From positions 248,001-312,000 of the forward strand of contig CAMVNQ010000002.1 in assembly GCA_947168885.1 (NCBI GenBank): a stretch of 64,000 nucleotides of DNA, written 5' to 3'. The notes below the pieces were generated by a model that was not told the DNA's origin, did not search any database, and saw only the letters and a program-made list of their open reading frames with translations. Numbering within the stretch: position 1 is the first letter of the stretch; every line of letters starts with the position of its first letter. Positions 1 to 64,000 of the stretch are shown here, piece after piece. Position numbers and translations under genes: made by a program. Origin of the DNA: an uncultured Clostridia bacterium (lineage in GTDB: Bacteria > Bacillota > Clostridia > Oscillospirales > Ruminococcaceae).

Positions 1-234
1 AACGAAATAACTGTATTCTCCGATACTGTCTGCATAGTCCCTGCCCTGCGCTTTGACAAAAACGGGTACAGACTCGGCTGGGGCGGCGGTTTTTACGACC
101 GGTTCCTCGCAAATTACGACGGTATCCCGATAGGGATATGTTATGAATCCTGCTGCGGAGAAGTCCCGAAGGACGAATACGACATAGCAGCGTATATAGT
201 TATCACAGAAAACGGCATTTACGGACAATTATGA
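1..234 (+). CDS. 5-formyltetrahydrofolate cyclo-ligase, C-terminal part
   Basis: The reading frame is open from base 1 and stops at 232-234, so only the last 77 residues are in the window. The visible part holds the family's glycine-rich signature (YRLGWGGGFYDRFL), which binds ATP and the folate substrate, followed by the usual IGICYE strand and the VPxDExD-like segment (VPKDEYDIAAYIV). The enzyme converts 5-formyl-THF to 5,10-methenyl-THF with ATP in the cytosol. The next gene, mltG, starts 42 bases downstream in the same direction, so the two are probably cotranscribed. The family call is firm because the signature is intact; nothing can be said about the N-terminus. Confidence 0.9.
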   Translation, partial: NEITVFSDTVCIVPALRFDKNGYRLGWGGGFYDRFLANYDGIPIGICYESCCGEVPKDEYDIAAYIVITENGIYGQL

Positions 235-276
235 TCAACAATATGCATTTTGAAACCAAAAGGGGGTGTGATCCGG

Positions 277-2691
277 TTGAACAATAAGGAAAACAGACCT
301 GAAGAAAAAGAATACAACGATATAGACAGCCTTGCCGCTTTCCTACATAGCGGTACGGGATCGGCCGGAGAGCAGCACGGATCTTCACCTTCCGAAGAGA
401 ACGGCAGCAGTCTCGGCGGTGTTCTCTTTAATATAGATGACAGGAACAGTACATCGGCGCACTCGTTTATTGACGAAGATGATGACGAAAATGATGACGA
501 GCCGGATTTTACCGCTCCTCTCAGACGCAGAAAAACTTCTGCTGCTCAGGACCCGGCAATACCTGCTAACCCCATTATGCGCTCGCAGGACAGCCGTCCA
601 GACCACAGACGGACTCAGAAACGTCAGGCTCATCGTTCCGAACATAATAATCCGGATGTTTCATTCGGAGAAAAGGTGAAAAATGTTTTCAGCGGTATCG
701 GCGGTGCAATAGCAGGCTTCTTTTCCAATATAAAGGAAAGCTTCTCCGGAAAGAAAAATAAAAAAACGGAAGAGCGCCCTGCTGTACCGAAGAAAACGGA
801 AAAACCCGCTTTACGCGAGATAGCGGCAAATTCTTCAGCTGAAGAGACCACGCCTGTGCGCAAAAGGCCGGAGCGTCCCGCAACGGAAGAGACCACGCCT
901 GTACGCAGAAAGCAGGAGCGTCCCGCAACGGAAGAGACTGCGCCTGTGCGCAAAAGACCGGAACGTCCCGCAACGGAAGAGACTGCGCCTGTACGCAAAA
1001 GACCGGAGCGTCCCGCAACGGAAGAGGCCGCGCCTGTGCGCAAAAGACCGGAGCGTCCCGCTGTCGCACAGAATACCGCTGTACGCGAAAAACCGGCAGA
1101 CACACCGAAACACGAAAGACCGTCAAGATCACCGAAGCACGAAAAGCCCGATTCTGCCGACAAGCTTACCGAGAATGAGATCCCCGCACTTGCGGCGAGC
1201 CTTTCTGCGGCACTCGGCGAAAAGGCTGCCGAGATCGTTGAACAGCGAAAGAATGAACTTCCGCCCGATGACATTCCAGAAATATTCGATATAGAAGAAG
1301 GAAGTGCCGAGGAAGAAGAGTTCGACAGCACAGCTACCCGTCTTATGAATGCAGTCAATGATCCGCAGGCACGAAGTGTCTCTATGAAAGAGGACTTTGA
1401 TGAAGAAGAGGAAGAAATCCGTGCAGAAAAGATCATGGCGGCTCGTCTCCGCAAGAACTACGAGCGTCAGAAACAGGGTACAAGAACTCTTGCGTATATT
1501 CTTATTGCGCTGCTCCTTTGCGCCGCGATACTTGGTGCTTCCGCATACGCTTCGACATATATCGTCAAGTGGGCGCTTGACTTTTCGGGTGTTGCCAATA
1601 CCGAATTCCAGCTTGATGTGACCATTCCCGATAACGCTGATATTGACACCGTTGCCGCTATTCTTTCCGAAAACAATATTATAAGCGATGCAAAGTTCTT
1701 CAAGCTCTATGCTGATTTTGCGGATAATCTCAAGAAAGACAAGCCTCCGGCAGAATTCATCGGCGGCAAATATACCGTAAGCTCGACAATGTCATACAGT
1801 ACGCTTCTGTCGATTCTTCGCACAAAAGTCACACAGAAAAAGACAGTAAGTGTCCGTATCGTTGAAGGAATGACCGCACACGATATTGCGATGCTTCTCG
1901 AAGATAACAATGTCTGCTTTGCAGATGATTTCGAGAAATACTACAAGAATATCCAGAACAATTACGATTTTGAGCGCAGAGTCAAGGAAGAAACGAAAAA
2001 GTTCAATCAGCTCGAAGGCTACCTATTCCCCGATACCTATGAGTTCTATATCGTTAACGAAATGGAAGACGGCAAAAACAGCGTAAAGAGCCGGATGTCC
2101 GAAGAAGCTTACGACAAGATGAAGAAAGCTTCGGAAGAAAATGCCGTAAAAGCAGCAAAAGAGATGTATTCGAACTTCAACAGCAAGATGACACGCTCGA
2201 TGTACAAGAAAATGGGCGAGATGCATCTTACCCTTGACGAAACGATAGCACTCGCGTCCATGGTACAAAAGGAAGCAGCTTCGGAAGAAGATATGGGAAA
2301 TGTTGCAAGCGTCTTCCTCAACAGAATACGCAATTCCGCTGAATACCCCTATCTCCAGTCTGACGTTACCGTGCTTTATGTCGAAAATGACATAAAACCG
2401 TTCATTACCGGAACGGATACAGCTAAACAGCGTATATACGACGCTTACAACACATATATCTGCAAAGGCATACCTGCCGGAGCGGTCTGCAACCCGGGAC
2501 TAAGCGCTATAAACGCAATTCTTTACGCTCCGGAAACACCGTACTATTATTTCTGTGCGAACAAAGACACCGGAGAGATATACTACGCAGAAACAAAGGA
2601 ACAGCACGAGGAAAACCTTGTTCTCGCGGGACTCACTGCGGGAGAACAGGCTTCACCCCAGCCGTTCGGGGAGGGCAGCGAAATTGAATAA
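277..2691 (+). CDS. mltG: Endolytic murein transglycosylase MltG with long repeat-containing cytosolic region
   Basis: The C-terminal half (about residues 440-800 of 804) matches MltG/YceG, a membrane enzyme that cleaves nascent glycan strands and sets their length. The catalytic glutamate is residue 666 in the LASMVQKEA motif, and the SDVTVLY segment follows. One membrane helix lies at about 403-428. The N-terminal 400 residues are hydrophilic, probably disordered and cytosolic, and much longer than in typical MltG. They contain five tandem 15-residue units of the type EETxPVRKxxERPAT at bases 841-1065. TTG at 277 is preferred as start because AGGGGGTG lies 8 bases upstream; an in-frame TTG at 250 has no ribosome site. 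The end overlaps the next start by 8 bases. Confidence 0.92.
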   Translation: MNNKENRPEEKEYNDIDSLAAFLHSGTGSAGEQHGSSPSEENGSSLGGVLFNIDDRNSTSAHSFIDEDDDENDDEPDFTAPLRRRKTSAAQDPAIPANPIMRSQDSRPDHRRTQKRQAHRSEHNNPDVSFGEKVKNVFSGIGGAIAGFFSNIKESFSGKKNKKTEERPAVPKKTEKPALREIAANSSAEETTPVRKRPERPATEETTPVRRKQERPATEETAPVRKRPERPATEETAPVRKRPERPATEEAAPVRKRPERPAVAQNTAVREKPADTPKHERPSRSPKHEKPDSADKLTENEIPALAASLSAALGEKAAEIVEQRKNELPPDDIPEIFDIEEGSAEEEEFDSTATRLMNAVNDPQARSVSMKEDFDEEEEEIRAEKIMAARLRKNYERQKQGTRTLAYILIALLLCAAILGASAYASTYIVKWALDFSGVANTEFQLDVTIPDNADIDTVAAILSENNIISDAKFFKLYADFADNLKKDKPPAEFIGGKYTVSSTMSYSTLLSILRTKVTQKKTVSVRIVEGMTAHDIAMLLEDNNVCFADDFEKYYKNIQNNYDFERRVKEETKKFNQLEGYLFPDTYEFYIVNEMEDGKNSVKSRMSEEAYDKMKKASEENAVKAAKEMYSNFNSKMTRSMYKKMGEMHLTLDETIALASMVQKEAASEEDMGNVASVFLNRIRNSAEYPYLQSDVTVLYVENDIKPFITGTDTAKQRIYDAYNTYICKGIPAGAVCNPGLSAINAILYAPETPYYYFCANKDTGEIYYAETKEQHEENLVLAGLTAGEQASPQPFGEGSEIE

Positions 2692-3901
2692 AACACCCGA
2701 GATACTCTCCCCTGCCGGCGACCGCGAATGTCTTGAAGCCGCGGTGGATTTCGGCTGTGATGCCGTATATGTCGGCGGACAGACGTTCGGAATGCGCGCG
2801 GGACCCAAGAATTTTGATATGAATGGGCTCGCAGATGCCGTAAAATATGCTCACGATCACGGTGTAAAGCTTTATCTTACCTGCAACACCGTACCCACAA
2901 ACGAAGAAGCCGAAGCATATCCCGCATTCATCGCCGAAGCGTATGAAACAGGCATAGACGCGGCAATTATCGCCGACATAGGTGTTATGGCGATGACAAA
3001 GAAGCACGCTCCAAAGCTCGACATCCATATGTCAACACAAGTCGGGATAATGAATTTTACGACCGCCAATGAGCTTTACCGGCTCGGCGCAAAGCGTATT
3101 GTCCTCGCCCGCGAAGTTCCGCTCAGAGATATAGCCATTATCCGTAAGAATATTCCGGAAGATATGGATATTGAGGTATTTGTGCACGGAGCCATGTGCG
3201 TTTCGTTCTCGGGACGATGCCTGTTGTCAAAATACCTCACGGGACGCGATGCAAACCGCGGTCAGTGTGCACAGCCCTGTCGCTGGAACTATCATCTCAT
3301 CGAGGATATGCGTCCCGGCGAAAGCTATGACATAACAGAGGACGAACGCGGTACTTATATCTTCAACGCAAAAGATCTTTGTATGATAGAACACCTTGAT
3401 GACCTTATCGAAGCCGGAGTTTCGAGTTTCAAGATCGAAGGACGCGCGAAGTCTGCATACTACACGGCTACAATGAGCAATGCTTATAAGAAAGCTCTCG
3501 GATATGCACTCAAAGGCGAGAAAGTACCGGAATGTATCACAAAAGAGGTTTTCAGAGTAAGCCACAGGCCGTACTGTACCGGCTTCTTCTACGATCACGA
3601 AGACGCAGAACAGTACTATCCCGACAGTCAGTACTGCCGCGAGTTCGATTTCGGTGGTACGATCGACGGTTACGAGAACGGACGGCTTCTCATAACGCTC
3701 CGGAATTACTTCACGCTCGATATGGAGCTCGAAGTTCTGTCTCCAAAGGGTGAGTCTGTAGTATTCACACCGACAGAGATGTTTGACAAGGACGAGCTTC
3801 CGGTAAGAGCAGCTAATCGCGCTATGGACAGGTATTTCATACCTTATGCGACTGAATTCCCGCCTAAGTCTATAATACGGGCACGTAAAAAAGAAGGGTG
3901 A
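2684..3901 (+). CDS. U32 family peptidase-like protein (RNA hydroxylation family)
   Basis: 405 residues. The U32 signature region VFVHGAMCVSFSGRCLLS followed by the Cys-rich RGQCAQPCRW segment is intact; those cysteines are thought to hold an Fe-S cluster in the family. The N-terminus (PEILSPAGDRECLEAAVDFG) is the usual TIM-barrel start. Characterised U32 members (TrhP, RlhA) take part in prephenate-dependent hydroxylation of tRNA U34 or 23S rRNA rather than proteolysis; the TrhP-like role is more likely for this length, but which RNA is modified is inference. The start is TTG 2684, with GGGAGGG about 8 bases upstream and overlapping the end of mltG, which implies coupled translation. Confidence 0.88.
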   Translation: MNKTPEILSPAGDRECLEAAVDFGCDAVYVGGQTFGMRAGPKNFDMNGLADAVKYAHDHGVKLYLTCNTVPTNEEAEAYPAFIAEAYETGIDAAIIADIGVMAMTKKHAPKLDIHMSTQVGIMNFTTANELYRLGAKRIVLAREVPLRDIAIIRKNIPEDMDIEVFVHGAMCVSFSGRCLLSKYLTGRDANRGQCAQPCRWNYHLIEDMRPGESYDITEDERGTYIFNAKDLCMIEHLDDLIEAGVSSFKIEGRAKSAYYTATMSNAYKKALGYALKGEKVPECITKEVFRVSHRPYCTGFFYDHEDAEQYYPDSQYCREFDFGGTIDGYENGRLLITLRNYFTLDMELEVLSPKGESVVFTPTEMFDKDELPVRAANRAMDRYFIPYATEFPPKSIIRARKKEG

Positions 3902-3904
3902 TCT

Positions 3905-4441
3905 ATGGGTAACAAAAAAGCACTTATCGTTATAGATATGCAGAATGATTACCTCTGGGATAAAAGAAAACCGATGTTCTCATACAACACAGATGATCTT
4001 GTCGGTTCAGTAAACCGCGCCATATCTGCGTATAAGGAAAACGGGTACGACGTAATTTACATAGAACAGATGTTCCCGAATATCATCACAAACAAATGGT
4101 TCATCGGCTTTTCAATAAAAGGTACCGAAGGCGCGGAGCTTTACAGCGGACTTGATGTAGTTTCCGACATTATCTTCGAGAAGAACCTTCCTGATACTTA
4201 TTCATCTAAGGCATTCCGTGAATTCATGCAGAAACAGGGCTATTCCGAAGTTACGCTCTGCGGACTTGACGAATGCGGCTGTGTGGGAGCTACAGCCAAG
4301 GGTGCTTCAAAAACAGGCGTAAAGGTAGTTATGCTTGAAAACTGCATCGGCAGACGCTTTCCGGACGCTAAAGTACAAAAGATGAGAGCAGAGCTCGGTG
4401 CTCTCGGAGTGAAGTACATCAGCTTCCCTTCCGGTAATTGA
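3905..4441 (+). CDS. Isochorismatase-family cysteine hydrolase
   Basis: 178 residues, the normal size for a single-domain cysteine hydrolase of the nicotinamidase/isochorismatase superfamily. The catalytic triad is visible: Asp in VIDMQNDYLW, Lys in the central FEKNLPDTYSSKAF segment, and Cys in the GLDECGCVGATAKGA motif. The substrate cannot be read from the sequence; members hydrolyse nicotinamide, isochorismate, ureidoacrylate or carbamoyl compounds. The gene starts 3 bases after the U32 stop with AAGGGTG as ribosome site and is followed after 9 bases by rsmA, so it is inside the same operon. Confidence 0.85.
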   Translation: MGNKKALIVIDMQNDYLWDKRKPMFSYNTDDLVGSVNRAISAYKENGYDVIYIEQMFPNIITNKWFIGFSIKGTEGAELYSGLDVVSDIIFEKNLPDTYSSKAFREFMQKQGYSEVTLCGLDECGCVGATAKGASKTGVKVVMLENCIGRRFPDAKVQKMRAELGALGVKYISFPSGN

Positions 4442-4450
4442 CGAATTTAT

Positions 4451-5311
4451 ATGGAACTTACAAATATTGGTACAATTAAAGATGTAATGACGCGCAACGG
4501 CGTTTCGTTCACCAAATCTCTCGGTCAGAATTTTCTGATAAACCCGACGGTCTGCCCGAAGATCGCAGAAATGGGCGGCTGCCAAAAAGGAACGGCGGCT
4601 ATTGAGATCGGTACAGGTATCGGCGTTCTCACCAAAGAGCTTGCTCTTCGCTGTGACAGAGTCGTCGCTGTCGAGGTCGATGAACGTCTGCGTCCGGTAC
4701 TTGAAGAAACGCTCGCGGAGTTCGACAACATCGAAGTCGTTTTCGCCGACATTCTGAAAACCGATGTAAATTCGCTTATATCCGAAAAACTATCAGGATA
4801 TGATGACATTGTCGTTTGTGCCAATCTCCCCTACTACATCACATCGCCGGTGATAATGAAGCTTCTTGAAGAGCGCCCGCATATACGCTCGATAACTGTA
4901 ATGGTACAGAAGGAAGCTGCGGAACGTCTTTGCGCCGAAGTCGGAAGCAGAGAGTGCGGCGCGGTCACGGCGGCTGTGAATTACTACAGCACACCGAAGC
5001 TCCTTTTCAAGGTCGGCCGCGGAAGCTTTATGCCGTCCCCGAATGTTGACAGCGCAGTTATACGGCTCGATATTCCGGAAAAACCGAGATTTACGGTATC
5101 GGACGAAAAGCTTTTCTTTAAGATAGTCCGCTCGTCTTTTGCCCAGCGCAGAAAACAGCTTCTCAACCCGCTCAGCTCAGCGCTCGGTATCGATAAGCAG
5201 GAGCTTGCGAAAATGCTCGCGGATTGTGGTATCAAGACGACTGCGCGACCCGAAGAGCTTAAAATGGAAGATATTGTCGCGATCTGCGAAATAATTTCAC
5301 GCACAAAATAA
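4451..5311 (+). CDS. rsmA: 16S rRNA dimethyladenosine transferase RsmA/KsgA
   Basis: 286 residues. It dimethylates A1518 and A1519 in helix 45 of 16S rRNA using S-adenosylmethionine, late in 30S assembly. Visible motifs are SLGQNFLIN at the N-terminus, the SAM-binding AIEIGTGIGVLT, the acidic VAVEVDERL, and the catalytic NLPYYIT (motif IV). The C-terminal helical domain (SFAQRRKQLLNPL) is complete. The start ATG 4451 has no strong Shine-Dalgarno sequence, so translation may rely on coupling to the upstream gene. It is the last gene before the spoIIE promoter. Confidence 0.95.
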   Translation: MELTNIGTIKDVMTRNGVSFTKSLGQNFLINPTVCPKIAEMGGCQKGTAAIEIGTGIGVLTKELALRCDRVVAVEVDERLRPVLEETLAEFDNIEVVFADILKTDVNSLISEKLSGYDDIVVCANLPYYITSPVIMKLLEERPHIRSITVMVQKEAAERLCAEVGSRECGAVTAAVNYYSTPKLLFKVGRGSFMPSPNVDSAVIRLDIPEKPRFTVSDEKLFFKIVRSSFAQRRKQLLNPLSSALGIDKQELAKMLADCGIKTTARPEELKMEDIVAICEIISRTK

Positions 5312-5321
5312 AATATCCCTT

Positions 5322-5357
5322 TCTTTGACATAAATCTCACGCCTTTTGTGCTATCAT
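5322..5357 (+). promoter_or_regulatory. spoIIE promoter with 21-base spacer and putative Spo0A box
   Basis: TTGACA at 5325-5330 and TATCAT at 5352-5357 are separated by 21 bases, too long for ordinary sigma-A use. On the complementary strand the -35 region reads ATGTCAAAGAAA, close to the Spo0A box TGTCRAA followed by A-rich sequence. In Bacillus subtilis the spoIIE promoter has this same over-long spacing and needs Spo0A-P. The match is by eye; regulation is inferred. Confidence 0.6.
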
Positions 5358-5396
5358 TGTTGTACATAACACAATGATCACGAAAGGACGTTGAAA

Positions 5397-7679
5397 ATGG
5401 AAAGAAGTATTGCTTCCGAAAAAAATGTCAGAGAAAGGGATTTTGGTTTTTTAAAAGGCTGTGCAATATGTGCCGCGGGATTTTTCCTCGCCCTGACAAG
5501 GCTTTTCGGTCTTCCCGCTCCCTTTGCGACAGCCGCTATATGCGCTCTTGACGGTATAGAGTGCGTATTCATGTTTGTAGGCGCTTCGGCAGGATATATA
5601 GTGAACGGCGGTATCGAGATCTGTGTTCCGTACATAGCCGCAATGGGTACGCTGACGATAATGAGGCTTATCATCAGCTTTTTCGTTCAAAGCAGACATT
5701 CGGAATTCATGCGTATCATCCAGTCAGCAGCTGCTGCCGTATGCGTATTCACAGCAAACATATTCTGTGCACAAAGCGTTTATGAGATATTTCTGTCCGT
5801 ATCGTTCGCCGCTGTATCTCTCGTGTTCTCATACAGCGCGGAAAAAGTACGTTCCGTAGGCATAAACGGACTGTTCGCTGAACATAAAACGGTTGTCCGC
5901 GGCGCGGTATGTGTGCTGTTCGTGCTTATTACAGCGGCTCTTACAAGCTTACAGATCGGGTTCATAAACATAGGTGTGTTCATATCTGTACTTGCGGTGC
6001 TTTATTCATCGGAGATGAGAGCGGAAGCTTCGGCGGCAGTATTCGCTGTCCTCTCTTCCGCCGGAATAGCTGCCGGAAACACCGATCTTGCCGCTTCATG
6101 CATAATGATCTCGGTCGCTGCGCCGGTAATAATGCTTCTTGACCGCTTCGGAAGGATAACACGCGCCTGTGCCTTCATACTCACGGTCGGAACGGGACTG
6201 ATAATTACGGGAATGACCGAAACAAACGGCGCTGCGGCATTATCAGCTGTAGCTGCGGCTGTCATATATATGGCTGTTCCGGAAAGGGTATTGCCCTTTT
6301 CTGCCGCTCTGAACCGTGCAGAGCTTAAAACTAACCCGCGGTCTTACGCTGCATTCGGAAAAAAGCTTGCCGGAATGGGTGATGCTGTTGACGAGATGAG
6401 AGCCGCTGTGATACGCACCGCAAAAGCGCTTGAGACCGAAAACCTTCAGGACATTTCGTGGGTATATAACAAAGCGGCAGACGAAGTATGCAAGAACTGC
6501 GCACACAATATGAGGTGCTGGGGACAACTGTACAACGATACCGCAGACATCATGAACAAAGCCTGTGAAAAGCTCCGGAACGGTTTTTTCATCACTGAAG
6601 ACGTTCTCGGCGGTCATCTTCAGACGACCTGCCGTGAAAGAAGCAGGCTATCCGCTGAGCTCAACCGCCAGTATGCCCTGTTCTGCTCTGCGGGAAACGC
6701 ATCCCGCAAGGTCGCCGAGATGCGGAATGTCCTTACCGGTCAGCTTGCGGCAACCGGGACAATGCTGCGCAAAATGTCCGAGGAGCTTGAACGCAACGAC
6801 ACTTACGACGAAAGTTCGGCGCTTGAAGCGGAAAAAGTGTTTTCTGAGAGCGGACTTACAGGAATTTCGGTCATTTCTCTGATAATTAACAACAAGCTGT
6901 GCATTGACGCTTACGGCTCCGGAACTCTTACTATGCAGCCGGACGAGCTTGCGGACAGGCTCTCTTTTGCACTTCACAGGGAGTTCGATCTTCCGGCAGT
7001 AAGCGAGATGAGCGGACGGATACATATCACCGTTTCCGAAAGGGCACGGTATGACGCACAGATAAAGGTTTTCCGCAGAAGCAAGGGAGGAAGCCGCCAC
7101 AGCGGCGACTGCGTGGAATGCTTCAACGACGGGCGCGGAAACGTATATATGATACTGTCCGACGGTATGGGAAGCGGAAGCCGCGCACGCATAGACAGCG
7201 CATTCTCATGCGGAATGCTGTCAAAGCTTCTGAAAGCGGGGATAGATCTTGATGCATCACTTGAAATGCTGAATACTTCACTGCTCGTAAAATCCTCGGA
7301 TGAGAGCTTTGCGACGCTTGATCTGTGCAGAATAGACCTTAACACTGGTGACGTGCTGATCTGCAAAGCCGGCGGAGCTTCGACATATATACGCTGCGGT
7401 GACACTTTCGCTAATATAAGCGAGGACGGAACACCGCTCGGTATCGGGTTCGAGGCGGATTATAAGGGTAAACTCTTCCGTATCTCGGAAGGCGACGTGA
7501 TAATAATGACAAGTGACGGCGCACAGCTTGACGAAAAGTGGCTCGAACAGCTTGTAATGCGGGACAGGCACGCTGATATTGAAAAAATAACGGAAACTGC
7601 GGGAGAGGCACTTCGACTCTCATCTGACAAAGAAACGGAGGACGATATAACGATAATTGGTGTCAAGCTCGTTCGATAG
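5397..7679 (+). CDS. spoIIE: Stage II sporulation protein E (PP2C-type phosphatase)
   Basis: 760 residues with the SpoIIE architecture: about ten hydrophobic helices in residues 20-310, a central regulatory region with a Cys pair (CKNCAHNMRCW), and a C-terminal PP2C phosphatase domain from about 555. Metal-binding motifs are ILSDGMGSG and MTSDGA. SpoIIE dephosphorylates SpoIIAA-P in the forespore, releasing sigma-F, and also acts at the asymmetric septum. ATG 5397 is chosen over an in-frame TTG at 5391 because AAAGGA at 5383-5388 gives good spacing only to the ATG. Together with sigG at 56830 it shows an endospore-forming lineage. Confidence 0.95.
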   Translation: MERSIASEKNVRERDFGFLKGCAICAAGFFLALTRLFGLPAPFATAAICALDGIECVFMFVGASAGYIVNGGIEICVPYIAAMGTLTIMRLIISFFVQSRHSEFMRIIQSAAAAVCVFTANIFCAQSVYEIFLSVSFAAVSLVFSYSAEKVRSVGINGLFAEHKTVVRGAVCVLFVLITAALTSLQIGFINIGVFISVLAVLYSSEMRAEASAAVFAVLSSAGIAAGNTDLAASCIMISVAAPVIMLLDRFGRITRACAFILTVGTGLIITGMTETNGAAALSAVAAAVIYMAVPERVLPFSAALNRAELKTNPRSYAAFGKKLAGMGDAVDEMRAAVIRTAKALETENLQDISWVYNKAADEVCKNCAHNMRCWGQLYNDTADIMNKACEKLRNGFFITEDVLGGHLQTTCRERSRLSAELNRQYALFCSAGNASRKVAEMRNVLTGQLAATGTMLRKMSEELERNDTYDESSALEAEKVFSESGLTGISVISLIINNKLCIDAYGSGTLTMQPDELADRLSFALHREFDLPAVSEMSGRIHITVSERARYDAQIKVFRRSKGGSRHSGDCVECFNDGRGNVYMILSDGMGSGSRARIDSAFSCGMLSKLLKAGIDLDASLEMLNTSLLVKSSDESFATLDLCRIDLNTGDVLICKAGGASTYIRCGDTFANISEDGTPLGIGFEADYKGKLFRISEGDVIIMTSDGAQLDEKWLEQLVMRDRHADIEKITETAGEALRLSSDKETEDDITIIGVKLVR

Positions 7680-7762
7680 GAAAACATATTACAAAATTAC
7701 CCGCGAAAAATTGTTCACTGCTACAATTTGCTTTTTTTGAATGAAAAAATCGGTAATTTTCC

Positions 7763-7791
7763 TTGCAAAATATCAGCTTTTGTGATATAAT
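7763..7791 (+). promoter_or_regulatory. Sigma-A-type promoter
   Basis: TTGCAA at 7763-7768, a 17-base spacer and TATAAT at 7786-7791 with an extended TGTGA just before it. It reads into the two-gene unit starting at 7886, leaving a leader of about 90 bases. Confidence 0.75.
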
Positions 7792-7885
7792 GTTAAAATG
7801 ATAGTATGGATTAATGTGCAATTTTAATAAAATTGTCAATAATTACCATATATACTATTATTTCAGGAAAGCGAGGTGATGATCT

Positions 7886-8833
7886 GTGATTAACTGCAGT
7901 TGGTATCTGTGGCTGCGCGGGCGTAAGATCTTCAACATACGCCAGCTTCGCGAAAACTTCGATACACCTCTGCTCACAGGTTATTTCCTCGGCGGAAGCT
8001 TAATGAAATGGCTTTCCGACATCGGAGAATATGATATTATCCAGAGGCTTTCTTCTGTTGACAAAAGCGGCGATATCGGGCGCCAGCTCGAATTTGCGTT
8101 CGGCGTATCTCCTGACCCGCACGATCCCCTCAGCGAGCCCGAAATTCCCGAACAGCCCGATGTCGTTCCCGAGATCACCGTATCAGCGGAAAAAGCCGGT
8201 GTAACCGAAATTCCCGTATTCACAGGCTCTTTCTACGGTACAAGCTCATTCAGCGGACTTTCCGAAAGCTCGTTTGCTGCTGCTTTTGCGGGCAGTATCG
8301 CAAGCTCTTTCACAATGACCGCGGAAAGCTCGTTCACTTCAATAGTCGGCAGCGCGTTTGCCGCGCGGTTCACATCGAGTTTCTCAGGTTTTGAGCTCGG
8401 CTCTTACTCTGCTTTTGTAAGCGGACAGGCTCTCAATATTGCCTCTTCCGGCTTTGCTTCATCCGGCAGCAGCTTTTGGTTCCTCTTCGGACAGAATCTT
8501 CTCAATAAAGGCTTTTTCGGCTCATTTTCACTTTCATCTTTCAACTTCGGCAGCTTCTACTGGCTGTTCGGTAAATACAGTAACCTTTTCGGCTCGTCGG
8601 GCGGTTCGTTCTATGGCTCATTCGGGCTTGCACTTATGAAGCTACTCGCTTTGTACGGCGGAAGTTTCGGCAGCTTCGGAAGCTTCGGCAATATCGGTGA
8701 ATTCTTCGGAGAAGGAAGCTTCAGATATAATGCTGCGGGCGTTACTATTACCGCGGAAGAATACCACAGAACTCTTATCAACCTTTCTTCCTGCCCGCTC
8801 AATGCTTACGGATATGGGATAAATCTTGTATGA
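7886..8833 (+). CDS. Gly-Ser-Phe-rich repeat protein with N-terminal helical domain
   Basis: 315 residues, no recognised function. Residues 1-75 form a compact, probably helical domain (IRQLRENFD, YFLGGSLMKWLSDIGE) without a signal peptide; it resembles short helical segments at the N-termini of some bacterial signalling proteins, but I cannot name a family. From about residue 110 to 290 the chain is low-complexity, with at least 16 GSF or SSF triplets, partly spaced eight residues apart (for example SSFTMTAE then SSFTSIVG) and ending with three consecutive GSF units. The start is GTG 7886 with GAGGTG upstream. The stop overlaps the next start (ATGA), so the two products are made together. 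Possible roles are a scaffold, a condensate or a beta-solenoid; none is shown. Confidence 0.75.
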   Translation: MINCSWYLWLRGRKIFNIRQLRENFDTPLLTGYFLGGSLMKWLSDIGEYDIIQRLSSVDKSGDIGRQLEFAFGVSPDPHDPLSEPEIPEQPDVVPEITVSAEKAGVTEIPVFTGSFYGTSSFSGLSESSFAAAFAGSIASSFTMTAESSFTSIVGSAFAARFTSSFSGFELGSYSAFVSGQALNIASSGFASSGSSFWFLFGQNLLNKGFFGSFSLSSFNFGSFYWLFGKYSNLFGSSGGSFYGSFGLALMKLLALYGGSFGSFGSFGNIGEFFGEGSFRYNAAGVTITAEEYHRTLINLSSCPLNAYGYGINLV

Positions 8834-9684
8834 ACGGAATACACGTAAATTCAACATCGCCGTTTTTTTCACGGCATCCGGACACGGAGTACTCTATCGA
8901 GGACTTCGCACTTTACTGTGAGGTCATTTCCGCGCTCGAATGGCGTAAAATGAACGGCGATATTTTTATGATTACGGACAGCATCGCGGCAGAATACTAC
9001 CGTAAGCTTGGCATAGAAAAAGTATGGACAAGCTTATCGGAACTGATACCGACGGATGTTGAGGGTATTGACCCCGAAATGTTCTGGGCGGCCGGAAAGC
9101 TTATTGCGCTTCGTGATATACCCGAAAACGCTGCTCTTGTGGACGAAGATCTCATTATCTGGAAGAGTTTAGAGCTTTCGGATAAAGCGGTCACCTGTGC
9201 ACACCGTGAATATATCTCCGAGAACATCTATCCTGACCCGGAGTGCTTCAAAGTAACAAAATTTTCACTTATGGAACGGCTCGACAAAAGCGCCCTTCCC
9301 TGCAACACCGCGTTTCTGTACATACCAGACAGCTCATTCCGCCTTTTCTACGCCAATCAGGCTATCGCTTTCATGAAGGAATGCTCGGAAAACAAATGCG
9401 GTGACAGACTTTGCCGCATGGTATTCGCGGAACAGCGGCTTCTCGGTATGCTGTGTGCGCTGACCGGAACTCCGGTCGATACGCTCATGGATATGAACAG
9501 GCTTTTTATCGCGCAGGAGGATTATACCCATCTCTGGGGCGCGAAGCAGGCTATGAGGGATAATGAAGAACAGCGCAAAGGGTTCCTCGAACGCTGCCGC
9601 AGACGGATAAGAAACGATTTTCCCGAATACGGCTATGTAATTGAGGCTATAGATGAAGGTACAAAAAAAGCCCGTGACCGATAA
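8830..9684 (+). CDS. Glycosyltransferase-like (GT-A type) hypothetical protein
   Basis: 284 residues, function not recognised with certainty. The middle segment FWAAGKLIALR followed by ALVDEDLIIWKSL has the layout of small GT-A-like proteins in which FWxxGKhxA precedes an acidic DxD metal-binding turn. The N-terminal part (MITDSIAAEYYRKLGI) fits the first Rossmann-like strand and helix. There is no signal peptide or membrane helix. It is translationally coupled to the Ser/Gly-rich repeat protein upstream, which raises the possibility that this protein modifies that one; this is inference. The stop lies inside the terminator shared with ireB. Confidence 0.6.
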   Translation: MNGIHVNSTSPFFSRHPDTEYSIEDFALYCEVISALEWRKMNGDIFMITDSIAAEYYRKLGIEKVWTSLSELIPTDVEGIDPEMFWAAGKLIALRDIPENAALVDEDLIIWKSLELSDKAVTCAHREYISENIYPDPECFKVTKFSLMERLDKSALPCNTAFLYIPDSSFRLFYANQAIAFMKECSENKCGDRLCRMVFAEQRLLGMLCALTGTPVDTLMDMNRLFIAQEDYTHLWGAKQAMRDNEEQRKGFLERCRRRIRNDFPEYGYVIEAIDEGTKKARDR

Positions 9685-9694
9685 GATCACGGGC
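9670..9694 (-). terminator. Terminator between convergent genes
   Basis: GCCCGTGA (9670-9677) and TCACGGGC (9687-9694) form an 8-bp stem. The run of A at 9663-9669 becomes a U-tract on the minus strand, so it mainly ends ireB; the CTTTGT on the plus side is a weaker tail. Confidence 0.85.
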
Positions 9695-9708
9695 CTTTGT
9701 GCAATGAT

Positions 9709-9954
9709 TCATTCACCGAGGTAGTTCTTTACAAGCGCCTGAAGCAGTTCATCACGATCTATTCGTCTGATAAGGCTTCTTGCGTTGTTATATGTTGTTA
9801 TGTAAGTCGGATCCTCGGATAAGATATATCCGACAAGCTGATTGATAGGGTTATATCCTTTTTCATTCAAAGCCTGATATACCGTTGTGAGAATCTCTTT
9901 CATTTCATGATCGCGTTCATCCTTTACGGAGAATGTCATCGTTTTATCCTGCAT
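9709..9954 (-). CDS. ireB: IreB family regulatory phosphoprotein
   Basis: 81 residues and nearly full match to the IreB/UPF0297 family: [37 protein letters not shown] and [14 protein letters not shown]. In enterococci IreB is phosphorylated by the PASTA kinase IreK and modulates cephalosporin resistance. In most Firmicutes the gene sits between alaS and ruvX; here it stands alone with its own promoter and terminator. Of two ATGs, the second (9954) is placed about 9 bases after GGAAGG and gives the usual family start; the first at 9960 is too close. Confidence 0.92.
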
Positions 9955-10104
9955 ACCCATATACCTTCCTTAACAGTAATTGCTAACGGGCGGCGATTTC
10001 CTCGTCCATAAGGAACAAGCGCCCATTCCGGTCGTTTATATATAAGCCGGACTAAAAAAAATTATCCCTCTATTTTATTATACACATTTTCTGAAAAAAA
10101 ACAA
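9955..10104 (-). promoter_or_regulatory. ireB promoter and structured leader
   Basis: On the minus strand TTGTTT (10099-10104) and TATAAT (10077-10082, preceded by TGTG) are 16 bases apart. The leader then contains a nested hairpin: outer arms 9988-9992 and 10020-10024 (GGGCG/CGCCC), inner arms 9998-10002 and 10011-10015 (TTCCT/AGGAA). The fold does not match a riboswitch I know. It ends 28 bases before the ribosome site, so a regulatory role is only possible. Confidence 0.55.
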
Positions 10105-10177
10105 TAGGTTTTTTCAAAAAATCTGTTTTTCTTTTAATAGATAAAAAATTATTGTGCATTTTTATCAATAATTACTA

Positions 10178-10206
10178 TTGAAAGATAGAAAATGTTTTGC
10201 TATAAT
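10178..10206 (+). promoter_or_regulatory. Sigma-A-type promoter
   Basis: TTGAAA at 10178-10183, 17-base spacer, TATAAT at 10201-10206. It drives the DivIVA-like gene and fumarase beta gene. The early leader holds a small GGG/CCC hairpin followed by six T (10217-10235), possibly an attenuator. Confidence 0.75.
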
Positions 10207-10289
10207 ATAAATATTAGGGAACTATGCCCCTTTTTTGTCATACTCAAAGTATGTCGGAGCGTGGTTCAGGTTCTATTGGAGGTAACTTT

Positions 10290-12659
10290 ATGGCAGACGC
10301 TAAACAGGACAACAAGCAGAAGAAGGAAGTCAACAGCGAGGGTGTCGGCTTCAAGACCGTCATGGGCGGTTTTGACAAAAACGAAGTCAATCTGTATATC
10401 GCAAGGCTCAGAAAGCAGATGAAAGAACAGACTGACGAATATGAAAAGAGACTCTCTAATCTTCAGACTAACCTCGAAGATGCAAACAAAGAAGCTGCAA
10501 AAGCAAGAAATGAGAAAAAGACTGCCGAACAAGCGGCTGCTACAGCGTCCGCTCCCATTATAAAAGACAGCTCCGCGGAAACAAAGAAGCTTATAGACGA
10601 TCTCAAGGCTGAAAGCGACAAGAAGATCATGGAGCTTCGCAAGAGCATTCTCGACGAGCGCAGAAATGTTGCTAAATTCGATAAAGAATGCGCTATGGCG
10701 AAGATGTCGGAGAAGAAAGTCCGCGAAGAATACCAGAAACTTAAAAATAAGTATCAGGAACTCAAGAAGAACGGCGGCGGAGTCTCCGGTAAAGCTGTTG
10801 CGACAAGCAACGCCGACGAGGTAATGGCTGAAGCCAAGGCTTTCGCTAAAGATATGATCGCGGCTGCAAAGAGCTATTCCGATAATACCGTTAAAGCTGT
10901 CGATAAATATAAGGCAGACGTAGAGTCAGAACTCAAAGAGCGTTCTGCAAAGCTCGAAGAGATCAAGAAAAAGCTCGCAGACCAGATCAAAAAGACAGAG
11001 ACTGAACAGGAAGAATCTGCAAAGAAAGTCAGAGAAGCAACAAGCAAGATAAACTCCCTCACTTCCCTCTTTGAATCCTTCGCCACACAGTTCAATTCCG
11101 TAAATTCCCAGATCACCGGTGTTACGGAAAATATCGAAAGCATCTGCAAACAGTTCAATGAGACCACCGACCAGATCGGTACTGTTGCAAAGCAGATAAC
11201 CGAAACAACAACACAGATCGGAAGCGTTTCAAAACAGATAAACGAGACTACTTCACAGATCGACACTGTTTCCAAGCAGATAAACGAAACTACCTCCCAG
11301 ATAGACAGTGTATCAAGGCAGATCAACGAAACATCATCCCAGATAACCGGATTTGCAAAATCCATCAGCGAGACCACCGAAAAGATCAATGACGCTTCCA
11401 AGCAGATGAATGAGACCACCGGTATGATCTCCGAAGCATCCAAGAAGATGAACGAGACCACCGGTATGATCTCCGAGACATCTAAGAAGATGACCGAAGC
11501 TACCGGTATTATCACCGAGACATCGAAGAAGATAAACGAAACATCCGGTATCATAGACGAAGCTTCCAAGCAGATGAACGGATTTGGCAGCAAGCTCAAT
11601 ACAGCCAAGTCCGACATCGTTGACATCACAAAACTCGTTGATGTTGCAAAGAACAAGCTCGATAAGGCTAACGAAAGCGTTTCCGAAGCCAAGTCTGCTG
11701 CCGATTCACAGGCAAACGCGACCGATCTGTCGCCTATCGCTAAGATCAGCGAAGAGCTTTCTCTTGCAACAGGCGAACTCAAGGCTAAGCTTGAACTTCC
11801 CGTATTTGATGAGAGTAAGTTCAGTGAGTCTAAATTTGACGCTATTACCAGAAAACTCAAGATCGAGACTAAAATCGAATCCGACGGAAGCGCAATCTCT
11901 GCTATGGATGACGACGATCTTGAAGAAAGCGACATAATCACTTCTATCGAGATAGACTCGCCCGATACAAGCATCCCGAGCGATGACGATCTTATGGCCG
12001 ACGTTCCGGACGTTATCACAGCTCCCGTATTTGAGGAAGTTAAGGCAGAAAAACCGGCTCCCGCAGCTAAAAAGGCTGCTCCTTCTCCCATACAGGATAA
12101 TTCCGCAAAGGCTGAAAGACCCGGTCTCGATTCCGATTTCGAGGACTTCTTCCTCACAGAACCCAAGGACGATGATCTCTCCGGAGATATTCCGCTTATC
12201 AATATGGAAGGCGTCGGTGTTATGGACGACTTCTCACTTGATGCTTCTCCCGAGCCTATCGGCGAAGATTTCGATATCACACCTATTGACAAAGTCGCAA
12301 AACCCGATAAAGGCACTGACCTCGGAGCAGATATTTTCGATATAGCTATCGACGCTCCCGGCGCAGATGATGATACTCTTGCAAATATGATGGCCGAGGC
12401 AAGCAGCGCAGAGAAAGCAGCTAACAAGGATTTCTCGCCTTCGGACTTCAACTTTGACGCAGACAATACCCTCCCAAGCAGCGCTGCGGACGATGATTTC
12501 GGAGAATTTGCAGACCTGTTTGCAGCAGGATCATCTCAGACAACACAGACCAAAAAGAACGAGAAACCGGCATTCAAGACCTCACACGGCGGAAATGATG
12601 ACTGGGGCTTCGGAAGTGACCCCGGTTCAGATTCTGACCTTTCAGACCTTCTTATATGA
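10290..12659 (+). CDS. Long DivIVA-like coiled-coil protein with tandem 14-residue repeats
   Basis: 789 residues. The N-terminal FKTVMGGFDKNEVNLYIARL segment resembles the DivIVA/GpsB membrane-targeting start (F-x-GGF/Y-D-x-x-EV). Charged coiled coil fills about residues 35-280. Bases 11151-11570 encode ten contiguous 14-residue units of the type QINETTSQIDTVSK, exactly two heptads each, expected to give a long uniform rod; the layout also recalls chemoreceptor stalks. The last 250 residues are acidic and low in hydrophobics. There is no membrane helix. ATG 10290 is chosen because GGAGGT lies 6 bases upstream; the frame is open to 10224. The stop overlaps the start of the fumarase beta gene. 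A polar or septal scaffold role is inferred. Confidence 0.75.
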   Translation: MADAKQDNKQKKEVNSEGVGFKTVMGGFDKNEVNLYIARLRKQMKEQTDEYEKRLSNLQTNLEDANKEAAKARNEKKTAEQAAATASAPIIKDSSAETKKLIDDLKAESDKKIMELRKSILDERRNVAKFDKECAMAKMSEKKVREEYQKLKNKYQELKKNGGGVSGKAVATSNADEVMAEAKAFAKDMIAAAKSYSDNTVKAVDKYKADVESELKERSAKLEEIKKKLADQIKKTETEQEESAKKVREATSKINSLTSLFESFATQFNSVNSQITGVTENIESICKQFNETTDQIGTVAKQITETTTQIGSVSKQINETTSQIDTVSKQINETTSQIDSVSRQINETSSQITGFAKSISETTEKINDASKQMNETTGMISEASKKMNETTGMISETSKKMTEATGIITETSKKINETSGIIDEASKQMNGFGSKLNTAKSDIVDITKLVDVAKNKLDKANESVSEAKSAADSQANATDLSPIAKISEELSLATGELKAKLELPVFDESKFSESKFDAITRKLKIETKIESDGSAISAMDDDDLEESDIITSIEIDSPDTSIPSDDDLMADVPDVITAPVFEEVKAEKPAPAAKKAAPSPIQDNSAKAERPGLDSDFEDFFLTEPKDDDLSGDIPLINMEGVGVMDDFSLDASPEPIGEDFDITPIDKVAKPDKGTDLGADIFDIAIDAPGADDDTLANMMAEASSAEKAANKDFSPSDFNFDADNTLPSSAADDDFGEFADLFAAGSSQTTQTKKNEKPAFKTSHGGNDDWGFGSDPGSDSDLSDLLI

Positions 12660-13201
12660 AAAATATCAATGTTGAACAGCTTAAGACCTTATCCCCCGAG
12701 CTTCGCGCCGGGGATAAGGTCATGCTTTCGGGAGTAGTATATACTTCCCGTGATGCCGCACACAAGCGGATTACCGAGCTTATTGAAGCCGGAAAACCTC
12801 TTCCCTATGATCTTGACGGAGCAGTTATTTATTACGCCGGACCAACCGGAACCAAAGAAGGTATGGTAATAGGAAGCTGCGGACCGACAACTTCAGGCCG
12901 CATGGATAAGTTCTCACCTGATTTTCTTGACAGAGGACTTGCGGCTATGATCGGCAAGGGCGAACGCAGTCAGGAAGTCATTGACGCTATCATACGCAAC
13001 AACGCAGTTTATTTCTGTGCTATCGGCGGTGCCGGAGCTCTGGCGTGCAAATGCATAAAAAGCTGTGAAGTTATCGCCTTTGAAGACCTTGGATGTGAAA
13101 GTGTCAAGAGACTCTGCATTGAGGACTTCCCTCTTACGGTAGCCATTGACTGTCACGGCGGAAATATCTTCGACAACAGAAAAAAATATCGAAGAATGTA
13201 A
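12656..13201 (+). CDS. fumB: Fumarate hydratase class I, beta subunit
   Basis: 181 residues, the usual size of the separate C-terminal subunit of two-part class I fumarase (or the related tartrate dehydratase). Conserved features are LRAGDKVMLSG, IYYAGPTGT and GPTTSGRMDKFSPDFL. The enzyme hydrates fumarate to malate, but needs the alpha subunit that carries the [4Fe-4S] cluster. No alpha gene lies next to it, which is unusual because the pair is normally adjacent. There is no clear Shine-Dalgarno sequence; the ATG overlaps the preceding stop, so translation seems coupled to the coiled-coil gene. L-tartrate dehydratase beta is the alternative. Confidence 0.88.
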   Translation: MKNINVEQLKTLSPELRAGDKVMLSGVVYTSRDAAHKRITELIEAGKPLPYDLDGAVIYYAGPTGTKEGMVIGSCGPTTSGRMDKFSPDFLDRGLAAMIGKGERSQEVIDAIIRNNAVYFCAIGGAGALACKCIKSCEVIAFEDLGCESVKRLCIEDFPLTVAIDCHGGNIFDNRKKYRRM

Positions 13202-13219
13202 AAAAAATACTTTACTGTG

Positions 13220-13248
13220 TTGACAATGTGAAAATTTAGTGATATAAT
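13220..13248 (+). promoter_or_regulatory. Consensus sigma-A promoter
   Basis: TTGACA at 13220-13225, a 17-base spacer and TATAAT at 13243-13248, upstream of the sigma-factor gene. It begins 19 bases after the fumarase beta stop, so the two units are separate although no terminator is seen between them. Confidence 0.85.
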
Positions 13249-13280
13249 CACTTTAGGTGCTTCTGAAAGGGTGGGTATTT

Positions 13281-13826
13281 ATGAAAGTCTCCGACGAAGA
13301 TCTCGTAGGCATCATAAAGGAACAGCCCGACCCTATGCAGAGCAGCGAAATGGCACTTCTCATCTCACGATATTCGCATATTATACGTATAAAAGCCGCA
13401 AAGCTTCGCACGAACGACATTGAGTCCGAAGACCTTTGCCAGGAGGGTTATCTTGCACTCTTCGATGCACTGCGTGCTTTTGATCCGTCAAAGGGTAATT
13501 TCTCTGCTTTCGCGGGGACGTGTATTGCGAACCGTATGAAAAACGCTGTCATCAAAGCACACGGAAGTCTGGAAAAAGCAGACGACTATGATCTTGCGCA
13601 GATACCTGACAGTGGTTCTTCAGCAGATGAGTACATCATCACAAAAGAGGATGATGCTGCTATCGAGCACCTTCTCTCTTTCCTTTCACATAAAGAATAC
13701 TCTGTTATGAAGCTGTTTCTTGACGGCTATTCATACAAGCAGATAGCGGAAAAGCTCGGTATTACCCCAAAATCTGCTGATAACGCTCTTTCACGGGCAA
13801 GAAAAAAGCTCAAGGCTTTATTATGA
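13281..13826 (+). CDS. Sigma-70 family RNA polymerase sigma factor (SigH-like)
   Basis: 181 residues. Region 2 is clear (SEDLCQEGYLALFDALRAFD, then FSAFAGTCIANRMKNAV) and region 4 forms the C-terminal helix-turn-helix (YSYKQIAEKLGITPKSADNA). Region 3 is missing, as in SigH/Spo0H and ECF-type factors; the region 2 wording is closer to SigH than to ECF sigmas. No anti-sigma gene is adjacent, also like sigH. ATG 13281 is chosen because AAAGGGTGGG precedes it. If it is SigH, it would act at the start of sporulation, in line with spoIIE and sigG, but this assignment is moderate only. Confidence 0.8.
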   Translation: MKVSDEDLVGIIKEQPDPMQSSEMALLISRYSHIIRIKAAKLRTNDIESEDLCQEGYLALFDALRAFDPSKGNFSAFAGTCIANRMKNAVIKAHGSLEKADDYDLAQIPDSGSSADEYIITKEDDAAIEHLLSFLSHKEYSVMKLFLDGYSYKQIAEKLGITPKSADNALSRARKKLKALL

Positions 13827-13899
13827 CCGATGCATAATAGTGCTTGGCGGTGCAAACCCGCAAACGGTCAATATTATATTTTATGGCGAGGTATATCGT

Positions 13900-14172
13900 A
13901 TGTACACAGACAAAACGCTTGTATGCAAGGACTGCGGAAATGAATTCGTATTCACAGCCGGTGAGCAGGAATTCTATGCTGAAAAAGGCTTCACAAACGA
14001 GCCCCAGCGTTGCAAGGCGTGCAGAGACGCAAAGAAGAACGCTTCCAGAAACAGGGAGATGTTCACGGCAATATGCGCAAGCTGCGGTAAGGAAGCTGTT
14101 GTTCCCTTCAAACCGCGTGATGACAGACCCGTATATTGCAGCGAGTGTTTCGCAAAGCAGAAGGGTGAATAA
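13900..14172 (+). CDS. Zinc-ribbon domain protein
   Basis: 90 residues with three Cys pairs: CKDCG, CKACR, and CASCG followed by CSEC, enough for two zinc sites. The opening MYTDKTLVCKDCGNEFVF and QEFYAEKGF are typical of a widespread Clostridia family of probable zinc-ribbon proteins of unknown function. ATG 13900 follows GGCGAGG by 8 bases. It is 73 bases downstream of the sigma gene, in the same direction and before a strong terminator, so it is likely in that operon. A nucleic-acid-binding or ribosome-linked role is often guessed for the family but not shown. Confidence 0.85.
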   Translation: MYTDKTLVCKDCGNEFVFTAGEQEFYAEKGFTNEPQRCKACRDAKKNASRNREMFTAICASCGKEAVVPFKPRDDRPVYCSECFAKQKGE

Positions 14173-14250
14173 TCCGCCCGACATCATTGATTTATGAGAT
14201 ATACTCCGCACATAAGCTCAGTTATTTCGTATCCCCAATGACATAAAAAA

Positions 14251-14277
14251 CTCCCGAAGTCTTTTGGCTTCGGGAGT
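14251..14277. terminator. Bidirectional terminator
   Basis: CTCCCGAAG (14251-14259) pairs with CTTCGGGAG (14268-14276), flanked by an A-run before and a T-run after. It ends both the zinc-ribbon gene on the plus strand and the lipoprotein gene on the minus strand. Confidence 0.93.
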
Positions 14278-14299
14278 TTTTCTTTGTGCGGTATCGCCT

Positions 14300-15802
14300 T
14301 TACTTTACTGTTCCGCCCCATTCTACTACCGTAAATCCCGTTCTCTCAGGAGCTTTTTCCAACTCCTGCTCCGGAATGTCAACATACTCGCCGCTCGGTG
14401 AAAACGACATGAAAACACGTATCACAGTGTCCGGTGACGGTGATATGTCAAGCTTCGCGTTATCGCTGTAATCAGCGCCGGCGAAAGTGATGACGTTATA
14501 CTCATTCTTCTCCATAAAAGGCAGCCAGAATTCCATAAATTCCGCTGCTTCGCTTTCATTCATTCCAATGTATGCGAGCTTCTCCGTGAGGAATGCTTTA
14601 GTATCACTTCCTTTTACACAGAAACCGCGTGACGTATCGACATCGAAATCCATTCTGCCTTCCCAGAACAGATACGGGTATTCCCTGCCGCCGTGCAGTA
14701 TCGTTCCGTCCGGCAGTGCAGTCACGTTCCAGCCATTACCGTACACAGGATCGGTTATCGTGAGCCGACCGTTGAAGTCGATCGAAACACTTACCTGCTC
14801 CGGCTTTTCGGGGTACAGATAAATCACAGGCTTGGCAGCTACCATTTCTCCGGGTGAAGCATAATCGCTCAGTGTTATCGAGACGGGCATTACACGGTGA
14901 TAGTACATACTTTCCTTGTACATCACGGTGAAAGATACATCTACCACATCACCGACACAGAGTTCAGGGTACTTTGCCGTGTCGCAGATGACATAATAGC
15001 GCTGCGGGAGCGGGAATGGCATCTCACAGACAAACATATCCGGGCGTATCTCGTCGATCAGGAACGTATATGTACCGTTTTCCTCCTCGACATCATACTG
15101 CGGCGCGGTATCGCTGTCAACGATCTCAAATTCGCAGTAATATACATCGGATGTTCCGTCAGAATGGTTGATAACAGGCTTGACGATGCGGTATTTTCCG
15201 GCAGTTATCGGCTCTGCATACTTTTTGTCCTCAAGACTTATCTCAACGGTCGGTTGTGACATACCGGAAATCTCATAAGCAACTTCTATCCAATACATTC
15301 CCTCAGCAAACTCTACCGGTCTCCAGCTCCCGTTGTCGAGCTTTTCAAGACTGTAATTCTCGCCCGTAATTGCTAAAGCAGAAGGATCCTGACTCGTATT
15401 CGACATTCTGAGTGAGATATGATCCACATCTGTGGTTATCCTGTCCGCGCCGCTTATGATCTCAAGCTTTATATCATCGTGAGAGAACGGCTCACCGGTG
15501 TAAGACGTCATTACCGGAGCATCAGCCGGCGGCAGTGTAGTTTCCTGCAATTCACGGCTCGATGTGGTCATAATAACAAAACTTTCGCCGTCGAGCATCG
15601 TAGTCTCGTAAGTCTGCTGCGGCGCAGCTTCATGCGCGGCGGAAGTTACCGTGTCCTCCACAGCAGATGTCTCGGCAGCCGGCTGTGTGACCGTCGCTTC
15701 AGTCGAAGCGGCAGCACCGCCCTGACCCTGCTGCTTACAGCCCGCAGATGACAGAAGAACGGCAGCTGCACATAATACAGAGATCTTTCTTCGTATGTTC
15801 AT
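14300..15802 (-). CDS. Secreted lipoprotein with Ig-like and KPVIYLYPE domains
   Basis: 500 residues. The signal peptide ends in a lipobox (LLSSAGC), so the protein should be lipid-anchored outside the membrane. A Thr/Ala-rich linker follows, then a beta-rich segment at about 120-220 resembling bacterial Ig-like domains, and from about 330 a conserved KPVIYLYPEKPEQVSV domain with PYLFWEG and GFCVKG motifs, found in many gut Firmicutes proteins of unknown function. ATG 15802 is used because GAGGAG lies 7 bases upstream; a longer frame to 15835 lacks a ribosome site and would hide the signal peptide. Function is unknown. Confidence 0.82.
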   Translation of the reverse strand: MNIRRKISVLCAAAVLLSSAGCKQQGQGGAAASTEATVTQPAAETSAVEDTVTSAAHEAAPQQTYETTMLDGESFVIMTTSSRELQETTLPPADAPVMTSYTGEPFSHDDIKLEIISGADRITTDVDHISLRMSNTSQDPSALAITGENYSLEKLDNGSWRPVEFAEGMYWIEVAYEISGMSQPTVEISLEDKKYAEPITAGKYRIVKPVINHSDGTSDVYYCEFEIVDSDTAPQYDVEEENGTYTFLIDEIRPDMFVCEMPFPLPQRYYVICDTAKYPELCVGDVVDVSFTVMYKESMYYHRVMPVSITLSDYASPGEMVAAKPVIYLYPEKPEQVSVSIDFNGRLTITDPVYGNGWNVTALPDGTILHGGREYPYLFWEGRMDFDVDTSRGFCVKGSDTKAFLTEKLAYIGMNESEAAEFMEFWLPFMEKNEYNVITFAGADYSDNAKLDISPSPDTVIRVFMSFSPSGEYVDIPEQELEKAPERTGFTVVEWGGTVK

Positions 15803-16176
15803 TGTATCATCTCCTCGTTTTTCAGAAAGACGCACAGCTTCCCGTCAAAGACGGGAAACCGTACGAGCACTTTGCGGTGGACAACCGCGTCAATGTGGTG
15901 CATTGAGAGGTGCTTCATATACAACACTATGCGGAAAGACAAAAGGTTACAAGTATTTTCAAATAAAAAAACCGCAGCCTATAACCGTACTTCGGCTGCG
16001 GGGTAAAGTTTTTTCGGACAGAGACCGGCAGGTTAAAAAAATAAGTGAGTTGCCACAACATTGAACATAATTATATAAAAAATAACATAAAAGAATAACG
16101 CAAAACAAATACCATGAACACTCACAAACCGGTTTTATCAAAAAAAGGGTGCCAATCTCTGTCCGACGGAAAAAGA
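15803..16176. other. Intergenic region with terminator and inverted-repeat element
   Basis: 374 bases without a convincing gene. A minus-strand terminator is formed by CCGCAGCC (15972-15979) and GGCTGCGG (15994-16001), with a U-tract on that strand. Arms at 16015-16029 and 16151-16165 are inverted copies matching at 13 of 15 bases and enclose an A/T-rich core, forming a 151-bp element. A perfect short hairpin (TTCCCGTC/GACGGGAA, 15839-15857) lies in the lipoprotein leader. A 39-codon frame at 15799-15918 (minus) overlaps the lipoprotein start but has no ribosome site. Confidence 0.6.
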
Positions 16177-16683
16177 TCAGATTTCAAAGTCGAACTCGAC
16201 CGTGTTGTTTACCGTATCAAGCGCTGTCTGAAGCTTCGCGAGCCTGTCGGATATATCGTCATAATCCTTCTCAACGGCAGCGATATCATAGTTCGCATAA
16301 CGGTAATCAATAATATTTGACGTACTTCTCATGTGATCAACACGCGCTTTTGGCAGCACCGACTTCATATCGCGCAGTTTATCACGGCGGCGCGAAAGCT
16401 GCGGCATCAGAACAAGAATCTGATCTATCGTCATACCGAGATCAGAAACGATATATGTAGAATTGAACACATTCAAAGCGTGCTTTATGACTCTGATCTT
16501 ATTTTCAAGCCCGATGAGTTTTGCCTGTGTTTCGGCATAATCATAAACAGGTCTCACGCTTTCCACGTCCTCGCCCACTGCGGCAATGAAGCAGCGGCTC
16601 TGATCTTCGATCTCAAGGATACCGCGCATATCATCATCGCATTTACGCAGAATTTTAGCAGCCTGTGCAGATGTAACTTTCAT
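16177..16683 (-). CDS. DUF6847-like (septicolysin-type) conserved protein
   Basis: 168 residues, helical and without signal peptide or membrane helix. The pattern MKVTSAQAAKILRK, VRPVYDYAETQAKLIGLENKI, IKHALNVFN, LPKAR and IDYRYANYDI matches a conserved Firmicutes family annotated as septicolysin or DIP1984-like, with no established function. GGAGGAAG lies just before the ATG. It is downstream of the tRNA operon on the same strand but separated from it by a hairpin terminator. Confidence 0.8.
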   Translation of the reverse strand: MKVTSAQAAKILRKCDDDMRGILEIEDQSRCFIAAVGEDVESVRPVYDYAETQAKLIGLENKIRVIKHALNVFNSTYIVSDLGMTIDQILVLMPQLSRRRDKLRDMKSVLPKARVDHMRSTSNIIDYRYANYDIAAVEKDYDDISDRLAKLQTALDTVNNTVEFDFEI

Positions 16684-16724
16684 GATACTTCCTCCTTTTC
16701 ATTGGAACCATTCTTATATAACAA

Positions 16725-16753
16725 ATTACCGTACAGAAAAACTGTACGGTAAT
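16725..16753 (-). terminator. Terminator after tRNA operon
   Basis: ATTACCGTACAG (16725-16736) and CTGTACGGTAAT (16742-16753) form a perfect 12-bp stem, followed on the minus strand by TTTGTT. It lies just downstream of tRNA-Gly. Confidence 0.85.
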
Positions 16754-16759
16754 CTTTAA

Positions 16760-16835
16760 TGGAGCGGATTACGAGGCTCGAACTCGCTACCTCCACCTTG
16801 GCAAGGTGGCGCTCTACCAGATGAGCTAAATCCGC
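16760..16835 (-). tRNA. tRNA-Gly (GCC)
   Basis: 76 bases including an encoded CCA. The acceptor arms GCGGATT/AATCCGC pair, the D-arm reads AGCTCATCTGGTAGAGC, the anticodon loop is TTGCCAA (GCC), and the T-arm carries GTTCGAGCC. Last gene of the four-tRNA operon. Confidence 0.97.
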
Positions 16836-16929
16836 ATATCTCAGAAACTCTGAGAGTCCACATCTGCGTGGCAGGATACCGTCCCCGAGCAATATGCTCG
16901 AGACGGATTTGCCGCCGCACGTATGCGGT

Positions 16930-17005
16930 TGGTGCTTCCGGTCGGAATCGAACCAACGACACGGGGATTTTCAGTCCCCTGCTCTACCGACTGAGCTACA
17001 GAAGC
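16930..17005 (-). tRNA. tRNA-Phe (GAA)
   Basis: 76 bases with encoded CCA. The acceptor starts GCTTCTG, the anticodon stem-loop is GGGGACTGAAAATCCCC (anticodon GAA), and the T-loop is GGTTCGATTCC. Confidence 0.96.
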
Positions 17006-17027
17006 AAATGCTGTATAAAATACAGCG

Positions 17028-17104
17028 TGGCGACCCGAATGGGGCTCGAACCCATGACCTCTAGCGTGACAGGCTAGCGTTCTAACCAGCTGAACTACCG
17101 GGCC
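17028..17104 (-). tRNA. tRNA-Asp (GTC)
   Basis: 77 bases with encoded CCA. The acceptor GGCCCGG pairs with TCGGGTC with two wobble pairs, the anticodon loop is CTGTCAC (GTC), and the T-loop is GGTTCGAGCC. Confidence 0.96.
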
Positions 17105-17125
17105 GTAAATGTCGCTTCAAACAAT

Positions 17126-17201
17126 TGGTGGGAGTTACAGGGCTCGAACCTGTGACCCTCTGCTTGTAGGGCAGACGCTCTCCCAGCTGAGCTAAACTCC
17201 C
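17126..17201 (-). tRNA. tRNA-Val (TAC)
   Basis: 76 bases with encoded CCA. The acceptor GGGAGTT pairs with AACTCCC, the anticodon loop is CCTACAA (TAC), and the T-loop is GGTTCGAGCC. First gene of the tRNA operon. Confidence 0.96.
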
Positions 17202-17222
17202 TTGTCTTTCAGCGACTATCTT

Positions 17223-17251
17223 ATTATACACAAAACGACCTCATTTGTCAA
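17223..17251 (-). promoter_or_regulatory. tRNA operon promoter
   Basis: On the minus strand TTGACA (17246-17251), a 17-base spacer and TATAAT (17223-17228) precede tRNA-Val by about 20 bases, a perfect stable-RNA promoter. Confidence 0.9.
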
Positions 17252-17331
17252 GAGTTTTTTCAAAAAAAATTAATTATTTTTTAATTTTTTATCGGATCGT
17301 ATTTATGGATCGCGAGAAAACCCTCATAAAC

Positions 17332-17362
17332 AGCGGGAATGCCGCGTTACGGCACTCCCGCT
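17332..17362 (-). terminator. Terminator of the beta-lactamase-fold gene
   Basis: AGCGGGA-A-TGCCG (17332-17344) pairs with CGGCA-C-TCCCGCT (17350-17362), one mismatch in the stem, directly after the stop at 17368 on the minus strand. The U-tract is weak. Confidence 0.75.
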
Positions 17363-17367
17363 GAAGC

Positions 17368-18780
17368 TTATATAAGATCAATATTTCTGTAAACACTGTC
17401 CGCTATAGTCGAGCAAACACTGTAAACTCCGTCATCGTCGCGTGAATGGCTTGCACCTGTCGTGAATACTACAACAGTATTCTTTGTTTCCGGGTCATAG
17501 GAAGCAAGTGCGATGACACCATAGGCGTTTCCTGTATGATAGTAAACTCCCGATGTTCCGTAGCGTTCTTTCCCATATCGCAAACCAATGCACTGCTTGA
17601 ATTTGCCGCCGTACTCCGATGCTGTAAAATATCTCTTTTCAAGCATCTCGACCGTTTCGGGCGCAAGTATCTGTTCATTCTTGAACATACCGTCATTCGC
17701 AAGCATATAGAACATCTTGGCTACATCGCGCGCCGAGCCGGTAAGTCCGCCGACGTAATTACCGGAATTATTTCCGACAATACCGTCCGGTAAAACATAT
17801 TTAGCCTCACCCGGAAGAAGTTCAACGCCGTGATCTGCTTCGTAAAGAGTCGCAAGCCTGCTCTGTTTCTCGATATTGCCGGAGAAGAACGACATATCCA
17901 CGCCGAGCGGCTTAAAGAGGTTCTCCTGAGCGTAATCCTCAAGAACAGTGCCAGACGCGACCTCAAGCGTTGCCGCAGCCACGGAAGTAGCGTAGTTATT
18001 ATAATACCACGATGCTGCGGTACCTATCTTCTTGTCGGTGTAGTTTCCTGCTTTCGTAATCTGGTCAAGTATCTTTTCCTTATCCTGCTTCATCGAAAGA
18101 TAACCGAGCGTGGAGGTATGTGTCAGGAGTGTCGCAAGCGAAACCGGCTTCGGAAGCTTCTCACCCCAGTATTTCGAGATCTTCTTATTTATATCAAGAA
18201 TACCCTGTTCCTGCATCTTTACCGCGCATATTGCTACCGCGACCTTGCTTATCGATGCTGCTCTTATCTTCGTCGCATTACCTATCGCCTTTTCGCCGTA
18301 TCTGGAATATCCGTATGTCCAGTCAAACACCTTTCCGTCGCTTCCGCGTATAGCAGCGACCTGAACACCTATCGCATTCGACTTTATCGCTGTATCATTG
18401 ACCACTTTCATAATATCGGAATACACCGTTCCGTCGGAAACAAACTCTTCGGGCGCATCAAGCTCCGGCATATAAGCTTTTTTGATGTAGCGACGGGAGA
18501 AATCACTGGACACCCAGCCTACCCTTCCTGTTTTGTCTTCAAGCTTGTACCAGAGAATGTCAAAATCGTCAAACTGGGCGCCAAGGTATGTGAAAGAACT
18601 TGCTTTCTTTGTTCTCGCGGTAATTTCATAGCTCACACCGGGACCGCTTCGTATATTGACATTTTTTGAAAGTATTCTTATGTAATAAGGTGTCTCGGTC
18701 TCTGCACGCGCAACAACAGATGCGCTTATTACGAGAGCACATGACAGAATGACCGAAGCGACCTTTTTCATGATCTTCAT
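17368..18780 (-). CDS. Secreted serine hydrolase: SH3b plus beta-lactamase-fold domain
   Basis: 470 residues. A signal peptide (about 1-26, ending VVARA) is followed by an SH3b domain (residues 32-95, VNIRSGPGVSYE...GRVGWVSSDF) that probably binds peptidoglycan, then a serine beta-lactamase-like domain of the AmpC/DD-peptidase type at about 125-465. The SxxK nucleophile motif is SISK in RAASISKVA, the YxN motif is in ASWYYNNYA, and the HTG triad is in YYHTGNAYG. It likely acts on cell-wall peptides or D-amino-acid substrates outside the cell rather than conferring resistance. It has its own consensus promoter, divergent from the cobalamin operon. AAGGAAG precedes ATG 18780. Confidence 0.88.
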   Translation of the reverse strand: MKIMKKVASVILSCALVISASVVARAETETPYYIRILSKNVNIRSGPGVSYEITARTKKASSFTYLGAQFDDFDILWYKLEDKTGRVGWVSSDFSRRYIKKAYMPELDAPEEFVSDGTVYSDIMKVVNDTAIKSNAIGVQVAAIRGSDGKVFDWTYGYSRYGEKAIGNATKIRAASISKVAVAICAVKMQEQGILDINKKISKYWGEKLPKPVSLATLLTHTSTLGYLSMKQDKEKILDQITKAGNYTDKKIGTAASWYYNNYATSVAAATLEVASGTVLEDYAQENLFKPLGVDMSFFSGNIEKQSRLATLYEADHGVELLPGEAKYVLPDGIVGNNSGNYVGGLTGSARDVAKMFYMLANDGMFKNEQILAPETVEMLEKRYFTASEYGGKFKQCIGLRYGKERYGTSGVYYHTGNAYGVIALASYDPETKNTVVVFTTGASHSRDDDGVYSVCSTIADSVYRNIDLI

Positions 18781-18812
18781 AGCTTTCTTCCTTTCGACAG
18801 TTTATTACATAT

Positions 18813-18841
18813 ATTATATCACCGGCAGCACATATTGTCAA
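18813..18841 (-). promoter_or_regulatory. Promoter of the beta-lactamase-fold gene
   Basis: On the minus strand TTGACA (18836-18841), a 17-base spacer and TATAAT (18813-18818). The transcript leader is about 25 bases. Confidence 0.87.
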
Positions 18842-18967
18842 TAGTATAGCACCCATATACCATATATTGTTTCGTTCCTCTTGGCTCTTCTCGTGCACGT
18901 TCGTAAATATCTCGTCCGGGAACAAGCTTTACATAAATAACAAAACGTGTCTTTTATCTGTAATTGC

Positions 18968-18996
18968 TTGACAAACATATAACATTATGATATAAT
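18968..18996 (+). promoter_or_regulatory. Promoter of the cobalamin operon
   Basis: TTGACA at 18968-18973, a 17-base spacer and TATAAT at 18991-18996. Transcription would begin near 19003, just before the riboswitch. Confidence 0.9.
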
Positions 18997-19009
18997 ACCT
19001 TTGTTATAT

Positions 19010-19164
19010 AAACACGGATATTCTGAGGGAAGTACGGTGAGATCCCGTCGCAGCAGTCACTACCGTTAAAGCCGGGTCGCTCGATATTCGTGCGGGAAAA
19101 CGCATTTTCGGACATCGGAAAATGTGCCGGCAGCGCTTTCCTTACACAATAAGGAAAGTTTTTT
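19010..19164 (+). promoter_or_regulatory. Cobalamin riboswitch with intrinsic terminator
   Basis: The aptamer core at about 19025-19072 has the B12-box layout: GAGGGAAGTACGGTGAGATCC, then GCAGCAGTCAC and a TACCGTTAAAGCC segment. A second stem (CGCATTTTC with GAAAATGTG) lies at about 19101-19125. The expression platform is a terminator, CTTTCCTT (19136-19143) with AAGGAAAG (19151-19158) and a T-run. Class assignment (adenosyl- or methylcobalamin) is not possible by eye. Cobalamin binding should stop transcription of the uptake operon. The GGTGA/GCAGC core is somewhat divergent but the genes downstream fit. Confidence 0.85.
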
Positions 19165-19191
19165 ATTGCAAAAAAAGGAAGGATGTAAATT

Positions 19192-20097
19192 ATGAAGAAA
19201 TTGATCGCAACAGCGGCAGCACTTGCCGCAGTAAGTGCATTCAGCGTTGTAGCATTCGCTGATGCCTATGTAACTATCTCTGATGAGACAGGAAAAATCG
19301 TGGTAGCTATGATGCCTATCGAGCTCACAGACAATGACGGCGACGGAAACATCACTGTAAACGACGTTCTCATCTCCGCTCATGATGAATTCTATGCCGA
19401 CGGCAACGGAAGTGCTGAAGAGAGCTACGCAACAGTTGACAGCGATTACGGCCCTATGATCACAAAGCTCTGGGGAGTTGAAAACGGCGGAGCTTACGGC
19501 TACTATATAAACAATGTAGCAGGAATGAGCCTTAATGACCCCATTAAGGATAACGATCATCTCTACGCTTTCGTTTATACCGATGCACAGAATTACAGCG
19601 ATAAGTACACTTACTTTGATCTGCCTACCTATACTTATGACGGTATAGCTCCCGATACTCAGCCTTCGATCGAGCTTCACCTCAGCGCTGCTGCTTTTGA
19701 CGAGAACTGGTCTCCTGTAACAGTTCCGGTAGAAGGCGCAACCATCACGATAAACGATGAAAAGACCGATTTCGTTACGGACAGCACAGGTACAGTCACA
19801 GTTGACCTTCCCGGCGGAAGAGACGGCGTTTACATCATCAGCGCTGTTTCCGAAACCGAGACTATCGTTCCTCCGATCACCCTTGTAAAAGTCGTTGTTG
19901 ACGAAGAAGCCACAGACAACGATATCGAAGACAACGGCGCACAGGAAATCACTGATGCTCCCGAAACAGGCGATGTTGATGCAGCGACTGACAGCTCAAA
20001 GGGTTCGCCCGACACAGGTATTGCCGATGTTGCCGCTGTTGCAGGCATAGCTGTTCTCGCAGCAGGCGCATTCATTGTTGCTAAGAACAGAAAGTAA
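19192..20097 (+). CDS. Cell-wall-anchored DUF4430 (transcobalamin-like) protein
   Basis: 301 residues. A signal peptide (1-24) precedes a DUF4430-type beta domain (about 28-150, with WGVENGGAYGYYINNVAG), the family related to the C-terminal domain of animal transcobalamin and intrinsic factor. A second Ig/carboxypeptidase-regulatory-like domain spans about 158-228, then an acidic linker and a sorting signal SPDTG followed by a hydrophobic helix and KNRK, expected to be attached to peptidoglycan by sortase. Placed first behind the cobalamin riboswitch, it is most likely a surface cobalamin- or corrinoid-capturing protein. AAGGAAGGA precedes the ATG; the stop overlaps the next start by one base. 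Confidence 0.87.
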   Translation: MKKLIATAAALAAVSAFSVVAFADAYVTISDETGKIVVAMMPIELTDNDGDGNITVNDVLISAHDEFYADGNGSAEESYATVDSDYGPMITKLWGVENGGAYGYYINNVAGMSLNDPIKDNDHLYAFVYTDAQNYSDKYTYFDLPTYTYDGIAPDTQPSIELHLSAAAFDENWSPVTVPVEGATITINDEKTDFVTDSTGTVTVDLPGGRDGVYIISAVSETETIVPPITLVKVVVDEEATDNDIEDNGAQEITDAPETGDVDAATDSSKGSPDTGIADVAAVAGIAVLAAGAFIVAKNRK

Positions 20098-21737
20098 TGA
20101 AAAAACGGATAATCTCGTTTATCACAGCAATAGTAACAGCCGCGTTCGCTCTGTCGTTCGCGGCTTTTGCCGATTTTAAAAGCCCCGCCGAGGTTCAGCC
20201 GATCATCGACGAAATAACGGCTTTTGAGCTTAAAAAGAACGGAGCATCGGATATACAGGACTGGATAAACGGAAATCTCACCCAAAATGCCGGCAAAAGC
20301 TCCGAATGGTATGCTATCACTCTTTCAAAGTACGGTAATTATGATCTGTCCGACTATGCTGACGCTCTCGAAAACTATATCGCGGAAAACAAGATCTCAT
20401 CTTCAACTTCACGAATGAAGTGTGCTATTGCACTTCTCGCCGCCGGACGCAGCGGAAAACTCACGGATGAGATCGCGGAAAACTCTGTCGGTGAGCAGGG
20501 CATAATGAGTTTAATCTACGGACTTCATCTGCTGAACAATAGCTGTTCCTGCTCCCGGTACACGACCGACACACTTACTTCCGAACTGCTTTCCATGCAG
20601 TTTGACGACGGCGGATGGGCAATAATGGGTCAGTACGGCGATATTGATGTTACCGCCATGACAGTTCAGGCTCTTGCGCCTCAATACGAAAAAAGTGAAA
20701 CAGTCAGAAACGCAGTTGACCGGGCGCTTATGTTTATGTCCGAAAAACAGCAGGAAGACGGCGGATATATAAGCTTCGGGACTGCCAACCCAGAGAGCGC
20801 CGCGCAGGTCCTGATCGCGCTGTCATCGCTCGGAATCGACGTTACTGACACGCGTTTCGTCAAGAACGGTAAAAATATAATTGACGGCATCGTGAAATAC
20901 AAACTTGCAGACGGTTCTTTTTCGCACACATACGGCGGTGACAGCAATGATACCGCCACTGTACAGGCTTATCTCTCGCTGTCCTCGTATATTCTTATGA
21001 AAGAAACCGGAGCGCGCATGTACGAATTCCCTGCCGAGAGCTCTGTTACACAGCCGGAAAGCGTCGATACGCCCGAAATAACGACTGTTGCTGAAACGGC
21101 ACCGGCAACGGAACAGACTATACAGACTGGAAACGAAACGGTATCCCCTGCTCCCGAAGCCAAAAGCGACTACAAACCCGTTGCTTACTGTATTATTGCC
21201 GGTGTCGCTGTGACGGGCTGCATTGTTCTGCTCATTCTCAAAAAACGCAGACTGTCCAACTTCGTCGCAGTCATTATAATTGCCGGCGCTGCTGTGGCAT
21301 TCATTTTCTTCACGGACTTCCGCAGCAGTGACGATTATTACAGAGGCGGCAGTCTTGTAAAAGAAAACATCATTGGCAAAGTTACTATGACCATACGCTG
21401 TGATACGATCGTCGGAAAAGACAGTTCTCCATACATTCCGGCGGACGGCATTATACTCGATACCACCGAATTTGACATAGAAAGCGGGGAGACGGTATAT
21501 GATATTCTCACCGAAGCCGCAAGAACAAACAACATACAGCTTCAGGTCAACGGTGATTATATAGCGGGTATAGCGTATCTCTACGAATACGACTACGGTG
21601 ACCTTTCCGGCTGGATATATCACGTAAACGGCGACACTCCGTTCGTAATGTGCTCGGATTATAAACTCTCAGACGGAGATGTGATCGAATGGCTCTATAC
21701 TTGTGAACTTGGTAACGACCTGAAAACCAATTCATAA
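20097..21737 (+). CDS. Membrane-anchored transcobalamin-like protein (alpha-barrel plus DUF4430)
   Basis: 546 residues. After a signal peptide (1-25) comes a helical repeat region (about 28-305) resembling the alpha/alpha-barrel of prenyltransferase-like and transcobalamin folds (LLSMQFDDGGWAIMGQYG, MFMSEKQQEDGGYISFG, IVKYKLADGSFSHTYG). A Thr/Glu/Pro linker leads to two membrane helices (about 362-383 and 388-408) joined by KKRRLS, then a DUF4430 domain (about 426-546, ending GWIYHVNG...LSDGDVIEWLY). The alpha-then-beta order is that of transcobalamin, which holds cobalamin between the two. Both domains should face outside. A corrinoid-delivery role for the ECF transporter encoded next is inferred. 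Confidence 0.85.
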   Translation: MKKRIISFITAIVTAAFALSFAAFADFKSPAEVQPIIDEITAFELKKNGASDIQDWINGNLTQNAGKSSEWYAITLSKYGNYDLSDYADALENYIAENKISSSTSRMKCAIALLAAGRSGKLTDEIAENSVGEQGIMSLIYGLHLLNNSCSCSRYTTDTLTSELLSMQFDDGGWAIMGQYGDIDVTAMTVQALAPQYEKSETVRNAVDRALMFMSEKQQEDGGYISFGTANPESAAQVLIALSSLGIDVTDTRFVKNGKNIIDGIVKYKLADGSFSHTYGGDSNDTATVQAYLSLSSYILMKETGARMYEFPAESSVTQPESVDTPEITTVAETAPATEQTIQTGNETVSPAPEAKSDYKPVAYCIIAGVAVTGCIVLLILKKRRLSNFVAVIIIAGAAVAFIFFTDFRSSDDYYRGGSLVKENIIGKVTMTIRCDTIVGKDSSPYIPADGIILDTTEFDIESGETVYDILTEAARTNNIQLQVNGDYIAGIAYLYEYDYGDLSGWIYHVNGDTPFVMCSDYKLSDGDVIEWLYTCELGNDLKTNS

Positions 21738-21741
21738 TTAA

Positions 21742-21900
21742 AGGGTACCTCTAAAAACCGCTTTGAATAGAGAAAATGAGATGATTGCGCCAAATGCAAG
21801 GAAAGGCTCCGAAAGCTTGCTGACGCAAGGTGAGGAGACTTGACGAAGCAGTTGGTGCAAGCAGTTCTTTTTCTCTCAAATGGGTTTTTAGAGGTTCCCT
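21742..21900. repeat. MITE-like inverted-repeat element inside the cobalamin operon
   Basis: The ends are 18-base inverted repeats (21742-21759 and 21883-21900) differing at one position: AGGGTACCTCTAAAAACC against the complement of GGTTTTTAGAGGTTCCCT. Further complementary blocks inside (TTGCGCCAAATGC with GCAGTTGGTGCAA; AGAGAAAA with TTTTCTCT) allow the whole 159 bases to fold back on itself. No coding frame. It lies between two codirectional genes and would be transcribed. Only one copy is seen in this window. Confidence 0.75.
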
Positions 21901-21977
21901 AAAGCGTCGCTCAGAGTATTTTCCGTGTTGTATTCAAGGTATGAATTGTGCATTATATTTAAAGTGGGGGTGTTGAT

Positions 21978-22856
21978 ATGCGTGGATTCAAAGAGCTGAA
22001 TCCTGCCGTAATAGCTTTATATTACTTGTGTGTTATCGGCACGGCTATGTTCATAATGCATCCCGTTATCATCATACTTTCACTTTTCGGTGCCGTGACA
22101 CTGTACATAACGATCGACAAAAAGCGAAAAGCCGGGCTTCATGTATCGTTCTTTCTGTTGTTCCTGATACTCGCGGTCATAAATCCTATCTGGTATCACA
22201 ACGGCGTTACCGTTCTCTTTGTTGTCAACGACAGCCCTATAACTCTTGAAGCTCTGCTTTACGGCATTTTCGCGGCTGCGATGATAATATCTGTACTCTA
22301 CCGGTTCCGTACATTTTCCATGATAATGACCGCCGACAAACTAATGTATATTTTCGGAAAGCTCTCGCCCAAGATCTCACTGATACTTTCAATGGCACTT
22401 CGCTACATACCGCTTATGAGAAAACAAACCGGAAAAGTACGCAACACGCAGAAAGCTCTCGGCATATACCGCGGCGACAACATAGCCGACACACTCAAAG
22501 GCGAGGTGCGTATATTCTCGATAATGGCAACATGGTCACTCGAAAACGGCATAATCACCGCCGACAGTATGGAAGCACGAGGTTACGGAACTCACCGGCG
22601 CACTTCGTTCTCGCTGTTCAGACTAAAGGCTTCGGACATGATATTCCTGACACTGTGCGTTGTACTGACCGCTATAGTGATAACATCAGCCGTTACGGGT
22701 GAAACGGATATGACTTACTACCCCGCTGTTTCCGCAATTTCATCAACACCGCTCGCGCTGGCATCATATATATCATACGGCGTCCTGTCGTTCCTGCCCG
22801 CTATACTTGAATGGAAGGAGGTACTGCGTTGGAAATACTTAATATCAAAGATCTGA
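21978..22856 (+). CDS. ecfT: ECF transporter T component (EcfT)
   Basis: 292 residues with about six hydrophobic segments, four in the first 110 residues. The family's Arg-containing coupling motif is seen as SMEARGYG near residue 198, in the long cytosolic helix pair that contacts the ATPases. EcfT connects the substrate-binding S protein to the ATPases. GGGGGTG precedes the ATG. The end overlaps the ATPase gene by 28 bases, as usual in dedicated group I ECF operons. Together with the riboswitch this predicts cobalamin or corrinoid uptake. Confidence 0.9.
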   Translation: MRGFKELNPAVIALYYLCVIGTAMFIMHPVIIILSLFGAVTLYITIDKKRKAGLHVSFFLLFLILAVINPIWYHNGVTVLFVVNDSPITLEALLYGIFAAAMIISVLYRFRTFSMIMTADKLMYIFGKLSPKISLILSMALRYIPLMRKQTGKVRNTQKALGIYRGDNIADTLKGEVRIFSIMATWSLENGIITADSMEARGYGTHRRTSFSLFRLKASDMIFLTLCVVLTAIVITSAVTGETDMTYYPAVSAISSTPLALASYISYGVLSFLPAILEWKEVLRWKYLISKI

Positions 22857-24451
22857 GTTTCACCTATCCGCTCGCGGCATCTCCCGCTCTCAAAAACATT
22901 TCGTTGTCGGTGAACGAGGGCGAGTTCATAGCCCTTTGCGGAGCTACCGGGAGCGGTAAATCAACACTCCTGAGAATGCTTAAGCCCGAACTCTCTCCGC
23001 TCGGCGAAAAGTCGGGAAGCATATCTTTCAAAGAGCGCCCGATAGATACCGCAGAAGCCTCTGAAACAGGCTTCGTTATGCAGGATCCCGACCACCAGAT
23101 AGTGACCGACAAAGTCTGGCATGAGCTTGCTTTCGGACTTGAGAATATGGGAATGCCACATACTGCTATTGCGAGAAAAACTGCGGAAATGGCAAGCTAC
23201 TTCGGCATCGAGGACAAGTTTGAGAGCAGCATCTCCGAATTATCCGGCGGTCAGAAACAGCTCATAAATCTTGCCGCCGTAATGGTCACCGAACCGGAGC
23301 TCCTAATTCTCGACGAACCGACCGCTCAGCTCGACCCGATAACTGCGTCAGAGCTTATAAACACGGTCAAAAAGATCAACCGTGACCTTTCGCTTACAGT
23401 AATTATCGCCGAACACAGGCTTGAAGAAGTTATACCGATATGCGATAAGCTGCTCGTTATAGAGAATGGCACGGTGCTCGCTTTCGGAAAACCGGAGGAC
23501 GTTCTCAGACAGTTGTACGGGTACAGCGATATTATGTGCGGAATGCCTGCCGCAGCGCGTATCTCGGCACTGCTCGGCGAAAACAACTGCGCACTTTCTG
23601 TAACGCAAGGCAGAGATCTCGTACGGAAATACGGTAATGAAAAAGAACTTCCGGAAAACAAACCGGACGAGAACAGCAAAAGAAACATCGCCCTCGCTTT
23701 CCGAGATATTTATTTCCGCTATGAACGAACTACTCCGGACATTCTGAAGGGTTTAAGTTTCGATGTTTATGAAAACGAGATCTTCTGCATTCTCGGCGGA
23801 AACGGATCAGGAAAAACAACCGCTCTTTCCTGCGCTTCCGGTATTCTCCGTCCTTATTCCGGAAACATATATATTTTTGGCAAAAAGATCAAAGAGTACA
23901 AAAACCAGTCGCTTTACAACGAGTGTCTCGCTCTCCTTCCTCAGGACATAATGACAGTGTTTCTGCGCAATACTGTCCGCGAAGAGCTTGACGACGCCGG
24001 TGCAGATATAAGCGCTCTGCCTTTCGATCTTACACCGCATCTCGGTAAACACCCTTATGACCTGTCAGGAGGCGAGAGACAGCTCGTCGCACTCGCAAAA
24101 GTGCTTGCACTCAAACCGAAGCTTCTGCTTCTCGACGAGCCAACCAAGGGGCTTGACGCAGCTGCAAAGCAGCGGATAATATCACTTCTCCGGAAACTTA
24201 CCTCCAATGGAATGACTATTGTTACTGTCACGCATGACGTTGAATTTGCTGCGGAATGTGCCGACAGATGTGCGCTGTTCTTCCGAGGTGAGATAGTATC
24301 AGCTGCTCCCCCGGACGAGTTCTTCTCCCAAAACAGTTTCTATACCACTGCCGCGAGCCGTATCACACGCGGGCATTTCCGCCGCGCAGTCACAGCACAG
24401 AAAGCCGCAGAGATGTGCAAACTCAACGGTCTGAAGGAGGCGGATGTATGA
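22829..24451 (+). CDS. ecfA: ECF transporter ATPase, two fused ATP-binding domains (EcfA)
   Basis: 540 residues holding both ATPase domains in one chain. Domain 1 (about 1-235): Walker A GATGSGKST, signature LSGGQKQ, Walker B LLILDEPTAQLD. Domain 2 (about 290-500): Walker A GGNGSGKTT, signature LSGGERQ, Walker B LLLLDEPTKGLD. All catalytic motifs are intact, so both sites should hydrolyse ATP. The start is TTG 22829 with AAGGAGGT 6 bases upstream, inside ecfT; the ATG at 22811 falls before the ribosome site. The stop overlaps the S-component start (ATGA). Confidence 0.93.
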   Translation: MEILNIKDLSFTYPLAASPALKNISLSVNEGEFIALCGATGSGKSTLLRMLKPELSPLGEKSGSISFKERPIDTAEASETGFVMQDPDHQIVTDKVWHELAFGLENMGMPHTAIARKTAEMASYFGIEDKFESSISELSGGQKQLINLAAVMVTEPELLILDEPTAQLDPITASELINTVKKINRDLSLTVIIAEHRLEEVIPICDKLLVIENGTVLAFGKPEDVLRQLYGYSDIMCGMPAAARISALLGENNCALSVTQGRDLVRKYGNEKELPENKPDENSKRNIALAFRDIYFRYERTTPDILKGLSFDVYENEIFCILGGNGSGKTTALSCASGILRPYSGNIYIFGKKIKEYKNQSLYNECLALLPQDIMTVFLRNTVREELDDAGADISALPFDLTPHLGKHPYDLSGGERQLVALAKVLALKPKLLLLDEPTKGLDAAAKQRIISLLRKLTSNGMTIVTVTHDVEFAAECADRCALFFRGEIVSAAPPDEFFSQNSFYTTAASRITRGHFRRAVTAQKAAEMCKLNGLKEADV

Positions 24452-25134
24452 TAGCAATAAAAAACGCCGGTATCCGGAGCTTCATCAGAACCGCTTTTCC
24501 GTTCATATTCATTCCGGTCTTTACGATACTCGGCAGCGCCTTTTTTGACAGCGGCAAACATCTTATCATATCACTCGGTGTCGCAGTGATGACACTTCTC
24601 GTATTCGTTTCGGGCTATGAAAAGAAAAAGACCGGAACACGCCGCATGGTCATAGCTTCTGTAATGATAGCGCTTTGTGTTCTCGGAAGGTTCATACCGG
24701 TATTCAAACCTATAACCGCGCTTACAATAATCACAGGAATGTATCTCGGCGGAGAAACCGGATTTCTCGTCGGCTCGCTATCGGCTGTCATATCAAATAT
24801 CTTCGCCGGTCAGGGTCCGTGGACTGCCTTCCAGATGCTTTCATGGGGACTTATCGGGCTTATAGCGGGACTTGCTGCAAAGCCGCTGAAAACAAGCCGC
24901 ATTCTGCTGCTTATTTACGGTGCGCTGTCGGGTATCGCCTATTCGTTTATAATGGATATATGGACAACGCTATGGTATAGCGGCGGGTTCGATACAGCTG
25001 TGTATCTTTCCGCGCTCGTAACGGCTATTCCCTACACCGTGAGCTACGCAGTTTCAAACTTTATCTTTCTTCTTTTCCTTGCGAAACCGTTCGGCGAGAA
25101 ACTGGAACGGCTGCATATCAAATACGGAGTATAA
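24448..25134 (+). CDS. ECF transporter S component, probable cobalamin/corrinoid specific
   Basis: 228 residues, with six or seven hydrophobic helices; two lie before the conserved core, which begins near MVIASVMIALCVLGRF. The motif FAGQGPWTAFQMLSWGLIGL is typical of ECF S components. Substrate is inferred from the riboswitch and the two transcobalamin-like proteins of the same operon; CbrT (cobalamin) and CblT (a cobalamin precursor) are the closest known functional analogues, and the sequence alone does not decide between them. ATG 24448 overlaps the ATPase stop and follows GAAGGAGG. Confidence 0.82.
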   Translation: MIAIKNAGIRSFIRTAFPFIFIPVFTILGSAFFDSGKHLIISLGVAVMTLLVFVSGYEKKKTGTRRMVIASVMIALCVLGRFIPVFKPITALTIITGMYLGGETGFLVGSLSAVISNIFAGQGPWTAFQMLSWGLIGLIAGLAAKPLKTSRILLLIYGALSGIAYSFIMDIWTTLWYSGGFDTAVYLSALVTAIPYTVSYAVSNFIFLLFLAKPFGEKLERLHIKYGV

Positions 25135-25136
25135 AA

Positions 25137-25169
25137 ATACCGCATAGCGACAAATGTCACTTGCGGTAT
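25137..25169. terminator. Bidirectional terminator
   Basis: ATACCGCA (25137-25144) and TGCGGTAT (25162-25169), flanked by A-run and T-run. It ends the cobalamin operon on the plus strand and the MarR operon on the minus strand. Confidence 0.9.
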
Positions 25170-25173
25170 TTTT

Positions 25174-25605
25174 TTACATCGAGCCGAGTATCTTATACAG
25201 CATCCTGTGCAGTTCCACCGCTTCTTCCGGTGTAAGCGTAACACAGCACGCTATTTTAGGCGGAATTTCAATTGCACGCTCTTTCAGAGTCTCACCGTCA
25301 TCAGTTATCTCAACGATAAGTACCCTTTCGTCCTCTGAAGAACGTGTACGGGTCACAAATCCTTTTGATTCAAGGCTTTTCAGTACCGGGGTAAGTGTTC
25401 CGGAATCGAGATAAAGCTTTTCACCAAGCTCCTTGACGCTGAGCCTTTTTTTGTCCCACATAACCATCATCACGATGTACTGGGTATAAGTCAGACCTAT
25501 TTCATCGAGATGCGGATGATATTTTTTCACGATCTCCCGCGAACATGCATAAAGCGGGAAGCAAAGTTGGTTTTCAAGCTTCAGCATATCATAATTCTTT
25601 TCCAT
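25174..25605 (-). CDS. MarR family regulator, OhrR-like
   Basis: 143 residues with a winged helix-turn-helix (about 55-105: LSVKELGEKLYLDSGTLTP...KGFVTRTRSSEDERV). The N-terminal ENQLCFPLYACSREIVKKY places a cysteine where OhrR carries its peroxide-sensing Cys15, and YTQYIVMMVMW matches the same subfamily. It likely represses its own two-gene operon until oxidised by organic peroxides. No ohr gene lies in the window. AAGGAG precedes the ATG and overlaps the upstream stop. Confidence 0.88.
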   Translation of the reverse strand: MEKNYDMLKLENQLCFPLYACSREIVKKYHPHLDEIGLTYTQYIVMMVMWDKKRLSVKELGEKLYLDSGTLTPVLKSLESKGFVTRTRSSEDERVLIVEITDDGETLKERAIEIPPKIACCVTLTPEEAVELHRMLYKILGSM

Positions 25606-25614
25606 TGCCGCTCC

Positions 25615-25875
25615 TTATGCAGTCCTGCTCTCTTCGTATGCCTGTCTGACCGCTTTTGCGAGCTGGTCGGCGCATGACGTCGGGCGGCCGTTGCAGGTAT
25701 TTCCGCCAAGCTTCTTTTCGATCTCATCTACAGTCATTCCGTCAACAAGGATAGACACGGCTTTTAAGTTTCCGTTGCAGCCGCCTCTGAATGAGACATT
25801 TCGCACCACATCACCGTCAAGCGTAAAATTAATTTCTGTCGAACAGACCATTTTTGTTTTGTACTTGTAATCCAT
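25615..25875 (-). CDS. TSCPD domain (TIGR03905-type) protein
   Basis: 86 residues. The pattern FRGGCNGNLKAV, GNTCNGRPTSCADQLAKAV matches the small TSCPD proteins with conserved cysteines, related to the C-terminal segment of class II ribonucleotide reductase; the biochemical role is unknown. It is the first gene of an operon with the OhrR-like regulator and has GGGAGGAG before the ATG. The cysteines may bind metal. Confidence 0.88.
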   Translation of the reverse strand: MDYKYKTKMVCSTEINFTLDGDVVRNVSFRGGCNGNLKAVSILVDGMTVDEIEKKLGGNTCNGRPTSCADQLAKAVRQAYEESRTA

Positions 25876-25952
25876 GGTTTCTCCTCCCTTGATTAAGATC
25901 GCACTTTCCGTTACTCAAACGCATTGTGTCAGTAACCCTGCGCTCTCAATTC

Positions 25953-26001
25953 AATTGATGTCAATTTAATTTATTATACAGTATATGTGTTGTTTTGTCA
26001 A
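25953..26001 (-). promoter_or_regulatory. Promoter and putative MarR operator
   Basis: On the minus strand TTGACA (25996-26001), a 17-base spacer and TATAAT (25973-25978). Directly downstream, over the expected start of transcription, is a perfect inverted repeat AATTGA-TG-TCAATT (25953-25966), a plausible site for the OhrR-like regulator encoded in this operon. Confidence 0.7.
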
Positions 26002-26041
26002 GTGATTATAATAACTATATTGCACATTCTGAAAACCTCGG

Positions 26042-26070
26042 TTGACAATTTATCACTTTCGCTGTATAAT
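26042..26070 (+). promoter_or_regulatory. Promoter of the small ORF-recD2 unit
   Basis: TTGACA at 26042-26047, a 17-base spacer and TATAAT at 26065-26070 with a TG extension. Divergent from the MarR operon promoter 40 bases away. Confidence 0.88.
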
Positions 26071-26146
26071 AAAATAGTATTATTATGTTTAAAGATGCTT
26101 TGACAGCGCAAGCAAAAACTGCATATAATGTCACAGGGGTGATCTT

Positions 26147-26323
26147 ATGCAGGGTCTGTTCTTCTTTCTGACCGTTTTCTGCGGGATATTCGGAGCTTAT
26201 ATCCTTATCGGTATCATATATAACGCTGTCATATCGCTTTTAGGAAAAGGAAGATCGTCAAATGGCGGAAAACACGGAAGAAATAATAACGATAACCGGC
26301 ATGGCCGAGGAAATAGTCTATAA
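26147..26323 (+). CDS. Small membrane protein, 58 residues, overlapping recD2
   Basis: The frame starts at ATG 26147 after AGGGGTG and encodes one hydrophobic helix (about 4-32, LFFFLTVFCGIFGAYILIGI) followed by a basic, Gly/Asn/Arg-rich tail. It runs 62 bases into recD2 in another frame, so its tail is constrained by the recD2 N-terminal codons; the protein may in effect be the membrane helix. The frame, ribosome site, membrane helix and consensus promoter support it. No family recognised; it could also serve to couple or attenuate recD2 translation. Confidence 0.55.
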   Translation: MQGLFFFLTVFCGIFGAYILIGIIYNAVISLLGKGRSSNGGKHGRNNNDNRHGRGNSL

Positions 26324-28478
26324 AAATCCCGACAACGGTTACATAGTTATAACAATGGACATTGACGGGGTTCCCGAAACCGTCGTTGGTACACTCGGTG
26401 ATATAGTCGAAGGTGAATCGCTCATTCTCCGTGGGAATTATATTGCGAGCGCCAAGTACGGCAGACAGTTCAAGGCGGTGACCTGTGAACGAAAGCTGCC
26501 GACGACAGCCGAGGAGATACGCCGTTACCTCGGAAGCGGTATTATCAAGGGCGTCGGTCCCGCCATGGCTAAAAAGATCGTTCATGCTTTCGGTGAAGAG
26601 TCTCTCGACATAATCGAGAATGACCCGAAAAGACTTTCTACACTCAATGGCATTTCCGTTGACAAGGCACTTTATATTGGTACGGAATTCCGGAAACTCT
26701 GCGGAATACGGACGATAATTGAGTTCCTTCAGCGTTACGAAATAAGCCCGCTCACAGCATCACTCGTATGGAAAGCGTACGAAGGCGAGAGCGTCGTAAA
26801 CGTGAAGAGCGACCCGTATCTTCTGTGCAATGACGATTTCGGCGTTGACTTCTCTCAGGCGGACAGGATTGCGAACGATCTCGGGCTCTCTCCTTTCAGC
26901 ATGAGCAGGATAAAGGCGGGCATCACCTATGTTCTTCGCGAAAACGCCGCGGCAGGTCATACCTGTGTTCCGCGTACAAGCCTTACGGAAGTAGTCTGCC
27001 CTTTGATACGCGTCGGAGAAGATGATTTCGACAAAGCCCTTTTCGAGGGTATCGAAGAGCACCTTTTCGTTTCCTATGAGACATCACGTCGGGAATACAT
27101 CTACCTCGCAGATTATTATAACGCCGAAAGCTACATCAGCAAAAAGATAGCTACGATGCTGAAACTATCTGCTCCTTTCACCAAAGACTATTCAGATGAT
27201 ATAGCGGGGATAGAATGGGAGGACAACATACACTATGAAGAACTGCAAAAAGCTGCAATAAACGCAGCGCTCGGCAACAATATCTTCATACTTACCGGCG
27301 GCCCCGGAACAGGTAAAACGACTACTCTTAACGCAGTGATAAAACTCTGCGAGGCGAAGAAAAAACGTATGATGCTAGCGGCACCGACCGGACGCGCGGC
27401 AAAGCGAATGTCGGATCTTACCGGACGCCCTGCCAAGACCATACACAGGCTTCTCGAAGTGGATTTTTCAAACAAATCAGGCAAGCCGAAATTCAAGCAC
27501 CACGACAAGAACCCGCTCAATGCGGACGTTATCATAATAGACGAGATGTCAATGGTCGATACGTTGTTATTTGAAGCGCTGCTGCGTGCAGTCAAGCTCG
27601 AAAGCAAGCTTATCATGGTCGGTGACTCGAACCAGCTTCCGAGCGTCGGCGCGGGAAATGTGCTCCGTGATCTTATATCATCGAAGATGATACCGACTGT
27701 CGAACTCAAAGAGATCTTCCGTCAGGCCGCCGAAAGCCTTATCATAACCAACGCGCACAAGATAGTGCACGGAGAGATGCCCGAACTTGACAACAGGAAG
27801 AAAGACTTCTTCTTTATGCCGACCGCAGGTGACGAAGATACCGCAAAACTCGTTATCGATCTTGCAAAGACGAGACTGCCGAAAACGTATGAATACTCAC
27901 CGATTGACGATATACAGGTGCTCTCGCCTACGAAAATGGGTACAGCAGGCACAAAGGAGCTCAACCGCTCATTGCAGCTCGCGCTCAATCCCCCGTCCCG
28001 TATGAAAAAAGAATTCCGCTTCTTCGACACTGTTTTCCGCACAGGCGACAAAGTAATGCAGATAAAGAACGACTACGACGTTATCTGGAAGCGCGGCGCA
28101 GACAACGGTACAGGCATATTCAACGGCGACATCGGCATTATTTACGACATAGATGTAAGCAACGCCCTGCTGTTCATCGACTTCGACGGACGAAAGGCAG
28201 TCTATACGAGCGAAATGCTCGGAAAGCTTGAGCACGCCTATGCCGTCACGATACACAAAAGCCAGGGCAGCGAGTACAAAGCGGTGATAATGCCGCTCAC
28301 GCTGTACTCGAACAATCTGCTTTACCGCAATCTTCTCTATACCGGTGTCACGCGAGCAAAAGAGATACTTATTATTGTCGGAACACGCGATGCAGTCGTG
28401 AGAATGGTCGAGAACAACAAAAAGACGAACCGTTTCTCATGCATTAAAGATATGCTTGAGCAGGAATATGGAGAATGA
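26262..28478 (+). CDS. recD2: ATP-dependent RecD2-type DNA helicase
   Basis: 738 residues. After an N-terminal OB-like and helix-hairpin region (about 1-200) come superfamily 1B helicase motifs: Walker A TGGPGTGKTTT near residue 350, Walker B IIDEMSMVD, motif III GDSNQLPSVGAG, and C-terminal VTIHKSQGSEY with YTGVTRAK. The length and N-terminal extension fit RecD2/YrrC, a 5'-3' helicase linked to mismatch repair and fork maintenance and independent of RecBC. AAGGAAG precedes ATG 26262. Downstream genes start 89 bases later. Confidence 0.94.
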   Translation: MAENTEEIITITGMAEEIVYKNPDNGYIVITMDIDGVPETVVGTLGDIVEGESLILRGNYIASAKYGRQFKAVTCERKLPTTAEEIRRYLGSGIIKGVGPAMAKKIVHAFGEESLDIIENDPKRLSTLNGISVDKALYIGTEFRKLCGIRTIIEFLQRYEISPLTASLVWKAYEGESVVNVKSDPYLLCNDDFGVDFSQADRIANDLGLSPFSMSRIKAGITYVLRENAAAGHTCVPRTSLTEVVCPLIRVGEDDFDKALFEGIEEHLFVSYETSRREYIYLADYYNAESYISKKIATMLKLSAPFTKDYSDDIAGIEWEDNIHYEELQKAAINAALGNNIFILTGGPGTGKTTTLNAVIKLCEAKKKRMMLAAPTGRAAKRMSDLTGRPAKTIHRLLEVDFSNKSGKPKFKHHDKNPLNADVIIIDEMSMVDTLLFEALLRAVKLESKLIMVGDSNQLPSVGAGNVLRDLISSKMIPTVELKEIFRQAAESLIITNAHKIVHGEMPELDNRKKDFFFMPTAGDEDTAKLVIDLAKTRLPKTYEYSPIDDIQVLSPTKMGTAGTKELNRSLQLALNPPSRMKKEFRFFDTVFRTGDKVMQIKNDYDVIWKRGADNGTGIFNGDIGIIYDIDVSNALLFIDFDGRKAVYTSEMLGKLEHAYAVTIHKSQGSEYKAVIMPLTLYSNNLLYRNLLYTGVTRAKEILIIVGTRDAVVRMVENNKKTNRFSCIKDMLEQEYGE

Positions 28479-28567
28479 CAAAGTAATCGTTTGAATCGTA
28501 TTATACAACTGGTTAAGCAAAGCGCCCACGGAGCCGTATGAGTTATGTTGATAGGAGAAGAGATAAT

Positions 28568-29299
28568 ATGCATCATAATTTGCTGTTTGACCTTGACCAG
28601 ACATTGCTTGATTTTCACGCTTCCGAACATATTGCATTGAAATATATTCTCGAATCGAACAGTCTGACATTCACTGAGGAACGCTATACTCTTTTCAAAC
28701 AAGTTAATAAAAAACTTTGGCTTGAATTTGAAAAAGGGCTTATCACAAAATCTCAGATATTTGAAAAGAGATTCAGAACCTTATTTGAAGAATGCGGGTG
28801 CGGTACAAGCGGAATGGACATATTGTCTATAAACGCCGCATTCATTGATAAAATGTCACAGAACGGTGTCCTTATGGACGGAGCGTTTGATTTTCTTGAA
28901 AAAGTCCGTAAGAACATACCCAATGTACGAATGTATATTATCACCAACGGCGTAACGAAAAATGCTATGGGAAGAATTGTTTCTACCGGGCTTGATAAAT
29001 ATATAGAAAAAGTGTTTATAAGCGATGCTATGGGAGTTGCCAAGCCGTCACGCGAGTATTTTGACATAGTCATGAATACCGTCAATGAACCTGATGAAAG
29101 CTTTATGGTGATCGGAGATTCGCTTACATCGGATATGCTCGGAGCAAAAAATTACGGTCTGACAAGCTGCTGGTTTATGCCGACAGGTGATGCGGAAAAT
29201 GCCGTCAAGGAATATAGCATTGATTACACGGCGTCTTCGTTTGATGAGTTGTTTGAAATAATAAAGGAATGGACAGAAATACCAGAAGAACACAAATGA
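28568..29299 (+). CDS. HAD hydrolase, YjjG-type 5'-nucleotidase
   Basis: 243 residues. Motif I is FDLDQTLLDF, motif II IITNGVT, motif III a Lys in GVAKPSREYF, and motif IV VIGDSLTSD, all intact. The long helical cap (about 15-90) and these motifs match the YjjG/TIGR02254 family, which removes phosphate from pyrimidine (including non-canonical) nucleoside monophosphates. ATG 28568 with AGGAGA 9 bases upstream is preferred over an upstream ATG at 28538. The gene appears more A/T-rich in codon choice than its neighbours, a possible sign of separate acquisition. It overlaps the next gene by four bases. Confidence 0.88.
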   Translation: MHHNLLFDLDQTLLDFHASEHIALKYILESNSLTFTEERYTLFKQVNKKLWLEFEKGLITKSQIFEKRFRTLFEECGCGTSGMDILSINAAFIDKMSQNGVLMDGAFDFLEKVRKNIPNVRMYIITNGVTKNAMGRIVSTGLDKYIEKVFISDAMGVAKPSREYFDIVMNTVNEPDESFMVIGDSLTSDMLGAKNYGLTSCWFMPTGDAENAVKEYSIDYTASSFDELFEIIKEWTEIPEEHK

Positions 29300-29778
29300 A
29301 CTACACGATAAGAAAGATGAAACAGAGCGAATACCCGCTCCTCGCCGATTTTCTGTATGAGGCTATATTCATTCCGGAAGGGGTAACTCCCCCGCCCCGC
29401 GATATTATCACGCAGGACGAGCTTCAGGTATATATCCGCGGCTTCGGAGACAGACCCGAAGATATATGCTTTGCCGCCGAGTCTGACGGTAAGATCGTCG
29501 GCGCTGTATGGGTACGGATAATGGACGACTACGGACATATCGACAACGAAACTCCGTCGTTTGCTATCTCGCTCTATAAGGAATACCGCGGTCATGGTAT
29601 CGGCACAGAGCTTATGCGGACTATGACAGCCGAACTGAAAAAACGCGGATATAAACGCGCTTCTCTTGCGGTGCAGAAAGCAAACTATGCCGTAAAGATG
29701 TACAAGTCTGTCGGATTTGAAATAACCGGCGAAAACGACGATGAATACATAATGATAATAAAACTGAGAGAGGGATAA
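29296..29778 (+). CDS. GNAT family N-acetyltransferase
   Basis: 160 residues. The acetyl-CoA binding motif A is visible as YRGHGIGTELMRTM, followed by the C-terminal VQKANYAVKMYKSVGFEITGE motif B. The substrate is unknown. ATG 29296 overlaps the HAD stop (ATGA), so translation is probably coupled; a start at 29269 is in frame but inside the HAD gene without a ribosome site. The next gene, which also begins with a GNAT domain, starts 2 bases after the stop. Confidence 0.88.
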   Translation: MNYTIRKMKQSEYPLLADFLYEAIFIPEGVTPPPRDIITQDELQVYIRGFGDRPEDICFAAESDGKIVGAVWVRIMDDYGHIDNETPSFAISLYKEYRGHGIGTELMRTMTAELKKRGYKRASLAVQKANYAVKMYKSVGFEITGENDDEYIMIIKLREG

Positions 29779-29780
29779 CT

Positions 29781-31679
29781 ATGGATATTATCGAGTATTA
29801 CGGTTCAGAAAGGAAGGAGCACTGGCTTGCTCAGCTGAGGACCTGTGAATGGGATGCGGGCAAACTGCTGTTTGACCTGCTGACGGGTAACTGTGCAGAA
29901 GAATTTCTCGGTGAATCGCCGAAGATATTTTTGCTGGCAGACGGAGATGATCTCGTCTCGTTCTGCACACTTGCGCAAAAGGATGACATACCGGACTGTG
30001 AGCTCATGCCATGGATTGGGTTTGTATATACTTTTCCCGATTACCGCGGACACAGATATGCAGGAAAGCTTATTGAGCACGTAGAAAAGACCGCATATAA
30101 TGCAGGTCACAGTAAGATCTACATATCGACAAATCATACCGGACTATATGAAAAATACGGATATATGTTCTTCGAAACGCGAAAGGACTTAAACGGAGAT
30201 AATTCTCTTATATATATCAAAACGCTCAGAGAACAGGACAATGAACTCGGAAGGGATGAAAAAATGCACGACAGAATAAAAGAATACATATATGCAAACA
30301 AGGAGCGTCTTCTCTCTATGATATATGAGCTCGTGGCTGTCCACAGCGAAAAAGGCGAACCTTCCGAAGGCGCGCCGTTCGGAATAGGTCCTCGCGCAGC
30401 TCTCGACAAGATGATCGGGATCTGCCGCCATGAAGGCTTTGTGACACGGCTCTGCTATGATGTTGTCGGTACTGCCGACCTTCTTCCGGAAGGTTCAAAC
30501 GAGATGCCGGCTCTCGGTATTCTCGGACATCTTGATGTTGTCCCTGCTGAAGGTCAGGAGGGTTGGCTCACAGACCCGTTCAAAATGATCGAAAAAAACG
30601 GAATTCTCTACGGGCGCGGAGTCATTGACGACAAAGGTCCTCTATGTGCGGCATTTATGGCTATGAAATGCATTCAGACCCTCGGCATACCGCTGAAGAA
30701 AGGCGTGCGGCTCATATTCGGCACGGACGAGGAGAACGGCTCGGAAGACCTTTCGATTTATATGGCAAACGAGGATCTGCCCGAAAATGTATTTACACCT
30801 GATGCAGCATTTCCGTTGATAAACATAGAAAAAGGACGATTGCTGCGGCATTTCAAAGGTACTCACATCTTTAAGGGCGGAAGTGTCGTAAGCTTCCACG
30901 GCGGAAGTATTCCGAACGCCGTTCCGGACAGAGCGGAATGTGTTGTAAGTGACATATCTGCAATAGTCATTGAAAACGAGATAGATGAAGACACTTCCGG
31001 AGCCGAATTCAAAGTCACAGAGGGAAAAGACGGTGTGCGTATAATATGCATCGGTCGTTCTGCGCACGCTTCGACTCCGGAAACGGGCATAAACGCCGTA
31101 ACAGCACTTATCGGGCTGCTGTGCAGACTCCCTCTCGCCCGGCACCGTGAGACCGACAAGCAAAGAGATATGCTGCATGGACTTAACGAGATATTCCCGT
31201 TCGGAGAGACCGACGGAACGCACGCGGGACTAAAGGCGGAAGACGATGTTTCCGGCGGTCTTACGCTCGCTTTCAGCATATTCGATATGGAAAACGGTGA
31301 ATGCTCGGGCTGCGTTGATATACGTTTCCCTACCTGCATGACACTTCACAAGGTTGATACATTCCTGCGAAAAGCACTCAGTGACGCCGGATTTACCGCG
31401 GAGAGCCTTGAAGGACATGCTCCACATATCGTCGATGAAAACAGTGAGTTTGTACAGAAACTTCTCAGAGTCTATGAGCGCTGTGAGGGAGAGAAAGGCC
31501 GCTGTCTTGCTATCGGCGGCGGAACGTATGTCCACAATGTACCGGGTGGTGTGGCGTTCGGTGTCGAACGCGGCGACACAGACTATAAGATGCACGGAGC
31601 CAACGAATGGATAACCGTTGACGAACTGCTTAAAGACGCGATAATATTTACGGAAGCGATAATCGAAATATGCGGATAG
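29781..31679 (+). CDS. Fusion of GNAT acetyltransferase and M20 (PepV-like) dipeptidase
   Basis: 632 residues in one open frame. Residues 1-155 are a GNAT domain (YTFPDYRGHRYAGKLIEHV, NHTGLYEKYGYMFFE). Residues 162-632 are an M20 peptidase of the PepV/dipeptidase type with zinc ligands in GHLDVVPA, GRGVIDDKGP and TDEENGSED, and a HASTPETGIN motif. At ATG 30264, exactly at the domain border, there is an internal ribosome site (GGAAGGGA, 7 bases upstream), so a free peptidase may also be made. There is no frameshift sign. The pairing could remove and acetylate peptide-derived amino groups; substrate unknown. The end overlaps the next gene by 10 bases. Confidence 0.88.
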   Translation: MDIIEYYGSERKEHWLAQLRTCEWDAGKLLFDLLTGNCAEEFLGESPKIFLLADGDDLVSFCTLAQKDDIPDCELMPWIGFVYTFPDYRGHRYAGKLIEHVEKTAYNAGHSKIYISTNHTGLYEKYGYMFFETRKDLNGDNSLIYIKTLREQDNELGRDEKMHDRIKEYIYANKERLLSMIYELVAVHSEKGEPSEGAPFGIGPRAALDKMIGICRHEGFVTRLCYDVVGTADLLPEGSNEMPALGILGHLDVVPAEGQEGWLTDPFKMIEKNGILYGRGVIDDKGPLCAAFMAMKCIQTLGIPLKKGVRLIFGTDEENGSEDLSIYMANEDLPENVFTPDAAFPLINIEKGRLLRHFKGTHIFKGGSVVSFHGGSIPNAVPDRAECVVSDISAIVIENEIDEDTSGAEFKVTEGKDGVRIICIGRSAHASTPETGINAVTALIGLLCRLPLARHRETDKQRDMLHGLNEIFPFGETDGTHAGLKAEDDVSGGLTLAFSIFDMENGECSGCVDIRFPTCMTLHKVDTFLRKALSDAGFTAESLEGHAPHIVDENSEFVQKLLRVYERCEGEKGRCLAIGGGTYVHNVPGGVAFGVERGDTDYKMHGANEWITVDELLKDAIIFTEAIIEICG

Positions 31680-32368
31680 AAAAAGGAAACACAAAAAATA
31701 CGAATATGCCCAAAAGGCTCGCTTTATACTTTCTCGGTCTGTTTATTATGACTTCCGGCATAGCTTTCTCTGTTCTTTCCGATCTCGGAGTCTCTCCGCT
31801 CAGCACACTTCCATACGCGGTCGAGCTATGGACAGGGTTTGATATGGGACTCGGGACTATGGTGATGCATGCATTTTTTGTGCTGGCACAATTGATACTG
31901 CTCCGGAAGAAATTCCACCCGATTATTCTTCTTCAGATCCCCGCGGGAATAGTTTTCGGCTGGTTCACAACGCTCTGCAACGGGCTTGTACTGATGATCC
32001 CGAGAACAGACTTTATTCCGCTTCAGATACTTTTGCAGCTCATAAGCATACTGCTCGTTGCTATCGGGATCTATATCTATCTTCCGGCAAACATAATCCC
32101 GCTTGCGGGTGAAGGGATAGTAAGGGCGATCTCGGATACATTCAAGTGGCAGTTCGCAAAGGTAAAGATCTTTTTTGATGCTTCGATCGTCGTTATCTCC
32201 GGTGTACTGTGCTTCCTGACTGTCGGAAGGCTCGGAAGCGTAGGAATAGGCACTGTAATGTCGGCTTTACTTACAGGAACATTTATCGCGTGGATAGAAA
32301 GATTTATGAAGAAACGCAAAGAAAAAAAGCAGCAAAAACAAGCAGCCGAAAACGAAATGAATACCTAA
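31670..32368 (+). CDS. YczE/YyaS-type (DUF6198) membrane protein
   Basis: 232 residues with five membrane helices. The segment GLFIMTSGIAFSVLSDLGVS and the later GEGIVRAIS are typical of the YczE/YyaS (COG2364) integral membrane family, whose function is not established. The C-terminal 20 residues are Lys/Gln-rich and cytosolic. It overlaps the peptidase fusion, so it is probably coexpressed; a transport role is a guess. Confidence 0.82.
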   Translation: MRIEKGNTKNTNMPKRLALYFLGLFIMTSGIAFSVLSDLGVSPLSTLPYAVELWTGFDMGLGTMVMHAFFVLAQLILLRKKFHPIILLQIPAGIVFGWFTTLCNGLVLMIPRTDFIPLQILLQLISILLVAIGIYIYLPANIIPLAGEGIVRAISDTFKWQFAKVKIFFDASIVVISGVLCFLTVGRLGSVGIGTVMSALLTGTFIAWIERFMKKRKEKKQQKQAAENEMNT

Positions 32369-32392
32369 TATAAAACAATTTACAAAAAACAC

Positions 32393-32481
32393 TTGCTTTT
32401 TTTCAATAATGTGGTATAATTATATAGAATATTTTACACAAAAGACAGCTGCTTACCTGTCTTGTAAAAGCGGGTAAGTGC
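32393..32481 (+). promoter_or_regulatory. ychF promoter and leader hairpin
   Basis: TTGCTT at 32393-32398 and TATAAT at 32415-32420 are 16 bases apart. In the leader, CTTACC (32452-32457) pairs with GGTAAG (32473-32478). No T-run follows, so it is not a terminator; its role is unknown. Confidence 0.6.
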
Positions 32482-32527
32482 AAATAAATGTGTTTATCTT
32501 ATGTCATAAAAGAAAGGGTCTTTAAAT

Positions 32528-33622
32528 ATGAAACTCGGTATGGTGGGTCTTCCGAATGTCGGAAAAAGTACATTGTTCAACGCGCTTACGAACGCGGGCG
32601 CTGAAAGCGCGAATTACCCGTTCTGTACGATAGAACCGAACGTCGGTGTGGTATCTGTACCCGATGAACGTCTCGACAAACTCGCGGAAATGTACAATCC
32701 CGAAAAATTCACTCCCGCAGTGCTCGAATTCGTTGATATAGCAGGTCTTGTAAAGGGAGCTTCAAACGGTGAAGGTCTCGGCAACAAGTTCCTTGCGAAT
32801 ATACGCGAGGTCGATGCGATAGTACACGTTGTACGCTGCTTTGAGAACGAAAATATCGTGCACGTTGACGGATCGATTGGCGCAAAACGCGATATAGAAA
32901 CAATAAACCTTGAGCTTATATTCAGCGATATGGAGATACTTGCAAGACGTATAGACCGCGAAAAGAAGCTTGCAAAGGGCGATAAATCCCTCCAGAAGGA
33001 GATAGATTTTCTTGAAAAGCTTCAGGCTCATCTCGAAGAAGGAAAGTCCGCCCGTTCATTCGGATTTACCGAAGAGGAAGCGGAAATAATAAAGAGCACT
33101 CCCCTGCTCTCGAACAAGCCTGTCATCTATGCCGCAAACTTAAGCGAAGATGACTTCCGCGGCGGATATGAGAAAAATGAACAGTATCAGGCTGTCAAGG
33201 CAATAGCCGACGAGGAGAACAGCGCGGTAATGCCGATATGTGCACAGATAGAGGCTGATATTGCCGATATGGACGCGGAAGAAAAGGAGCTTTTCCTGTC
33301 CGACCTCAACCTCTCCGAATCCGGACTCTCCCGCATAATAAAAGCAGGCTACAGTCTTCTCGGACTTATCTCTTTCCTCACAGCCGGTCCTCAGGAAGTT
33401 CGCGCATGGACGATAACAAAGGGAACAAAGGCTCCGCAGGCGGCAGGAAAGATACATACCGACTTTGAAAAAGGCTTCATAAGAGCCGAAGTAGTTTCTT
33501 TCGACGACCTTGTGAACTGCGGAGGAATGACCGGTGCTAAGGAAAAGGGACTTGTACGTCTCGAAGGAAAAGATTATGTGATGCAGGACGGAGATGTCGT
33601 TCTGTTCAGGTTCAATGTGTAA
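32528..33622 (+). CDS. ychF: Redox-regulated ATPase YchF (Obg-like)
   Basis: 364 residues, full length. P-loop GLPNVGKST at residues 7-15, switch region NYPFCTIEPNVGVV, and the Walker B/G3 DIAGLVKGASNGEGLGN. The G4 position reads YAANLSED instead of NKxD, consistent with the ATP preference of the YchF/OLA1 family. The C-terminal TGS-like domain is present (TAGPQEVRAWTITKGTKAPQAAG). It is a ribosome-associated, conserved P-loop protein. GAAAGGG precedes the ATG; the stop overlaps the next start by one base. Confidence 0.96.
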   Translation: MKLGMVGLPNVGKSTLFNALTNAGAESANYPFCTIEPNVGVVSVPDERLDKLAEMYNPEKFTPAVLEFVDIAGLVKGASNGEGLGNKFLANIREVDAIVHVVRCFENENIVHVDGSIGAKRDIETINLELIFSDMEILARRIDREKKLAKGDKSLQKEIDFLEKLQAHLEEGKSARSFGFTEEEAEIIKSTPLLSNKPVIYAANLSEDDFRGGYEKNEQYQAVKAIADEENSAVMPICAQIEADIADMDAEEKELFLSDLNLSESGLSRIIKAGYSLLGLISFLTAGPQEVRAWTITKGTKAPQAAGKIHTDFEKGFIRAEVVSFDDLVNCGGMTGAKEKGLVRLEGKDYVMQDGDVVLFRFNV

Positions 33623-34389
33623 TGAAAGTTTATAAGAGCAGAAATCCGAATAAATTCAAGATCGGCGCACTATTCGTGATGCAGGTCATTTTCGGGTCGC
33701 TTCCGGCAGTACTTTTCATAATCTTCGCAATAGACATAATGCGAAGTTCAACGGAAAACGCCGAAAATCCTGCTACATTCCCGAACTACATCGGAGCTTA
33801 CGTTTCGGCAGCGGCGATCGTTCTTTGTGCTCTCGCTTACTTTATACTCGGACGCAGATACAACGTACTTCTGTCCGGTGTAAAAGGTGAGCGCTCGCTT
33901 GAACGAATAGCGCGAAAGTACAGAAACGAATATGACATTTTCATAAATTGCCCTGTACAGTACAAAAGAAGCCGTTCGGAAGTCGATATGATAATGCTCG
34001 GAAAGAACGGACTCATCATAATCGAGGTCAAGAATCATTCGGGAATGGTCTGCGGCTCTGACACCGACGAAAAATGGGTGCAATACAAGCATTACCGTGA
34101 CGGACGCAACACAGAAGCGGAGATGAAGAACCCGATAAAACAGATAACACGACAACGTGACATACTCAAAGGCATCTTCCATTCCGAGGGCGTTGATGTG
34201 TGGATAGACAGTATCGTATTCTTCTCCAACCCGCTTATCCGCCTTAAGCTCAACCTTAAAAGCAAGAGCAGCATTGTATGCTCCGGCGAAAAGGAACTTG
34301 ATAAGTTCCTTTCTTCATACGAGTCTCCGAAGCCGATAAGCAAAAAGGACATTGAAAAAATAAAAAGCATACTCACCGGACTTATATAA
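33622..34389 (+). CDS. NERD-domain membrane protein
   Basis: 255 residues. Two membrane helices (about 14-36 and 52-74) precede a NERD (nuclease-related) domain at about 85-215. The PD-(D/E)xK-like core is SEVDMIMLGKNGLIIIEVK, with the Asp and the ExK present, so nuclease activity is possible; most NERD proteins have not been tested. It is coupled to ychF by a one-base overlap and followed by a terminator. Confidence 0.87.
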   Translation: MKVYKSRNPNKFKIGALFVMQVIFGSLPAVLFIIFAIDIMRSSTENAENPATFPNYIGAYVSAAAIVLCALAYFILGRRYNVLLSGVKGERSLERIARKYRNEYDIFINCPVQYKRSRSEVDMIMLGKNGLIIIEVKNHSGMVCGSDTDEKWVQYKHYRDGRNTEAEMKNPIKQITRQRDILKGIFHSEGVDVWIDSIVFFSNPLIRLKLNLKSKSSIVCSGEKELDKFLSSYESPKPISKKDIEKIKSILTGLI

Positions 34390-34396
34390 CAATAAA

Positions 34397-34438
34397 ACTC
34401 CCCTGCCGGCCGAAATCATTCCGGTTATGCTGGGGAGT
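34397..34438. terminator. Terminator after the NERD gene
   Basis: ACTCCCC (34397-34403) pairs with GGGGAGT (34432-34438), with a second inner CCGG/CCGG pairing and a following T-run. Confidence 0.85.
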
Positions 34439-34603
34439 TTTTGTATGATAGTGCGCTGTTGCATACTTTACAAAAGCTTGCTTTATCAATTTGTTATGTA
34501 ACCAAGATGAAAATACAGCTTGTAACTATCGACAATTTTGTCACCCGCTTTTTGTTTAGTTGTATAAAAATGGTAGGTTTATCCTAATTTTTTGTATATC
34601 TTA

Positions 34604-34756
34604 TTGACAAAAGGTTAGATGTGCGCTATAATAAGCTTGTAAGGAACGAAAAGTTACTTACAGCAAGTTAGTTTTTTAGTTGTCTCCTTTCTTTTGTTCT
34701 ACACATTATACATTATTTCAGTTTGAGAATCGGTTTCCGGTTCTCTTTTTTTTGCT
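34604..34756 (+). ncRNA. Candidate small RNA or attenuated leader
   Basis: A full unit without a coding frame: TTGACA (34604-34609), 17-base spacer, TATAAT (34627-34632), and about 90 bases further a terminator GAGAATCGG (34726-34734) / CCGGTTCTC (34738-34746) followed by eight T. The RNA would be about 115 bases. It contains a pyrimidine tract TCCTTTCTTTTGT (34685-34697), exactly complementary to the Shine-Dalgarno region of the next gene (34890-34902). The remaining gap 34444-34603 shows nothing else. Confidence 0.6.
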
Positions 34757-34803
34757 TTTCTACTTCAGATTCATCGTTTTTTCCGAAAATTGACTGTTTT
34801 GTA

Positions 34804-34832
34804 TTGAATTTTCAATTCGGATATGGTATAAT
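34804..34832 (+). promoter_or_regulatory. Promoter of the aminotransferase-trpS unit
   Basis: TTGAAT at 34804-34809, a 17-base spacer and TATAAT at 34827-34832, giving a leader of about 75 bases. Confidence 0.8.
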
Positions 34833-34912
34833 AATATGAATTATTATTATCCTGATAAACTTAAACCCGTTTCATCAGAATAATATCAGACAAAAGAAAG
34901 GAAGTTTCAGCA

Positions 34913-36100
34913 ATGGTAGCATTTTCAGACAGAATAAAAACTTTACAGCCCTCCGCGATCCGTGAGATACTTAAATTCACGGCTTATCCGGACGTTATAA
35001 GCTTTGCCGGCGGCAATCCCGCTCCCGAAGCCTTCCCTGTCACAGAAGTCAAGGAGATCATGAACGACATCATGGAGAACGACCCGATAACCGCGCTCCA
35101 GTACTCGGTCTCCGAGGGTTATACTCCCCTTCGCGACTGGATAAAGGACGACCTCGCAAAGAAGGGCATTCTCAAATGGAATGAGGATGATGTCATTATA
35201 ACTGCCGGTGCACAGCAGGTCATGGAAATGACCGCAAAAGTGCTCTGCAACGAGGGCGAGACCATAATCTGCGAAGAACCGAGCTTTATCGGCTCGCTCA
35301 ACTCGTTCCGTTCATACAACTCAAAGCTTGTAGGCGTTCCTATGGACGATGAGGGTATCGATGCAAACAAACTTGAACAGGCTCTCAAAGATAACCCGAG
35401 AACTGCGTTCATATACCTTATCCCGAACTTCCAGAATCCGACAGGCCGTACAATGAGCCTTGAACGCAGAAAGCAGGTACTTGAGCTTGCATACAAGTAC
35501 AAAACCCATATCATCGAGGATAACCCCTACGGCGATCTTCGTTTCTCAGGCGAAGATGTTCCGAGCATCCGCTCTATGGATAAAGAAGGTCGCGTAATAT
35601 ATGCAGGCACTTTCTCAAAGACTGTAGCCCCCGGACTTCGCGTCGGTTTTATGTGCGCAGAAAAAAGCCTTATCGCTAAGGCAACTGTTGCTTTACAGGT
35701 CTCGACCGTTCACACGAGCATACTCTCACAAATGATCGTTCACAGATATGTGACCAAGTATGATTACAACGAACATCTCGAAAAGATACGCGGTATCTAC
35801 GGCAAGAAGTGCGACCTCATGCTTAACAATCTCAAGCTCAAAATGCCGCAGTCAATAACATTCACTGAACCGGACGGCGGTCTCTTCATCTGGGGTACGC
35901 TCCCCGACGGAGATATGGACTACTTCGTGAAGAAGGTCATAGATCAGAAAGTCGCTATCGTTACCGGCAAGGCGTTTCTCGTTGACGAACGCAAGCCTAC
36001 CCTCTCATTCAGACTTAACTACTCGACACCTACCGATGAGCAGATACTCAAAGGCGTTGACATTCTCGCGGAAGTTGCGAAAACCATATACAAAGCATAA
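34913..36100 (+). CDS. PLP-dependent class I/II aminotransferase
   Basis: 395 residues. The PLP lysine lies in TFSKTVAPGLRVGF (near residue 243), with the preceding NPTGRTMSLERRK and EDNPYGDLRF segments and the SFAGGNPAPEAFPV opening. This is the fold-type I subfamily of 2-aminoadipate/aromatic or branched-chain aminotransferases related to MocR-type domains; the amino donor and acceptor cannot be fixed by eye. It is followed after 21 bases by trpS, which makes an aromatic amino acid role attractive but unproven. Confidence 0.9.
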   Translation: MVAFSDRIKTLQPSAIREILKFTAYPDVISFAGGNPAPEAFPVTEVKEIMNDIMENDPITALQYSVSEGYTPLRDWIKDDLAKKGILKWNEDDVIITAGAQQVMEMTAKVLCNEGETIICEEPSFIGSLNSFRSYNSKLVGVPMDDEGIDANKLEQALKDNPRTAFIYLIPNFQNPTGRTMSLERRKQVLELAYKYKTHIIEDNPYGDLRFSGEDVPSIRSMDKEGRVIYAGTFSKTVAPGLRVGFMCAEKSLIAKATVALQVSTVHTSILSQMIVHRYVTKYDYNEHLEKIRGIYGKKCDLMLNNLKLKMPQSITFTEPDGGLFIWGTLPDGDMDYFVKKVIDQKVAIVTGKAFLVDERKPTLSFRLNYSTPTDEQILKGVDILAEVAKTIYKA

Positions 36101-36121
36101 AGGAACTGAAAGGAAATCAAT

Positions 36122-37228
36122 ATGGCAGAAAAAAACATCATTCTCACCGGCGACCGCCCGACAGGTCGCCTTCATCTCGGACACTATGTCGGCTCACTCA
36201 AGAGAAGAGTGGAGCTGCAGAACTCCGGGAAATACGATGAAATAAACATCCTTATAGCCGACGATCAGGCGCTTACCGACAACGCGGATAATCCCGCAAA
36301 GATACGCGACAACATAGTAAATGTTGTACTCGATTACCTTTCGGCAGGAATTGACCCATCAAAGACAACTATCTGCGTACAGTCCGCTCTTCCCGCTCTC
36401 CATGCCCTGACGTTCTACTACCTGAATCTCGTTACAACGGCGAGACTTTCAAGAAATCCCACGATCAAGGCTGAAATACAGATGAGAGGCTTTTCGGAAG
36501 AAGGACTTCCCGCAGGCTTCTTCACCTACCCTGTTTCCCAGACAGCCGACATCACCGCTTTTGATGCGAATGTCGTTCCTGTCGGTGAAGATCAGCTCCC
36601 TATGCTTGAACAGGCAAGAGAGATCGTCGAAAAATTCAACAAGATATACGGTGAGACTCTTGTGCTGCCTAACGCTATGATCCCCGAAAACGAGTTCCAG
36701 CGCAGACTTCCGGGTGTTGACGGCAAGGCTAAGATGAGCAAGTCTCTCGGAAACTGCATCTATCTTTCAGATACCTCAGCGACAGTAAAAAAGCAGGTCA
36801 ACGGAAAGATGTACACCGACCCGCTGCATCTCCAGATCAGCGACCCCGGTCATACCGAAGGAAATGTTGTGTTCACATATCTCGACGCTCTCTGTACAGA
36901 TGAACATTTTGCCGAGTATCTCCCCGACTATAAAAACCTCGAAGAAATGAAGGAGCATTACCGCAGAGGCGGTCTTGGTGACGGCGTATGCAAGAAGTTC
37001 CTTATAAACGTACTCGAAGAGACACTTTCTCCTATCAGAGCAGAGCGCGCAAAATGGGCCAACGATATCGGTGCGGTATATGACATTATCTCGTCCGGTA
37101 CCGCAAAGGCAGTTGAGACAACTAACCGGACCCTTGCGCGTGTACGCAAAGCTATGAAGATAGATTATTTTGTTGACCGCTCTATCGTAAAGGAATGGGA
37201 GTCGCTTCTAAAGAAAGCCGATCAATGA
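36122..37228 (+). CDS. trpS: Tryptophanyl-tRNA synthetase
   Basis: 368 residues. Class I signatures are present: HIGH as HLGHY in GDRPTGRLHLGHYVGSL and KMSKS in GKAKMSKSLGN. It charges tRNA-Trp with tryptophan using ATP. It is slightly longer than the common bacterial form of about 330 residues. No T-box is seen upstream; the gene is carried by the aminotransferase promoter. AAAGGAAA precedes the ATG and the stop overlaps the next gene (ATGA). Confidence 0.95.
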   Translation: MAEKNIILTGDRPTGRLHLGHYVGSLKRRVELQNSGKYDEINILIADDQALTDNADNPAKIRDNIVNVVLDYLSAGIDPSKTTICVQSALPALHALTFYYLNLVTTARLSRNPTIKAEIQMRGFSEEGLPAGFFTYPVSQTADITAFDANVVPVGEDQLPMLEQAREIVEKFNKIYGETLVLPNAMIPENEFQRRLPGVDGKAKMSKSLGNCIYLSDTSATVKKQVNGKMYTDPLHLQISDPGHTEGNVVFTYLDALCTDEHFAEYLPDYKNLEEMKEHYRRGGLGDGVCKKFLINVLEETLSPIRAERAKWANDIGAVYDIISSGTAKAVETTNRTLARVRKAMKIDYFVDRSIVKEWESLLKKADQ

Positions 37229-38037
37229 CAAGAAAGAAATTTATAATAATCTCAGCGTTGGTTTCGGCTTTTGCACTTGCACTTCCGTTTGTATGCAACG
37301 AAAAGCTCGAAGAGTCATTCTACAGTCTGACAACAGACAAGCTCTCTTCCCCTGCAAGGATAGCTTTTATCTCCGACCTTCACAACACGCTATACGGACG
37401 GGATATGTCGGAGATAACATCTTCTCTGGAGCGTTTCAAACCGGATATAGTACTTCTCGGCGGCGATTTCTTTGATTATGTGTGGGGTGAGCCGAACTCC
37501 GTCATGTTAGCCCGGATACTTCCGGAACGTTATCCGTGCTTTTATGCACTCGGAAATCACGAATTCAAGCGCAGTCAGCAGGACATCATCAAAAAAGAGA
37601 TGTCAGCGCTCGGTATAACCGTACTTGACGGCAAATTCGCAGATTTCAGAATCGGCGAGAGCATGATACGAATTCACGGCATCGACGGAGGTTCTTACAA
37701 AGAACAGCTTAAAACCTGTGTAAATGCTATACTTCCCGATGCATACAATATCCTGCTAAATCACTATCCAGAAGAGTTTCCGGAATTGAGCAAGCTCGGC
37801 TTCGACCTTATCCTCTCCGGTCATGCTCACGGCGGCCAATGGCGCTTTCCGCCCGTACTGCCGAACGGTGTTATTTCTCCCGGTGAAGGTATCTTCCCGC
37901 ACTACACCTGCGGTCTTTACTACGAGAACGGCTCGCAGATGCTGGTAAGCCGCGGTCTTCAGCGATGTCCGCGCGATATTATCATTCCGCGTGTGTTCAA
38001 CCGACCGGAGATCGTGTTTATAACAATTTCACACTGA
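37225..38037 (+). CDS. Membrane-anchored metallophosphoesterase (YkuE-like)
   Basis: 270 residues. A single N-terminal membrane helix (about 4-24) is followed by a calcineurin-like domain with all metal-binding motifs: FISDLHN, LLGGDFFD, LGNHEF and SGHAHGGQWRFP. The HGGQ ending is typical of the YkuE/LpxG-like branch. The active site would be outside the membrane. Its substrate is unknown. ATG 37225 overlaps the trpS stop. Confidence 0.88.
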   Translation: MTRKKFIIISALVSAFALALPFVCNEKLEESFYSLTTDKLSSPARIAFISDLHNTLYGRDMSEITSSLERFKPDIVLLGGDFFDYVWGEPNSVMLARILPERYPCFYALGNHEFKRSQQDIIKKEMSALGITVLDGKFADFRIGESMIRIHGIDGGSYKEQLKTCVNAILPDAYNILLNHYPEEFPELSKLGFDLILSGHAHGGQWRFPPVLPNGVISPGEGIFPHYTCGLYYENGSQMLVSRGLQRCPRDIIIPRVFNRPEIVFITISH

Positions 38038-38045
38038 ATACAAAA

Positions 38046-38075
38046 ACAGCAGACCCGATCTTTCGAGTCTGCTGT
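38046..38075. terminator. Bidirectional terminator
   Basis: ACAGCAGAC (38046-38054) and GTCTGCTGT (38067-38075), A-run before and T-run after; shared by the trpS unit and metK. Confidence 0.92.
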
Positions 38076-38096
38076 ATTTTTTATGATTTATGACGA

Positions 38097-39266
38097 TCAT
38101 ATAGCTGCTTTAAGTTCGTCAGCCTTGTCCGTCTTTTCCCAAGCAACGCCGAGTTCTTCGCGTCCCATGTGACCATAAGCCGCAAGAGCCTTGTACTGCG
38201 GCTTGCGGAGATCAAGCATCTTGATTATCGAAGCGGGACGAAGATCGAATACCTTCTCAACCGCCGCGCTTATCTGCTCGTCGCTGTACTTACCTGTACC
38301 GAATGTATCTACAAGGATGGATACAGGCTTTGCAACTCCTATTGCGTAAGCGAGCTCAACTTCGCACTTATCGGCAAGTCCGGCCGCAACGATGTTCTTC
38401 GCAACGTATCTTGCGGCATAAGCACCGGAGCGGTCAACCTTTGTCGGATCCTTTCCGGAGAACGCGCCGCCGCCGTGACGGGAATATCCGCCGTATGTAT
38501 CAACAATAATCTTTCTGCCGGTAAGTCCGCTGTCACCCTGCGGACCGCCTACAACAAAACGTCCGGTCGGATTTACGAAATATTTTGTGTTATCGTCAAG
38601 AAGTTCGGCGGGGATAGTTGTCTTGATGATCTTTTCAATGACATCCTTGCGTATCTGCTCAAGTGTCGCGCTTGCCTTATGCTGAGACGAGATTACTACC
38701 GTGTCAACTCTTGCGGGTTTGCCGTCAACGTACTCAACCGTTACCTGTGACTTTCCGTCGGGAAGCAGGTAATCGAGCTCGCCGCTCTTGCGTATCTCGG
38801 TGAGCTTCTTAGTAAGCTTGTGAGCGAGGCTTATCGGAAGCGGCATAAGCTCCGGAGTCTCGTTGCACGCGAAACCGAACATCATACCCTGGTCACCGGC
38901 GCCGGTATCCATTGCGTTTTCTTCTCTTCCCTCAAGAGCGTTGTCAACGCCCATTGCAATATCGGGAGACTGCTTGTCGAGAGTTGTCATTACAGCGCAG
39001 GTATTGCAGTCGAAGCCGTATTCGGCATTGTCATAGCCGATCTCTCTGACTGTTTCACGAACGATAGCGGGAATATCAACGACCGCCTTTGTCGTGATCT
39101 CGCCCATTACCATAACAAGGCCGGTAGTAGCGCAGGTCTCGCATGCTACACGGGACATGGGGTCCTGTGCGAGAAGAGCGTCAAGAACGCTGTCAGAGAT
39201 CTTATCGCAGATCTTGTCGGGATGTCCTTCCGTAACGCTTTCGGAAGTGAATAAAAACTTTGCCAT
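38097..39266 (-). CDS. metK: S-adenosylmethionine synthetase
   Basis: 389 residues, full length. N-terminal [16 protein letters not shown], the ATP-site [12 protein letters not shown] and the P-loop-like [16 protein letters not shown] are intact. It makes SAM from methionine and ATP. A SAM-I riboswitch and terminator precede it, so its own product shuts expression down. It is monocistronic, with a shared terminator downstream. Confidence 0.97.
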
Positions 39267-39306
39267 TTGAATTATCCTTTCGTTTTCTTTTTATTTCAAC
39301 AAAAAA

Positions 39307-39454
39307 GCTCCCTATTTGGGAGCCGTTATCTGCGTACTCCCTCATCTTTCGCCGCGAATAATTCCGCGACGCGGGAATTGGCACCGTTTGCGTTTCCGCC
39401 GGTTGCCGCGGCTTCAAAGGACCCGTTTCCTCCGCCGCTCTTGATAAGGACTTA
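39307..39454 (-). promoter_or_regulatory. SAM-I riboswitch with terminator
   Basis: On the minus strand the S-box core is easy to read: CTTATCAAGAGCGGCGGAGG near 39430-39450, then GGGTCCTTTGAAGCCGCGGC, CGGTGCCAATTCC and AAAGATGAGGGAG at about 39335-39350. The expression platform is GCTCCC-TATTT-GGGAGC (39307-39323) followed by a U-tract. SAM binding should terminate metK transcription. Confidence 0.95.
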
Positions 39455-39468
39455 TTGTCGATAAAAGT

Positions 39469-39497
39469 ATTGTATCATACATTTATGTATTTGTCAA
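39469..39497 (-). promoter_or_regulatory. metK promoter
   Basis: On the minus strand TTGACA (39492-39497), a 17-base spacer and TACAAT (39469-39474), just upstream of the SAM-I riboswitch. It begins 22 bases after the stop of the HD-domain gene. Confidence 0.88.
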
Positions 39498-39518
39498 CAG
39501 ATTTTATACAATATATTG

Positions 39519-40061
39519 TTATTTTTTTATCTCATTTTGCTCAACAAATTTTTTAATACGTTTTGTTTTTTCACCTGATATGTGCTTTATGAACGTCTCA
39601 TCGTTGTATCGATTCAGACCAAGAGTTTCGAGAAGTGAGCAATACTTGTCTGCTATGCAAACCAGCCAGCTTTCACGGTATCTCGGTATCTTCGTTAAAG
39701 TGAGCGGCCACATATGTTTTCGTATTATATCAAGTTCCTTCTTGTTGAGCCTGAAATACTTGACAGCGTTCTTAGAGGCTGTGTTCGGGTGAGCAAATCC
39801 ATGAAGTCCGTCACCCACATCATTTATCTTATGCCAGTCATAAAGGAAGAAATCGTGTAGCAGCGCACCGCGTATCAAGCTCCGGCGGTCGTATTCCATA
39901 CCGAGCTTTTCCGCTATCCTTACACTGTATGCCGCTACTGCGAGAGAATGAGCAAATACAGAAACATTGCCGTGCTGAACAAGTTTTTTGGTGGATTGCA
40001 TTTTGTGATGTGAAACGATCGGCTCGGCGATCTTTTCAAAAAAATGCGGATCAGCCTTCAT
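39519..40061 (-). CDS. HD-domain phosphohydrolase-like protein
   Basis: 180 residues. HD-superfamily metal ligands are visible: His in FAHSLAVA, the HD pair in GALLHDFFLYDW, and Asp in VCIADKYCSLLET. The surrounding order resembles small bacterial HD proteins of unknown substrate that act as phosphohydrolases. It is the last gene of a three-gene minus-strand operon and overlaps the upstream membrane-protein gene by 11 bases. AGGAG precedes the ATG. Confidence 0.87.
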   Translation of the reverse strand: MKADPHFFEKIAEPIVSHHKMQSTKKLVQHGNVSVFAHSLAVAAYSVRIAEKLGMEYDRRSLIRGALLHDFFLYDWHKINDVGDGLHGFAHPNTASKNAVKYFRLNKKELDIIRKHMWPLTLTKIPRYRESWLVCIADKYCSLLETLGLNRYNDETFIKHISGEKTKRIKKFVEQNEIKK

Positions 40062-40782
40062 TTATATTCTCCTCATTGTCAGCGTCGGTATCGTCTTCAT
40101 CATCGAACTCGTCCTCGTCATTTTCATCGACACTGAATTTCATCTTGGCAAAAAGCCTGTTGAATCTTTCACGGCGCTTCATAACAGCACCGCCTATCTG
40201 AATGAACTTTTCAGTCATTATCTTCTTAGCCTTGTCATAAGGGAGCTTTTTTAAGCGCTCTTTTAGTGAGATCTGGCTTGATACGGTAATAATAGTATCA
40301 ACTATCATCGCAGTACCCATAGCTATATCGTAAGCAAGCATGAAAATCGGATCAGCAGTTCCCACGAGCCAGTCCATGAATCCGTAAAGCACATAGACCA
40401 TGAACAGTGCGAGCAGTCCCCAGAACAGCGACGAAAGAAGTGATATGCGGTTCTTGTAGGTAATACGGAGCATACTGTAATCCCAGAACTGCTTATGGAA
40501 AAGTGTTTCCATAAGCCAGCCGACAAAGTATTCAAGCACCGTACAGCTCAAAAGACCAACGAAATATACCGCAAAGCCATTTTCTTTGAACGGAAGACAC
40601 ACCATAAGGATCAACAGTGCTCCGACACCATAGATCGGGATATAGGGACCTTTAAGGAATCCTCTGTTGATCACTCTTTTATGATAGAGCGACTCAATGA
40701 TCGACTCCTGTATCCATCCGTAGTTGCAAAATACGAAGAACATGAACAACAACTGCTCTGTCGAGTAATTCAGCAATGTCAT
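40051..40782 (-). CDS. CmpB-type (putative ABC-transporter type IV) membrane protein
   Basis: 243 residues with about five membrane helices in the first 150. The N-terminal FCNYGWIQESIIES and INRGFLKGPYIPIYGVGALL segments, plus LEYFVGWLMETLFHKQFWDYS, are the hallmarks of the CmpB family (PF06541), named as putative ABC transporter permeases but without a proven ATPase partner. The C-terminus is a long cytosolic tail ending in an acidic run of Asp and Glu. AAAGGAG precedes the ATG. It lies between an HD protein and a single-pass protein. Confidence 0.85.
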   Translation of the reverse strand: MTLLNYSTEQLLFMFFVFCNYGWIQESIIESLYHKRVINRGFLKGPYIPIYGVGALLILMVCLPFKENGFAVYFVGLLSCTVLEYFVGWLMETLFHKQFWDYSMLRITYKNRISLLSSLFWGLLALFMVYVLYGFMDWLVGTADPIFMLAYDIAMGTAMIVDTIITVSSQISLKERLKKLPYDKAKKIMTEKFIQIGGAVMKRRERFNRLFAKMKFSVDENDEDEFDDEDDTDADNEENINEG

Positions 40783-40805
40783 ACTCTCTCTCCTTTTTCA
40801 TATCG

Positions 40806-41711
40806 TCACTGACTGACAGAAGCAGTCTCTTCCAGTTTCCTCAAAGCCTTGTTTATCATCGTACAATCTATCTTTACCCAGCTCGGTGTACCTATCTGTA
40901 TCTCCTTGTCCGCAGCAGCTATAGCGTCGGAATAACTCTTGAGCGTGCTTGCATAAACACGTTCCTCCGGGTCGTCGCTGTTGTGGAGCTTAAGATATTC
41001 CCGGCTTTCTGTATCTATTGTATAATATACATTAATCTTATTCGGAGTGTCGTTATATATTACAACATGATACATATCTGTCTTTTCTTTTTCTCCGTTC
41101 ATTGTGATAGCGTACAGCATACATTCCTCGGAATCCGCACCGGTACGAACGAACGCTTTATATACATACATATCAGTTTTCGGATCAAACTTGCTTGCGA
41201 CAGATACGGCGGCTTTTATTGCAAATTCCTGCTCCGGAGTTTTTAAAACATCGGTAAAGAACACCAGACAGATAAGGAAGCCAAGCACGAGCGCCACTAC
41301 GACAGATAAAGCTATGAGTATCTTTGCGATCTGTGCCTTATCGAGAGGCTTCTTTTCCTTCTTTACCTTCGGCTTCTTCTCTTTTTTCTTCTTTTCCTTT
41401 TTCTCTGTCTCTTCCGCAGCAGCCTGAGAATCAGCGGAAATTCCCTCACGGAACCGCTCGGCTATATCGAGATCTTCATCCGATGACATTTCCGGATCAT
41501 CACCCGTATTCGACGTATCGTCAGACCCACCGGAATTTACCGTACTGCCTGTATTGTCATCATCGTCATCGGCAAGCATAGCCTCTATCTGCTCCTGAGA
41601 GAGCGAACCAACACTGATTTCCTGCGAGTTTATATGCTTCAATGCGGCGTTAAGCATCGAATTGAACTGATCCGAGCCCTGATCTTCCTGAACAGTGTCA
41701 TTATCCGCCAA
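40806..41711 (-). CDS. Single-pass membrane protein of unknown function
   Basis: 301 residues, not recognised. Residues 1-95 are acidic and Ser/Asp-rich. A strongly basic Lys-rich stretch (about 103-125) comes just before one membrane helix (about 132-155, IALSVVVALVLGFLICLVFF), so the N-terminus is inside and the last 145 residues outside. The outer part has an alpha/beta look without known motifs. The frame is open to 41831, but TTG 41711 is the best start because AAAGGAAG lies about 6 bases upstream and the -10 box is at 41766. First gene of the operon with the CmpB-like and HD proteins. Confidence 0.75.
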   Translation of the reverse strand: MADNDTVQEDQGSDQFNSMLNAALKHINSQEISVGSLSQEQIEAMLADDDDDNTGSTVNSGGSDDTSNTGDDPEMSSDEDLDIAERFREGISADSQAAAEETEKKEKKKKEKKPKVKKEKKPLDKAQIAKILIALSVVVALVLGFLICLVFFTDVLKTPEQEFAIKAAVSVASKFDPKTDMYVYKAFVRTGADSEECMLYAITMNGEKEKTDMYHVVIYNDTPNKINVYYTIDTESREYLKLHNSDDPEERVYASTLKSYSDAIAAADKEIQIGTPSWVKIDCTMINKALRKLEETASVSQ

Positions 41712-41765
41712 AACGATCTTCCTTTCCGTAATTGATTTACTTTGGACATAGTTATAATTATAATT

Positions 41766-41794
41766 ATTATAGCATAAAATGTAGAAAAAAGCAA
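41766..41794 (-). promoter_or_regulatory. Promoter of the minus-strand three-gene operon
   Basis: On the minus strand TTGCTT (41789-41794), a 17-base spacer and TATAAT (41766-41771). Divergent from the cysK promoter 38 bases away. Confidence 0.78.
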
Positions 41795-41831
41795 TAGATT
41801 TGCAAGAATTTAAGAAAAATTGAAAAAACAC

Positions 41832-41860
41832 TTGACAAAATGAAATAAAGGTGTTATAAT
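41832..41860 (+). promoter_or_regulatory. cysK promoter
   Basis: TTGACA at 41832-41837, 17-base spacer, TATAAT at 41855-41860. The leader is about 115 bases and holds no T-box or S-box that I can recognise. Confidence 0.87.
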
Positions 41861-41983
41861 ATTCATATCAAACAGATAGGATTTATAAGTGATATGGCTA
41901 TTTTTAATCTGATCCGATGTTGCATCTCGTAAAAAATGCAGTCAAACAATGAACAACAATTACATAAACAAGGAGAAATCATC

Positions 41984-42910
41984 ATGAACGTTTACACGAA
42001 ATTAAGCGACCTTATCGGAAGAACACCCCTTCTCGAACTCACAAACATCGAAAAGAACCTCGGACTTGAGGCAAAAATCCTCGCTAAGCTTGAATACTTC
42101 AACCCCGCAGGAAGCGTAAAGGACAGAATAGCTAAAGGAATGATCGACGACGCAGAAGCAAGCGGAAAGCTAAAGCCCGGAAGTGTCATAATCGAGCCCA
42201 CAAGCGGTAACACAGGTATCGGTCTTGCATCGGTAGCGGCTGCCCGCGGATACAGACTTATCATAACAATGCCGGAGACTATGAGTGTGGAGCGCAGAAA
42301 GCTTATGAAGGCTTACGGCGCAGAACTCGTTCTAACAGAGGGCGCAAAAGGTATGAAAGGTGCGATTGAGAAGGCAGAGGAACTCTCGAAGGAGATCGAG
42401 AACAGCTTTATCCCGTCACAGTTCACTAATCCAGCTAACCCATCTACTCATGAAAAAACAACAGGCCCCGAGATATGGGAGGACACCGACGGAAAAGTGG
42501 ATATATTCGTTGCCGGTGTTGGTACAGGCGGTACTATCTCCGGTATCGGCAAATTCCTCAAATCCAAAAACCCCGATGTCAAGGTAATCGCTGTTGAACC
42601 AAAGGACTCCCCCGTTCTTTCGGAGGGCAAATCCGGTCCGCATAAGATACAGGGGATCGGTGCCGGTTTTGTTCCGGAAACGCTGAACACAAAGATCTAT
42701 GACGAGATCCTTCCCGTTGCCAACGAAGACGCATTCGATACCGGAAGGCTTATTGCAAAGAGCGAAGGTGCACTCGTAGGCATTTCCTCCGGTGCTGCTC
42801 TTTATGCAGCTATACAGGCAGCAAAGCGCCCTGAGAATAAAGGAAAAACGATCGTTGTGCTCCTGCCGGATACAGGCGAGAGATACCTTTCAACAGTGAT
42901 GTTTGACTGA
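41984..42910 (+). CDS. cysK: Cysteine synthase A (O-acetylserine sulfhydrylase)
   Basis: 308 residues. The PLP lysine is in [14 protein letters not shown], the substrate loop is [10 protein letters not shown], and the phosphate-binding loop is [15 protein letters not shown]. It makes cysteine from O-acetylserine and sulfide. No cysE is adjacent. ATG 41984 follows AAGGAG by 8 bases; an upstream in-frame ATG at 41936 lacks a ribosome site. A strong terminator follows. Confidence 0.95.
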
Positions 42911-42923
42911 ATATATTAAACCG

Positions 42924-42955
42924 AACCCCGTGATGCCGACACGCATCACGGGGTT
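42924..42955 (+). terminator. cysK terminator
   Basis: AACCCCGTGATG (42924-42935) pairs with CATCACGGGGTT (42944-42955), followed by T residues. Confidence 0.9.
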
Positions 42956-43160
42956 TTAACATATATCGTAATTCAGGCACCCATAATAAAAGAAAACTTA
43001 CGAAAGAGAAATATTTCTTACAGATATACGAGTCATTTCATTTCCGCAATAATCGGTCAATCCATTGCAGAAATTTTCTTGTTTTACACTGATTTATATG
43101 ATATTATAAGAAAAAATATCGGTATAAACCGGAAAAACAGGAAAAGGAGCTGAACCTACA

Positions 43161-44660
43161 ATGATACGTATAGCACAAACAGAAAACGGCAAGGTTCGTG
43201 GTCTTCCCGCAGCCGATCCGAGAATAACTTCGTTCAAAGGTGTTCCCTTTGCCGCACCTCCTGTCGGCGAAAACCGCTGGAGAGCGCCACAGCCGGCAGC
43301 CAACTGGGAGGGAGTCCGCGAATGTCTTGAGTTCGCTCCGATCTCTGTCCAGGACACACCCGGTCTCGGAACCGATCTCTACTGCCGCGAATGGCACGTT
43401 GACCCCGAAATTTCCATAAGTGAGGACTGCCTTTATCTGAACATCTGGACAAACGCCAAGTCGCCCGACGAAAAGCTTCCTGTGCTCGTGTGGTTCTTCG
43501 GCGGCGGTTTTCAGTGGGGTTATACTGCCGAAATGGAATTCGACGGCGAACGCATAGCGCGCCGCGGTATCGTTGTTGTGACTGTCAATTACCGTCTCGG
43601 TGCATTTGGTTTTCTTGCACACCCGCAGCTCACAGCAGAACAGCCTGATGCTCCATGCAACTTTGGCTGTCTCGATCAGCAGGCCGGCATCCGCTGGGTG
43701 AAGAGGAATATCGCAAACTTCGGCGGCGACCCTGACAATATCACAATCGCCGGACAGTCAGCCGGCGGCGGCAGCGTTCTCGCGCAAATGGCATGCCCGG
43801 GAAATGACGGACTTTTTGACCGCGCAGTCGTCATGAGCGGTATGTTCGGTACGCCATACGAGAAAAACAGCTTCTTCACTCCCCTTTCGCTTGATAAGGC
43901 AGGTAAGCTCGGCGAAAGACTGTTTGAATATCTCGGAGTAAAAACGCTTGAAGAAGCACGTCGGCTCGATGCAAACTTTATCCGCGAAAAATATTCCGAG
44001 CTGCGCAATAAAGGCGAGATGTTCTTCAACATCGTTAACGACGGAAAGTTCAATACCGGCGACTGTATGGACGCTTTCAGGAGCGGCAGACGCGCTCGCG
44101 TACCGGTAATGGCAGGAAATACAGGCGACGAATTCCGGGAATGCATTCACGCGGACAGCGAAGAGCGTTTCAAAGAGCTTGCGGACAAATATTTCGGTGA
44201 CAGAAGCGAAACGTTCCTCTCCTTCCCCGAAGCGCATATAAAAACATCAATGGGCTACGCTCCTGTGAGCGGTTGTGAGATTGGCATAAAATCCGCATTT
44301 CTGGCCGAAGAAAAGCTCGACGGAGCGCAGAACTGCTATTACTATCGGTTCGTTCCGGACATTCCCGGAGAAGATGCCCCGGGAACGTTCCATTCATGCG
44401 ACCTTTGGTTCTTCTTCGAGACACTTGCGAAGTGCAGCCGACCTTATGAAGGCAGACACTATGATATCGCACGTCAGATGTGCGACTATTTCTGTAACTT
44501 CATAAAGAACGGTGACCCGAACGGTTTTGATCTGAACGGTAAGAAGCTTCCAGAATGGAGGCCTTACACAGACAAAGACCGCAGCGAAATGGAATTTACT
44601 CCCGCCGGCGCAGCACCGGCAGCAGAAACAAGCGGATTTATAAAATTCCTGCTTAACTGA
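43161..44660 (+). CDS. Type B carboxylesterase/lipase family protein
   Basis: 499 residues with the alpha/beta-hydrolase layout of type B carboxylesterases. N-terminal FKGVPFAAPPVGENRW, the SEDCLYLNIW signature, oxyanion region WFFGGGFQWG, nucleophile in GQSAGGGS and catalytic His in TFHSCDLWFFF. There is no signal peptide, so it should be cytosolic. Such enzymes hydrolyse esters, often of plant cell-wall or xenobiotic origin; the real substrate is unknown. AAAGGAG precedes the ATG. A weak promoter (TTGTTT 43079-43084, TATTAT 43102-43107) lies upstream. Confidence 0.92.
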   Translation: MIRIAQTENGKVRGLPAADPRITSFKGVPFAAPPVGENRWRAPQPAANWEGVRECLEFAPISVQDTPGLGTDLYCREWHVDPEISISEDCLYLNIWTNAKSPDEKLPVLVWFFGGGFQWGYTAEMEFDGERIARRGIVVVTVNYRLGAFGFLAHPQLTAEQPDAPCNFGCLDQQAGIRWVKRNIANFGGDPDNITIAGQSAGGGSVLAQMACPGNDGLFDRAVVMSGMFGTPYEKNSFFTPLSLDKAGKLGERLFEYLGVKTLEEARRLDANFIREKYSELRNKGEMFFNIVNDGKFNTGDCMDAFRSGRRARVPVMAGNTGDEFRECIHADSEERFKELADKYFGDRSETFLSFPEAHIKTSMGYAPVSGCEIGIKSAFLAEEKLDGAQNCYYYRFVPDIPGEDAPGTFHSCDLWFFFETLAKCSRPYEGRHYDIARQMCDYFCNFIKNGDPNGFDLNGKKLPEWRPYTDKDRSEMEFTPAGAAPAAETSGFIKFLLN

Positions 44661-44759
44661 TTCGTCAACACTAATTGTCATTATTATATAAAACGCATTT
44701 TCCATGTTGTGCATTTTTACAAAAAGCATCTCCAAATTTCATACGTTCAATTGTACGAC

Positions 44760-44788
44760 TTGACAGTTTGGAGTTTGAGGTGTATAAT
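44760..44788 (+). promoter_or_regulatory. Promoter of the small protein/GGDEF-like unit
   Basis: TTGACA at 44760-44765, 17-base spacer, TATAAT at 44783-44788. The leader (about 44795-44890) contains a CGGG/CCCG hairpin near 44861-44874; I see no known riboswitch. Confidence 0.87.
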
Positions 44789-44903
44789 ATAAGTTAAGAT
44801 ATTTGTCATTTATTTATTTCTGATATACTTCCTGACCGATAAATGATATTTCTGGTATCCGCGGGCTAAGTCCCGTAAATCAGCGAAAGGTGGGATAAAC
44901 TGT

Positions 44904-45083
44904 ATGGCGAAAACCCAGGACGAAAAAGAACCGAAGACCGAAGTGTTGTCAAATCAGGGCGATCTGCTCAAAAACAGAGTAAACAGCATCATGAACATGA
45001 TCGATGAAGACGAAGATGAGGTCGATGAGGAACTGTTGGAGGAACTGAAAAAGCCGAAAAAGAAATTCTTCGGGTTATTCTGA
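44904..45083 (+). CDS. Small acidic protein with basic amphipathic C-terminus
   Basis: 59 residues from ATG 44904, with AAAGGTGG about 10 bases upstream and a consensus promoter. Residues 20-48 are rich in Asp and Glu and likely helical (NRVNSIMNMIDEDEDE), and the tail KKPKKKFFGLF looks like a short membrane-surface anchor. No family recognised. It lies 77 bases before the membrane GGDEF-like sensor, in the same transcript, so the two may work together. Its strong ribosome site and codon pattern resemble neighbouring genes. Confidence 0.65.
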   Translation: MAKTQDEKEPKTEVLSNQGDLLKNRVNSIMNMIDEDEDEVDEELLEELKKPKKKFFGLF

Positions 45084-45160
45084 TGATACGGCACAGGTTC
45101 CGGTTATACATTTCCGGTGAGTTTATTCCGGAAAAATCTATATGAAAGGTCAGAAATAAA

Positions 45161-46741
45161 TTGAGTACTTCAAAAAAGAAATCAAATAAAATGGGATTTT
45201 CAGCTCTTAACAGAATTCTGATAATCCAGTTAGTAGTAATGCTCGGTCTCTCGATATTTATTACAGTCACCGTAAGCAACAAGACGAGAGATAACGCTAT
45301 CGAACACATGGGCGCTATCGCCGATGAGCGTGCGCATATCATTGAAAATTACGTTGAAAACTCCGAAAATACACTTAAGAATTTCTGCAAGGCACAGCAG
45401 GTACAGGATATACTCAAGTATTCGTCACAGCTTGCGGCAGGCACAAATGTAAGCGCTGATGCTCAGGCTGCTCAGAAAGCTGCTCAGCAGTTCACCGAGG
45501 AATTCGGCAAGGATATCGATAACCTTGAGGGTCTTTGGATCGGTTCGTGGGACACCCACGTTCTGACTCATACCAACGCAGCTGTTGTTGGTATGCAGAC
45601 CCGTCCGGATGCAGAAAAGCAAAAAGAGCTCCACAACGGAATGGAGCGCAATGCAGATAAGCTCTACGATCTTGGTATCATGATCTCTCCCGCGAGCCAG
45701 AAACAGTGTCTTTCGATGTATCAGGCTGTTTACAGCGCAGGCGGCGATCCTATAGGTTTCGTCGGTCTCGGTATATACACCGACGGTCTGATCAATACCC
45801 TTAACAGTATCCCGATCCGCGGCGTTGAAAACTCCTTTTACAGCATGGTCGATGTCAACAGCGGTCTTTATATCTTCAACGCAGACGACACATCGAAGAT
45901 ACATACCCCTATCGAAAACGAAGACCTCAAGAATATCTGCGCGCAGTACAAAGGTACTACCGCATCCGACAGCACCGGCGACTATGAGTATGTAAAAGAC
46001 GGTGAAAAGTATATCTCGATATACACTTATATACCCGAGCGCGGCTGGCTTGTAACGATTGACGATACAAAGGGTGAAGTTTTCGCTCTTAAAACTACGA
46101 TGATCATTTACCTCGGTATCTTCGGTGTTGTTATCCTCGGACTTATCATAGTATTCAACGTTATCAGCAAACGTCAGGAGGCTATCAACCAGAAGCTCCT
46201 TTCGACGATCAATAAGAACTCAATGACAAAGAAGTCCCTGAATACCGCTATGTTCAAGGATGTACTTACCGGTGTCAACAACCGTGTAAGCTATACTATG
46301 AACCTTGACAAGATAAAGGCATCAGAGGATTCGCCCTGCTACTTTGCAATGTTCAACATCATAAAGTTCTCCGAGATAAACTCCACTTACGGAGCCGAGG
46401 CAGGCGACCTGCTGCTCGTAAAGACAACAGAGGCTCTTACAGAATTCTTCCCCGACTGTGAGATCTATCGTACCGGTTCGGACGAGTTCCTCGCTGTCAT
46501 TCCCGCACCACAGGGCAGTCCCAATATGAACGAAGTCATGGACAAGGTAAATCTCGCATTCCGTCAGATGTGTGTTTCCAAGCAGATCGAAAATGTCGGC
46601 ACTATCCGTCCCGATTATAAGGTGGCAGTCGGCAGGAAAACGAAAGGCAATGCCGATACTGCGATCATAGGAACTCTCAAGAAGAAGATGAACGAGAGCG
46701 ACAAGGCTACGATCGGTATGATCGAGTGCATAGATCTTTGA
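45161..46741 (+). CDS. Membrane sensor with dCache-like domain and degenerate GGDEF domain
   Basis: 526 residues. A membrane helix at about 18-40, an extracellular dCache-type sensor (about 42-305), a second helix (about 308-332) and a C-terminal GGDEF-like domain (345-526). The active-site motif reads GSDEF, and the metal-binding DxD of the first strand is replaced (FNIIKFSEINSTYG), with no RxxD inhibitory site. Diguanylate cyclase activity is therefore doubtful; a GTP- or c-di-GMP-binding receptor role is more likely. Start is TTG 45161 after AAAGGTCAG. A long hairpin (46775-46808) follows the stop. Confidence 0.82.
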   Translation: MSTSKKKSNKMGFSALNRILIIQLVVMLGLSIFITVTVSNKTRDNAIEHMGAIADERAHIIENYVENSENTLKNFCKAQQVQDILKYSSQLAAGTNVSADAQAAQKAAQQFTEEFGKDIDNLEGLWIGSWDTHVLTHTNAAVVGMQTRPDAEKQKELHNGMERNADKLYDLGIMISPASQKQCLSMYQAVYSAGGDPIGFVGLGIYTDGLINTLNSIPIRGVENSFYSMVDVNSGLYIFNADDTSKIHTPIENEDLKNICAQYKGTTASDSTGDYEYVKDGEKYISIYTYIPERGWLVTIDDTKGEVFALKTTMIIYLGIFGVVILGLIIVFNVISKRQEAINQKLLSTINKNSMTKKSLNTAMFKDVLTGVNNRVSYTMNLDKIKASEDSPCYFAMFNIIKFSEINSTYGAEAGDLLLVKTTEALTEFFPDCEIYRTGSDEFLAVIPAPQGSPNMNEVMDKVNLAFRQMCVSKQIENVGTIRPDYKVAVGRKTKGNADTAIIGTLKKKMNESDKATIGMIECIDL

Positions 46742-46774
46742 TGATCCTTTCTTGAAATTATCAGGATAATATTA

Positions 46775-46808
46775 AAGAGCATTTCCTCATTACAGAGGAA
46801 ATGCTCTT
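46775..46808. terminator. Perfect 14-bp hairpin after the GGDEF-like gene
   Basis: AAGAGCATTTCCTC (46775-46788) and GAGGAAATGCTCTT (46795-46808), loop of six. No T-run follows, so termination may be inefficient or the stem may be an mRNA 3' end. Confidence 0.65.
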
Positions 46809-46973
46809 ATAATATGATTTACAGCTCAGTATCTATAATATATCCGGAATTACAGGTTATTCCGCTAAGGCATGGATGTCATAAGAAGGTTTCCGAAGGA
46901 TAGCTGGTACTGCATGATGCAGCGGCAACAAAAGAGTACAGCGCACATAAGAGACCTGCCAAAGGGAGGGCGT

Positions 46974-47528
46974 ATGCAGAAATATGCCATATTCAAGTCT
47001 GAAACAGGCTATTATTACTACAAATATTACGATACTATCGAATCACTGACAGGCACAATGTTTGACGGCATTATCAGTCCCGAATCTCTGCCGGTGGTAA
47101 TTGATGAGACCGGCGGATTCTTTTCGCTTAAAGGAGCAGGATACCAGTTTGTGCGTATTGCCGAAAGCGATACTGAACCGCTCACACTGGAGGAAATGTT
47201 TTTCAAGAACATGGACGACTTCAAACTTGGCTGGATGTCTCCGGACGGCGATACTTATTCCTGCAGCTATACCGGTCATGCAAAGTGCGCAAAGATGCTT
47301 GCGGAGAAATTCTTTCCCGATGCACAGCTTCCGGAGAGAACTCTCGGAAAAGCAGGCTGGCTCAAGATCATAGATTCATGGGACGGTACACAGCGCGAAC
47401 ATAAGCAGTTTGTTTATTCGCTGACCGGGAAAATGACCAAACGACAGGCTGACAAGTTATTCGATCTCGGTCTTTATGCCAACCCGGAAGTACTTGAGAT
47501 CATATCCGCAAGCGAAGATTCATGGTGA
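46974..47528 (+). CDS. Hypothetical protein
   Basis: 184 residues, cytosolic, no recognised family. Aromatic-rich N-terminus (YAIFKSETGYYYYKYYDTI) and a compact alpha/beta pattern; a CSYTGHAKCAKMLAEKFFP segment carries two cysteines. The C-terminal part (LPERTLGKAGWLKIIDSWDG) is well formed, so the gene looks intact. ATG 46974 with GGGAGGG just upstream is chosen over an upstream ATG at 46872 without a ribosome site. The 232-base gap before it holds the hairpin described above and nothing else clear. The phosphoesterase gene follows after 48 bases. Confidence 0.65.
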   Translation: MQKYAIFKSETGYYYYKYYDTIESLTGTMFDGIISPESLPVVIDETGGFFSLKGAGYQFVRIAESDTEPLTLEEMFFKNMDDFKLGWMSPDGDTYSCSYTGHAKCAKMLAEKFFPDAQLPERTLGKAGWLKIIDSWDGTQREHKQFVYSLTGKMTKRQADKLFDLGLYANPEVLEIISASEDSW

Positions 47529-47576
47529 TTAACGTTCTGAATAATATGTCCGTTCATTAAAGGAGAGGATTATCTG

Positions 47577-48080
47577 ATGAGAATAATAGTTATGGCAGAT
47601 TCACACGGTGCCGGAAGCGCTGTTATGAAAGTAGTAGAGAAAAATATATACACAGCGGATCTGTTCATTCATCTTGGCGACGGTGAAGAAGATATGCTAA
47701 GCGTTCTGCTTGAATATCCGAATATAAATCTGATCCAGATCAAGGGTAACTGCGATCACGGGAGCGCTTCTCCAGTGTCGCAGATAATCGATACCGTTCC
47801 GGGTCCCGAATATAAAACGATAAAAATCCTTGCCGTTCACGGACATTTGCAGAATGTCAGCCACGGAACGGATGAGCTGCTGCTTCTTGCGCATGAGAAT
47901 AAGTGCGACATAGTGCTTTTCGGACACACACATTGTCGCTGTGACAGAAAAGAGGACGGTGTGCTTCTTATCAATCCCGGAAGCTGTTCTGTCCCGCGCG
48001 ACGGCGAACCGCCGTCTTACGCCTGTATAGATATTACGGAATGGGGTCTGATAACCGAGATATATGATCTTCCGGTTTAA
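47577..48080 (+). CDS. YfcE/MJ0936-type metallophosphoesterase
   Basis: 167 residues, usual length for the family. Metal-binding motifs ADSHG, HLGDGEEDM, KGNCDHG, AVHGH and FGHTHC are all present. Members are phosphodiesterases with activity on model substrates; the cellular substrate is unknown. AAAGGAGAGG precedes the ATG. It is the last gene before the promoter of the kinase/hydrogenase-like operon. Confidence 0.9.
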   Translation: MRIIVMADSHGAGSAVMKVVEKNIYTADLFIHLGDGEEDMLSVLLEYPNINLIQIKGNCDHGSASPVSQIIDTVPGPEYKTIKILAVHGHLQNVSHGTDELLLLAHENKCDIVLFGHTHCRCDRKEDGVLLINPGSCSVPRDGEPPSYACIDITEWGLITEIYDLPV

Positions 48081-48216
48081 TAACCCGCTTTCCGTATATA
48101 TACTGTCTTCTTCCCTTCCCCCAAAATACATTTGAACAATTAATTATCAGTGTTTACAAAAATAGTTTAAAGAATTGTACGTTTTAACAAAAAACAATCG
48201 TTTTCAAAGAATAATA

Positions 48217-48245
48217 TTGACAAATCATTACAATGATGTTATACT
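48217..48245 (+). promoter_or_regulatory. Promoter of the eight-gene signalling operon
   Basis: TTGACA at 48217-48222, 17-base spacer, TATACT at 48240-48245. No other good promoter or full terminator is seen before 56796, so it may drive the entire run of genes to 56741. Confidence 0.8.
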
Positions 48246-48312
48246 ATCAATAGATATGCTCATATTTGTTTTTGCATTGCATATCATATAAGATCAACAG
48301 GAGGCAGACATT

Positions 48313-49344
48313 ATGGCTGAAACACGTTTCATGAGGACAGTAGTTTTCGGAGGATATGATAAGAGTGATGTTGATAAAAAACTCGAATACATATACGATC
48401 TGTTCTTTGACTGCAAAAACAAATTGAGAGAAGCAAAGCTTCTTCTCGGTAAAATGAAGGCGGGCGCAAACGAACAGGACGCGCTTGATTCCGTTCTTGC
48501 TGACGAAAGAGCAAAGCTTACCGAATTACAGGTTAAAAACGAACAGCTTATCGAAAAAGCAAAATCCCTCAACGACGATAATGTGCGTAAGGAAAAGGAA
48601 CTTGCCGAACTCAGGAGCAAGGTTGCAGATTTAGAAACAAAGCTTAACGGAGCAGAGGCTAAGCTTGCTTCTGAAGGCGGCACCAACTCCGGTGCAATGC
48701 TTAATATCGTCTTCCAGCAGGCACAGACTTCCGCAGATCTGATCCTTAGTACAGCTCAGAAACAGGCCGACGATCTCAAGACAGATTCACAGAAGCTCGC
48801 CGAAAACACAGTGACAGATGCCAACAACAAGGCAAAGATGATAATTTTTGAAGCAGAAACGAACGCTGCAAAGATCACCGCCGAGGCAAAGGAAAAGGCT
48901 TCTGCAATGGATGTCGCTTCCGGCAACATCAAAGCCTCAGTACTCGGCGATGTCGAGAGAATGAGCGCAGAGCTGTCTAAATTCAAAGAAATATTTGACA
49001 AGTTCGGTTCGACCGGCACGGATATGATCTCACAGTCGATGGAACTGCTGGACGATGCCGTAACAACCCTCACGTCAGGCGGTATTCCCGTTTTCCACGA
49101 ACCGGAAAGATTTGAAGCAGAGCTTGTTGAAAGCCCCATGCTTGAGGATATAGATGAATTCTACCTGACCGGCAGCGAAAACTCCGGAAATGAAGATTCA
49201 GGTTCGGATAACAAGAACGATACCCTTCAGAAGCTGAAAGAAAAAGCTGCTGCATTAAGCGGCGGTTCCGGTGCAGAAGAAAATACCGGCAGCAAAAAGA
49301 TAAGTCTTGAAGATCTGGCTATGAAAGCCAAATCAATGAAGTAA
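48313..49344 (+). CDS. DivIVA-like coiled-coil protein
   Basis: 343 residues. The N-terminal MRTVVFGGYDKSDVDKKLEY has the F-x-GGYD-x-x-DV start typical of DivIVA-type proteins. Coiled coil spans about 25-120 and 130-230 (ATP-synthase-b-like Ala/Lys/Glu pattern, NNKAKMIIFEAETNAAKITA). The last 100 residues are acidic, and a short basic tail ends in KAKSMK. No membrane helix. It shares the N-terminal pattern with the protein at 10290 and may be a distant paralogue. As first gene of the kinase/phosphatase operon it may localise the complex or be a phosphorylation target; both are inference. GGAGGCAG precedes the ATG. Confidence 0.75.
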   Translation: MAETRFMRTVVFGGYDKSDVDKKLEYIYDLFFDCKNKLREAKLLLGKMKAGANEQDALDSVLADERAKLTELQVKNEQLIEKAKSLNDDNVRKEKELAELRSKVADLETKLNGAEAKLASEGGTNSGAMLNIVFQQAQTSADLILSTAQKQADDLKTDSQKLAENTVTDANNKAKMIIFEAETNAAKITAEAKEKASAMDVASGNIKASVLGDVERMSAELSKFKEIFDKFGSTGTDMISQSMELLDDAVTTLTSGGIPVFHEPERFEAELVESPMLEDIDEFYLTGSENSGNEDSGSDNKNDTLQKLKEKAAALSGGSGAEENTGSKKISLEDLAMKAKSMK

Positions 49345-49374
49345 CACAGTCTTTTATATTACGGAGGATACATT

Positions 49375-51060
49375 ATGGCTGTTCAGGATATTATTATAGT
49401 TAAGCCGGATAAGTGCGTAGGATGCAATTCCTGTGTAAGAACATGTCCCGCTCCCGAAGCAAATATCACCAAAATGCTGAGCGACGGCAGATTTGTTACA
49501 ACAGTAAATCCGGAGAAGTGTATTGCCTGTGGTGAGTGCGTAAAAACATGCTCGCACGGAGCAAGAGACTATATCGACGATACAGAGGGATTCATGGCTG
49601 CTCTGCCCAAGATAAAGCCTATAATTCTTGCTACACCTTCGATCAAGACGGTATATCCAAATAAATGGAAAGGCATACTCAACTGGTTCAGATCCAAGAA
49701 CTGCATAATTTATGACGTTTCGTTCGGTGCCGACATCTGTACATGGGCACACCTGAGAGCTATCGAAAACAAGAAAGTCGAAAAGGTTATCACTCAGCCT
49801 TGTGCAGCAATTGTCAAGTATATAGAGACGTATCAGCCCAAGCTGCTGGACAACCTATCCCCCATACACAGCCCGATTTTATGCGCTGTGGTTTATATCA
49901 AGAAGTATCTTAAACTTAATAATCCTATCGCTGTGCTCTCCCCTTGCGTTGCGAAAAAGTCCGAGTTCCTTGAAACAGGACTTGTTGAATACAACGTTAC
50001 CTTCCGCAAGCTTCAGGATTATTTTGACAGGAGCGATATAAGAATACCCACAAATTCCGATTCGGATTTTGAATACAACTTTGAAGAAAGACAAGGTCAG
50101 GTCGGTGCAGTATATCCGCGTCCCGGCGGACTCAGAGACAATCTCTGGCTTCATAACGCCGATATCAACATTACCACATCGGAGGGCGTTCAGAAAGTAT
50201 ATGCCGAACTCGATATGTATGCCGAGATGCCTGATTTCAAGCACCCCGAAGTTTTTGATGTCCTTTCCTGCGAATTCGGATGTAACGTAGGTCCCGGTAC
50301 CGGTACCACACAGACCGTATTCGATGTTATGGCATATATGCGCGAGATCGAAAGAGAGGCTAAATCGCGCCGTAAGACAGGTGCGTTCAGAAACGGTGAA
50401 GATAAGCTCTTCAAGAAGTTTGACGATGAGCTTAATCTTGTTGACTTTATGAGAACTTATCACCCCGTCGCTCCTACCCCGCAGCCTACCGACAGACAGC
50501 TTGATGCTGTATTCAATATGATGGGCAAGCATACCGAGGACGAGCGTAATTTCAACTGCCACGCCTGTGGTTATAAATCATGTCGTGATATGGCGACAGC
50601 TGTCTGTCGCGGTCTTAACAATGTCGATAACTGTATAGTACACGCGAAATCTGTACTTACCGCTCGTCACAGTGAACTTACCGCGCAGCACGAGCTGCTG
50701 ACCGAGATCACAACCGAGTGCTTTGATCTTTCCAACAAGCTCAAGGACAATCTCCGCAACATAAACGATAATATGCGCGTGATAGGCGATTCTGCGAGCA
50801 AGACAAGCGACAGAGCAGGTGAAGTAAATGAGCTCCTCACAAGCGTTATTGATTTCTGCGGACAGAACAAAACTATGGATGCCTCGTCCGTAAAACAGCT
50901 TGCGGATATTCTAAGAATGACGCAGAGCGCTTTTAAGGCTCTTGATGACAATGTTAATGTGACAAACGAAAGCTCGGAACTCATAGGCAAATCCGTTACA
51001 GAGATCAATTCGCTTGTCGAAAAAATCAACTACAATCTGCGCAAAACTGAAAAGAAGTAA
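49375..51060 (+). CDS. Sensory-type [FeFe]-hydrogenase homologue with coiled-coil tail
   Basis: 561 residues. Two [4Fe-4S] sites (C14/17/20/24 and C49/52/55/59) lead into an iron-hydrogenase large-subunit domain (about 75-335). H-cluster motifs are modified: L1 TQPCAAIV near 140, L2 SPCVAKKSEF near 190, L3 SCEFGCNVGPGTG near 300. The cluster-ligand cysteines remain, but the proton-relay cysteine of L1 is replaced by proline, as in group C/D hydrogenases proposed to be sensors. A CxxCGYxSC Fe-S motif (about 396-405) and a long C-terminal coiled coil (415-560) follow. No PAS domain and no maturation genes are nearby. GGAGG precedes the ATG. Confidence 0.85.
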   Translation: MAVQDIIIVKPDKCVGCNSCVRTCPAPEANITKMLSDGRFVTTVNPEKCIACGECVKTCSHGARDYIDDTEGFMAALPKIKPIILATPSIKTVYPNKWKGILNWFRSKNCIIYDVSFGADICTWAHLRAIENKKVEKVITQPCAAIVKYIETYQPKLLDNLSPIHSPILCAVVYIKKYLKLNNPIAVLSPCVAKKSEFLETGLVEYNVTFRKLQDYFDRSDIRIPTNSDSDFEYNFEERQGQVGAVYPRPGGLRDNLWLHNADINITTSEGVQKVYAELDMYAEMPDFKHPEVFDVLSCEFGCNVGPGTGTTQTVFDVMAYMREIEREAKSRRKTGAFRNGEDKLFKKFDDELNLVDFMRTYHPVAPTPQPTDRQLDAVFNMMGKHTEDERNFNCHACGYKSCRDMATAVCRGLNNVDNCIVHAKSVLTARHSELTAQHELLTEITTECFDLSNKLKDNLRNINDNMRVIGDSASKTSDRAGEVNELLTSVIDFCGQNKTMDASSVKQLADILRMTQSAFKALDDNVNVTNESSELIGKSVTEINSLVEKINYNLRKTEKK

Positions 51061-51071
51061 TTCAATATAAT

Positions 51072-51103
51072 GGCAGTACCGTACTTTTTTGTGCGGTACT
51101 GCC
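51072..51103 (+). other. Intercistronic hairpin
   Basis: GGCAGTACCG (51072-51081) pairs perfectly with CGGTACTGCC (51094-51103) between the hydrogenase-like and LRR genes. No T-run follows; RNA processing or 3'-end protection are possible roles. Confidence 0.6.
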
Positions 51104-51157
51104 TGATAACGTCTCTGCATTGATCATTATTATGCTTAAGGGGTGGGTGGATACTAT

Positions 51158-52219
51158 ATGCAGTGCCGTAACTGTAAGGCAGAAGTGCCGTTCGGTAAGG
51201 TGCGTTGTCCCGAATGTTCATATATCAATCCATACAATATTATGGGATACAAAAACACAAAGGAAATACAGACATCCCTCAGAACGATGATCGTTGAACA
51301 GTACGGCAGGATAGCCGATGCAAAACAGTTCAATGCTGTGATGTTTGACTACATTCCTGAATATACTATGGAGCGTAAACTGTTAAGTAAAGCAGTGGAC
51401 GCCGGCTTTCTTGAAACGATTATCGCCGCGGAAGACAAAAAGAAGACATTCAAAGGCCTGAGAAACAAGCTTATGAATGAAAGCGGCTTTCATAGGTACG
51501 ATGCCGAATTTGTACTTGTATGCTTCGGGCATATGCTCGGATTTTCTTATGTCTCCCCTTTATTCATGGATGATAAACCGCCTAAGCAGGAAGATGAAAG
51601 CAGCATCGAGGCTGTCAGACGCGAGACCAGAATAAGGATATTCGGTAAACTTGATGCTTTCAGATACGTTCTTTCGGGAAAACCAACAGTAAAGGAAGGC
51701 TATACCGAGCTTGCGGGTTACTGTTTTGAAAATTTCAGTCTGATGAAAGAGATCTCGCTTCCGTCAACATTGAAGACCATAGGCGAATACGCCTTCACGG
51801 ACTGTAAGAATCTCGAGAGCTTTACCCTTCCCGACACAGTAAGAAAGCTTGAAAAAGGTGTGTTCAATGCCTGTGTGGGACTGAAAAAGGTCATTTTACC
51901 GGAGGGACTGCAGTCAATTGGCGATAATTGCTTTTTCTGCTGTACCTCACTTAAGACCGTAAGAGTTCCTGACACCGTCAGCAGCATCGGCGAGAACGCA
52001 TTTTCGGGCTGTGCGGAACTTGAAAAGCTTATTGTACCGAAGAATGTAAAATTTATAGATAATAAAGCCTTTGCGTACTGCGGCAAGCTTACCGTGATAT
52101 GCACCGAAAATTCGTTTGTTCATAAATACTGTATGCAAAACGGTATAAAATATCAGACCCTGCCTATGGGCGTAACTCTGCCGGGCACGGATCAATCGGA
52201 GGGAGAGCTTGATGAATGA
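51158..52219 (+). CDS. Zinc-ribbon, helical-domain and BspA-type leucine-rich repeat protein
   Basis: 353 residues, no signal peptide. A zinc ribbon (CRNCKAEVPFGKVRCPEC, residues 3-20) is followed by a helical domain (about 45-140) of a type seen in bacterial multidomain signalling proteins (EQYGRIADAKQFNAVMFDY, LSKAVDAGFLETI). BspA-type LRRs span about 195-330, with five units of the form LPxTLKxIGEYAFTDCxNL. LRR_5 proteins are mostly secreted; an apparently cytosolic one within a kinase operon suggests a protein-interaction module. ATG 51158 is placed 7 bases after GGGTGG. It overlaps the kinase gene by 8 bases. Confidence 0.82.
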   Translation: MQCRNCKAEVPFGKVRCPECSYINPYNIMGYKNTKEIQTSLRTMIVEQYGRIADAKQFNAVMFDYIPEYTMERKLLSKAVDAGFLETIIAAEDKKKTFKGLRNKLMNESGFHRYDAEFVLVCFGHMLGFSYVSPLFMDDKPPKQEDESSIEAVRRETRIRIFGKLDAFRYVLSGKPTVKEGYTELAGYCFENFSLMKEISLPSTLKTIGEYAFTDCKNLESFTLPDTVRKLEKGVFNACVGLKKVILPEGLQSIGDNCFFCCTSLKTVRVPDTVSSIGENAFSGCAELEKLIVPKNVKFIDNKAFAYCGKLTVICTENSFVHKYCMQNGIKYQTLPMGVTLPGTDQSEGELDE

Positions 52220-53555
52220 GCTTAGTATTGGGCAACAGGTAGAACTTGAATACGGTGATAAGGCTACCGTTACCGGAATAATAGGAAGCGGCGGTCAGGG
52301 TAAAGTGTACGCTGTTGACTATAACGGAAGAAAATGGGCGCTAAAATGGTATGATATTACCAAGATCAATGATCCCGACCAGTTCCGCGAAAACATAAAG
52401 AAAAATATAAACGACGGCGCACCGAGCAATAAATTCCTGTGGCCGCAGTATCTCACAAAAGTGTGCGAGGACGGAACGTTCGGATATCTTATGGATCTCA
52501 AACCCGAAAGTTTTGACGCATTCACCGATATTCTCAACACCTACAAGCTGAAGATAGACCCGCTCACGGGACAGGCTGTGCGGCAGCCGGTGAGATTTAC
52601 GGATCTCAGAGCCATGGTCACCGCTGCAATTAACATCTCCAACGCTTTCAGACAGCTCCACAGAGTCGGCAAAAGCTATCAGGATCTTAACGACGGCGGA
52701 TTCTTCATCAATGTGGATACGGGCGCGGTGCTTGTCTGTGACTGCGATAATATCGCTCCGGACGGCTCAAACTTCGGTATAGGCGGCAAGCCGGGATATA
52801 TGGCTCCCGAGATAGTGCGCGGAATTGCCAAACCTGATGTTCAGACCGATAAGTATTCCCTTGCGGTAGTGCTTTTTAAGCTTTTGTTCAGAGGAGACCC
52901 GCTTGAAGGTCAGAAAGTGGTAAAGGACGTATGCCTTACCGAAGCCGCCGAGCTTAAACATTACGGAGCGGAAGCAGTATTCGTATATGATCCGGAAAAT
53001 GTCTCTAACAGACCTGTAAGAGGCATACATGACAATGTTATCAAGTTCTGGAAAATGTATCCCGATTACATAAAAGATGCATTTATAAAGTCTTTTACCG
53101 TCGGTCTGACAGATACGAATAAAAGAATAATAGAAAATGAATGGCAGAAAATGTTCATACGGCTAAGGTCCGAGATCATATCCTGCCCCTGCGGAAGAAC
53201 TAATTATGCATGTATGTTCGAGATGGAAGACAGACTGACATACAGATGTCCGAAATGCGGAATGACGTTTGCGACACTTGAATTTTCCGGCAGGGATAAC
53301 AGAATGCCGTTATATATCGGATCACGGTTCTATCAGTGCGAGATCGATCCTGATTCAGAGGACTACGCTGCTGTTGCCGGTATGCTTGTGGAAAACAAGC
53401 TTAAACCCGGTGTGCTCGGTATAAGGAACTGCTCCGAGCTCACATGGAACGCACGTATGCCGGACGGTGAGTTCCATAAGGTAGCTCCGGGAAAGGGCTG
53501 CCCTATCTGGCAGGGTCTTGAAATAGATTTCGGCAAGGTGACCGCAAAAATATAA
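52212..53555 (+). CDS. Ser/Thr protein kinase with C-terminal zinc ribbon (TerY-P type)
   Basis: 447 residues. The kinase domain has a Gly-rich loop GSGGQGKVY (25-33), Lys45 in ALKWYD, the catalytic Asp in SYQDLNDGGFFI (HRD Arg and His absent), and CDCDN in place of DFG, with the metal Asp kept. An APE-like MAPEIV follows. At about 324-350 a zinc ribbon (CPCG...YRCPKCG) is present, then a beta-rich C-terminus (GIRNCSELTWNARMPDGEFHKVAPG) resembling a degenerate FHA-like segment. This order is that of the TerY-P kinases, which act with a vWA protein and a PP2C phosphatase; both are encoded next. GGAGGGAG precedes ATG 52212. Confidence 0.88.
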   Translation: MNELSIGQQVELEYGDKATVTGIIGSGGQGKVYAVDYNGRKWALKWYDITKINDPDQFRENIKKNINDGAPSNKFLWPQYLTKVCEDGTFGYLMDLKPESFDAFTDILNTYKLKIDPLTGQAVRQPVRFTDLRAMVTAAINISNAFRQLHRVGKSYQDLNDGGFFINVDTGAVLVCDCDNIAPDGSNFGIGGKPGYMAPEIVRGIAKPDVQTDKYSLAVVLFKLLFRGDPLEGQKVVKDVCLTEAAELKHYGAEAVFVYDPENVSNRPVRGIHDNVIKFWKMYPDYIKDAFIKSFTVGLTDTNKRIIENEWQKMFIRLRSEIISCPCGRTNYACMFEMEDRLTYRCPKCGMTFATLEFSGRDNRMPLYIGSRFYQCEIDPDSEDYAAVAGMLVENKLKPGVLGIRNCSELTWNARMPDGEFHKVAPGKGCPIWQGLEIDFGKVTAKI

Positions 53556-53680
53556 ATGCATACCGGGCAAACAGGCGCTTGCGAGCTTTGCGTGGCTGCT
53601 TACAGCGCCGCATCATGCTTTTGCTTGCATATCAAATATCCGGAAAATCATAATAAATAATGCGAAAGGACGCTTTTAGT

Positions 53681-54523
53681 ATGAATAACATAAATGATGC
53701 CGCTGAGGAGAGATCTGTTATGAATGATAAAATCCAGAATTCATCGGCGGTTGATAATACCGATCCTTTTGATTTTGATGACGATCCCCTCGGTGCTACA
53801 GGTGTATCGAGAAAAAGCCTTGTAATTTTCTTCATGATAGATACATCGGGCAGTATGAAGGGCACCAAGATCGGTGAACTTAATACTATTATGGAGGAGC
53901 TTATCCCCGAGATCAGACGCGTTGGAGAAGCAGATACTGAGGTTAAAGTCGCAGTACTTACTTTCTCAACTGATGTAAAATGGATGTATCCTGAGCCTAT
54001 ACCGATCGAGGAATTTGAATGGGTAAGACTCAATGCATCCGGTGTAACCAGCATGGGAGCGGCGTTCAAGGAATTATCTTCAAGAATGTCCAGAAACAGC
54101 TTCCTTAATTCACCGTCGCTGTCATTTGCTCCGGTTATTTTCCTTATGACGGACGGCTATCCTTCCGATGACTACGAGGAGGGTCTCAAGGCTCTTTCGG
54201 TTAACAGCTGGTACAAATTCGGACTTAAAGCTGCTCTTGGTATCGGAAATGAAGCAAACGACGATATGCTTGCAGAGTTTACGGGAAGTGCCGATACGGT
54301 CGTTCACGCCTATTCCGGCAATCAGCTTGCGCAGATGATAAAGATCGTTGCGGTTACAGCTTCGCAGATAGGAAGCAAATCCATGACACTTTCTGATCAG
54401 GCTGAAGCCGAGCTGAGTGATGAGGATGTTTATGCTTCAAAGCAGAAGATGCTTGGTCAGCAGATTCAGAATCTTGTAAATCAGAACGAAAACGACAATA
54501 CAGATTTTGATGCGGGTTGGTAA
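53681..54523 (+). CDS. vWA-domain protein (TerY-like)
   Basis: 280 residues. An acidic N-terminal tail (1-40) is followed by a von Willebrand A domain (about 47-235) with a full MIDAS: DTSGS at 53-57, the Thr in NASGVTSMG, and the Asp in LMTDG near 157. GSADTVVHAYSGNQLAQMIK matches the TerY branch. The C-terminus is Gln/Asn/Asp-rich. TerY proteins are metal-dependent scaffolds of TerY-P phosphosignalling triads. ATG 53681 is placed 10-11 bases after AAAGGAC; an upstream ATG at 53660 has no ribosome site. The 125-base gap before it has no clear gene. Confidence 0.88.
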   Translation: MNNINDAAEERSVMNDKIQNSSAVDNTDPFDFDDDPLGATGVSRKSLVIFFMIDTSGSMKGTKIGELNTIMEELIPEIRRVGEADTEVKVAVLTFSTDVKWMYPEPIPIEEFEWVRLNASGVTSMGAAFKELSSRMSRNSFLNSPSLSFAPVIFLMTDGYPSDDYEEGLKALSVNSWYKFGLKAALGIGNEANDDMLAEFTGSADTVVHAYSGNQLAQMIKIVAVTASQIGSKSMTLSDQAEAELSDEDVYASKQKMLGQQIQNLVNQNENDNTDFDAGW

Positions 54524-54531
54524 TGTTTTTG

Positions 54532-54556
54532 TATCCTGCTCCTGAGAAGCAGGATA
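54532..54556 (+). other. Intercistronic hairpin
   Basis: TATCCTGCT (54532-54540) and AGCAGGATA (54548-54556) form a perfect 9-bp stem between the vWA and PP2C genes, with no strong T-run (TTACGGTTTTG). Partial terminator or mRNA-stability element. Confidence 0.55.
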
Positions 54557-54594
54557 TTACGGTTTTGTAAATATTTCAGAGAGTGGTGAGTTTA

Positions 54595-55491
54595 ATGCTT
54601 GGCGGCTTCAGTTATTCCGTTAAGGGTGCAAGCCATGAAAAAAGAGGAATAGTCTGCCAGGATGCTTCGGCTTATATGTCAGGAAACGGCTTTGCAGCCG
54701 CCGTTGTAGCAGACGGACACGGTGGCAAGAAGTATTTTCGCAGTAATGTCGGTTCGCAATGCGCTGTTGAGGCTGCTTTGGAAACGATAGAGCTTTTTTA
54801 TGCCGACCCCGACGAATTTGACCTTCGTTTTAAAGCAGATCATAAGCGGATAATAAAGCGTATCGAAAAATACGCCATTATGCTTTGGAATGACAAAGTT
54901 TTGCATCATCTGAATACCCATCCGGTGACCTCTGAGGAATTAAAAAATTTCACCTATGATGAGATCGAAGATATTCCTCCGGAATCCTACTACGGCACCA
55001 CTATGGTATGCGCCGTTATGGCAAGAGGATATTCGTGGGGATTTCAGATAGGTGACGGAAGTCTTGTGGCTGTATTTGAAGACGGCGAAACTTCAATGAT
55101 AATGGAGTATGAAGAGTCTAACCCTGCAAATATCACATCGTCATTGTGCAACGCTAATGCATTCGATATGTTTGCTTCATTTTATACTGAAAAAAGACCG
55201 GTCGCAATAATTGTATCAACTGATGGTCTATATACATCTTTTGGCAGCGATTTTGATTTTCTTGACTATCATACCATTATCGCAGGTCAGCTTGTCAACC
55301 CCGAAACGTTTTTAGGTTCGCTGCAGAACAATATGAAAAAACGATCACATTACGGTACGGAGGACGACATTTCAGTGTCCTGCATATATGATAAGATCCT
55401 TGCTCTTTCACAGCAGGATATCATAAACAATAAAATTGCGGAAAACAAACGCCTTGCAGCTGAGCGAAAAGCAAAACTGCTGAATAAATAA
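54595..55491 (+). CDS. PP2C-type protein phosphatase
   Basis: 298 residues. Metal-binding aspartates occur in VVADGHGGKKYF (about 38-48) and VSTDGLY (about 206), with QIGDGSLVAVF (about 150) and the final EDDISVSC (about 257). RGIVCQDAS at the N-terminus is the usual first strand. It should remove phosphate from Ser/Thr, the counterpart of the kinase two genes upstream. ATG 54595 is preferred; GTG 54583 is in frame and possible. The C-terminal helix is basic. It lacks membrane helices, unlike SpoIIE. Confidence 0.88.
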   Translation: MLGGFSYSVKGASHEKRGIVCQDASAYMSGNGFAAAVVADGHGGKKYFRSNVGSQCAVEAALETIELFYADPDEFDLRFKADHKRIIKRIEKYAIMLWNDKVLHHLNTHPVTSEELKNFTYDEIEDIPPESYYGTTMVCAVMARGYSWGFQIGDGSLVAVFEDGETSMIMEYEESNPANITSSLCNANAFDMFASFYTEKRPVAIIVSTDGLYTSFGSDFDFLDYHTIIAGQLVNPETFLGSLQNNMKKRSHYGTEDDISVSCIYDKILALSQQDIINNKIAENKRLAAERKAKLLNK

Positions 55492-55511
55492 CCAAAGGCA
55501 GGTGGCAGATA

Positions 55512-56186
55512 ATGGATCACAGTACACTTTATAACACCGCAAAAGAGCTCACGGAGAAGGTAAAGCGCGAAAGACCGTGTTACAGCGGACTTGAGGCAGC
55601 GGTCATCATCAGTGACAAGGGCGTGTTTCTGGGTGTAACAGGTTTAAATACAGCGGACGGGAAGATCATTGATGTTCCTGCCGATGTGGCAGCTTTTCTT
55701 AATATGAAAAACTCGGGAGGACGGACTGCACTTGGTCTGGCAGTTCTGAAACTTGAAGATATTAGCTTTATAAGACCTTCCGACGAAGCGCTGGAGCTTA
55801 TGTTCCGCACCAATACCGAAAATGACGGGTGTCTTGTCTGTCTCGGAGCAGATGAAGATAAACTGTTGTCGGCGCTGCGGCTCGGAACGGACAGTGATTC
55901 TATGATGGACGGCTTCGGCTTTGACGAGGACGATACATCGGCAGATACCACTGCAAATGTAATAAGCGGTGTTGCCGTTGACAAGAGCAGTCCGTTCTAT
56001 GAACGATCGGAAACAGTCGCTCCTCCGGTGGAGACGTTATCGGACAAAGCAGATAAACCGGAAAACGTTCTGTCGGGTAATACTTCCTCAGAACCAGAGC
56101 TTACGCCGGAAGAACTTCTTAAACAGGCAAAAAAACGCAAAAGCGTATCAAAATCGAACTTTCTGTTCAGAAAAAAACATAAATGA
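55512..56186 (+). CDS. Hypothetical protein with possible degenerate deaminase-like domain
   Basis: 224 residues, not assigned. Residues 1-125 look like a compact alpha/beta domain (EAAVIISDKGVFLGVTGLNT, VPADVAAFLNMKNSGGRTA, EALELMFRTNTENDGCLVC) whose order of strands and helices recalls cytidine-deaminase-like folds, but the zinc ligands HAE/PCxxC are not present. Residues 130-205 are acidic, Ser/Thr-rich linker with potential phosphosites; the C-terminus is basic (KKRKSVSKSNFLFRKKHK). In the operon with kinase and phosphatase it could be a substrate. GGCAGGTGG precedes the ATG. Confidence 0.7.
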   Translation: MDHSTLYNTAKELTEKVKRERPCYSGLEAAVIISDKGVFLGVTGLNTADGKIIDVPADVAAFLNMKNSGGRTALGLAVLKLEDISFIRPSDEALELMFRTNTENDGCLVCLGADEDKLLSALRLGTDSDSMMDGFGFDEDDTSADTTANVISGVAVDKSSPFYERSETVAPPVETLSDKADKPENVLSGNTSSEPELTPEELLKQAKKRKSVSKSNFLFRKKHK

Positions 56187-56216
56187 TCCTTGAAAAAGGC
56201 GGGGGGTAAATATATT

Positions 56217-56741
56217 ATGGCATTCTCATTATACAGTATTGATGAAGCTGTCGATCACAAATATATTGTTGTCAAGAGCATTAAGGAACAAGTGAAAAAA
56301 GGTACGCTTGTTCACATTATGGATGCCAGTGAGTCATCTGACGGTATCACAGTTAAATATCGCGTCACAAAGACAAACCAGGATTTTACTGTCAGATTCA
56401 ATACCATAAAGCAGTTCTGCAACTGGTGTATGCCCAGTTCATTTCTCGCAAAGTATTATAACAAGCTCTCATACAGAGACGTCATCAAGTATATACAGGC
56501 AGAGAACAGAAGCTTTCCGGCATTCCATCTTCCTATCATACTGATAAGTCTCGCTATTATATGGTCTTTGTCTATGCTGATGGTATATATGAAATTTATT
56601 GAACTGCCATTCGGCTTGATCATAGGCGGTGCATTGTCTGTTATATGCATCGTGTGCGTATTTGTATTGACTCATGTGTCCAAGACCCATATGATAGAAC
56701 AGTTGTATGAAAAAGTCAGCAAGAAACAGAGTTTTCTATAA
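56217..56741 (+). CDS. Two-helix membrane protein of unknown function
   Basis: 174 residues. The first 105 residues form a soluble domain (LYSIDEAVDHKYIVVKSIK, YRVTKTNQDFTVRFNTIKQF) and then two membrane helices follow at about 107-128 and 133-158, with a basic C-terminal helix. There is no family match that I recognise. The start is ATG 56217 after a GGCGGGGGG ribosome site. It is the last gene of the operon; terminator at 56796. It might anchor the complex to the membrane (inference). Confidence 0.7.
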   Translation: MAFSLYSIDEAVDHKYIVVKSIKEQVKKGTLVHIMDASESSDGITVKYRVTKTNQDFTVRFNTIKQFCNWCMPSSFLAKYYNKLSYRDVIKYIQAENRSFPAFHLPIILISLAIIWSLSMLMVYMKFIELPFGLIIGGALSVICIVCVFVLTHVSKTHMIEQLYEKVSKKQSFL

Positions 56742-56795
56742 TACAAATGCGGCATAAGTGCGATGATGGTTTTACACTTCTGCTTTTAATCTGAG

Positions 56796-56823
56796 CCCTG
56801 TGATACAAGTCAGTATCACGGGG
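56796..56823. terminator. Terminator of the signalling operon
   Basis: CCCTGTGATAC (56796-56806) pairs with GTATCACGGGG (56813-56823), followed by five T; also downstream of convergent sigG. Confidence 0.88.
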
Positions 56824-56829
56824 TTTTTA

Positions 56830-57600
56830 TCATATCTCGTTTTTTATTTTTCCAAGAGCACTTTTCTCAAGACGTGAGACCTGCGCCTGACTTATGCCTA
56901 TCTCGTCAGCGACCTCGACCTGTGTCTTTCCCTGTAAAAATCGCAGATTCAGTATCTTCTTCTCCCTTGCGCCGAGCGACGAGATCGCATCTTTAAGAGC
57001 TATCTCGTCGAGCCAGTTGTTATCGTCATTGTTATCGCCTATCTGATCCATAACATACACCGTGTCTCCCGATTCAGAGAACACAGGCTCATACAGCGAG
57101 ACAGGCTCGCTTACAGCCTCAAGTGCTATGACCACGTCTTCCCTTTTACAGCCGACACACTTGGCTATCTCTTCAATAGTCGGGTCGCGTTTCATCTCCG
57201 CGGTTAGCTTCTCCTTCGCCTGCATAGCTTTATATGCGGTATCGCGCAGTGAGCGGCTTACTCTTATCTGTCCGCTGTCACGGATATGGCGCTTGACCTC
57301 ACCTTCTATCATCGGGACTGCGTATGTGCTGAAACGAACGCCGAACTCTGCCGAAAAGTTGTCTATCGCCTTTATGAGCCCGATACAGCCAACCTGAAAC
57401 AGATCATCAGGACTCTCTCCCCTGCCCGTAAAGCGTTGTATAACACTTAACACAAGACGAAGATTGCCGTTTATAAGCTCCTCACGGGCTTTCCCGTCCC
57501 CTTTTGCCGCACGTTTTAACAGCTCAGTTTTTTCCGCTTCTGTTAAAACCTTCAGCTTTGATGTGTTGATACCGCTTATCTCAACTTTTCCGTAGTACAT
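56830..57600 (-). CDS. sigG: Sporulation sigma factor SigG
   Basis: 256 residues. The opening KVEISGINTSKLKVL is the known SigG-specific N-terminus that SpoIIAB/CsfB-type regulators contact. Region 2 (DLFQVGCIGLIKAIDNF, FSTYAVPMIEGEVKRHIRD), region 3 and region 4 (VEVADEIGISQAQVSRLEKSAL) are complete. It directs late forespore genes. In bacilli it follows spoIIGA and sigE; here those are missing and the gene stands alone, convergent with the signalling operon. I could not find a clean sigma-F/G promoter in the 130 bases upstream. Confidence 0.96.
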   Translation of the reverse strand: MYYGKVEISGINTSKLKVLTEAEKTELLKRAAKGDGKAREELINGNLRLVLSVIQRFTGRGESPDDLFQVGCIGLIKAIDNFSAEFGVRFSTYAVPMIEGEVKRHIRDSGQIRVSRSLRDTAYKAMQAKEKLTAEMKRDPTIEEIAKCVGCKREDVVIALEAVSEPVSLYEPVFSESGDTVYVMDQIGDNNDDNNWLDEIALKDAISSLGAREKKILNLRFLQGKTQVEVADEIGISQAQVSRLEKSALGKIKNEI

Positions 57601-57687
57601 ACCAAAGACCTCCGAAATTTCGTTACAACAGAAGTATTGGCTTCAACGGCGGTGTTATTCCCGTAAGAATCTGGTAATAGAAAAACA

Positions 57688-57719
57688 AAAAACGAGCAAG
57701 TAAATTCTTGCCCGTTTTT
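57688..57719. terminator. Terminator between chemoreceptor and sigG
   Basis: AAAAACGAGCAAG (57688-57700) and CTTGCCCGTTTTT (57707-57719), one mismatch, with A and T runs on the two sides. It ends the chemoreceptor transcript on the minus strand. Confidence 0.88.
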
Positions 57720-57735
57720 ATATTCGCCCAATATG

Positions 57736-59733
57736 TTATCTTCCGATATTGAATCGTGCAACCTGATCTTTGAGAAGCTTCGACTGACCCGAAAGCTCTT
57801 CGCAGGAAGCAGCAGTCTGCTGAGCGGTCGCGGAGTTCGTCTGGATGACCTGCGATATCTGCTCTATTCCTGCTGTTATCTGACGGATAGACTGGGTCTG
57901 GTTTGCGCTCGCATCGGCTATAGCGGTTATAAGCTCGGCAGTCTTCGTGGACATCTCCTTGACCTCTTTCATGGACTCTGCGGTAGCCAATGCTATCTTC
58001 GAGCCCTTTCCGACAGCAGTGATAGAAGCGTTGATAAGTGCTGTCGTGCTGCTTGCCGCCTCTGCCGATTTGCTTGCGAGGTTTCTTACTTCGTCCGCAA
58101 CTACCGCAAACCCCTTGCCGGCGTCTCCTGCTCTTGCAGCTTCAACAGCAGCATTGAGTGCAAGTATGTTAGTCTGGAATGCTATATCCTCGATAGTCTT
58201 GATAATCTTTTCGATCTGATCGGAGGTCTCACTGATCTCGTCCATAGCACTTACCATGCTCTTGATCTCTTCATCCTGACGGTTGACCTTATCCTGTGTC
58301 TGATCAGAAAGATCTCCTGCCTGTGCGGCATTCCGGGCAGTCTGTTCGATCTGAGTCGAAACCTCGGAAATTGTAGCCGAAATCTCTTCTATAGCGGAAG
58401 CCTGTCTTGTTGTTCCGTCCGCAAGCGCCTGTGAGCCTTCAGCCATCTGTGTCGAGCCCAAAAGCACCTGAGCGCTCTCGTCGTCAATATTCGACATTAT
58501 TTCTCCAAGCTCTTTAATAATAAGGTTCATCGACCTCTTGATCTCTTCAAAATCGCCGTTATACTCAACCGCGGGAGCTACTGTAAGATCACCCTTTGAT
58601 ACAGCAGTAAGTACAACTGAAATATCATCAACATAAGTACGCATTGCGTTTATGCATCTTGAGAATGCCTTGCAGAGTTTTCCAATCTCATCATCCGAGT
58701 CATATTCAAGCTTTGCCGAGAGGTCACCTTTCGCAATAAGTTCAGCAGTTTCAGCAAGCTTCCCGAGCGGTTTCAACTGACGGGTCATTACAAAGAATAC
58801 AATACCTGTGCCAACAACAAAGAATACAACGAACAGAACGAGGAATACTAAACCGAGATCTGTAAGAGTTCCCTCTATATCGCCTTTCGGGATTATGTAT
58901 CCGACATACCAGCCTGCATTTTCAAGCTTTTTGAATGTAAAATACTTGTCCGCACCGTCATAATCCTTGTAAACGTCCATGCAAACATCGTTACCGAGAG
59001 ACGAGATGACTTTCGAATAATCTCCCGCAGCTTCCTTGTATGATGTAGTTTTGCCTTCTTCGGTCGGAAGATAAGCGTCGTTTGTATGAACAAGGAAATT
59101 TCCTTCGCTGTCTATAAGTACAGGATAGCCGTGTTCGGTAAGCTTCATGCTGCTTGCGAGATTTATCAGTACATCGAGCTTGAAATCACAGCCAAAAACT
59201 CCCACAAACTTACCGTCTGTTCTTATGGGAGAAGCAGCGGTAAATATGATACCGCCTGTGGACGCATCAACATAGGGTGTTGAGAAGATCGTCTTGTTCT
59301 GTGATTTTGCTGAAGTGTACCAGCCGCGGACAGTGGGGTCAAATCCCTCGGGAAGATCTGCGGCATCATAAACCGCCATAAATATCGTCTTGTCCTCGTA
59401 GGTGGTATAACAGTCGAGCAGCTCGCTGTTGATCGGCGCAACAGTCTTGACGAACTCGACATCGTGAGAATGATCCGGATACATTTTGTTTACTGTTCCA
59501 GCGGAATTAGCTTCAGCCGATGTGAAAACCGACTGTTCACCGAGCCATGCGTCCATTCTCTCGGCATTTGCAAGAAGCGCCTGCTCTGTTTCAGTGGTCA
59601 ATATGTTCTTAACTTTATTGAAGGACACAATATAACCGATAAGTGCAACACATAACAATGTTACAGAGGTAACAGCGCTCACAGTGATAAGAACCGATTT
59701 TTTCAATCCAAGCGATTTCGATTTTCCGTTCAT
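57736..59733 (-). CDS. Methyl-accepting chemotaxis protein with dCache sensor
   Basis: 665 residues. Membrane helix at about 12-34, an extracellular dCache_1 domain (about 40-275, with [21 protein letters not shown] and the FTAASPIRT segment typical of amino-acid-binding dCache), a second helix (about 283-308), HAMP (309-362) and a signalling domain whose hairpin tip reads [28 protein letters not shown]. Intact and full length. It suggests chemotaxis, although no che or flagellar genes are in the window. ATG 59733 follows TGGAG by about 11 bases; the upstream ATG at 59781 has no ribosome site. Confidence 0.94.
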
Positions 59734-59813
59734 TTTTATTTTTCTCCAGATATAAAATGATTTTCTGACCGTAAAAACCAATATTTCACAGTCATATACA
59801 ATTTTGCACTATA

Positions 59814-59842
59814 ATTTTACACCAATTTACATTATTTGTCAA
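59814..59842 (-). promoter_or_regulatory. Chemoreceptor promoter
   Basis: On the minus strand TTGACA (59837-59842), 17-base spacer, TAAAAT (59814-59819). It starts 37 bases after the stop of the exporter gene. Confidence 0.83.
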
Positions 59843-59879
59843 CAATAAATATAATAATTTACGGCTTTTCACCAAATTT

Positions 59880-62072
59880 TCAGCATTTATTCGTATCATC
59901 ACCGATTCTCTGCCTTTCGACAAGCTCCGCAAAACAGCCGTTTCTTGCAATAAGTTCGTCATAGGTACCATCCTCGACTATCTTTCCGTTATCGAGCACG
60001 AGTATCCTGTCACAGTTCTTTATCGTCGATAGTCTGTGAGCTATGACTATTCTTGTGCATTTCAACCCGTCGAGCGCTTCAGACACGATCTTCTGCGTCT
60101 TATTATCAAGTGCGCTTGTAGCTTCGTCAAACATAAGTATCTTCGGCTTTGATGCTATTGCACGTGCTATCATTATACGCTGCTTCTGACCGCCGGAGAT
60201 CCCTCCCTGCCCTTCTCCGATCACAGTCTGCATTCCCATAGGCATATCGCGTATGTCGTCGGCAATACCTGCAAGCTCTGCTGCTTCCCAAGCCTCTTCG
60301 AGCGTTAATGAAGGCGACGCGATAGCAATATTCGAGAAGATGTCACCCTGAAACAGGTCGTCATTCTGTGTCACTACACCGATCTTTCTGCGAAGCGAAC
60401 GCAGATCTATCTTAGTGGTATCATTTCCGTCATAGTATATTGCGCCTTTTTCCGGTGTTTCAAAACCAAGCAGCAGCCGCAGCAATGTGGACTTGCCGCA
60501 ACCGGTCTTGCCTACTATCGCTATGTATTCACCCGACCTTATCCTAAGATCAAGTCCGTCAACAATATACGGCATATTCTCGTTATAACGGAAATATACA
60601 TTGTTCAGCTCGACATTTCCGTTGACGCGGGTCACGAACTGTTTATGCGCCGATGTTTCGGGAATCTCGGTAAGTATGGGCTCTGCCATTTCAAGTATCG
60701 GTCTTATCTCTCCGATCACCTTTGCTACCTGCGCAAGGGATCCGAACGCGCCCATTATCATGCCGTAAGATGTATTGAACGCAATGTACTCGGACTGTGA
60801 CACACCTGTTATTACCGCAAGATAATAAAGAATCATTGTTCCTATCAATGAAACACCAAGCGTAACCGCGTTGTTGATTTTCAGGAACAGCGGCGGATCG
60901 TAGATAAGCTCCGCACCCTCGGAATAATGCTCCGCCCATTTTGCGAATACGCGCTTCTCTGCGCCGGCAAGCTTTATCTTCTGCACACCGGTCATTATGG
61001 AGTAAGTAAGTCCGCTTTCCTTTGCGCTGTGCTCCATTTCACGGCGTGTTATACTCGTCTGATACAATGTAGTCATAATTATCACCGCGACAGTCACAGC
61101 AATTATGACTACTGCCGGAAGCGTAAGTCCGGGCGCAAATCCCAATATCTGTCCTATGTAGAACAGAGACAGGAGTGACGTAAGACCCATCGAAAATACC
61201 ATTCCGATAAGAAGTCCGCACAGGTTGTTCACAGATTTGGCACGGCTCGCAAGTTCACCGGAGCTGTATTTCCTGAAAAAAGGTGCAGGAAGGCTCATAA
61301 GTCTCATCATCATAGCAGATTCTACCGAAAGAGATGTCTTTGTCTGGATCCTGCTAACAGCGAGATCCCGGGCAGATGTAATTACATGAGATGTTACGGA
61401 AGCACATATAATGAATGCCGCAGTACCCCAGAGAAGAGGCGCAGAACCGCTCTCAAGGATAAAACCCGTAAGTGATTTCGTAAGATACGGCATAATAAAA
61501 CCTACGAGCATAACGATAAGTGCTATACCTATGACAATAGCATAATCACCGCCGCTCAGGCAATTCTTCATATAAATGAGAAGGTCACGTATCCCGATCT
61601 TCTTCAGAGGAAGAGGACGATAGAAGCATACAGCATCAGCAGAGAAATTATTCGCTTCAGAAGCGTTGATCTTCACCTTTTTCCCGCTTTTATAATAATA
61701 GTATCCGCCGAATGCACGCGGGAATACTGCTGTCGGCATACCGTCTTCACTGCCGGAAACGATCATAGGACCGAACGCGTTCTTGTACCACTTGCCTGTG
61801 AGCTTTACCTTTCGGTAGAAAATACCGCTCGGACGAAGGGCATACTCAAGCTGCTCCTCCGGTTCGGTAACGCTGTCAGGAATTGCGGCGGACTTCACAT
61901 GATAATATTTCAGTATGTCTTCTATCGCGTTCTTCGTTACGATGCGTGAATCCTTGAGCTCTCCCGCACCGCGCACACCCATAACGGACGATGCCATTTT
62001 GAATATGGATTCTTCAAAGACGTTCTGATCGCTTTGTTTTCTTTGTCTTATCTGTTCATCAAACCAGCTCAA
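59880..62072 (-). CDS. NHLP-type bacteriocin export ABC transporter, permease/ATPase subunit without peptidase
   Basis: 730 residues. The opening SWFDEQIRQRKQSDQNVFEES and the 165-residue N-terminal domain are typical of the second NHLP/NHLM exporter subunit. Six membrane helices lie at about 180-440, then an ABC ATPase with Walker A GKTGCGKST, signature ISGGQKQR and Walker B ILMFDEATSALD. There is no C39 peptidase domain; that is on the partner upstream. TTG 62072 is taken as the start because an in-frame stop lies just before it and the protein then begins as in relatives, though the ribosome site is weak. The pair exports RiPP precursors after leader cleavage. Confidence 0.88.
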   Translation of the reverse strand: MSWFDEQIRQRKQSDQNVFEESIFKMASSVMGVRGAGELKDSRIVTKNAIEDILKYYHVKSAAIPDSVTEPEEQLEYALRPSGIFYRKVKLTGKWYKNAFGPMIVSGSEDGMPTAVFPRAFGGYYYYKSGKKVKINASEANNFSADAVCFYRPLPLKKIGIRDLLIYMKNCLSGGDYAIVIGIALIVMLVGFIMPYLTKSLTGFILESGSAPLLWGTAAFIICASVTSHVITSARDLAVSRIQTKTSLSVESAMMMRLMSLPAPFFRKYSSGELASRAKSVNNLCGLLIGMVFSMGLTSLLSLFYIGQILGFAPGLTLPAVVIIAVTVAVIIMTTLYQTSITRREMEHSAKESGLTYSIMTGVQKIKLAGAEKRVFAKWAEHYSEGAELIYDPPLFLKINNAVTLGVSLIGTMILYYLAVITGVSQSEYIAFNTSYGMIMGAFGSLAQVAKVIGEIRPILEMAEPILTEIPETSAHKQFVTRVNGNVELNNVYFRYNENMPYIVDGLDLRIRSGEYIAIVGKTGCGKSTLLRLLLGFETPEKGAIYYDGNDTTKIDLRSLRRKIGVVTQNDDLFQGDIFSNIAIASPSLTLEEAWEAAELAGIADDIRDMPMGMQTVIGEGQGGISGGQKQRIMIARAIASKPKILMFDEATSALDNKTQKIVSEALDGLKCTRIVIAHRLSTIKNCDRILVLDNGKIVEDGTYDELIARNGCFAELVERQRIGDDTNKC

Positions 62073-62167
62073 TGTTCAGACCGGCAACCGGATATCCGCT
62101 TTACGGCTTCCGCTTGCTCTCCTTTCTTGGTTTATGGGATACGCCCTGAAAAACGGGCACGTCAGTA

Positions 62168-64000
62168 TCATTCATTCGTCACAAGCTGTGTATAGACTCC
62201 GCCTTTTGCATAAAGCTCATCGTGAGTTCCGCGCTCGACTGCCTCGCCGTGGTCGAGAACGATTATCTCGTCGCATTCACGCACTGTAGAAAGCCTGTGT
62301 GCGATAACTATACAGGTCATACCTCTGTCAGCGACAGCCTTGACAAGTTCGTACTCTGTTTTTGCATCGAGAGCGGACGTTGCTTCGTCCATTATTATTA
62401 TCGACGGATCCTGTGCAAGCACGCGTGCTATTTCAAGACGTTGACGCTGACCGCCGGAAAGATCCTTTCCGCCCTCGGTTATCATGCCCTGATAGCCGCC
62501 TTCACGCTGCATTATATCATCGTGGATCTGAGCATCACGGGCTGCGAGTATCATCTCAAAATCCTCGATCGAGTTATCCCACATTTTTATATTGTTTGCG
62601 ATAGTATCTTCAAAAAGAATTATATCCTGATCCACGACCGCTACCGAACCGGTAAATACCGATCTGTCGATCTCGTCTATCTTCCTACCGTCGAACAGTA
62701 TCTCACCGCTCCAAGGCTTATACAGTCCGGAAATAAGCTTTGAAAGCGTCGATTTGCCGCAGCCCGAGGCTCCGACAAAAGCGACCTTGCTTCCTCGCCT
62801 GACTTTCATCGAAAAATCCTTTATAAGCGGCTCGGCAAGTCTCGAATATCCGAACGTAACGTTTTTAAGTTCAAGCTCACCCTTAAGCTTGGAATAATCC
62901 TTGTCCTCTTCGGGAGCAGCGTCTGAGAAATACTCGTCGTCGCGGTACTGCATAACATCTTCGACGCATTCCATCTGTGTGCGCATCTCCTGTATCGTCT
63001 GTCCCGCGCTTATCATAGTCATAGCGGGATCCATGAAAGAACTCAGGAAACTCTGGAAAGAGATAGCCAGGCCAAGCGTGAATTCACCGTTCATTACAAG
63101 AAAGACTCCAAGAATGAGCACGGAGTATTCTGCTATCTCTGAAATCAGAAAAGGTATCATACCGAGATATACATTAAGCTTCTCAAAACGCACTGTCTGA
63201 GCATTCAGAGCTGCCTGATAACCCGACCATTTTCCGAAATATCCCGTTTCAGCGCCGCTCGCCTTTATAGTTTCTATCATCTTTATGCCGTTGACAGTTG
63301 TCGCCGAAAGCATACCGGAATCGCGTATCTGTACACGGGTGATATTTACGCGCTTTTTCGAGATTATATCGCCCATAAAAGTGTTTATACCTATTGAAAC
63401 AACTCCGACAAGCGTGAGCAGAGGACTTATCTTCAGCATTACAACAAGGTAGAACATCATCATACCGAAGTTGAGCAGAAGCGGAGTAACGGTATGCACG
63501 ACCGTCTCTGCAATACATTCGTTCGTTTCTTTCCTCGCCTGAAGGTCTCCCGCCATTCTCTGAGTGAAGAATTCCACCGGAAGCCGTAATATCTTCCACA
63601 TGAACGTGCTGTTTCCGATAACTGCCATTTTTCCGTTGATCTTAAGCGAATATATCGAATGTACCGCGCTTATAGCTATCCTAAGTATTATTATCAGTGA
63701 GAACAGTGCAATAAACGGCATCAGAAGTTCGGTATTCTCTCCGGTCAGCAGCCGGTCAATGAAAAATTTCGTGAAGAACGGGTCGATTATACCGAAAAGA
63801 TAACCAACTACCGTTGTAAGTACGACAAAGACTACTGCCGCACCCGCACCGACAAGACGTTTCTTCACGAATTCGAACATACTTTTCTTTTTTCCGTCCG
63901 CAACAAAATTCTCACCGGGCTCAAAAAAAATGCAGACACCGGTGAATGAATTGTCGAACTCTTCTTTTGATACTCTGATGCTGCCCTGTGCCGGGTCATT
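62168..64000 (-). CDS. NHLP-type bacteriocin export ABC transporter with C39 peptidase domain (partial)
   Basis: The frame is open to the window edge; 610 codons are seen. The first visible residues (NDPAQGSIRVSKEEF, FTGVCIFFEP) are the end of a C39 double-Gly leader peptidase; its catalytic Cys and His lie mostly outside the window, except the Asp-containing NDP. The transmembrane domain follows (about visible residues 50-330), then the ATPase with GASGCGKST, LSGGQRQR and IIIMDEATSALD. It would cleave the leader and export the mature peptide with the partner subunit encoded 95 bases downstream. ATG 63880 is an internal methionine and not the start. Precursor and modification genes are expected beyond base 64000. 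Confidence 0.9.
   Translation of the reverse strand, partial: NDPAQGSIRVSKEEFDNSFTGVCIFFEPGENFVADGKKKSMFEFVKKRLVGAGAAVVFVVLTTVVGYLFGIIDPFFTKFFIDRLLTGENTELLMPFIALFSLIIILRIAISAVHSIYSLKINGKMAVIGNSTFMWKILRLPVEFFTQRMAGDLQARKETNECIAETVVHTVTPLLLNFGMMMFYLVVMLKISPLLTLVGVVSIGINTFMGDIISKKRVNITRVQIRDSGMLSATTVNGIKMIETIKASGAETGYFGKWSGYQAALNAQTVRFEKLNVYLGMIPFLISEIAEYSVLILGVFLVMNGEFTLGLAISFQSFLSSFMDPAMTMISAGQTIQEMRTQMECVEDVMQYRDDEYFSDAAPEEDKDYSKLKGELELKNVTFGYSRLAEPLIKDFSMKVRRGSKVAFVGASGCGKSTLSKLISGLYKPWSGEILFDGRKIDEIDRSVFTGSVAVVDQDIILFEDTIANNIKMWDNSIEDFEMILAARDAQIHDDIMQREGGYQGMITEGGKDLSGGQRQRLEIARVLAQDPSIIIMDEATSALDAKTEYELVKAVADRGMTCIVIAHRLSTVRECDEIIVLDHGEAVERGTHDELYAKGGVYTQLVTNE

Follow-up and report, generated by a model that had tools for sequence, protein, structure and literature searches.

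Does a bacterial cell pass a hydrogen or redox signal on to a protein kinase? The question is raised by a locus in the window, the whole stretch of 64,000 nucleotides analysed here. Eight codirectional open reading frames, all called on the + strand (48313-56741), place a hydrogenase-like and a DivIVA-like gene beside a kinase and a phosphatase gene (Table 1). This gene pairing, which is conserved, suggests a putative path by which the sensing of hydrogen or redox state could lead to protein phosphorylation. Its observed basis is the domain plan, the conserved catalytic and ligand residues, linkage, co-occurrence, and fusions of the same sensor core elsewhere in the genome.

Table 1. Features of the locus and its surroundings, with positions in the window.
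Feature	Position	Strand	Basis or remark
GGDEF protein, weak dCache match	45161..46741	+	possible upstream neighbour of extended locus
46872 protein, conserved, no assigned function	46872..47528	+	precedes DivIVA-like gene
Promoter-like site TTGACA-17-TATACT with TG	48217..48245	+	consensus matching only, 11/12
DivIVA-like coiled-coil protein	48313..49344	+	GGYDKxDV N-terminus, coiled coil, LxxLxxxA tail motif
Sensory-type [FeFe]-hydrogenase-like protein	49375..51060	+	Pfam, cluster cysteines, alignment with paralogues
Hairpin in hydrogenase-LRR gap	51072..51103	+	13 pairs, loop TTTTTT
Zinc ribbon-LRR protein	51158..52219 (alternative start 51143)	+	Pfam LRR_5 and CxxC...CxxC pattern
Ser/Thr kinase, C-terminal zinc ribbon	52212..53555 (alternative start 52209)	+	Pkinase and conserved residues
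TerY-like vWA protein	53681..54523 (alternative start 53660)	+	VWA and MIDAS residues
PP2C phosphatase	54592..55491 (alternative start 54583)	+	PP2C_2 and motif residues
u7, deaminase-like N-terminus, linker, basic tail	55512..56186	+	weak cytidine-deaminase resemblance
u8, putative membrane protein	56220..56741 (alternative start 56190)	+	two membrane stretches predicted by eye
Terminator-like hairpin 3' of u8	56793..56826	+	own scan, 14 pairs

Linkage was counted at 80 hydrogenase loci. Because these are the best 80 of 258 relatives, they are biased to close relatives; they also include two loci, L176 and L177, with identical proteins from a single assembly. An orthologous kinase lies in the fetched flank at 53 of these best 80 loci, and at 37 of the 45 among them that have long flanks. 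The kinase is found elsewhere in seven of the remaining eight long-flank genomes, and the eighth (G403) is without it. The DivIVA-like gene accompanies the hydrogenase at 71 of the 75 loci, drawn from the same best 80, that have at least 1.5 kb of upstream sequence. Gene order and strand vary among genomes. A quick tree of the loci has 79 rows, omits L105 and L128, and leaves 19 short-flank rows without a state.

A wider count covers 396 family genomes, with cut-offs of about 690 bits for the hydrogenase and 700 bits for the kinase that were chosen after the score lists had been seen. The kinase is present in 32 of 35 hydrogenase-bearing genomes, a figure uncorrected for kinship. The three kinase-less genomes are G237 (99% complete), G339 (72%) and G376 (81%). 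In 24 of the 32 genomes with both genes the two lie less than 10 kb apart; one of these, G323, is linked via a second hydrogenase copy that scores 677 bits, under the cut-off, and without it the count is 23/32. G071 was scored as kinase-only despite a hydrogenase fragment at a contig end, the hydrogenase of G249 is split across two contigs and was counted once, and the kinase contig of G213, at 3.1 kb, cannot show linkage.

Two controls gave no matches. Neither DivIVA-like nor kinase genes were matched at any of 16 loci of hydrogenase paralogues that are 30-45% identical, and the sigma-factor gene downstream in the window was matched at none of the best 80 of 258 hydrogenase loci at 60 bits or more. 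Chance adjacency is made unlikely by the linkage counts and by co-occurrence even when the genes are unlinked. The neighbourhood search thus bears out the conserved co-occurrence that the original prediction expected; the genes are not rarely adjacent in relatives. In gut and rumen bacteria of the Ruminococcus type, the hydrogenase-like and DivIVA-like genes often lie beside a Ser/Thr kinase-phosphatase switch.

The locus is nevertheless two separable modules; a single fixed operon was rejected, since gene order and strand are not constant and the two modules are also found apart. The first module comprises the 46872 protein, the DivIVA-like protein and the hydrogenase; the second comprises the zinc ribbon-LRR protein, the kinase, the vWA protein, PP2C and the linker protein u7. 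Only 15 of 29 long-flank kinase loci have a hydrogenase near, and three genera carry the kinase module with no close hydrogenase anywhere. Of the eight-gene operon first proposed, the eight codirectional genes are real, but they are not a fixed unit. The limits set for it (48217..56823) also give way: the conserved neighbourhood extends upstream to the 46872 gene, whose cluster is found in 60 of 81 regions (the window included, the relatives being the best 80 of 258), while u8, linked in relatives, is on the opposite strand in many of them. The 46872 protein probably starts at about 46974, judging from relatives. A Pfam search with it gave zero matches, and a fold assignment was dropped, its single weak PDB match having a best E of 0.036. 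The GGDEF protein further upstream scores 47.3 bits for Pfam GGDEF and 18.8 bits, under the cut-off, for dCache_1.

One promoter and one terminator had been proposed to frame the genes. The promoter-like site is the best of 28 in the stretch, a number that is unexceptional beside the 20.8 (sd 4.2) found in shuffles. The end hairpin, whose final pairs extend into a T tract, comes from our own scan and is absent from the tool's list. A transcription stop at 51072-51103 had been named as an outcome that would count against a joint unit. This hairpin is not a canonical + strand terminator, because it is followed by TGATAACG, with no T run; the stop was rejected on that ground and because, in seven codirectional relatives (L105, L114, L116, L119, L124, L181 and L184) where the first LRR match follows the hydrogenase stop at a distance of 11 to 61 bases, no such hairpin is listed for this gap by our own scan. 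A T-tailed hairpin does stand between the modules in L117 (12 pairs, 6 T in 8), and weaker T-containing hairpins lie in the same gap in L133, L144, L178, L180 and L182. The LRR and kinase reading frames share 8 bases.

The preferred reading, held tentatively and at close to an even chance, is that a sensor of H2, CO or redox state feeds a TerY-P-like switch, with the DivIVA-like and linker proteins as likely clients. The process would start with the hydrogenase-like protein, acting as an H-cluster sensor. Through the FeS domain at its C-terminus and the coiled coil, its state would pass to the switch (zinc-ribbon kinase, vWA protein and PP2C phosphatase), which would set the phosphorylation of clients encoded alongside. 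The likeliest clients would be the DivIVA-like scaffold and u7, which may have a short C-terminal motif in common, and their phosphorylation may act at the pole or division site. The ligand bound, the sensor-switch contact, the direction of control, the clients, their location and the signalling itself are what we infer. Against a sensor-switch link stand the 14 of 29 long-flank kinase loci with no hydrogenase nearby, the three of 35 hydrogenase genomes without a kinase (the nearly complete G237 among them) and likewise G403, and the T-tailed hairpin that separates the modules in L117. Local inversions, moreover, by themselves leave genes close together.

Another explanation is that both modules take part in one cell process, be it growth, division or attachment, as redox conditions change, and that co-regulation is the sole reason for their staying together. 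The DivIVA-like protein, and not the kinase, would then be what the hydrogenase acts on, and the signal of the kinase would come from elsewhere, such as a periplasmic-binding protein and GGDEF pair. Such genes are at hand: GGDEF genes lie near 20 of the 29 long-flank kinase loci of relatives, where chance would give about 0.2 per stretch (our own estimate, from 46 matches in 3.78 Mb), and periplasmic-binding genes lie beside 15 of the 29. Likewise, among the best 80 of 258 relatives the hydrogenase is tied more tightly to the DivIVA-like gene (71/75) than to the kinase (53/80), and hydrogenase-free kinase loci exist. Yet the near-complete co-occurrence of hydrogenase and kinase even when unlinked (7/8; 32/35) speaks against it, and co-regulation alone is judged unlikely, if still a serious candidate.

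As had been predicted, the domains of the hydrogenase-like protein are arranged as in putative sensory [FeFe] hydrogenases. From the N-terminus it carries two 4Fe-4S motifs, an H-domain, a C-terminal FeS domain and a coiled coil. Fe_hyd_lg_C (82.5 bits) and the 4Fe-4S domains exceed curated Pfam cut-offs, as does the C-terminal FeS domain (PF04060, 28 bits against 23), whose cysteines are identical in 79/79 sequences. All 16 candidate FeS/H-cluster cysteines are invariant in the same 79. Three paralogues in the same genome fuse the sensor core to MCP and receiver, GGDEF, or GGDEF-EAL domains. Since they end in such outputs, the core is probably a signalling input, and the output of the window copy must therefore act in trans.

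Examples of such proteins are TmHydS and TamHydS, described within groups C and D as putative sensory [FeFe] hydrogenases (PMC13104023, PMC8924675). The domain order given in those descriptions, with N-terminal 4Fe-4S clusters, H-domain and C-terminal 4Fe-4S domain, is common to the window protein, as is the want of a cysteine before the L1 ligand. In contrast, the window protein has no PAS domain, a group C trait, among its 16 Pfam matches at E 0.1; it ends in a coiled coil some 140 residues long (about residues 423-561), and the candidate output genes next to it are those of the Ser/Thr kinase triad together with the DivIVA-like gene. Another parallel is the group C hydrogenase of R. albus 7, reported with a putative Ser/Thr phosphatase (PMC6776011). 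There too, in the same bacterial group, a sensory-type hydrogenase adjoins an enzyme of Ser/Thr-type phosphorylation. As described, that hydrogenase, cited here as a parallel only, differs in having a PAS domain and in sitting among hydrogenase and alcohol dehydrogenase genes.

The protein might also bind FeS clusters but no [2Fe] subcluster; it would then act on the same switch simply as a sensor of redox or FeS status, or as a scaffold. The residue before the L1 cysteine is Pro in 62/79 sequences, the L2-motif Lys is kept in just 57/79, and likeness to catalytic enzymes fades within the H-domain. Set against this, all four candidate H-cluster cysteines of the H-domain are present in 79/79 and the genome encodes the HydG maturase; this variant is considered improbable.

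The switch itself, kinase, vWA protein and PP2C together, is by its domains and conserved catalytic residues a TerY-P-like triad, much as predicted. The kinase scores 38.7 bits for Pkinase, over the curated Pfam cut-off, and 15 of 15 members of its cluster (A2) match. Its Lys is conserved in 49/49 sequences, an HRD-type Asp in 45/49, two candidate DFG-type Asp in 46/49 and 49/49, and the four Cys of the C-terminal zinc ribbon in 49/49. An FHA-like fold for its last 90 residues was a guess, dropped for want of Pfam support. The vWA protein (VWA, 36.5 bits, over the curated cut-off; MIDAS residues 46/46) resembles plasmid proteins annotated TerY-C (tblastn, E about 6e-10 to 8e-13). PP2C_2 reaches 107.4 bits, with eight tested motif residues kept in 47/47, and LRR_5 in the zinc ribbon-LRR protein 128.9 bits, both over curated cut-offs; the near-N-terminal CxxC...CxxC pattern of the latter recurs in 49/50 of its cluster.

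The TerY-P triad is described as vWA, PP2C and a kinase with C-terminal zinc ribbon (PMC11090510, citing Anantharaman et al. 2012). The window has three such proteins from adjacent genes, with the ribbon after the kinase domain and the MIDAS and phosphatase motifs intact. It differs in the LRR protein joined to them and, in many genomes, the hydrogenase-like sensor and DivIVA-like protein. It differs also in that no curated TerY model matched the vWA protein and that TerD (PF02342) had 0 matches across the genome in a profile search. The predicted absence of Ter stress genes holds for TerD, the only Ter gene searched, and association with Ter genes is not a required feature of the triad as that source presents it (PMC11090510). 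That the triad is an antiphage cassette sited here by happenstance is very improbable: defence loci are reported to contain TerY-P-like modules (PMC11090510) and the kinase matches PADLOC PD-T4-6 (E 1.6e-11) and mad6 (E 4.5e-10) kinases, but a PADLOC search at E 0.1 gave nothing for vWA or PP2C, the conserved neighbours are sensor and scaffold genes, and those conserved clusters that could be given an identity include no phage or restriction gene.

The conserved pairing supplies concrete test partners for the input of TerY-P and the output of sensory [FeFe] hydrogenases in Ruminococcus-type, H2-producing bacteria of gut and rumen. H2 level governs rumen fermentation balance and methane (PMC6776011), and an H2-to-phosphorylation route would therefore bear on both. 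A fuller version is unlikely as a whole: an H2-to-phosphorylation pathway at the cell pole, in which an H-cluster sensor that lacks its own output domain governs a TerY-P-like switch, and the clients of the switch, the DivIVA-like scaffold and the deaminase-like linker protein, share a docking motif. If true, Ruminococcus would adjust its polar growth, division or attachment to the H2 level, the TerY-P triad would gain a defined input, and the sensory hydrogenase a kinase output.

The candidate clients are less clearly assigned, and like all fold statements here these labels are sequence-based. DivIVA proteins open with an F-x-G-Y-D signature followed by a coiled coil. The DivIVA label is a weak one, drawn from the N-terminal GGYDKxDV signature and sub-threshold matches: the family-model test failed for both Pfam DivIVA (22.2 bits, under the cut-off of 28, for a match lying on the coiled coil) and NCBIfam Wag31 (27.4 against 260). 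Across 13 chosen rows FGGYDKxDV is intact or almost intact, and the strict pattern GY[DNS]..[DEA]V[DE] matches 20/74 proteins. In pneumococcus, DivIVA phosphorylation depends on StkP (PMC3983041), and the client relation proposed here is of that kind, with a DivIVA-family scaffold as the target of a Ser/Thr kinase. Unlike StkP as described there, the window kinase gives no PASTA match, its kinase domain is followed by a zinc ribbon, and a hydrogenase-like sensor gene adjoins it; phosphorylation of the DivIVA-like protein is proposed only.

Pfam searches at E 0.1 gave no family for u7 or u8. The u7 protein appears to join a degenerate cytidine-deaminase-like N-terminus, a linker and a conserved basic tail. 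Its best PDB profile match is blasticidin-S deaminase (E 0.014), and one of 11 members matches PF00383; the orthologue L123 retains HAE and PCGEC motifs (PF00383 E 1.8e-4, under the cut-off). An NCBIfam immunity-protein match of u8 reaches 15.5 bits against a cut-off of 100.

A tail motif common to the DivIVA-like protein and u7 is a lead, its pattern set post hoc from sequences already seen. The loose form occurs in the last 60 residues of 23/74 DivIVA-like and 14/19 complete u7 proteins, as against 1/658 other ORFs, 2/79 hydrogenases and 1/46 vWA proteins. The strict form occurs in 9/74, 9/19 and 1/658, respectively.

Eight codirectional genes make up the locus: DivIVA-like, hydrogenase-like, zinc ribbon-LRR, kinase, vWA, PP2C and two final proteins, u7 and u8. 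ORF calls bear out this set, strand and order, as originally predicted. The predicted hydrogenase, LRR, kinase, vWA and PP2C domains also have Pfam matches over curated cut-offs. The DivIVA match falls under its cut-off (22.2 vs 28 bits), and u7 and u8 have no Pfam match. The first 8 bases of the kinase gene coincide with the end of the LRR gene.

Features of the locus and of compared loci
Feature	Source	Position	Description
46872 protein	window	46872..47528 (+)	
Promoter-like site	window	48217	top of 28 such sites in the scanned stretch
Hydrogenase-like protein	window	49375-51060	two 4Fe-4S motifs, H-domain, PF04060 FeS domain (Pfam), coiled-coil-like end
Internal hairpin	window	51072-51103	present, but without a T run
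u7	window	55512..56186 (+)	
u8	window	56220..56741 (+)	
End hairpin	window	near 56826	14 pairs (own hairpin scan); absent from the listing of the automated terminator scan
Eleven-gene run	L178, L182		periplasmic-binding protein, GGDEF, 46872 protein, DivIVA-like, hydrogenase, LRR, kinase, vWA, PP2C, u7, u8
Inserted genes	L066	10190-14985	
u7 with expanded linker (examples)	L129, L133, L138	17480-18973 (L129)	
Sensor paralogues	G000 C9, C7, C14 (L250, L251, L252)		MCP + receiver, 787 aa; GGDEF-EAL, 1012 aa; GGDEF, 640 aa
vWA relative	Prevotella sp. E2-28 (sheep, a ruminant), plasmid NZ_CP091789.1	38136-38708	
Second kinase copy	L076 (G135 C1)	9516-10853	

The neighbourhood check proposed in the original prediction was run by scanning genome contigs with a six-row alignment. 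The best 80 loci of 258 hydrogenase relatives were kept, and kinases with 50% identity or more that lay inside a fetched flank of up to 10 kb were counted as linked. By our own count of titles, 67 of the 80 loci carry a Ruminococcus label, including strains of R. flavefaciens and R. albus. Linkage is seen at 53 of these 80 loci and, where both flanks reach 9 kb (45 loci), at 37. The linked kinases are codirectional within 3.6 kb (25), codirectional but farther (7), divergent (20) or upstream on the same strand (1). The 27 loci lacking a kinase comprise 19 with short and 8 with long flanks. In seven of the eight genomes with a long-flanked, kinase-free locus, the kinase is found elsewhere; the exception is G403, whose hydrogenase has the longest branch. 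Of the same 80 loci, 75 have 1.5 kb or more upstream, and 71 of these 75 hold a DivIVA-like gene, listed some 1.0 to 1.5 kb ahead of the hydrogenase start. At a threshold of 60 bits, no locus among the 80 matches the sigma-factor gene that lies downstream in the window. Paralogous hydrogenases of 30-45% identity have a DivIVA-like or kinase match at 0 of 16 loci, some of them short-flanked.

The linkage can also be viewed from the kinase, at 45 loci, window excluded, whose kinase identity is 60% or higher. LRR is present at 45, vWA at 44, PP2C at 43, hydrogenase at 23 and the sigma-factor gene at 0. At the 29 loci with at least 8.5 kb on either side, hydrogenase occurs 15 times and DivIVA-like 14 times. 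These two sets of counts indicate that LRR-kinase-vWA-PP2C is a fixed core to which the hydrogenase/DivIVA pair is attached; a single fixed eight-gene unit is thus not upheld. Lower-identity kinase loci have a hydrogenase in 0 of 12 cases. GGDEF and periplasmic-binding protein genes occur at 20 and 15 of the same 29 loci; GGDEF has 46 matches in the 3.78 Mb of the window's genome, from which we estimate a chance GGDEF in about one stretch in five.

The 46872 protein, found in 60 of 81 regions, is part of the hydrogenase/DivIVA unit. In two R. flavefaciens loci, eleven genes run in a single direction. A MoxR-type ATPase lies near 5 of the 45 kinase loci. At L066 the two modules are separated by genes for such an ATPase, an LRR protein and a DUF2201 protein. 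This insertion is seen in some relatives; its LRR protein is a long LRR_5 and its DUF2201 protein is vWA/metallopeptidase-like.

Co-occurrence was counted in 396 genomes of the window's family, with cut-offs chosen after seeing the scores: both genes in 32, hydrogenase only in 3, kinase only in 14 and neither in 347 (Fisher p 1e-32, kinship uncorrected). Among 126 genera, 11 have both, none the hydrogenase only and 3 the kinase only. The two genes lie within 10 kb in 24 of the 32 genomes (G323 being counted through a second, lower-scoring copy) and on different contigs in 8. Frequent in related genera, the kinase is rare in the window's own: a close one occurs in 3 of 60 sampled genomes (G000, the window's own, G410 and G453) and a distant one in three more. 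This sparse carriage suggests patchy loss or horizontal gain. Gene order in G410 and G453 is the window's over the extent of the fetched stretches.

A quick tree was built from 79 hydrogenases, of which 60 have a known arrangement state; it requires at least 12 changes of arrangement and at least 4 of linkage itself. Since local inversions keep genes close anyway, these counts favour selection for linkage without proving it.

Across the 79 hydrogenase sequences, window included, none of the 16 candidate cluster cysteines varies. A Lys in the L2 motif is conserved in 57 of the 79. Pro precedes the L1 cysteine in 62, whereas Cys does so in the catalytic hydrogenases aligned. According to excerpts of PMC13104023, a C-terminal 4Fe-4S domain commonly marks putative sensory groups C and D, and a PAS domain is a feature of group C; the window protein has no Pfam match to PAS.

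The window's genome has five Fe_hyd_lg_C matches. One, scoring far higher (334.6 bits), lacks the C-terminal cysteines, as expected of catalytic HydA, and HydG is found as well. Three further copies share the sensor plan and end in MCP signalling plus receiver, GGDEF-EAL or GGDEF domains; the GGDEF-EAL fusion adjoins a FIST-domain gene. A single sensor core is thus joined to several different outputs within the same genome, where sensing of H2 or redox seems to be linked to chemotaxis and c-di-GMP too. In the window copy, the output is not fused to the core.

Residues of the switch were counted over cluster members of sufficient length. The kinase retains its catalytic Lys (49/49), an HRD-type Asp (45/49), two candidate DFG-type Asp (46/49 and 49/49) and the zinc ribbon cysteines (49/49). 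MIDAS residues of the vWA protein (46/46) and motif residues of the PP2C (47/47) are invariant. The three proteins fit the three-part description of TerY-P in the available text of PMC11090510; no TerD was found in the window's genome. Among the matches listed for the vWA protein are plasmid proteins that carry a TerY-C annotation, with E of about 6e-10 to 8e-13, and a closer Prevotella plasmid relative (42%). Enterobacterial TerY-C proteins are far more distant from it than this Prevotella protein. A second kinase copy at L076, with HALS in place of YQDLN-type catalytic residues, is probably a pseudokinase; it adjoins a PP2C gene, with no vWA match there.

Most likely, the hydrogenase-like protein would sense H2, CO or redox, its coiled coil would couple sensing to the TerY-P-like switch, and the DivIVA-like protein and u7 would be the clients. 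We infer every step from sensor to phosphorylation. A precedent for DivIVA as kinase client is described in pneumococcus (PMC3983041, excerpts). According to excerpts of PMC6776011, R. albus 7 has a group C hydrogenase together with a putative Ser/Thr phosphatase; their cluster is 111-fold lower when an H2 consumer is grown alongside. The R. albus hydrogenase carries a PAS domain, to which the window protein has no Pfam match, and is cited for comparison, not as the window gene. Among the open-literature papers listed, judged by title and abstract opening, none joins a sensory hydrogenase or DivIVA with the TerY-P triad, and no open paper was found to combine at least three of Ruminococcus, DivIVA, hydrogenase, TerY and von Willebrand.

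The putative client u7 contains a degenerate cytidine-deaminase-like domain. One orthologue retains HAE and PCGEC motifs, but just 1 of 11 members matches PF00383, under the cut-off. A tail motif, its pattern defined post hoc, is common to u7 and the DivIVA-like protein. In u7, a fast-changing, low-complexity linker joins the deaminase-like domain to a basic tail that is conserved. Relatives from R. albus and R. flavefaciens have this linker expanded to long YPQQG-type repeats, which the window u7 lacks.
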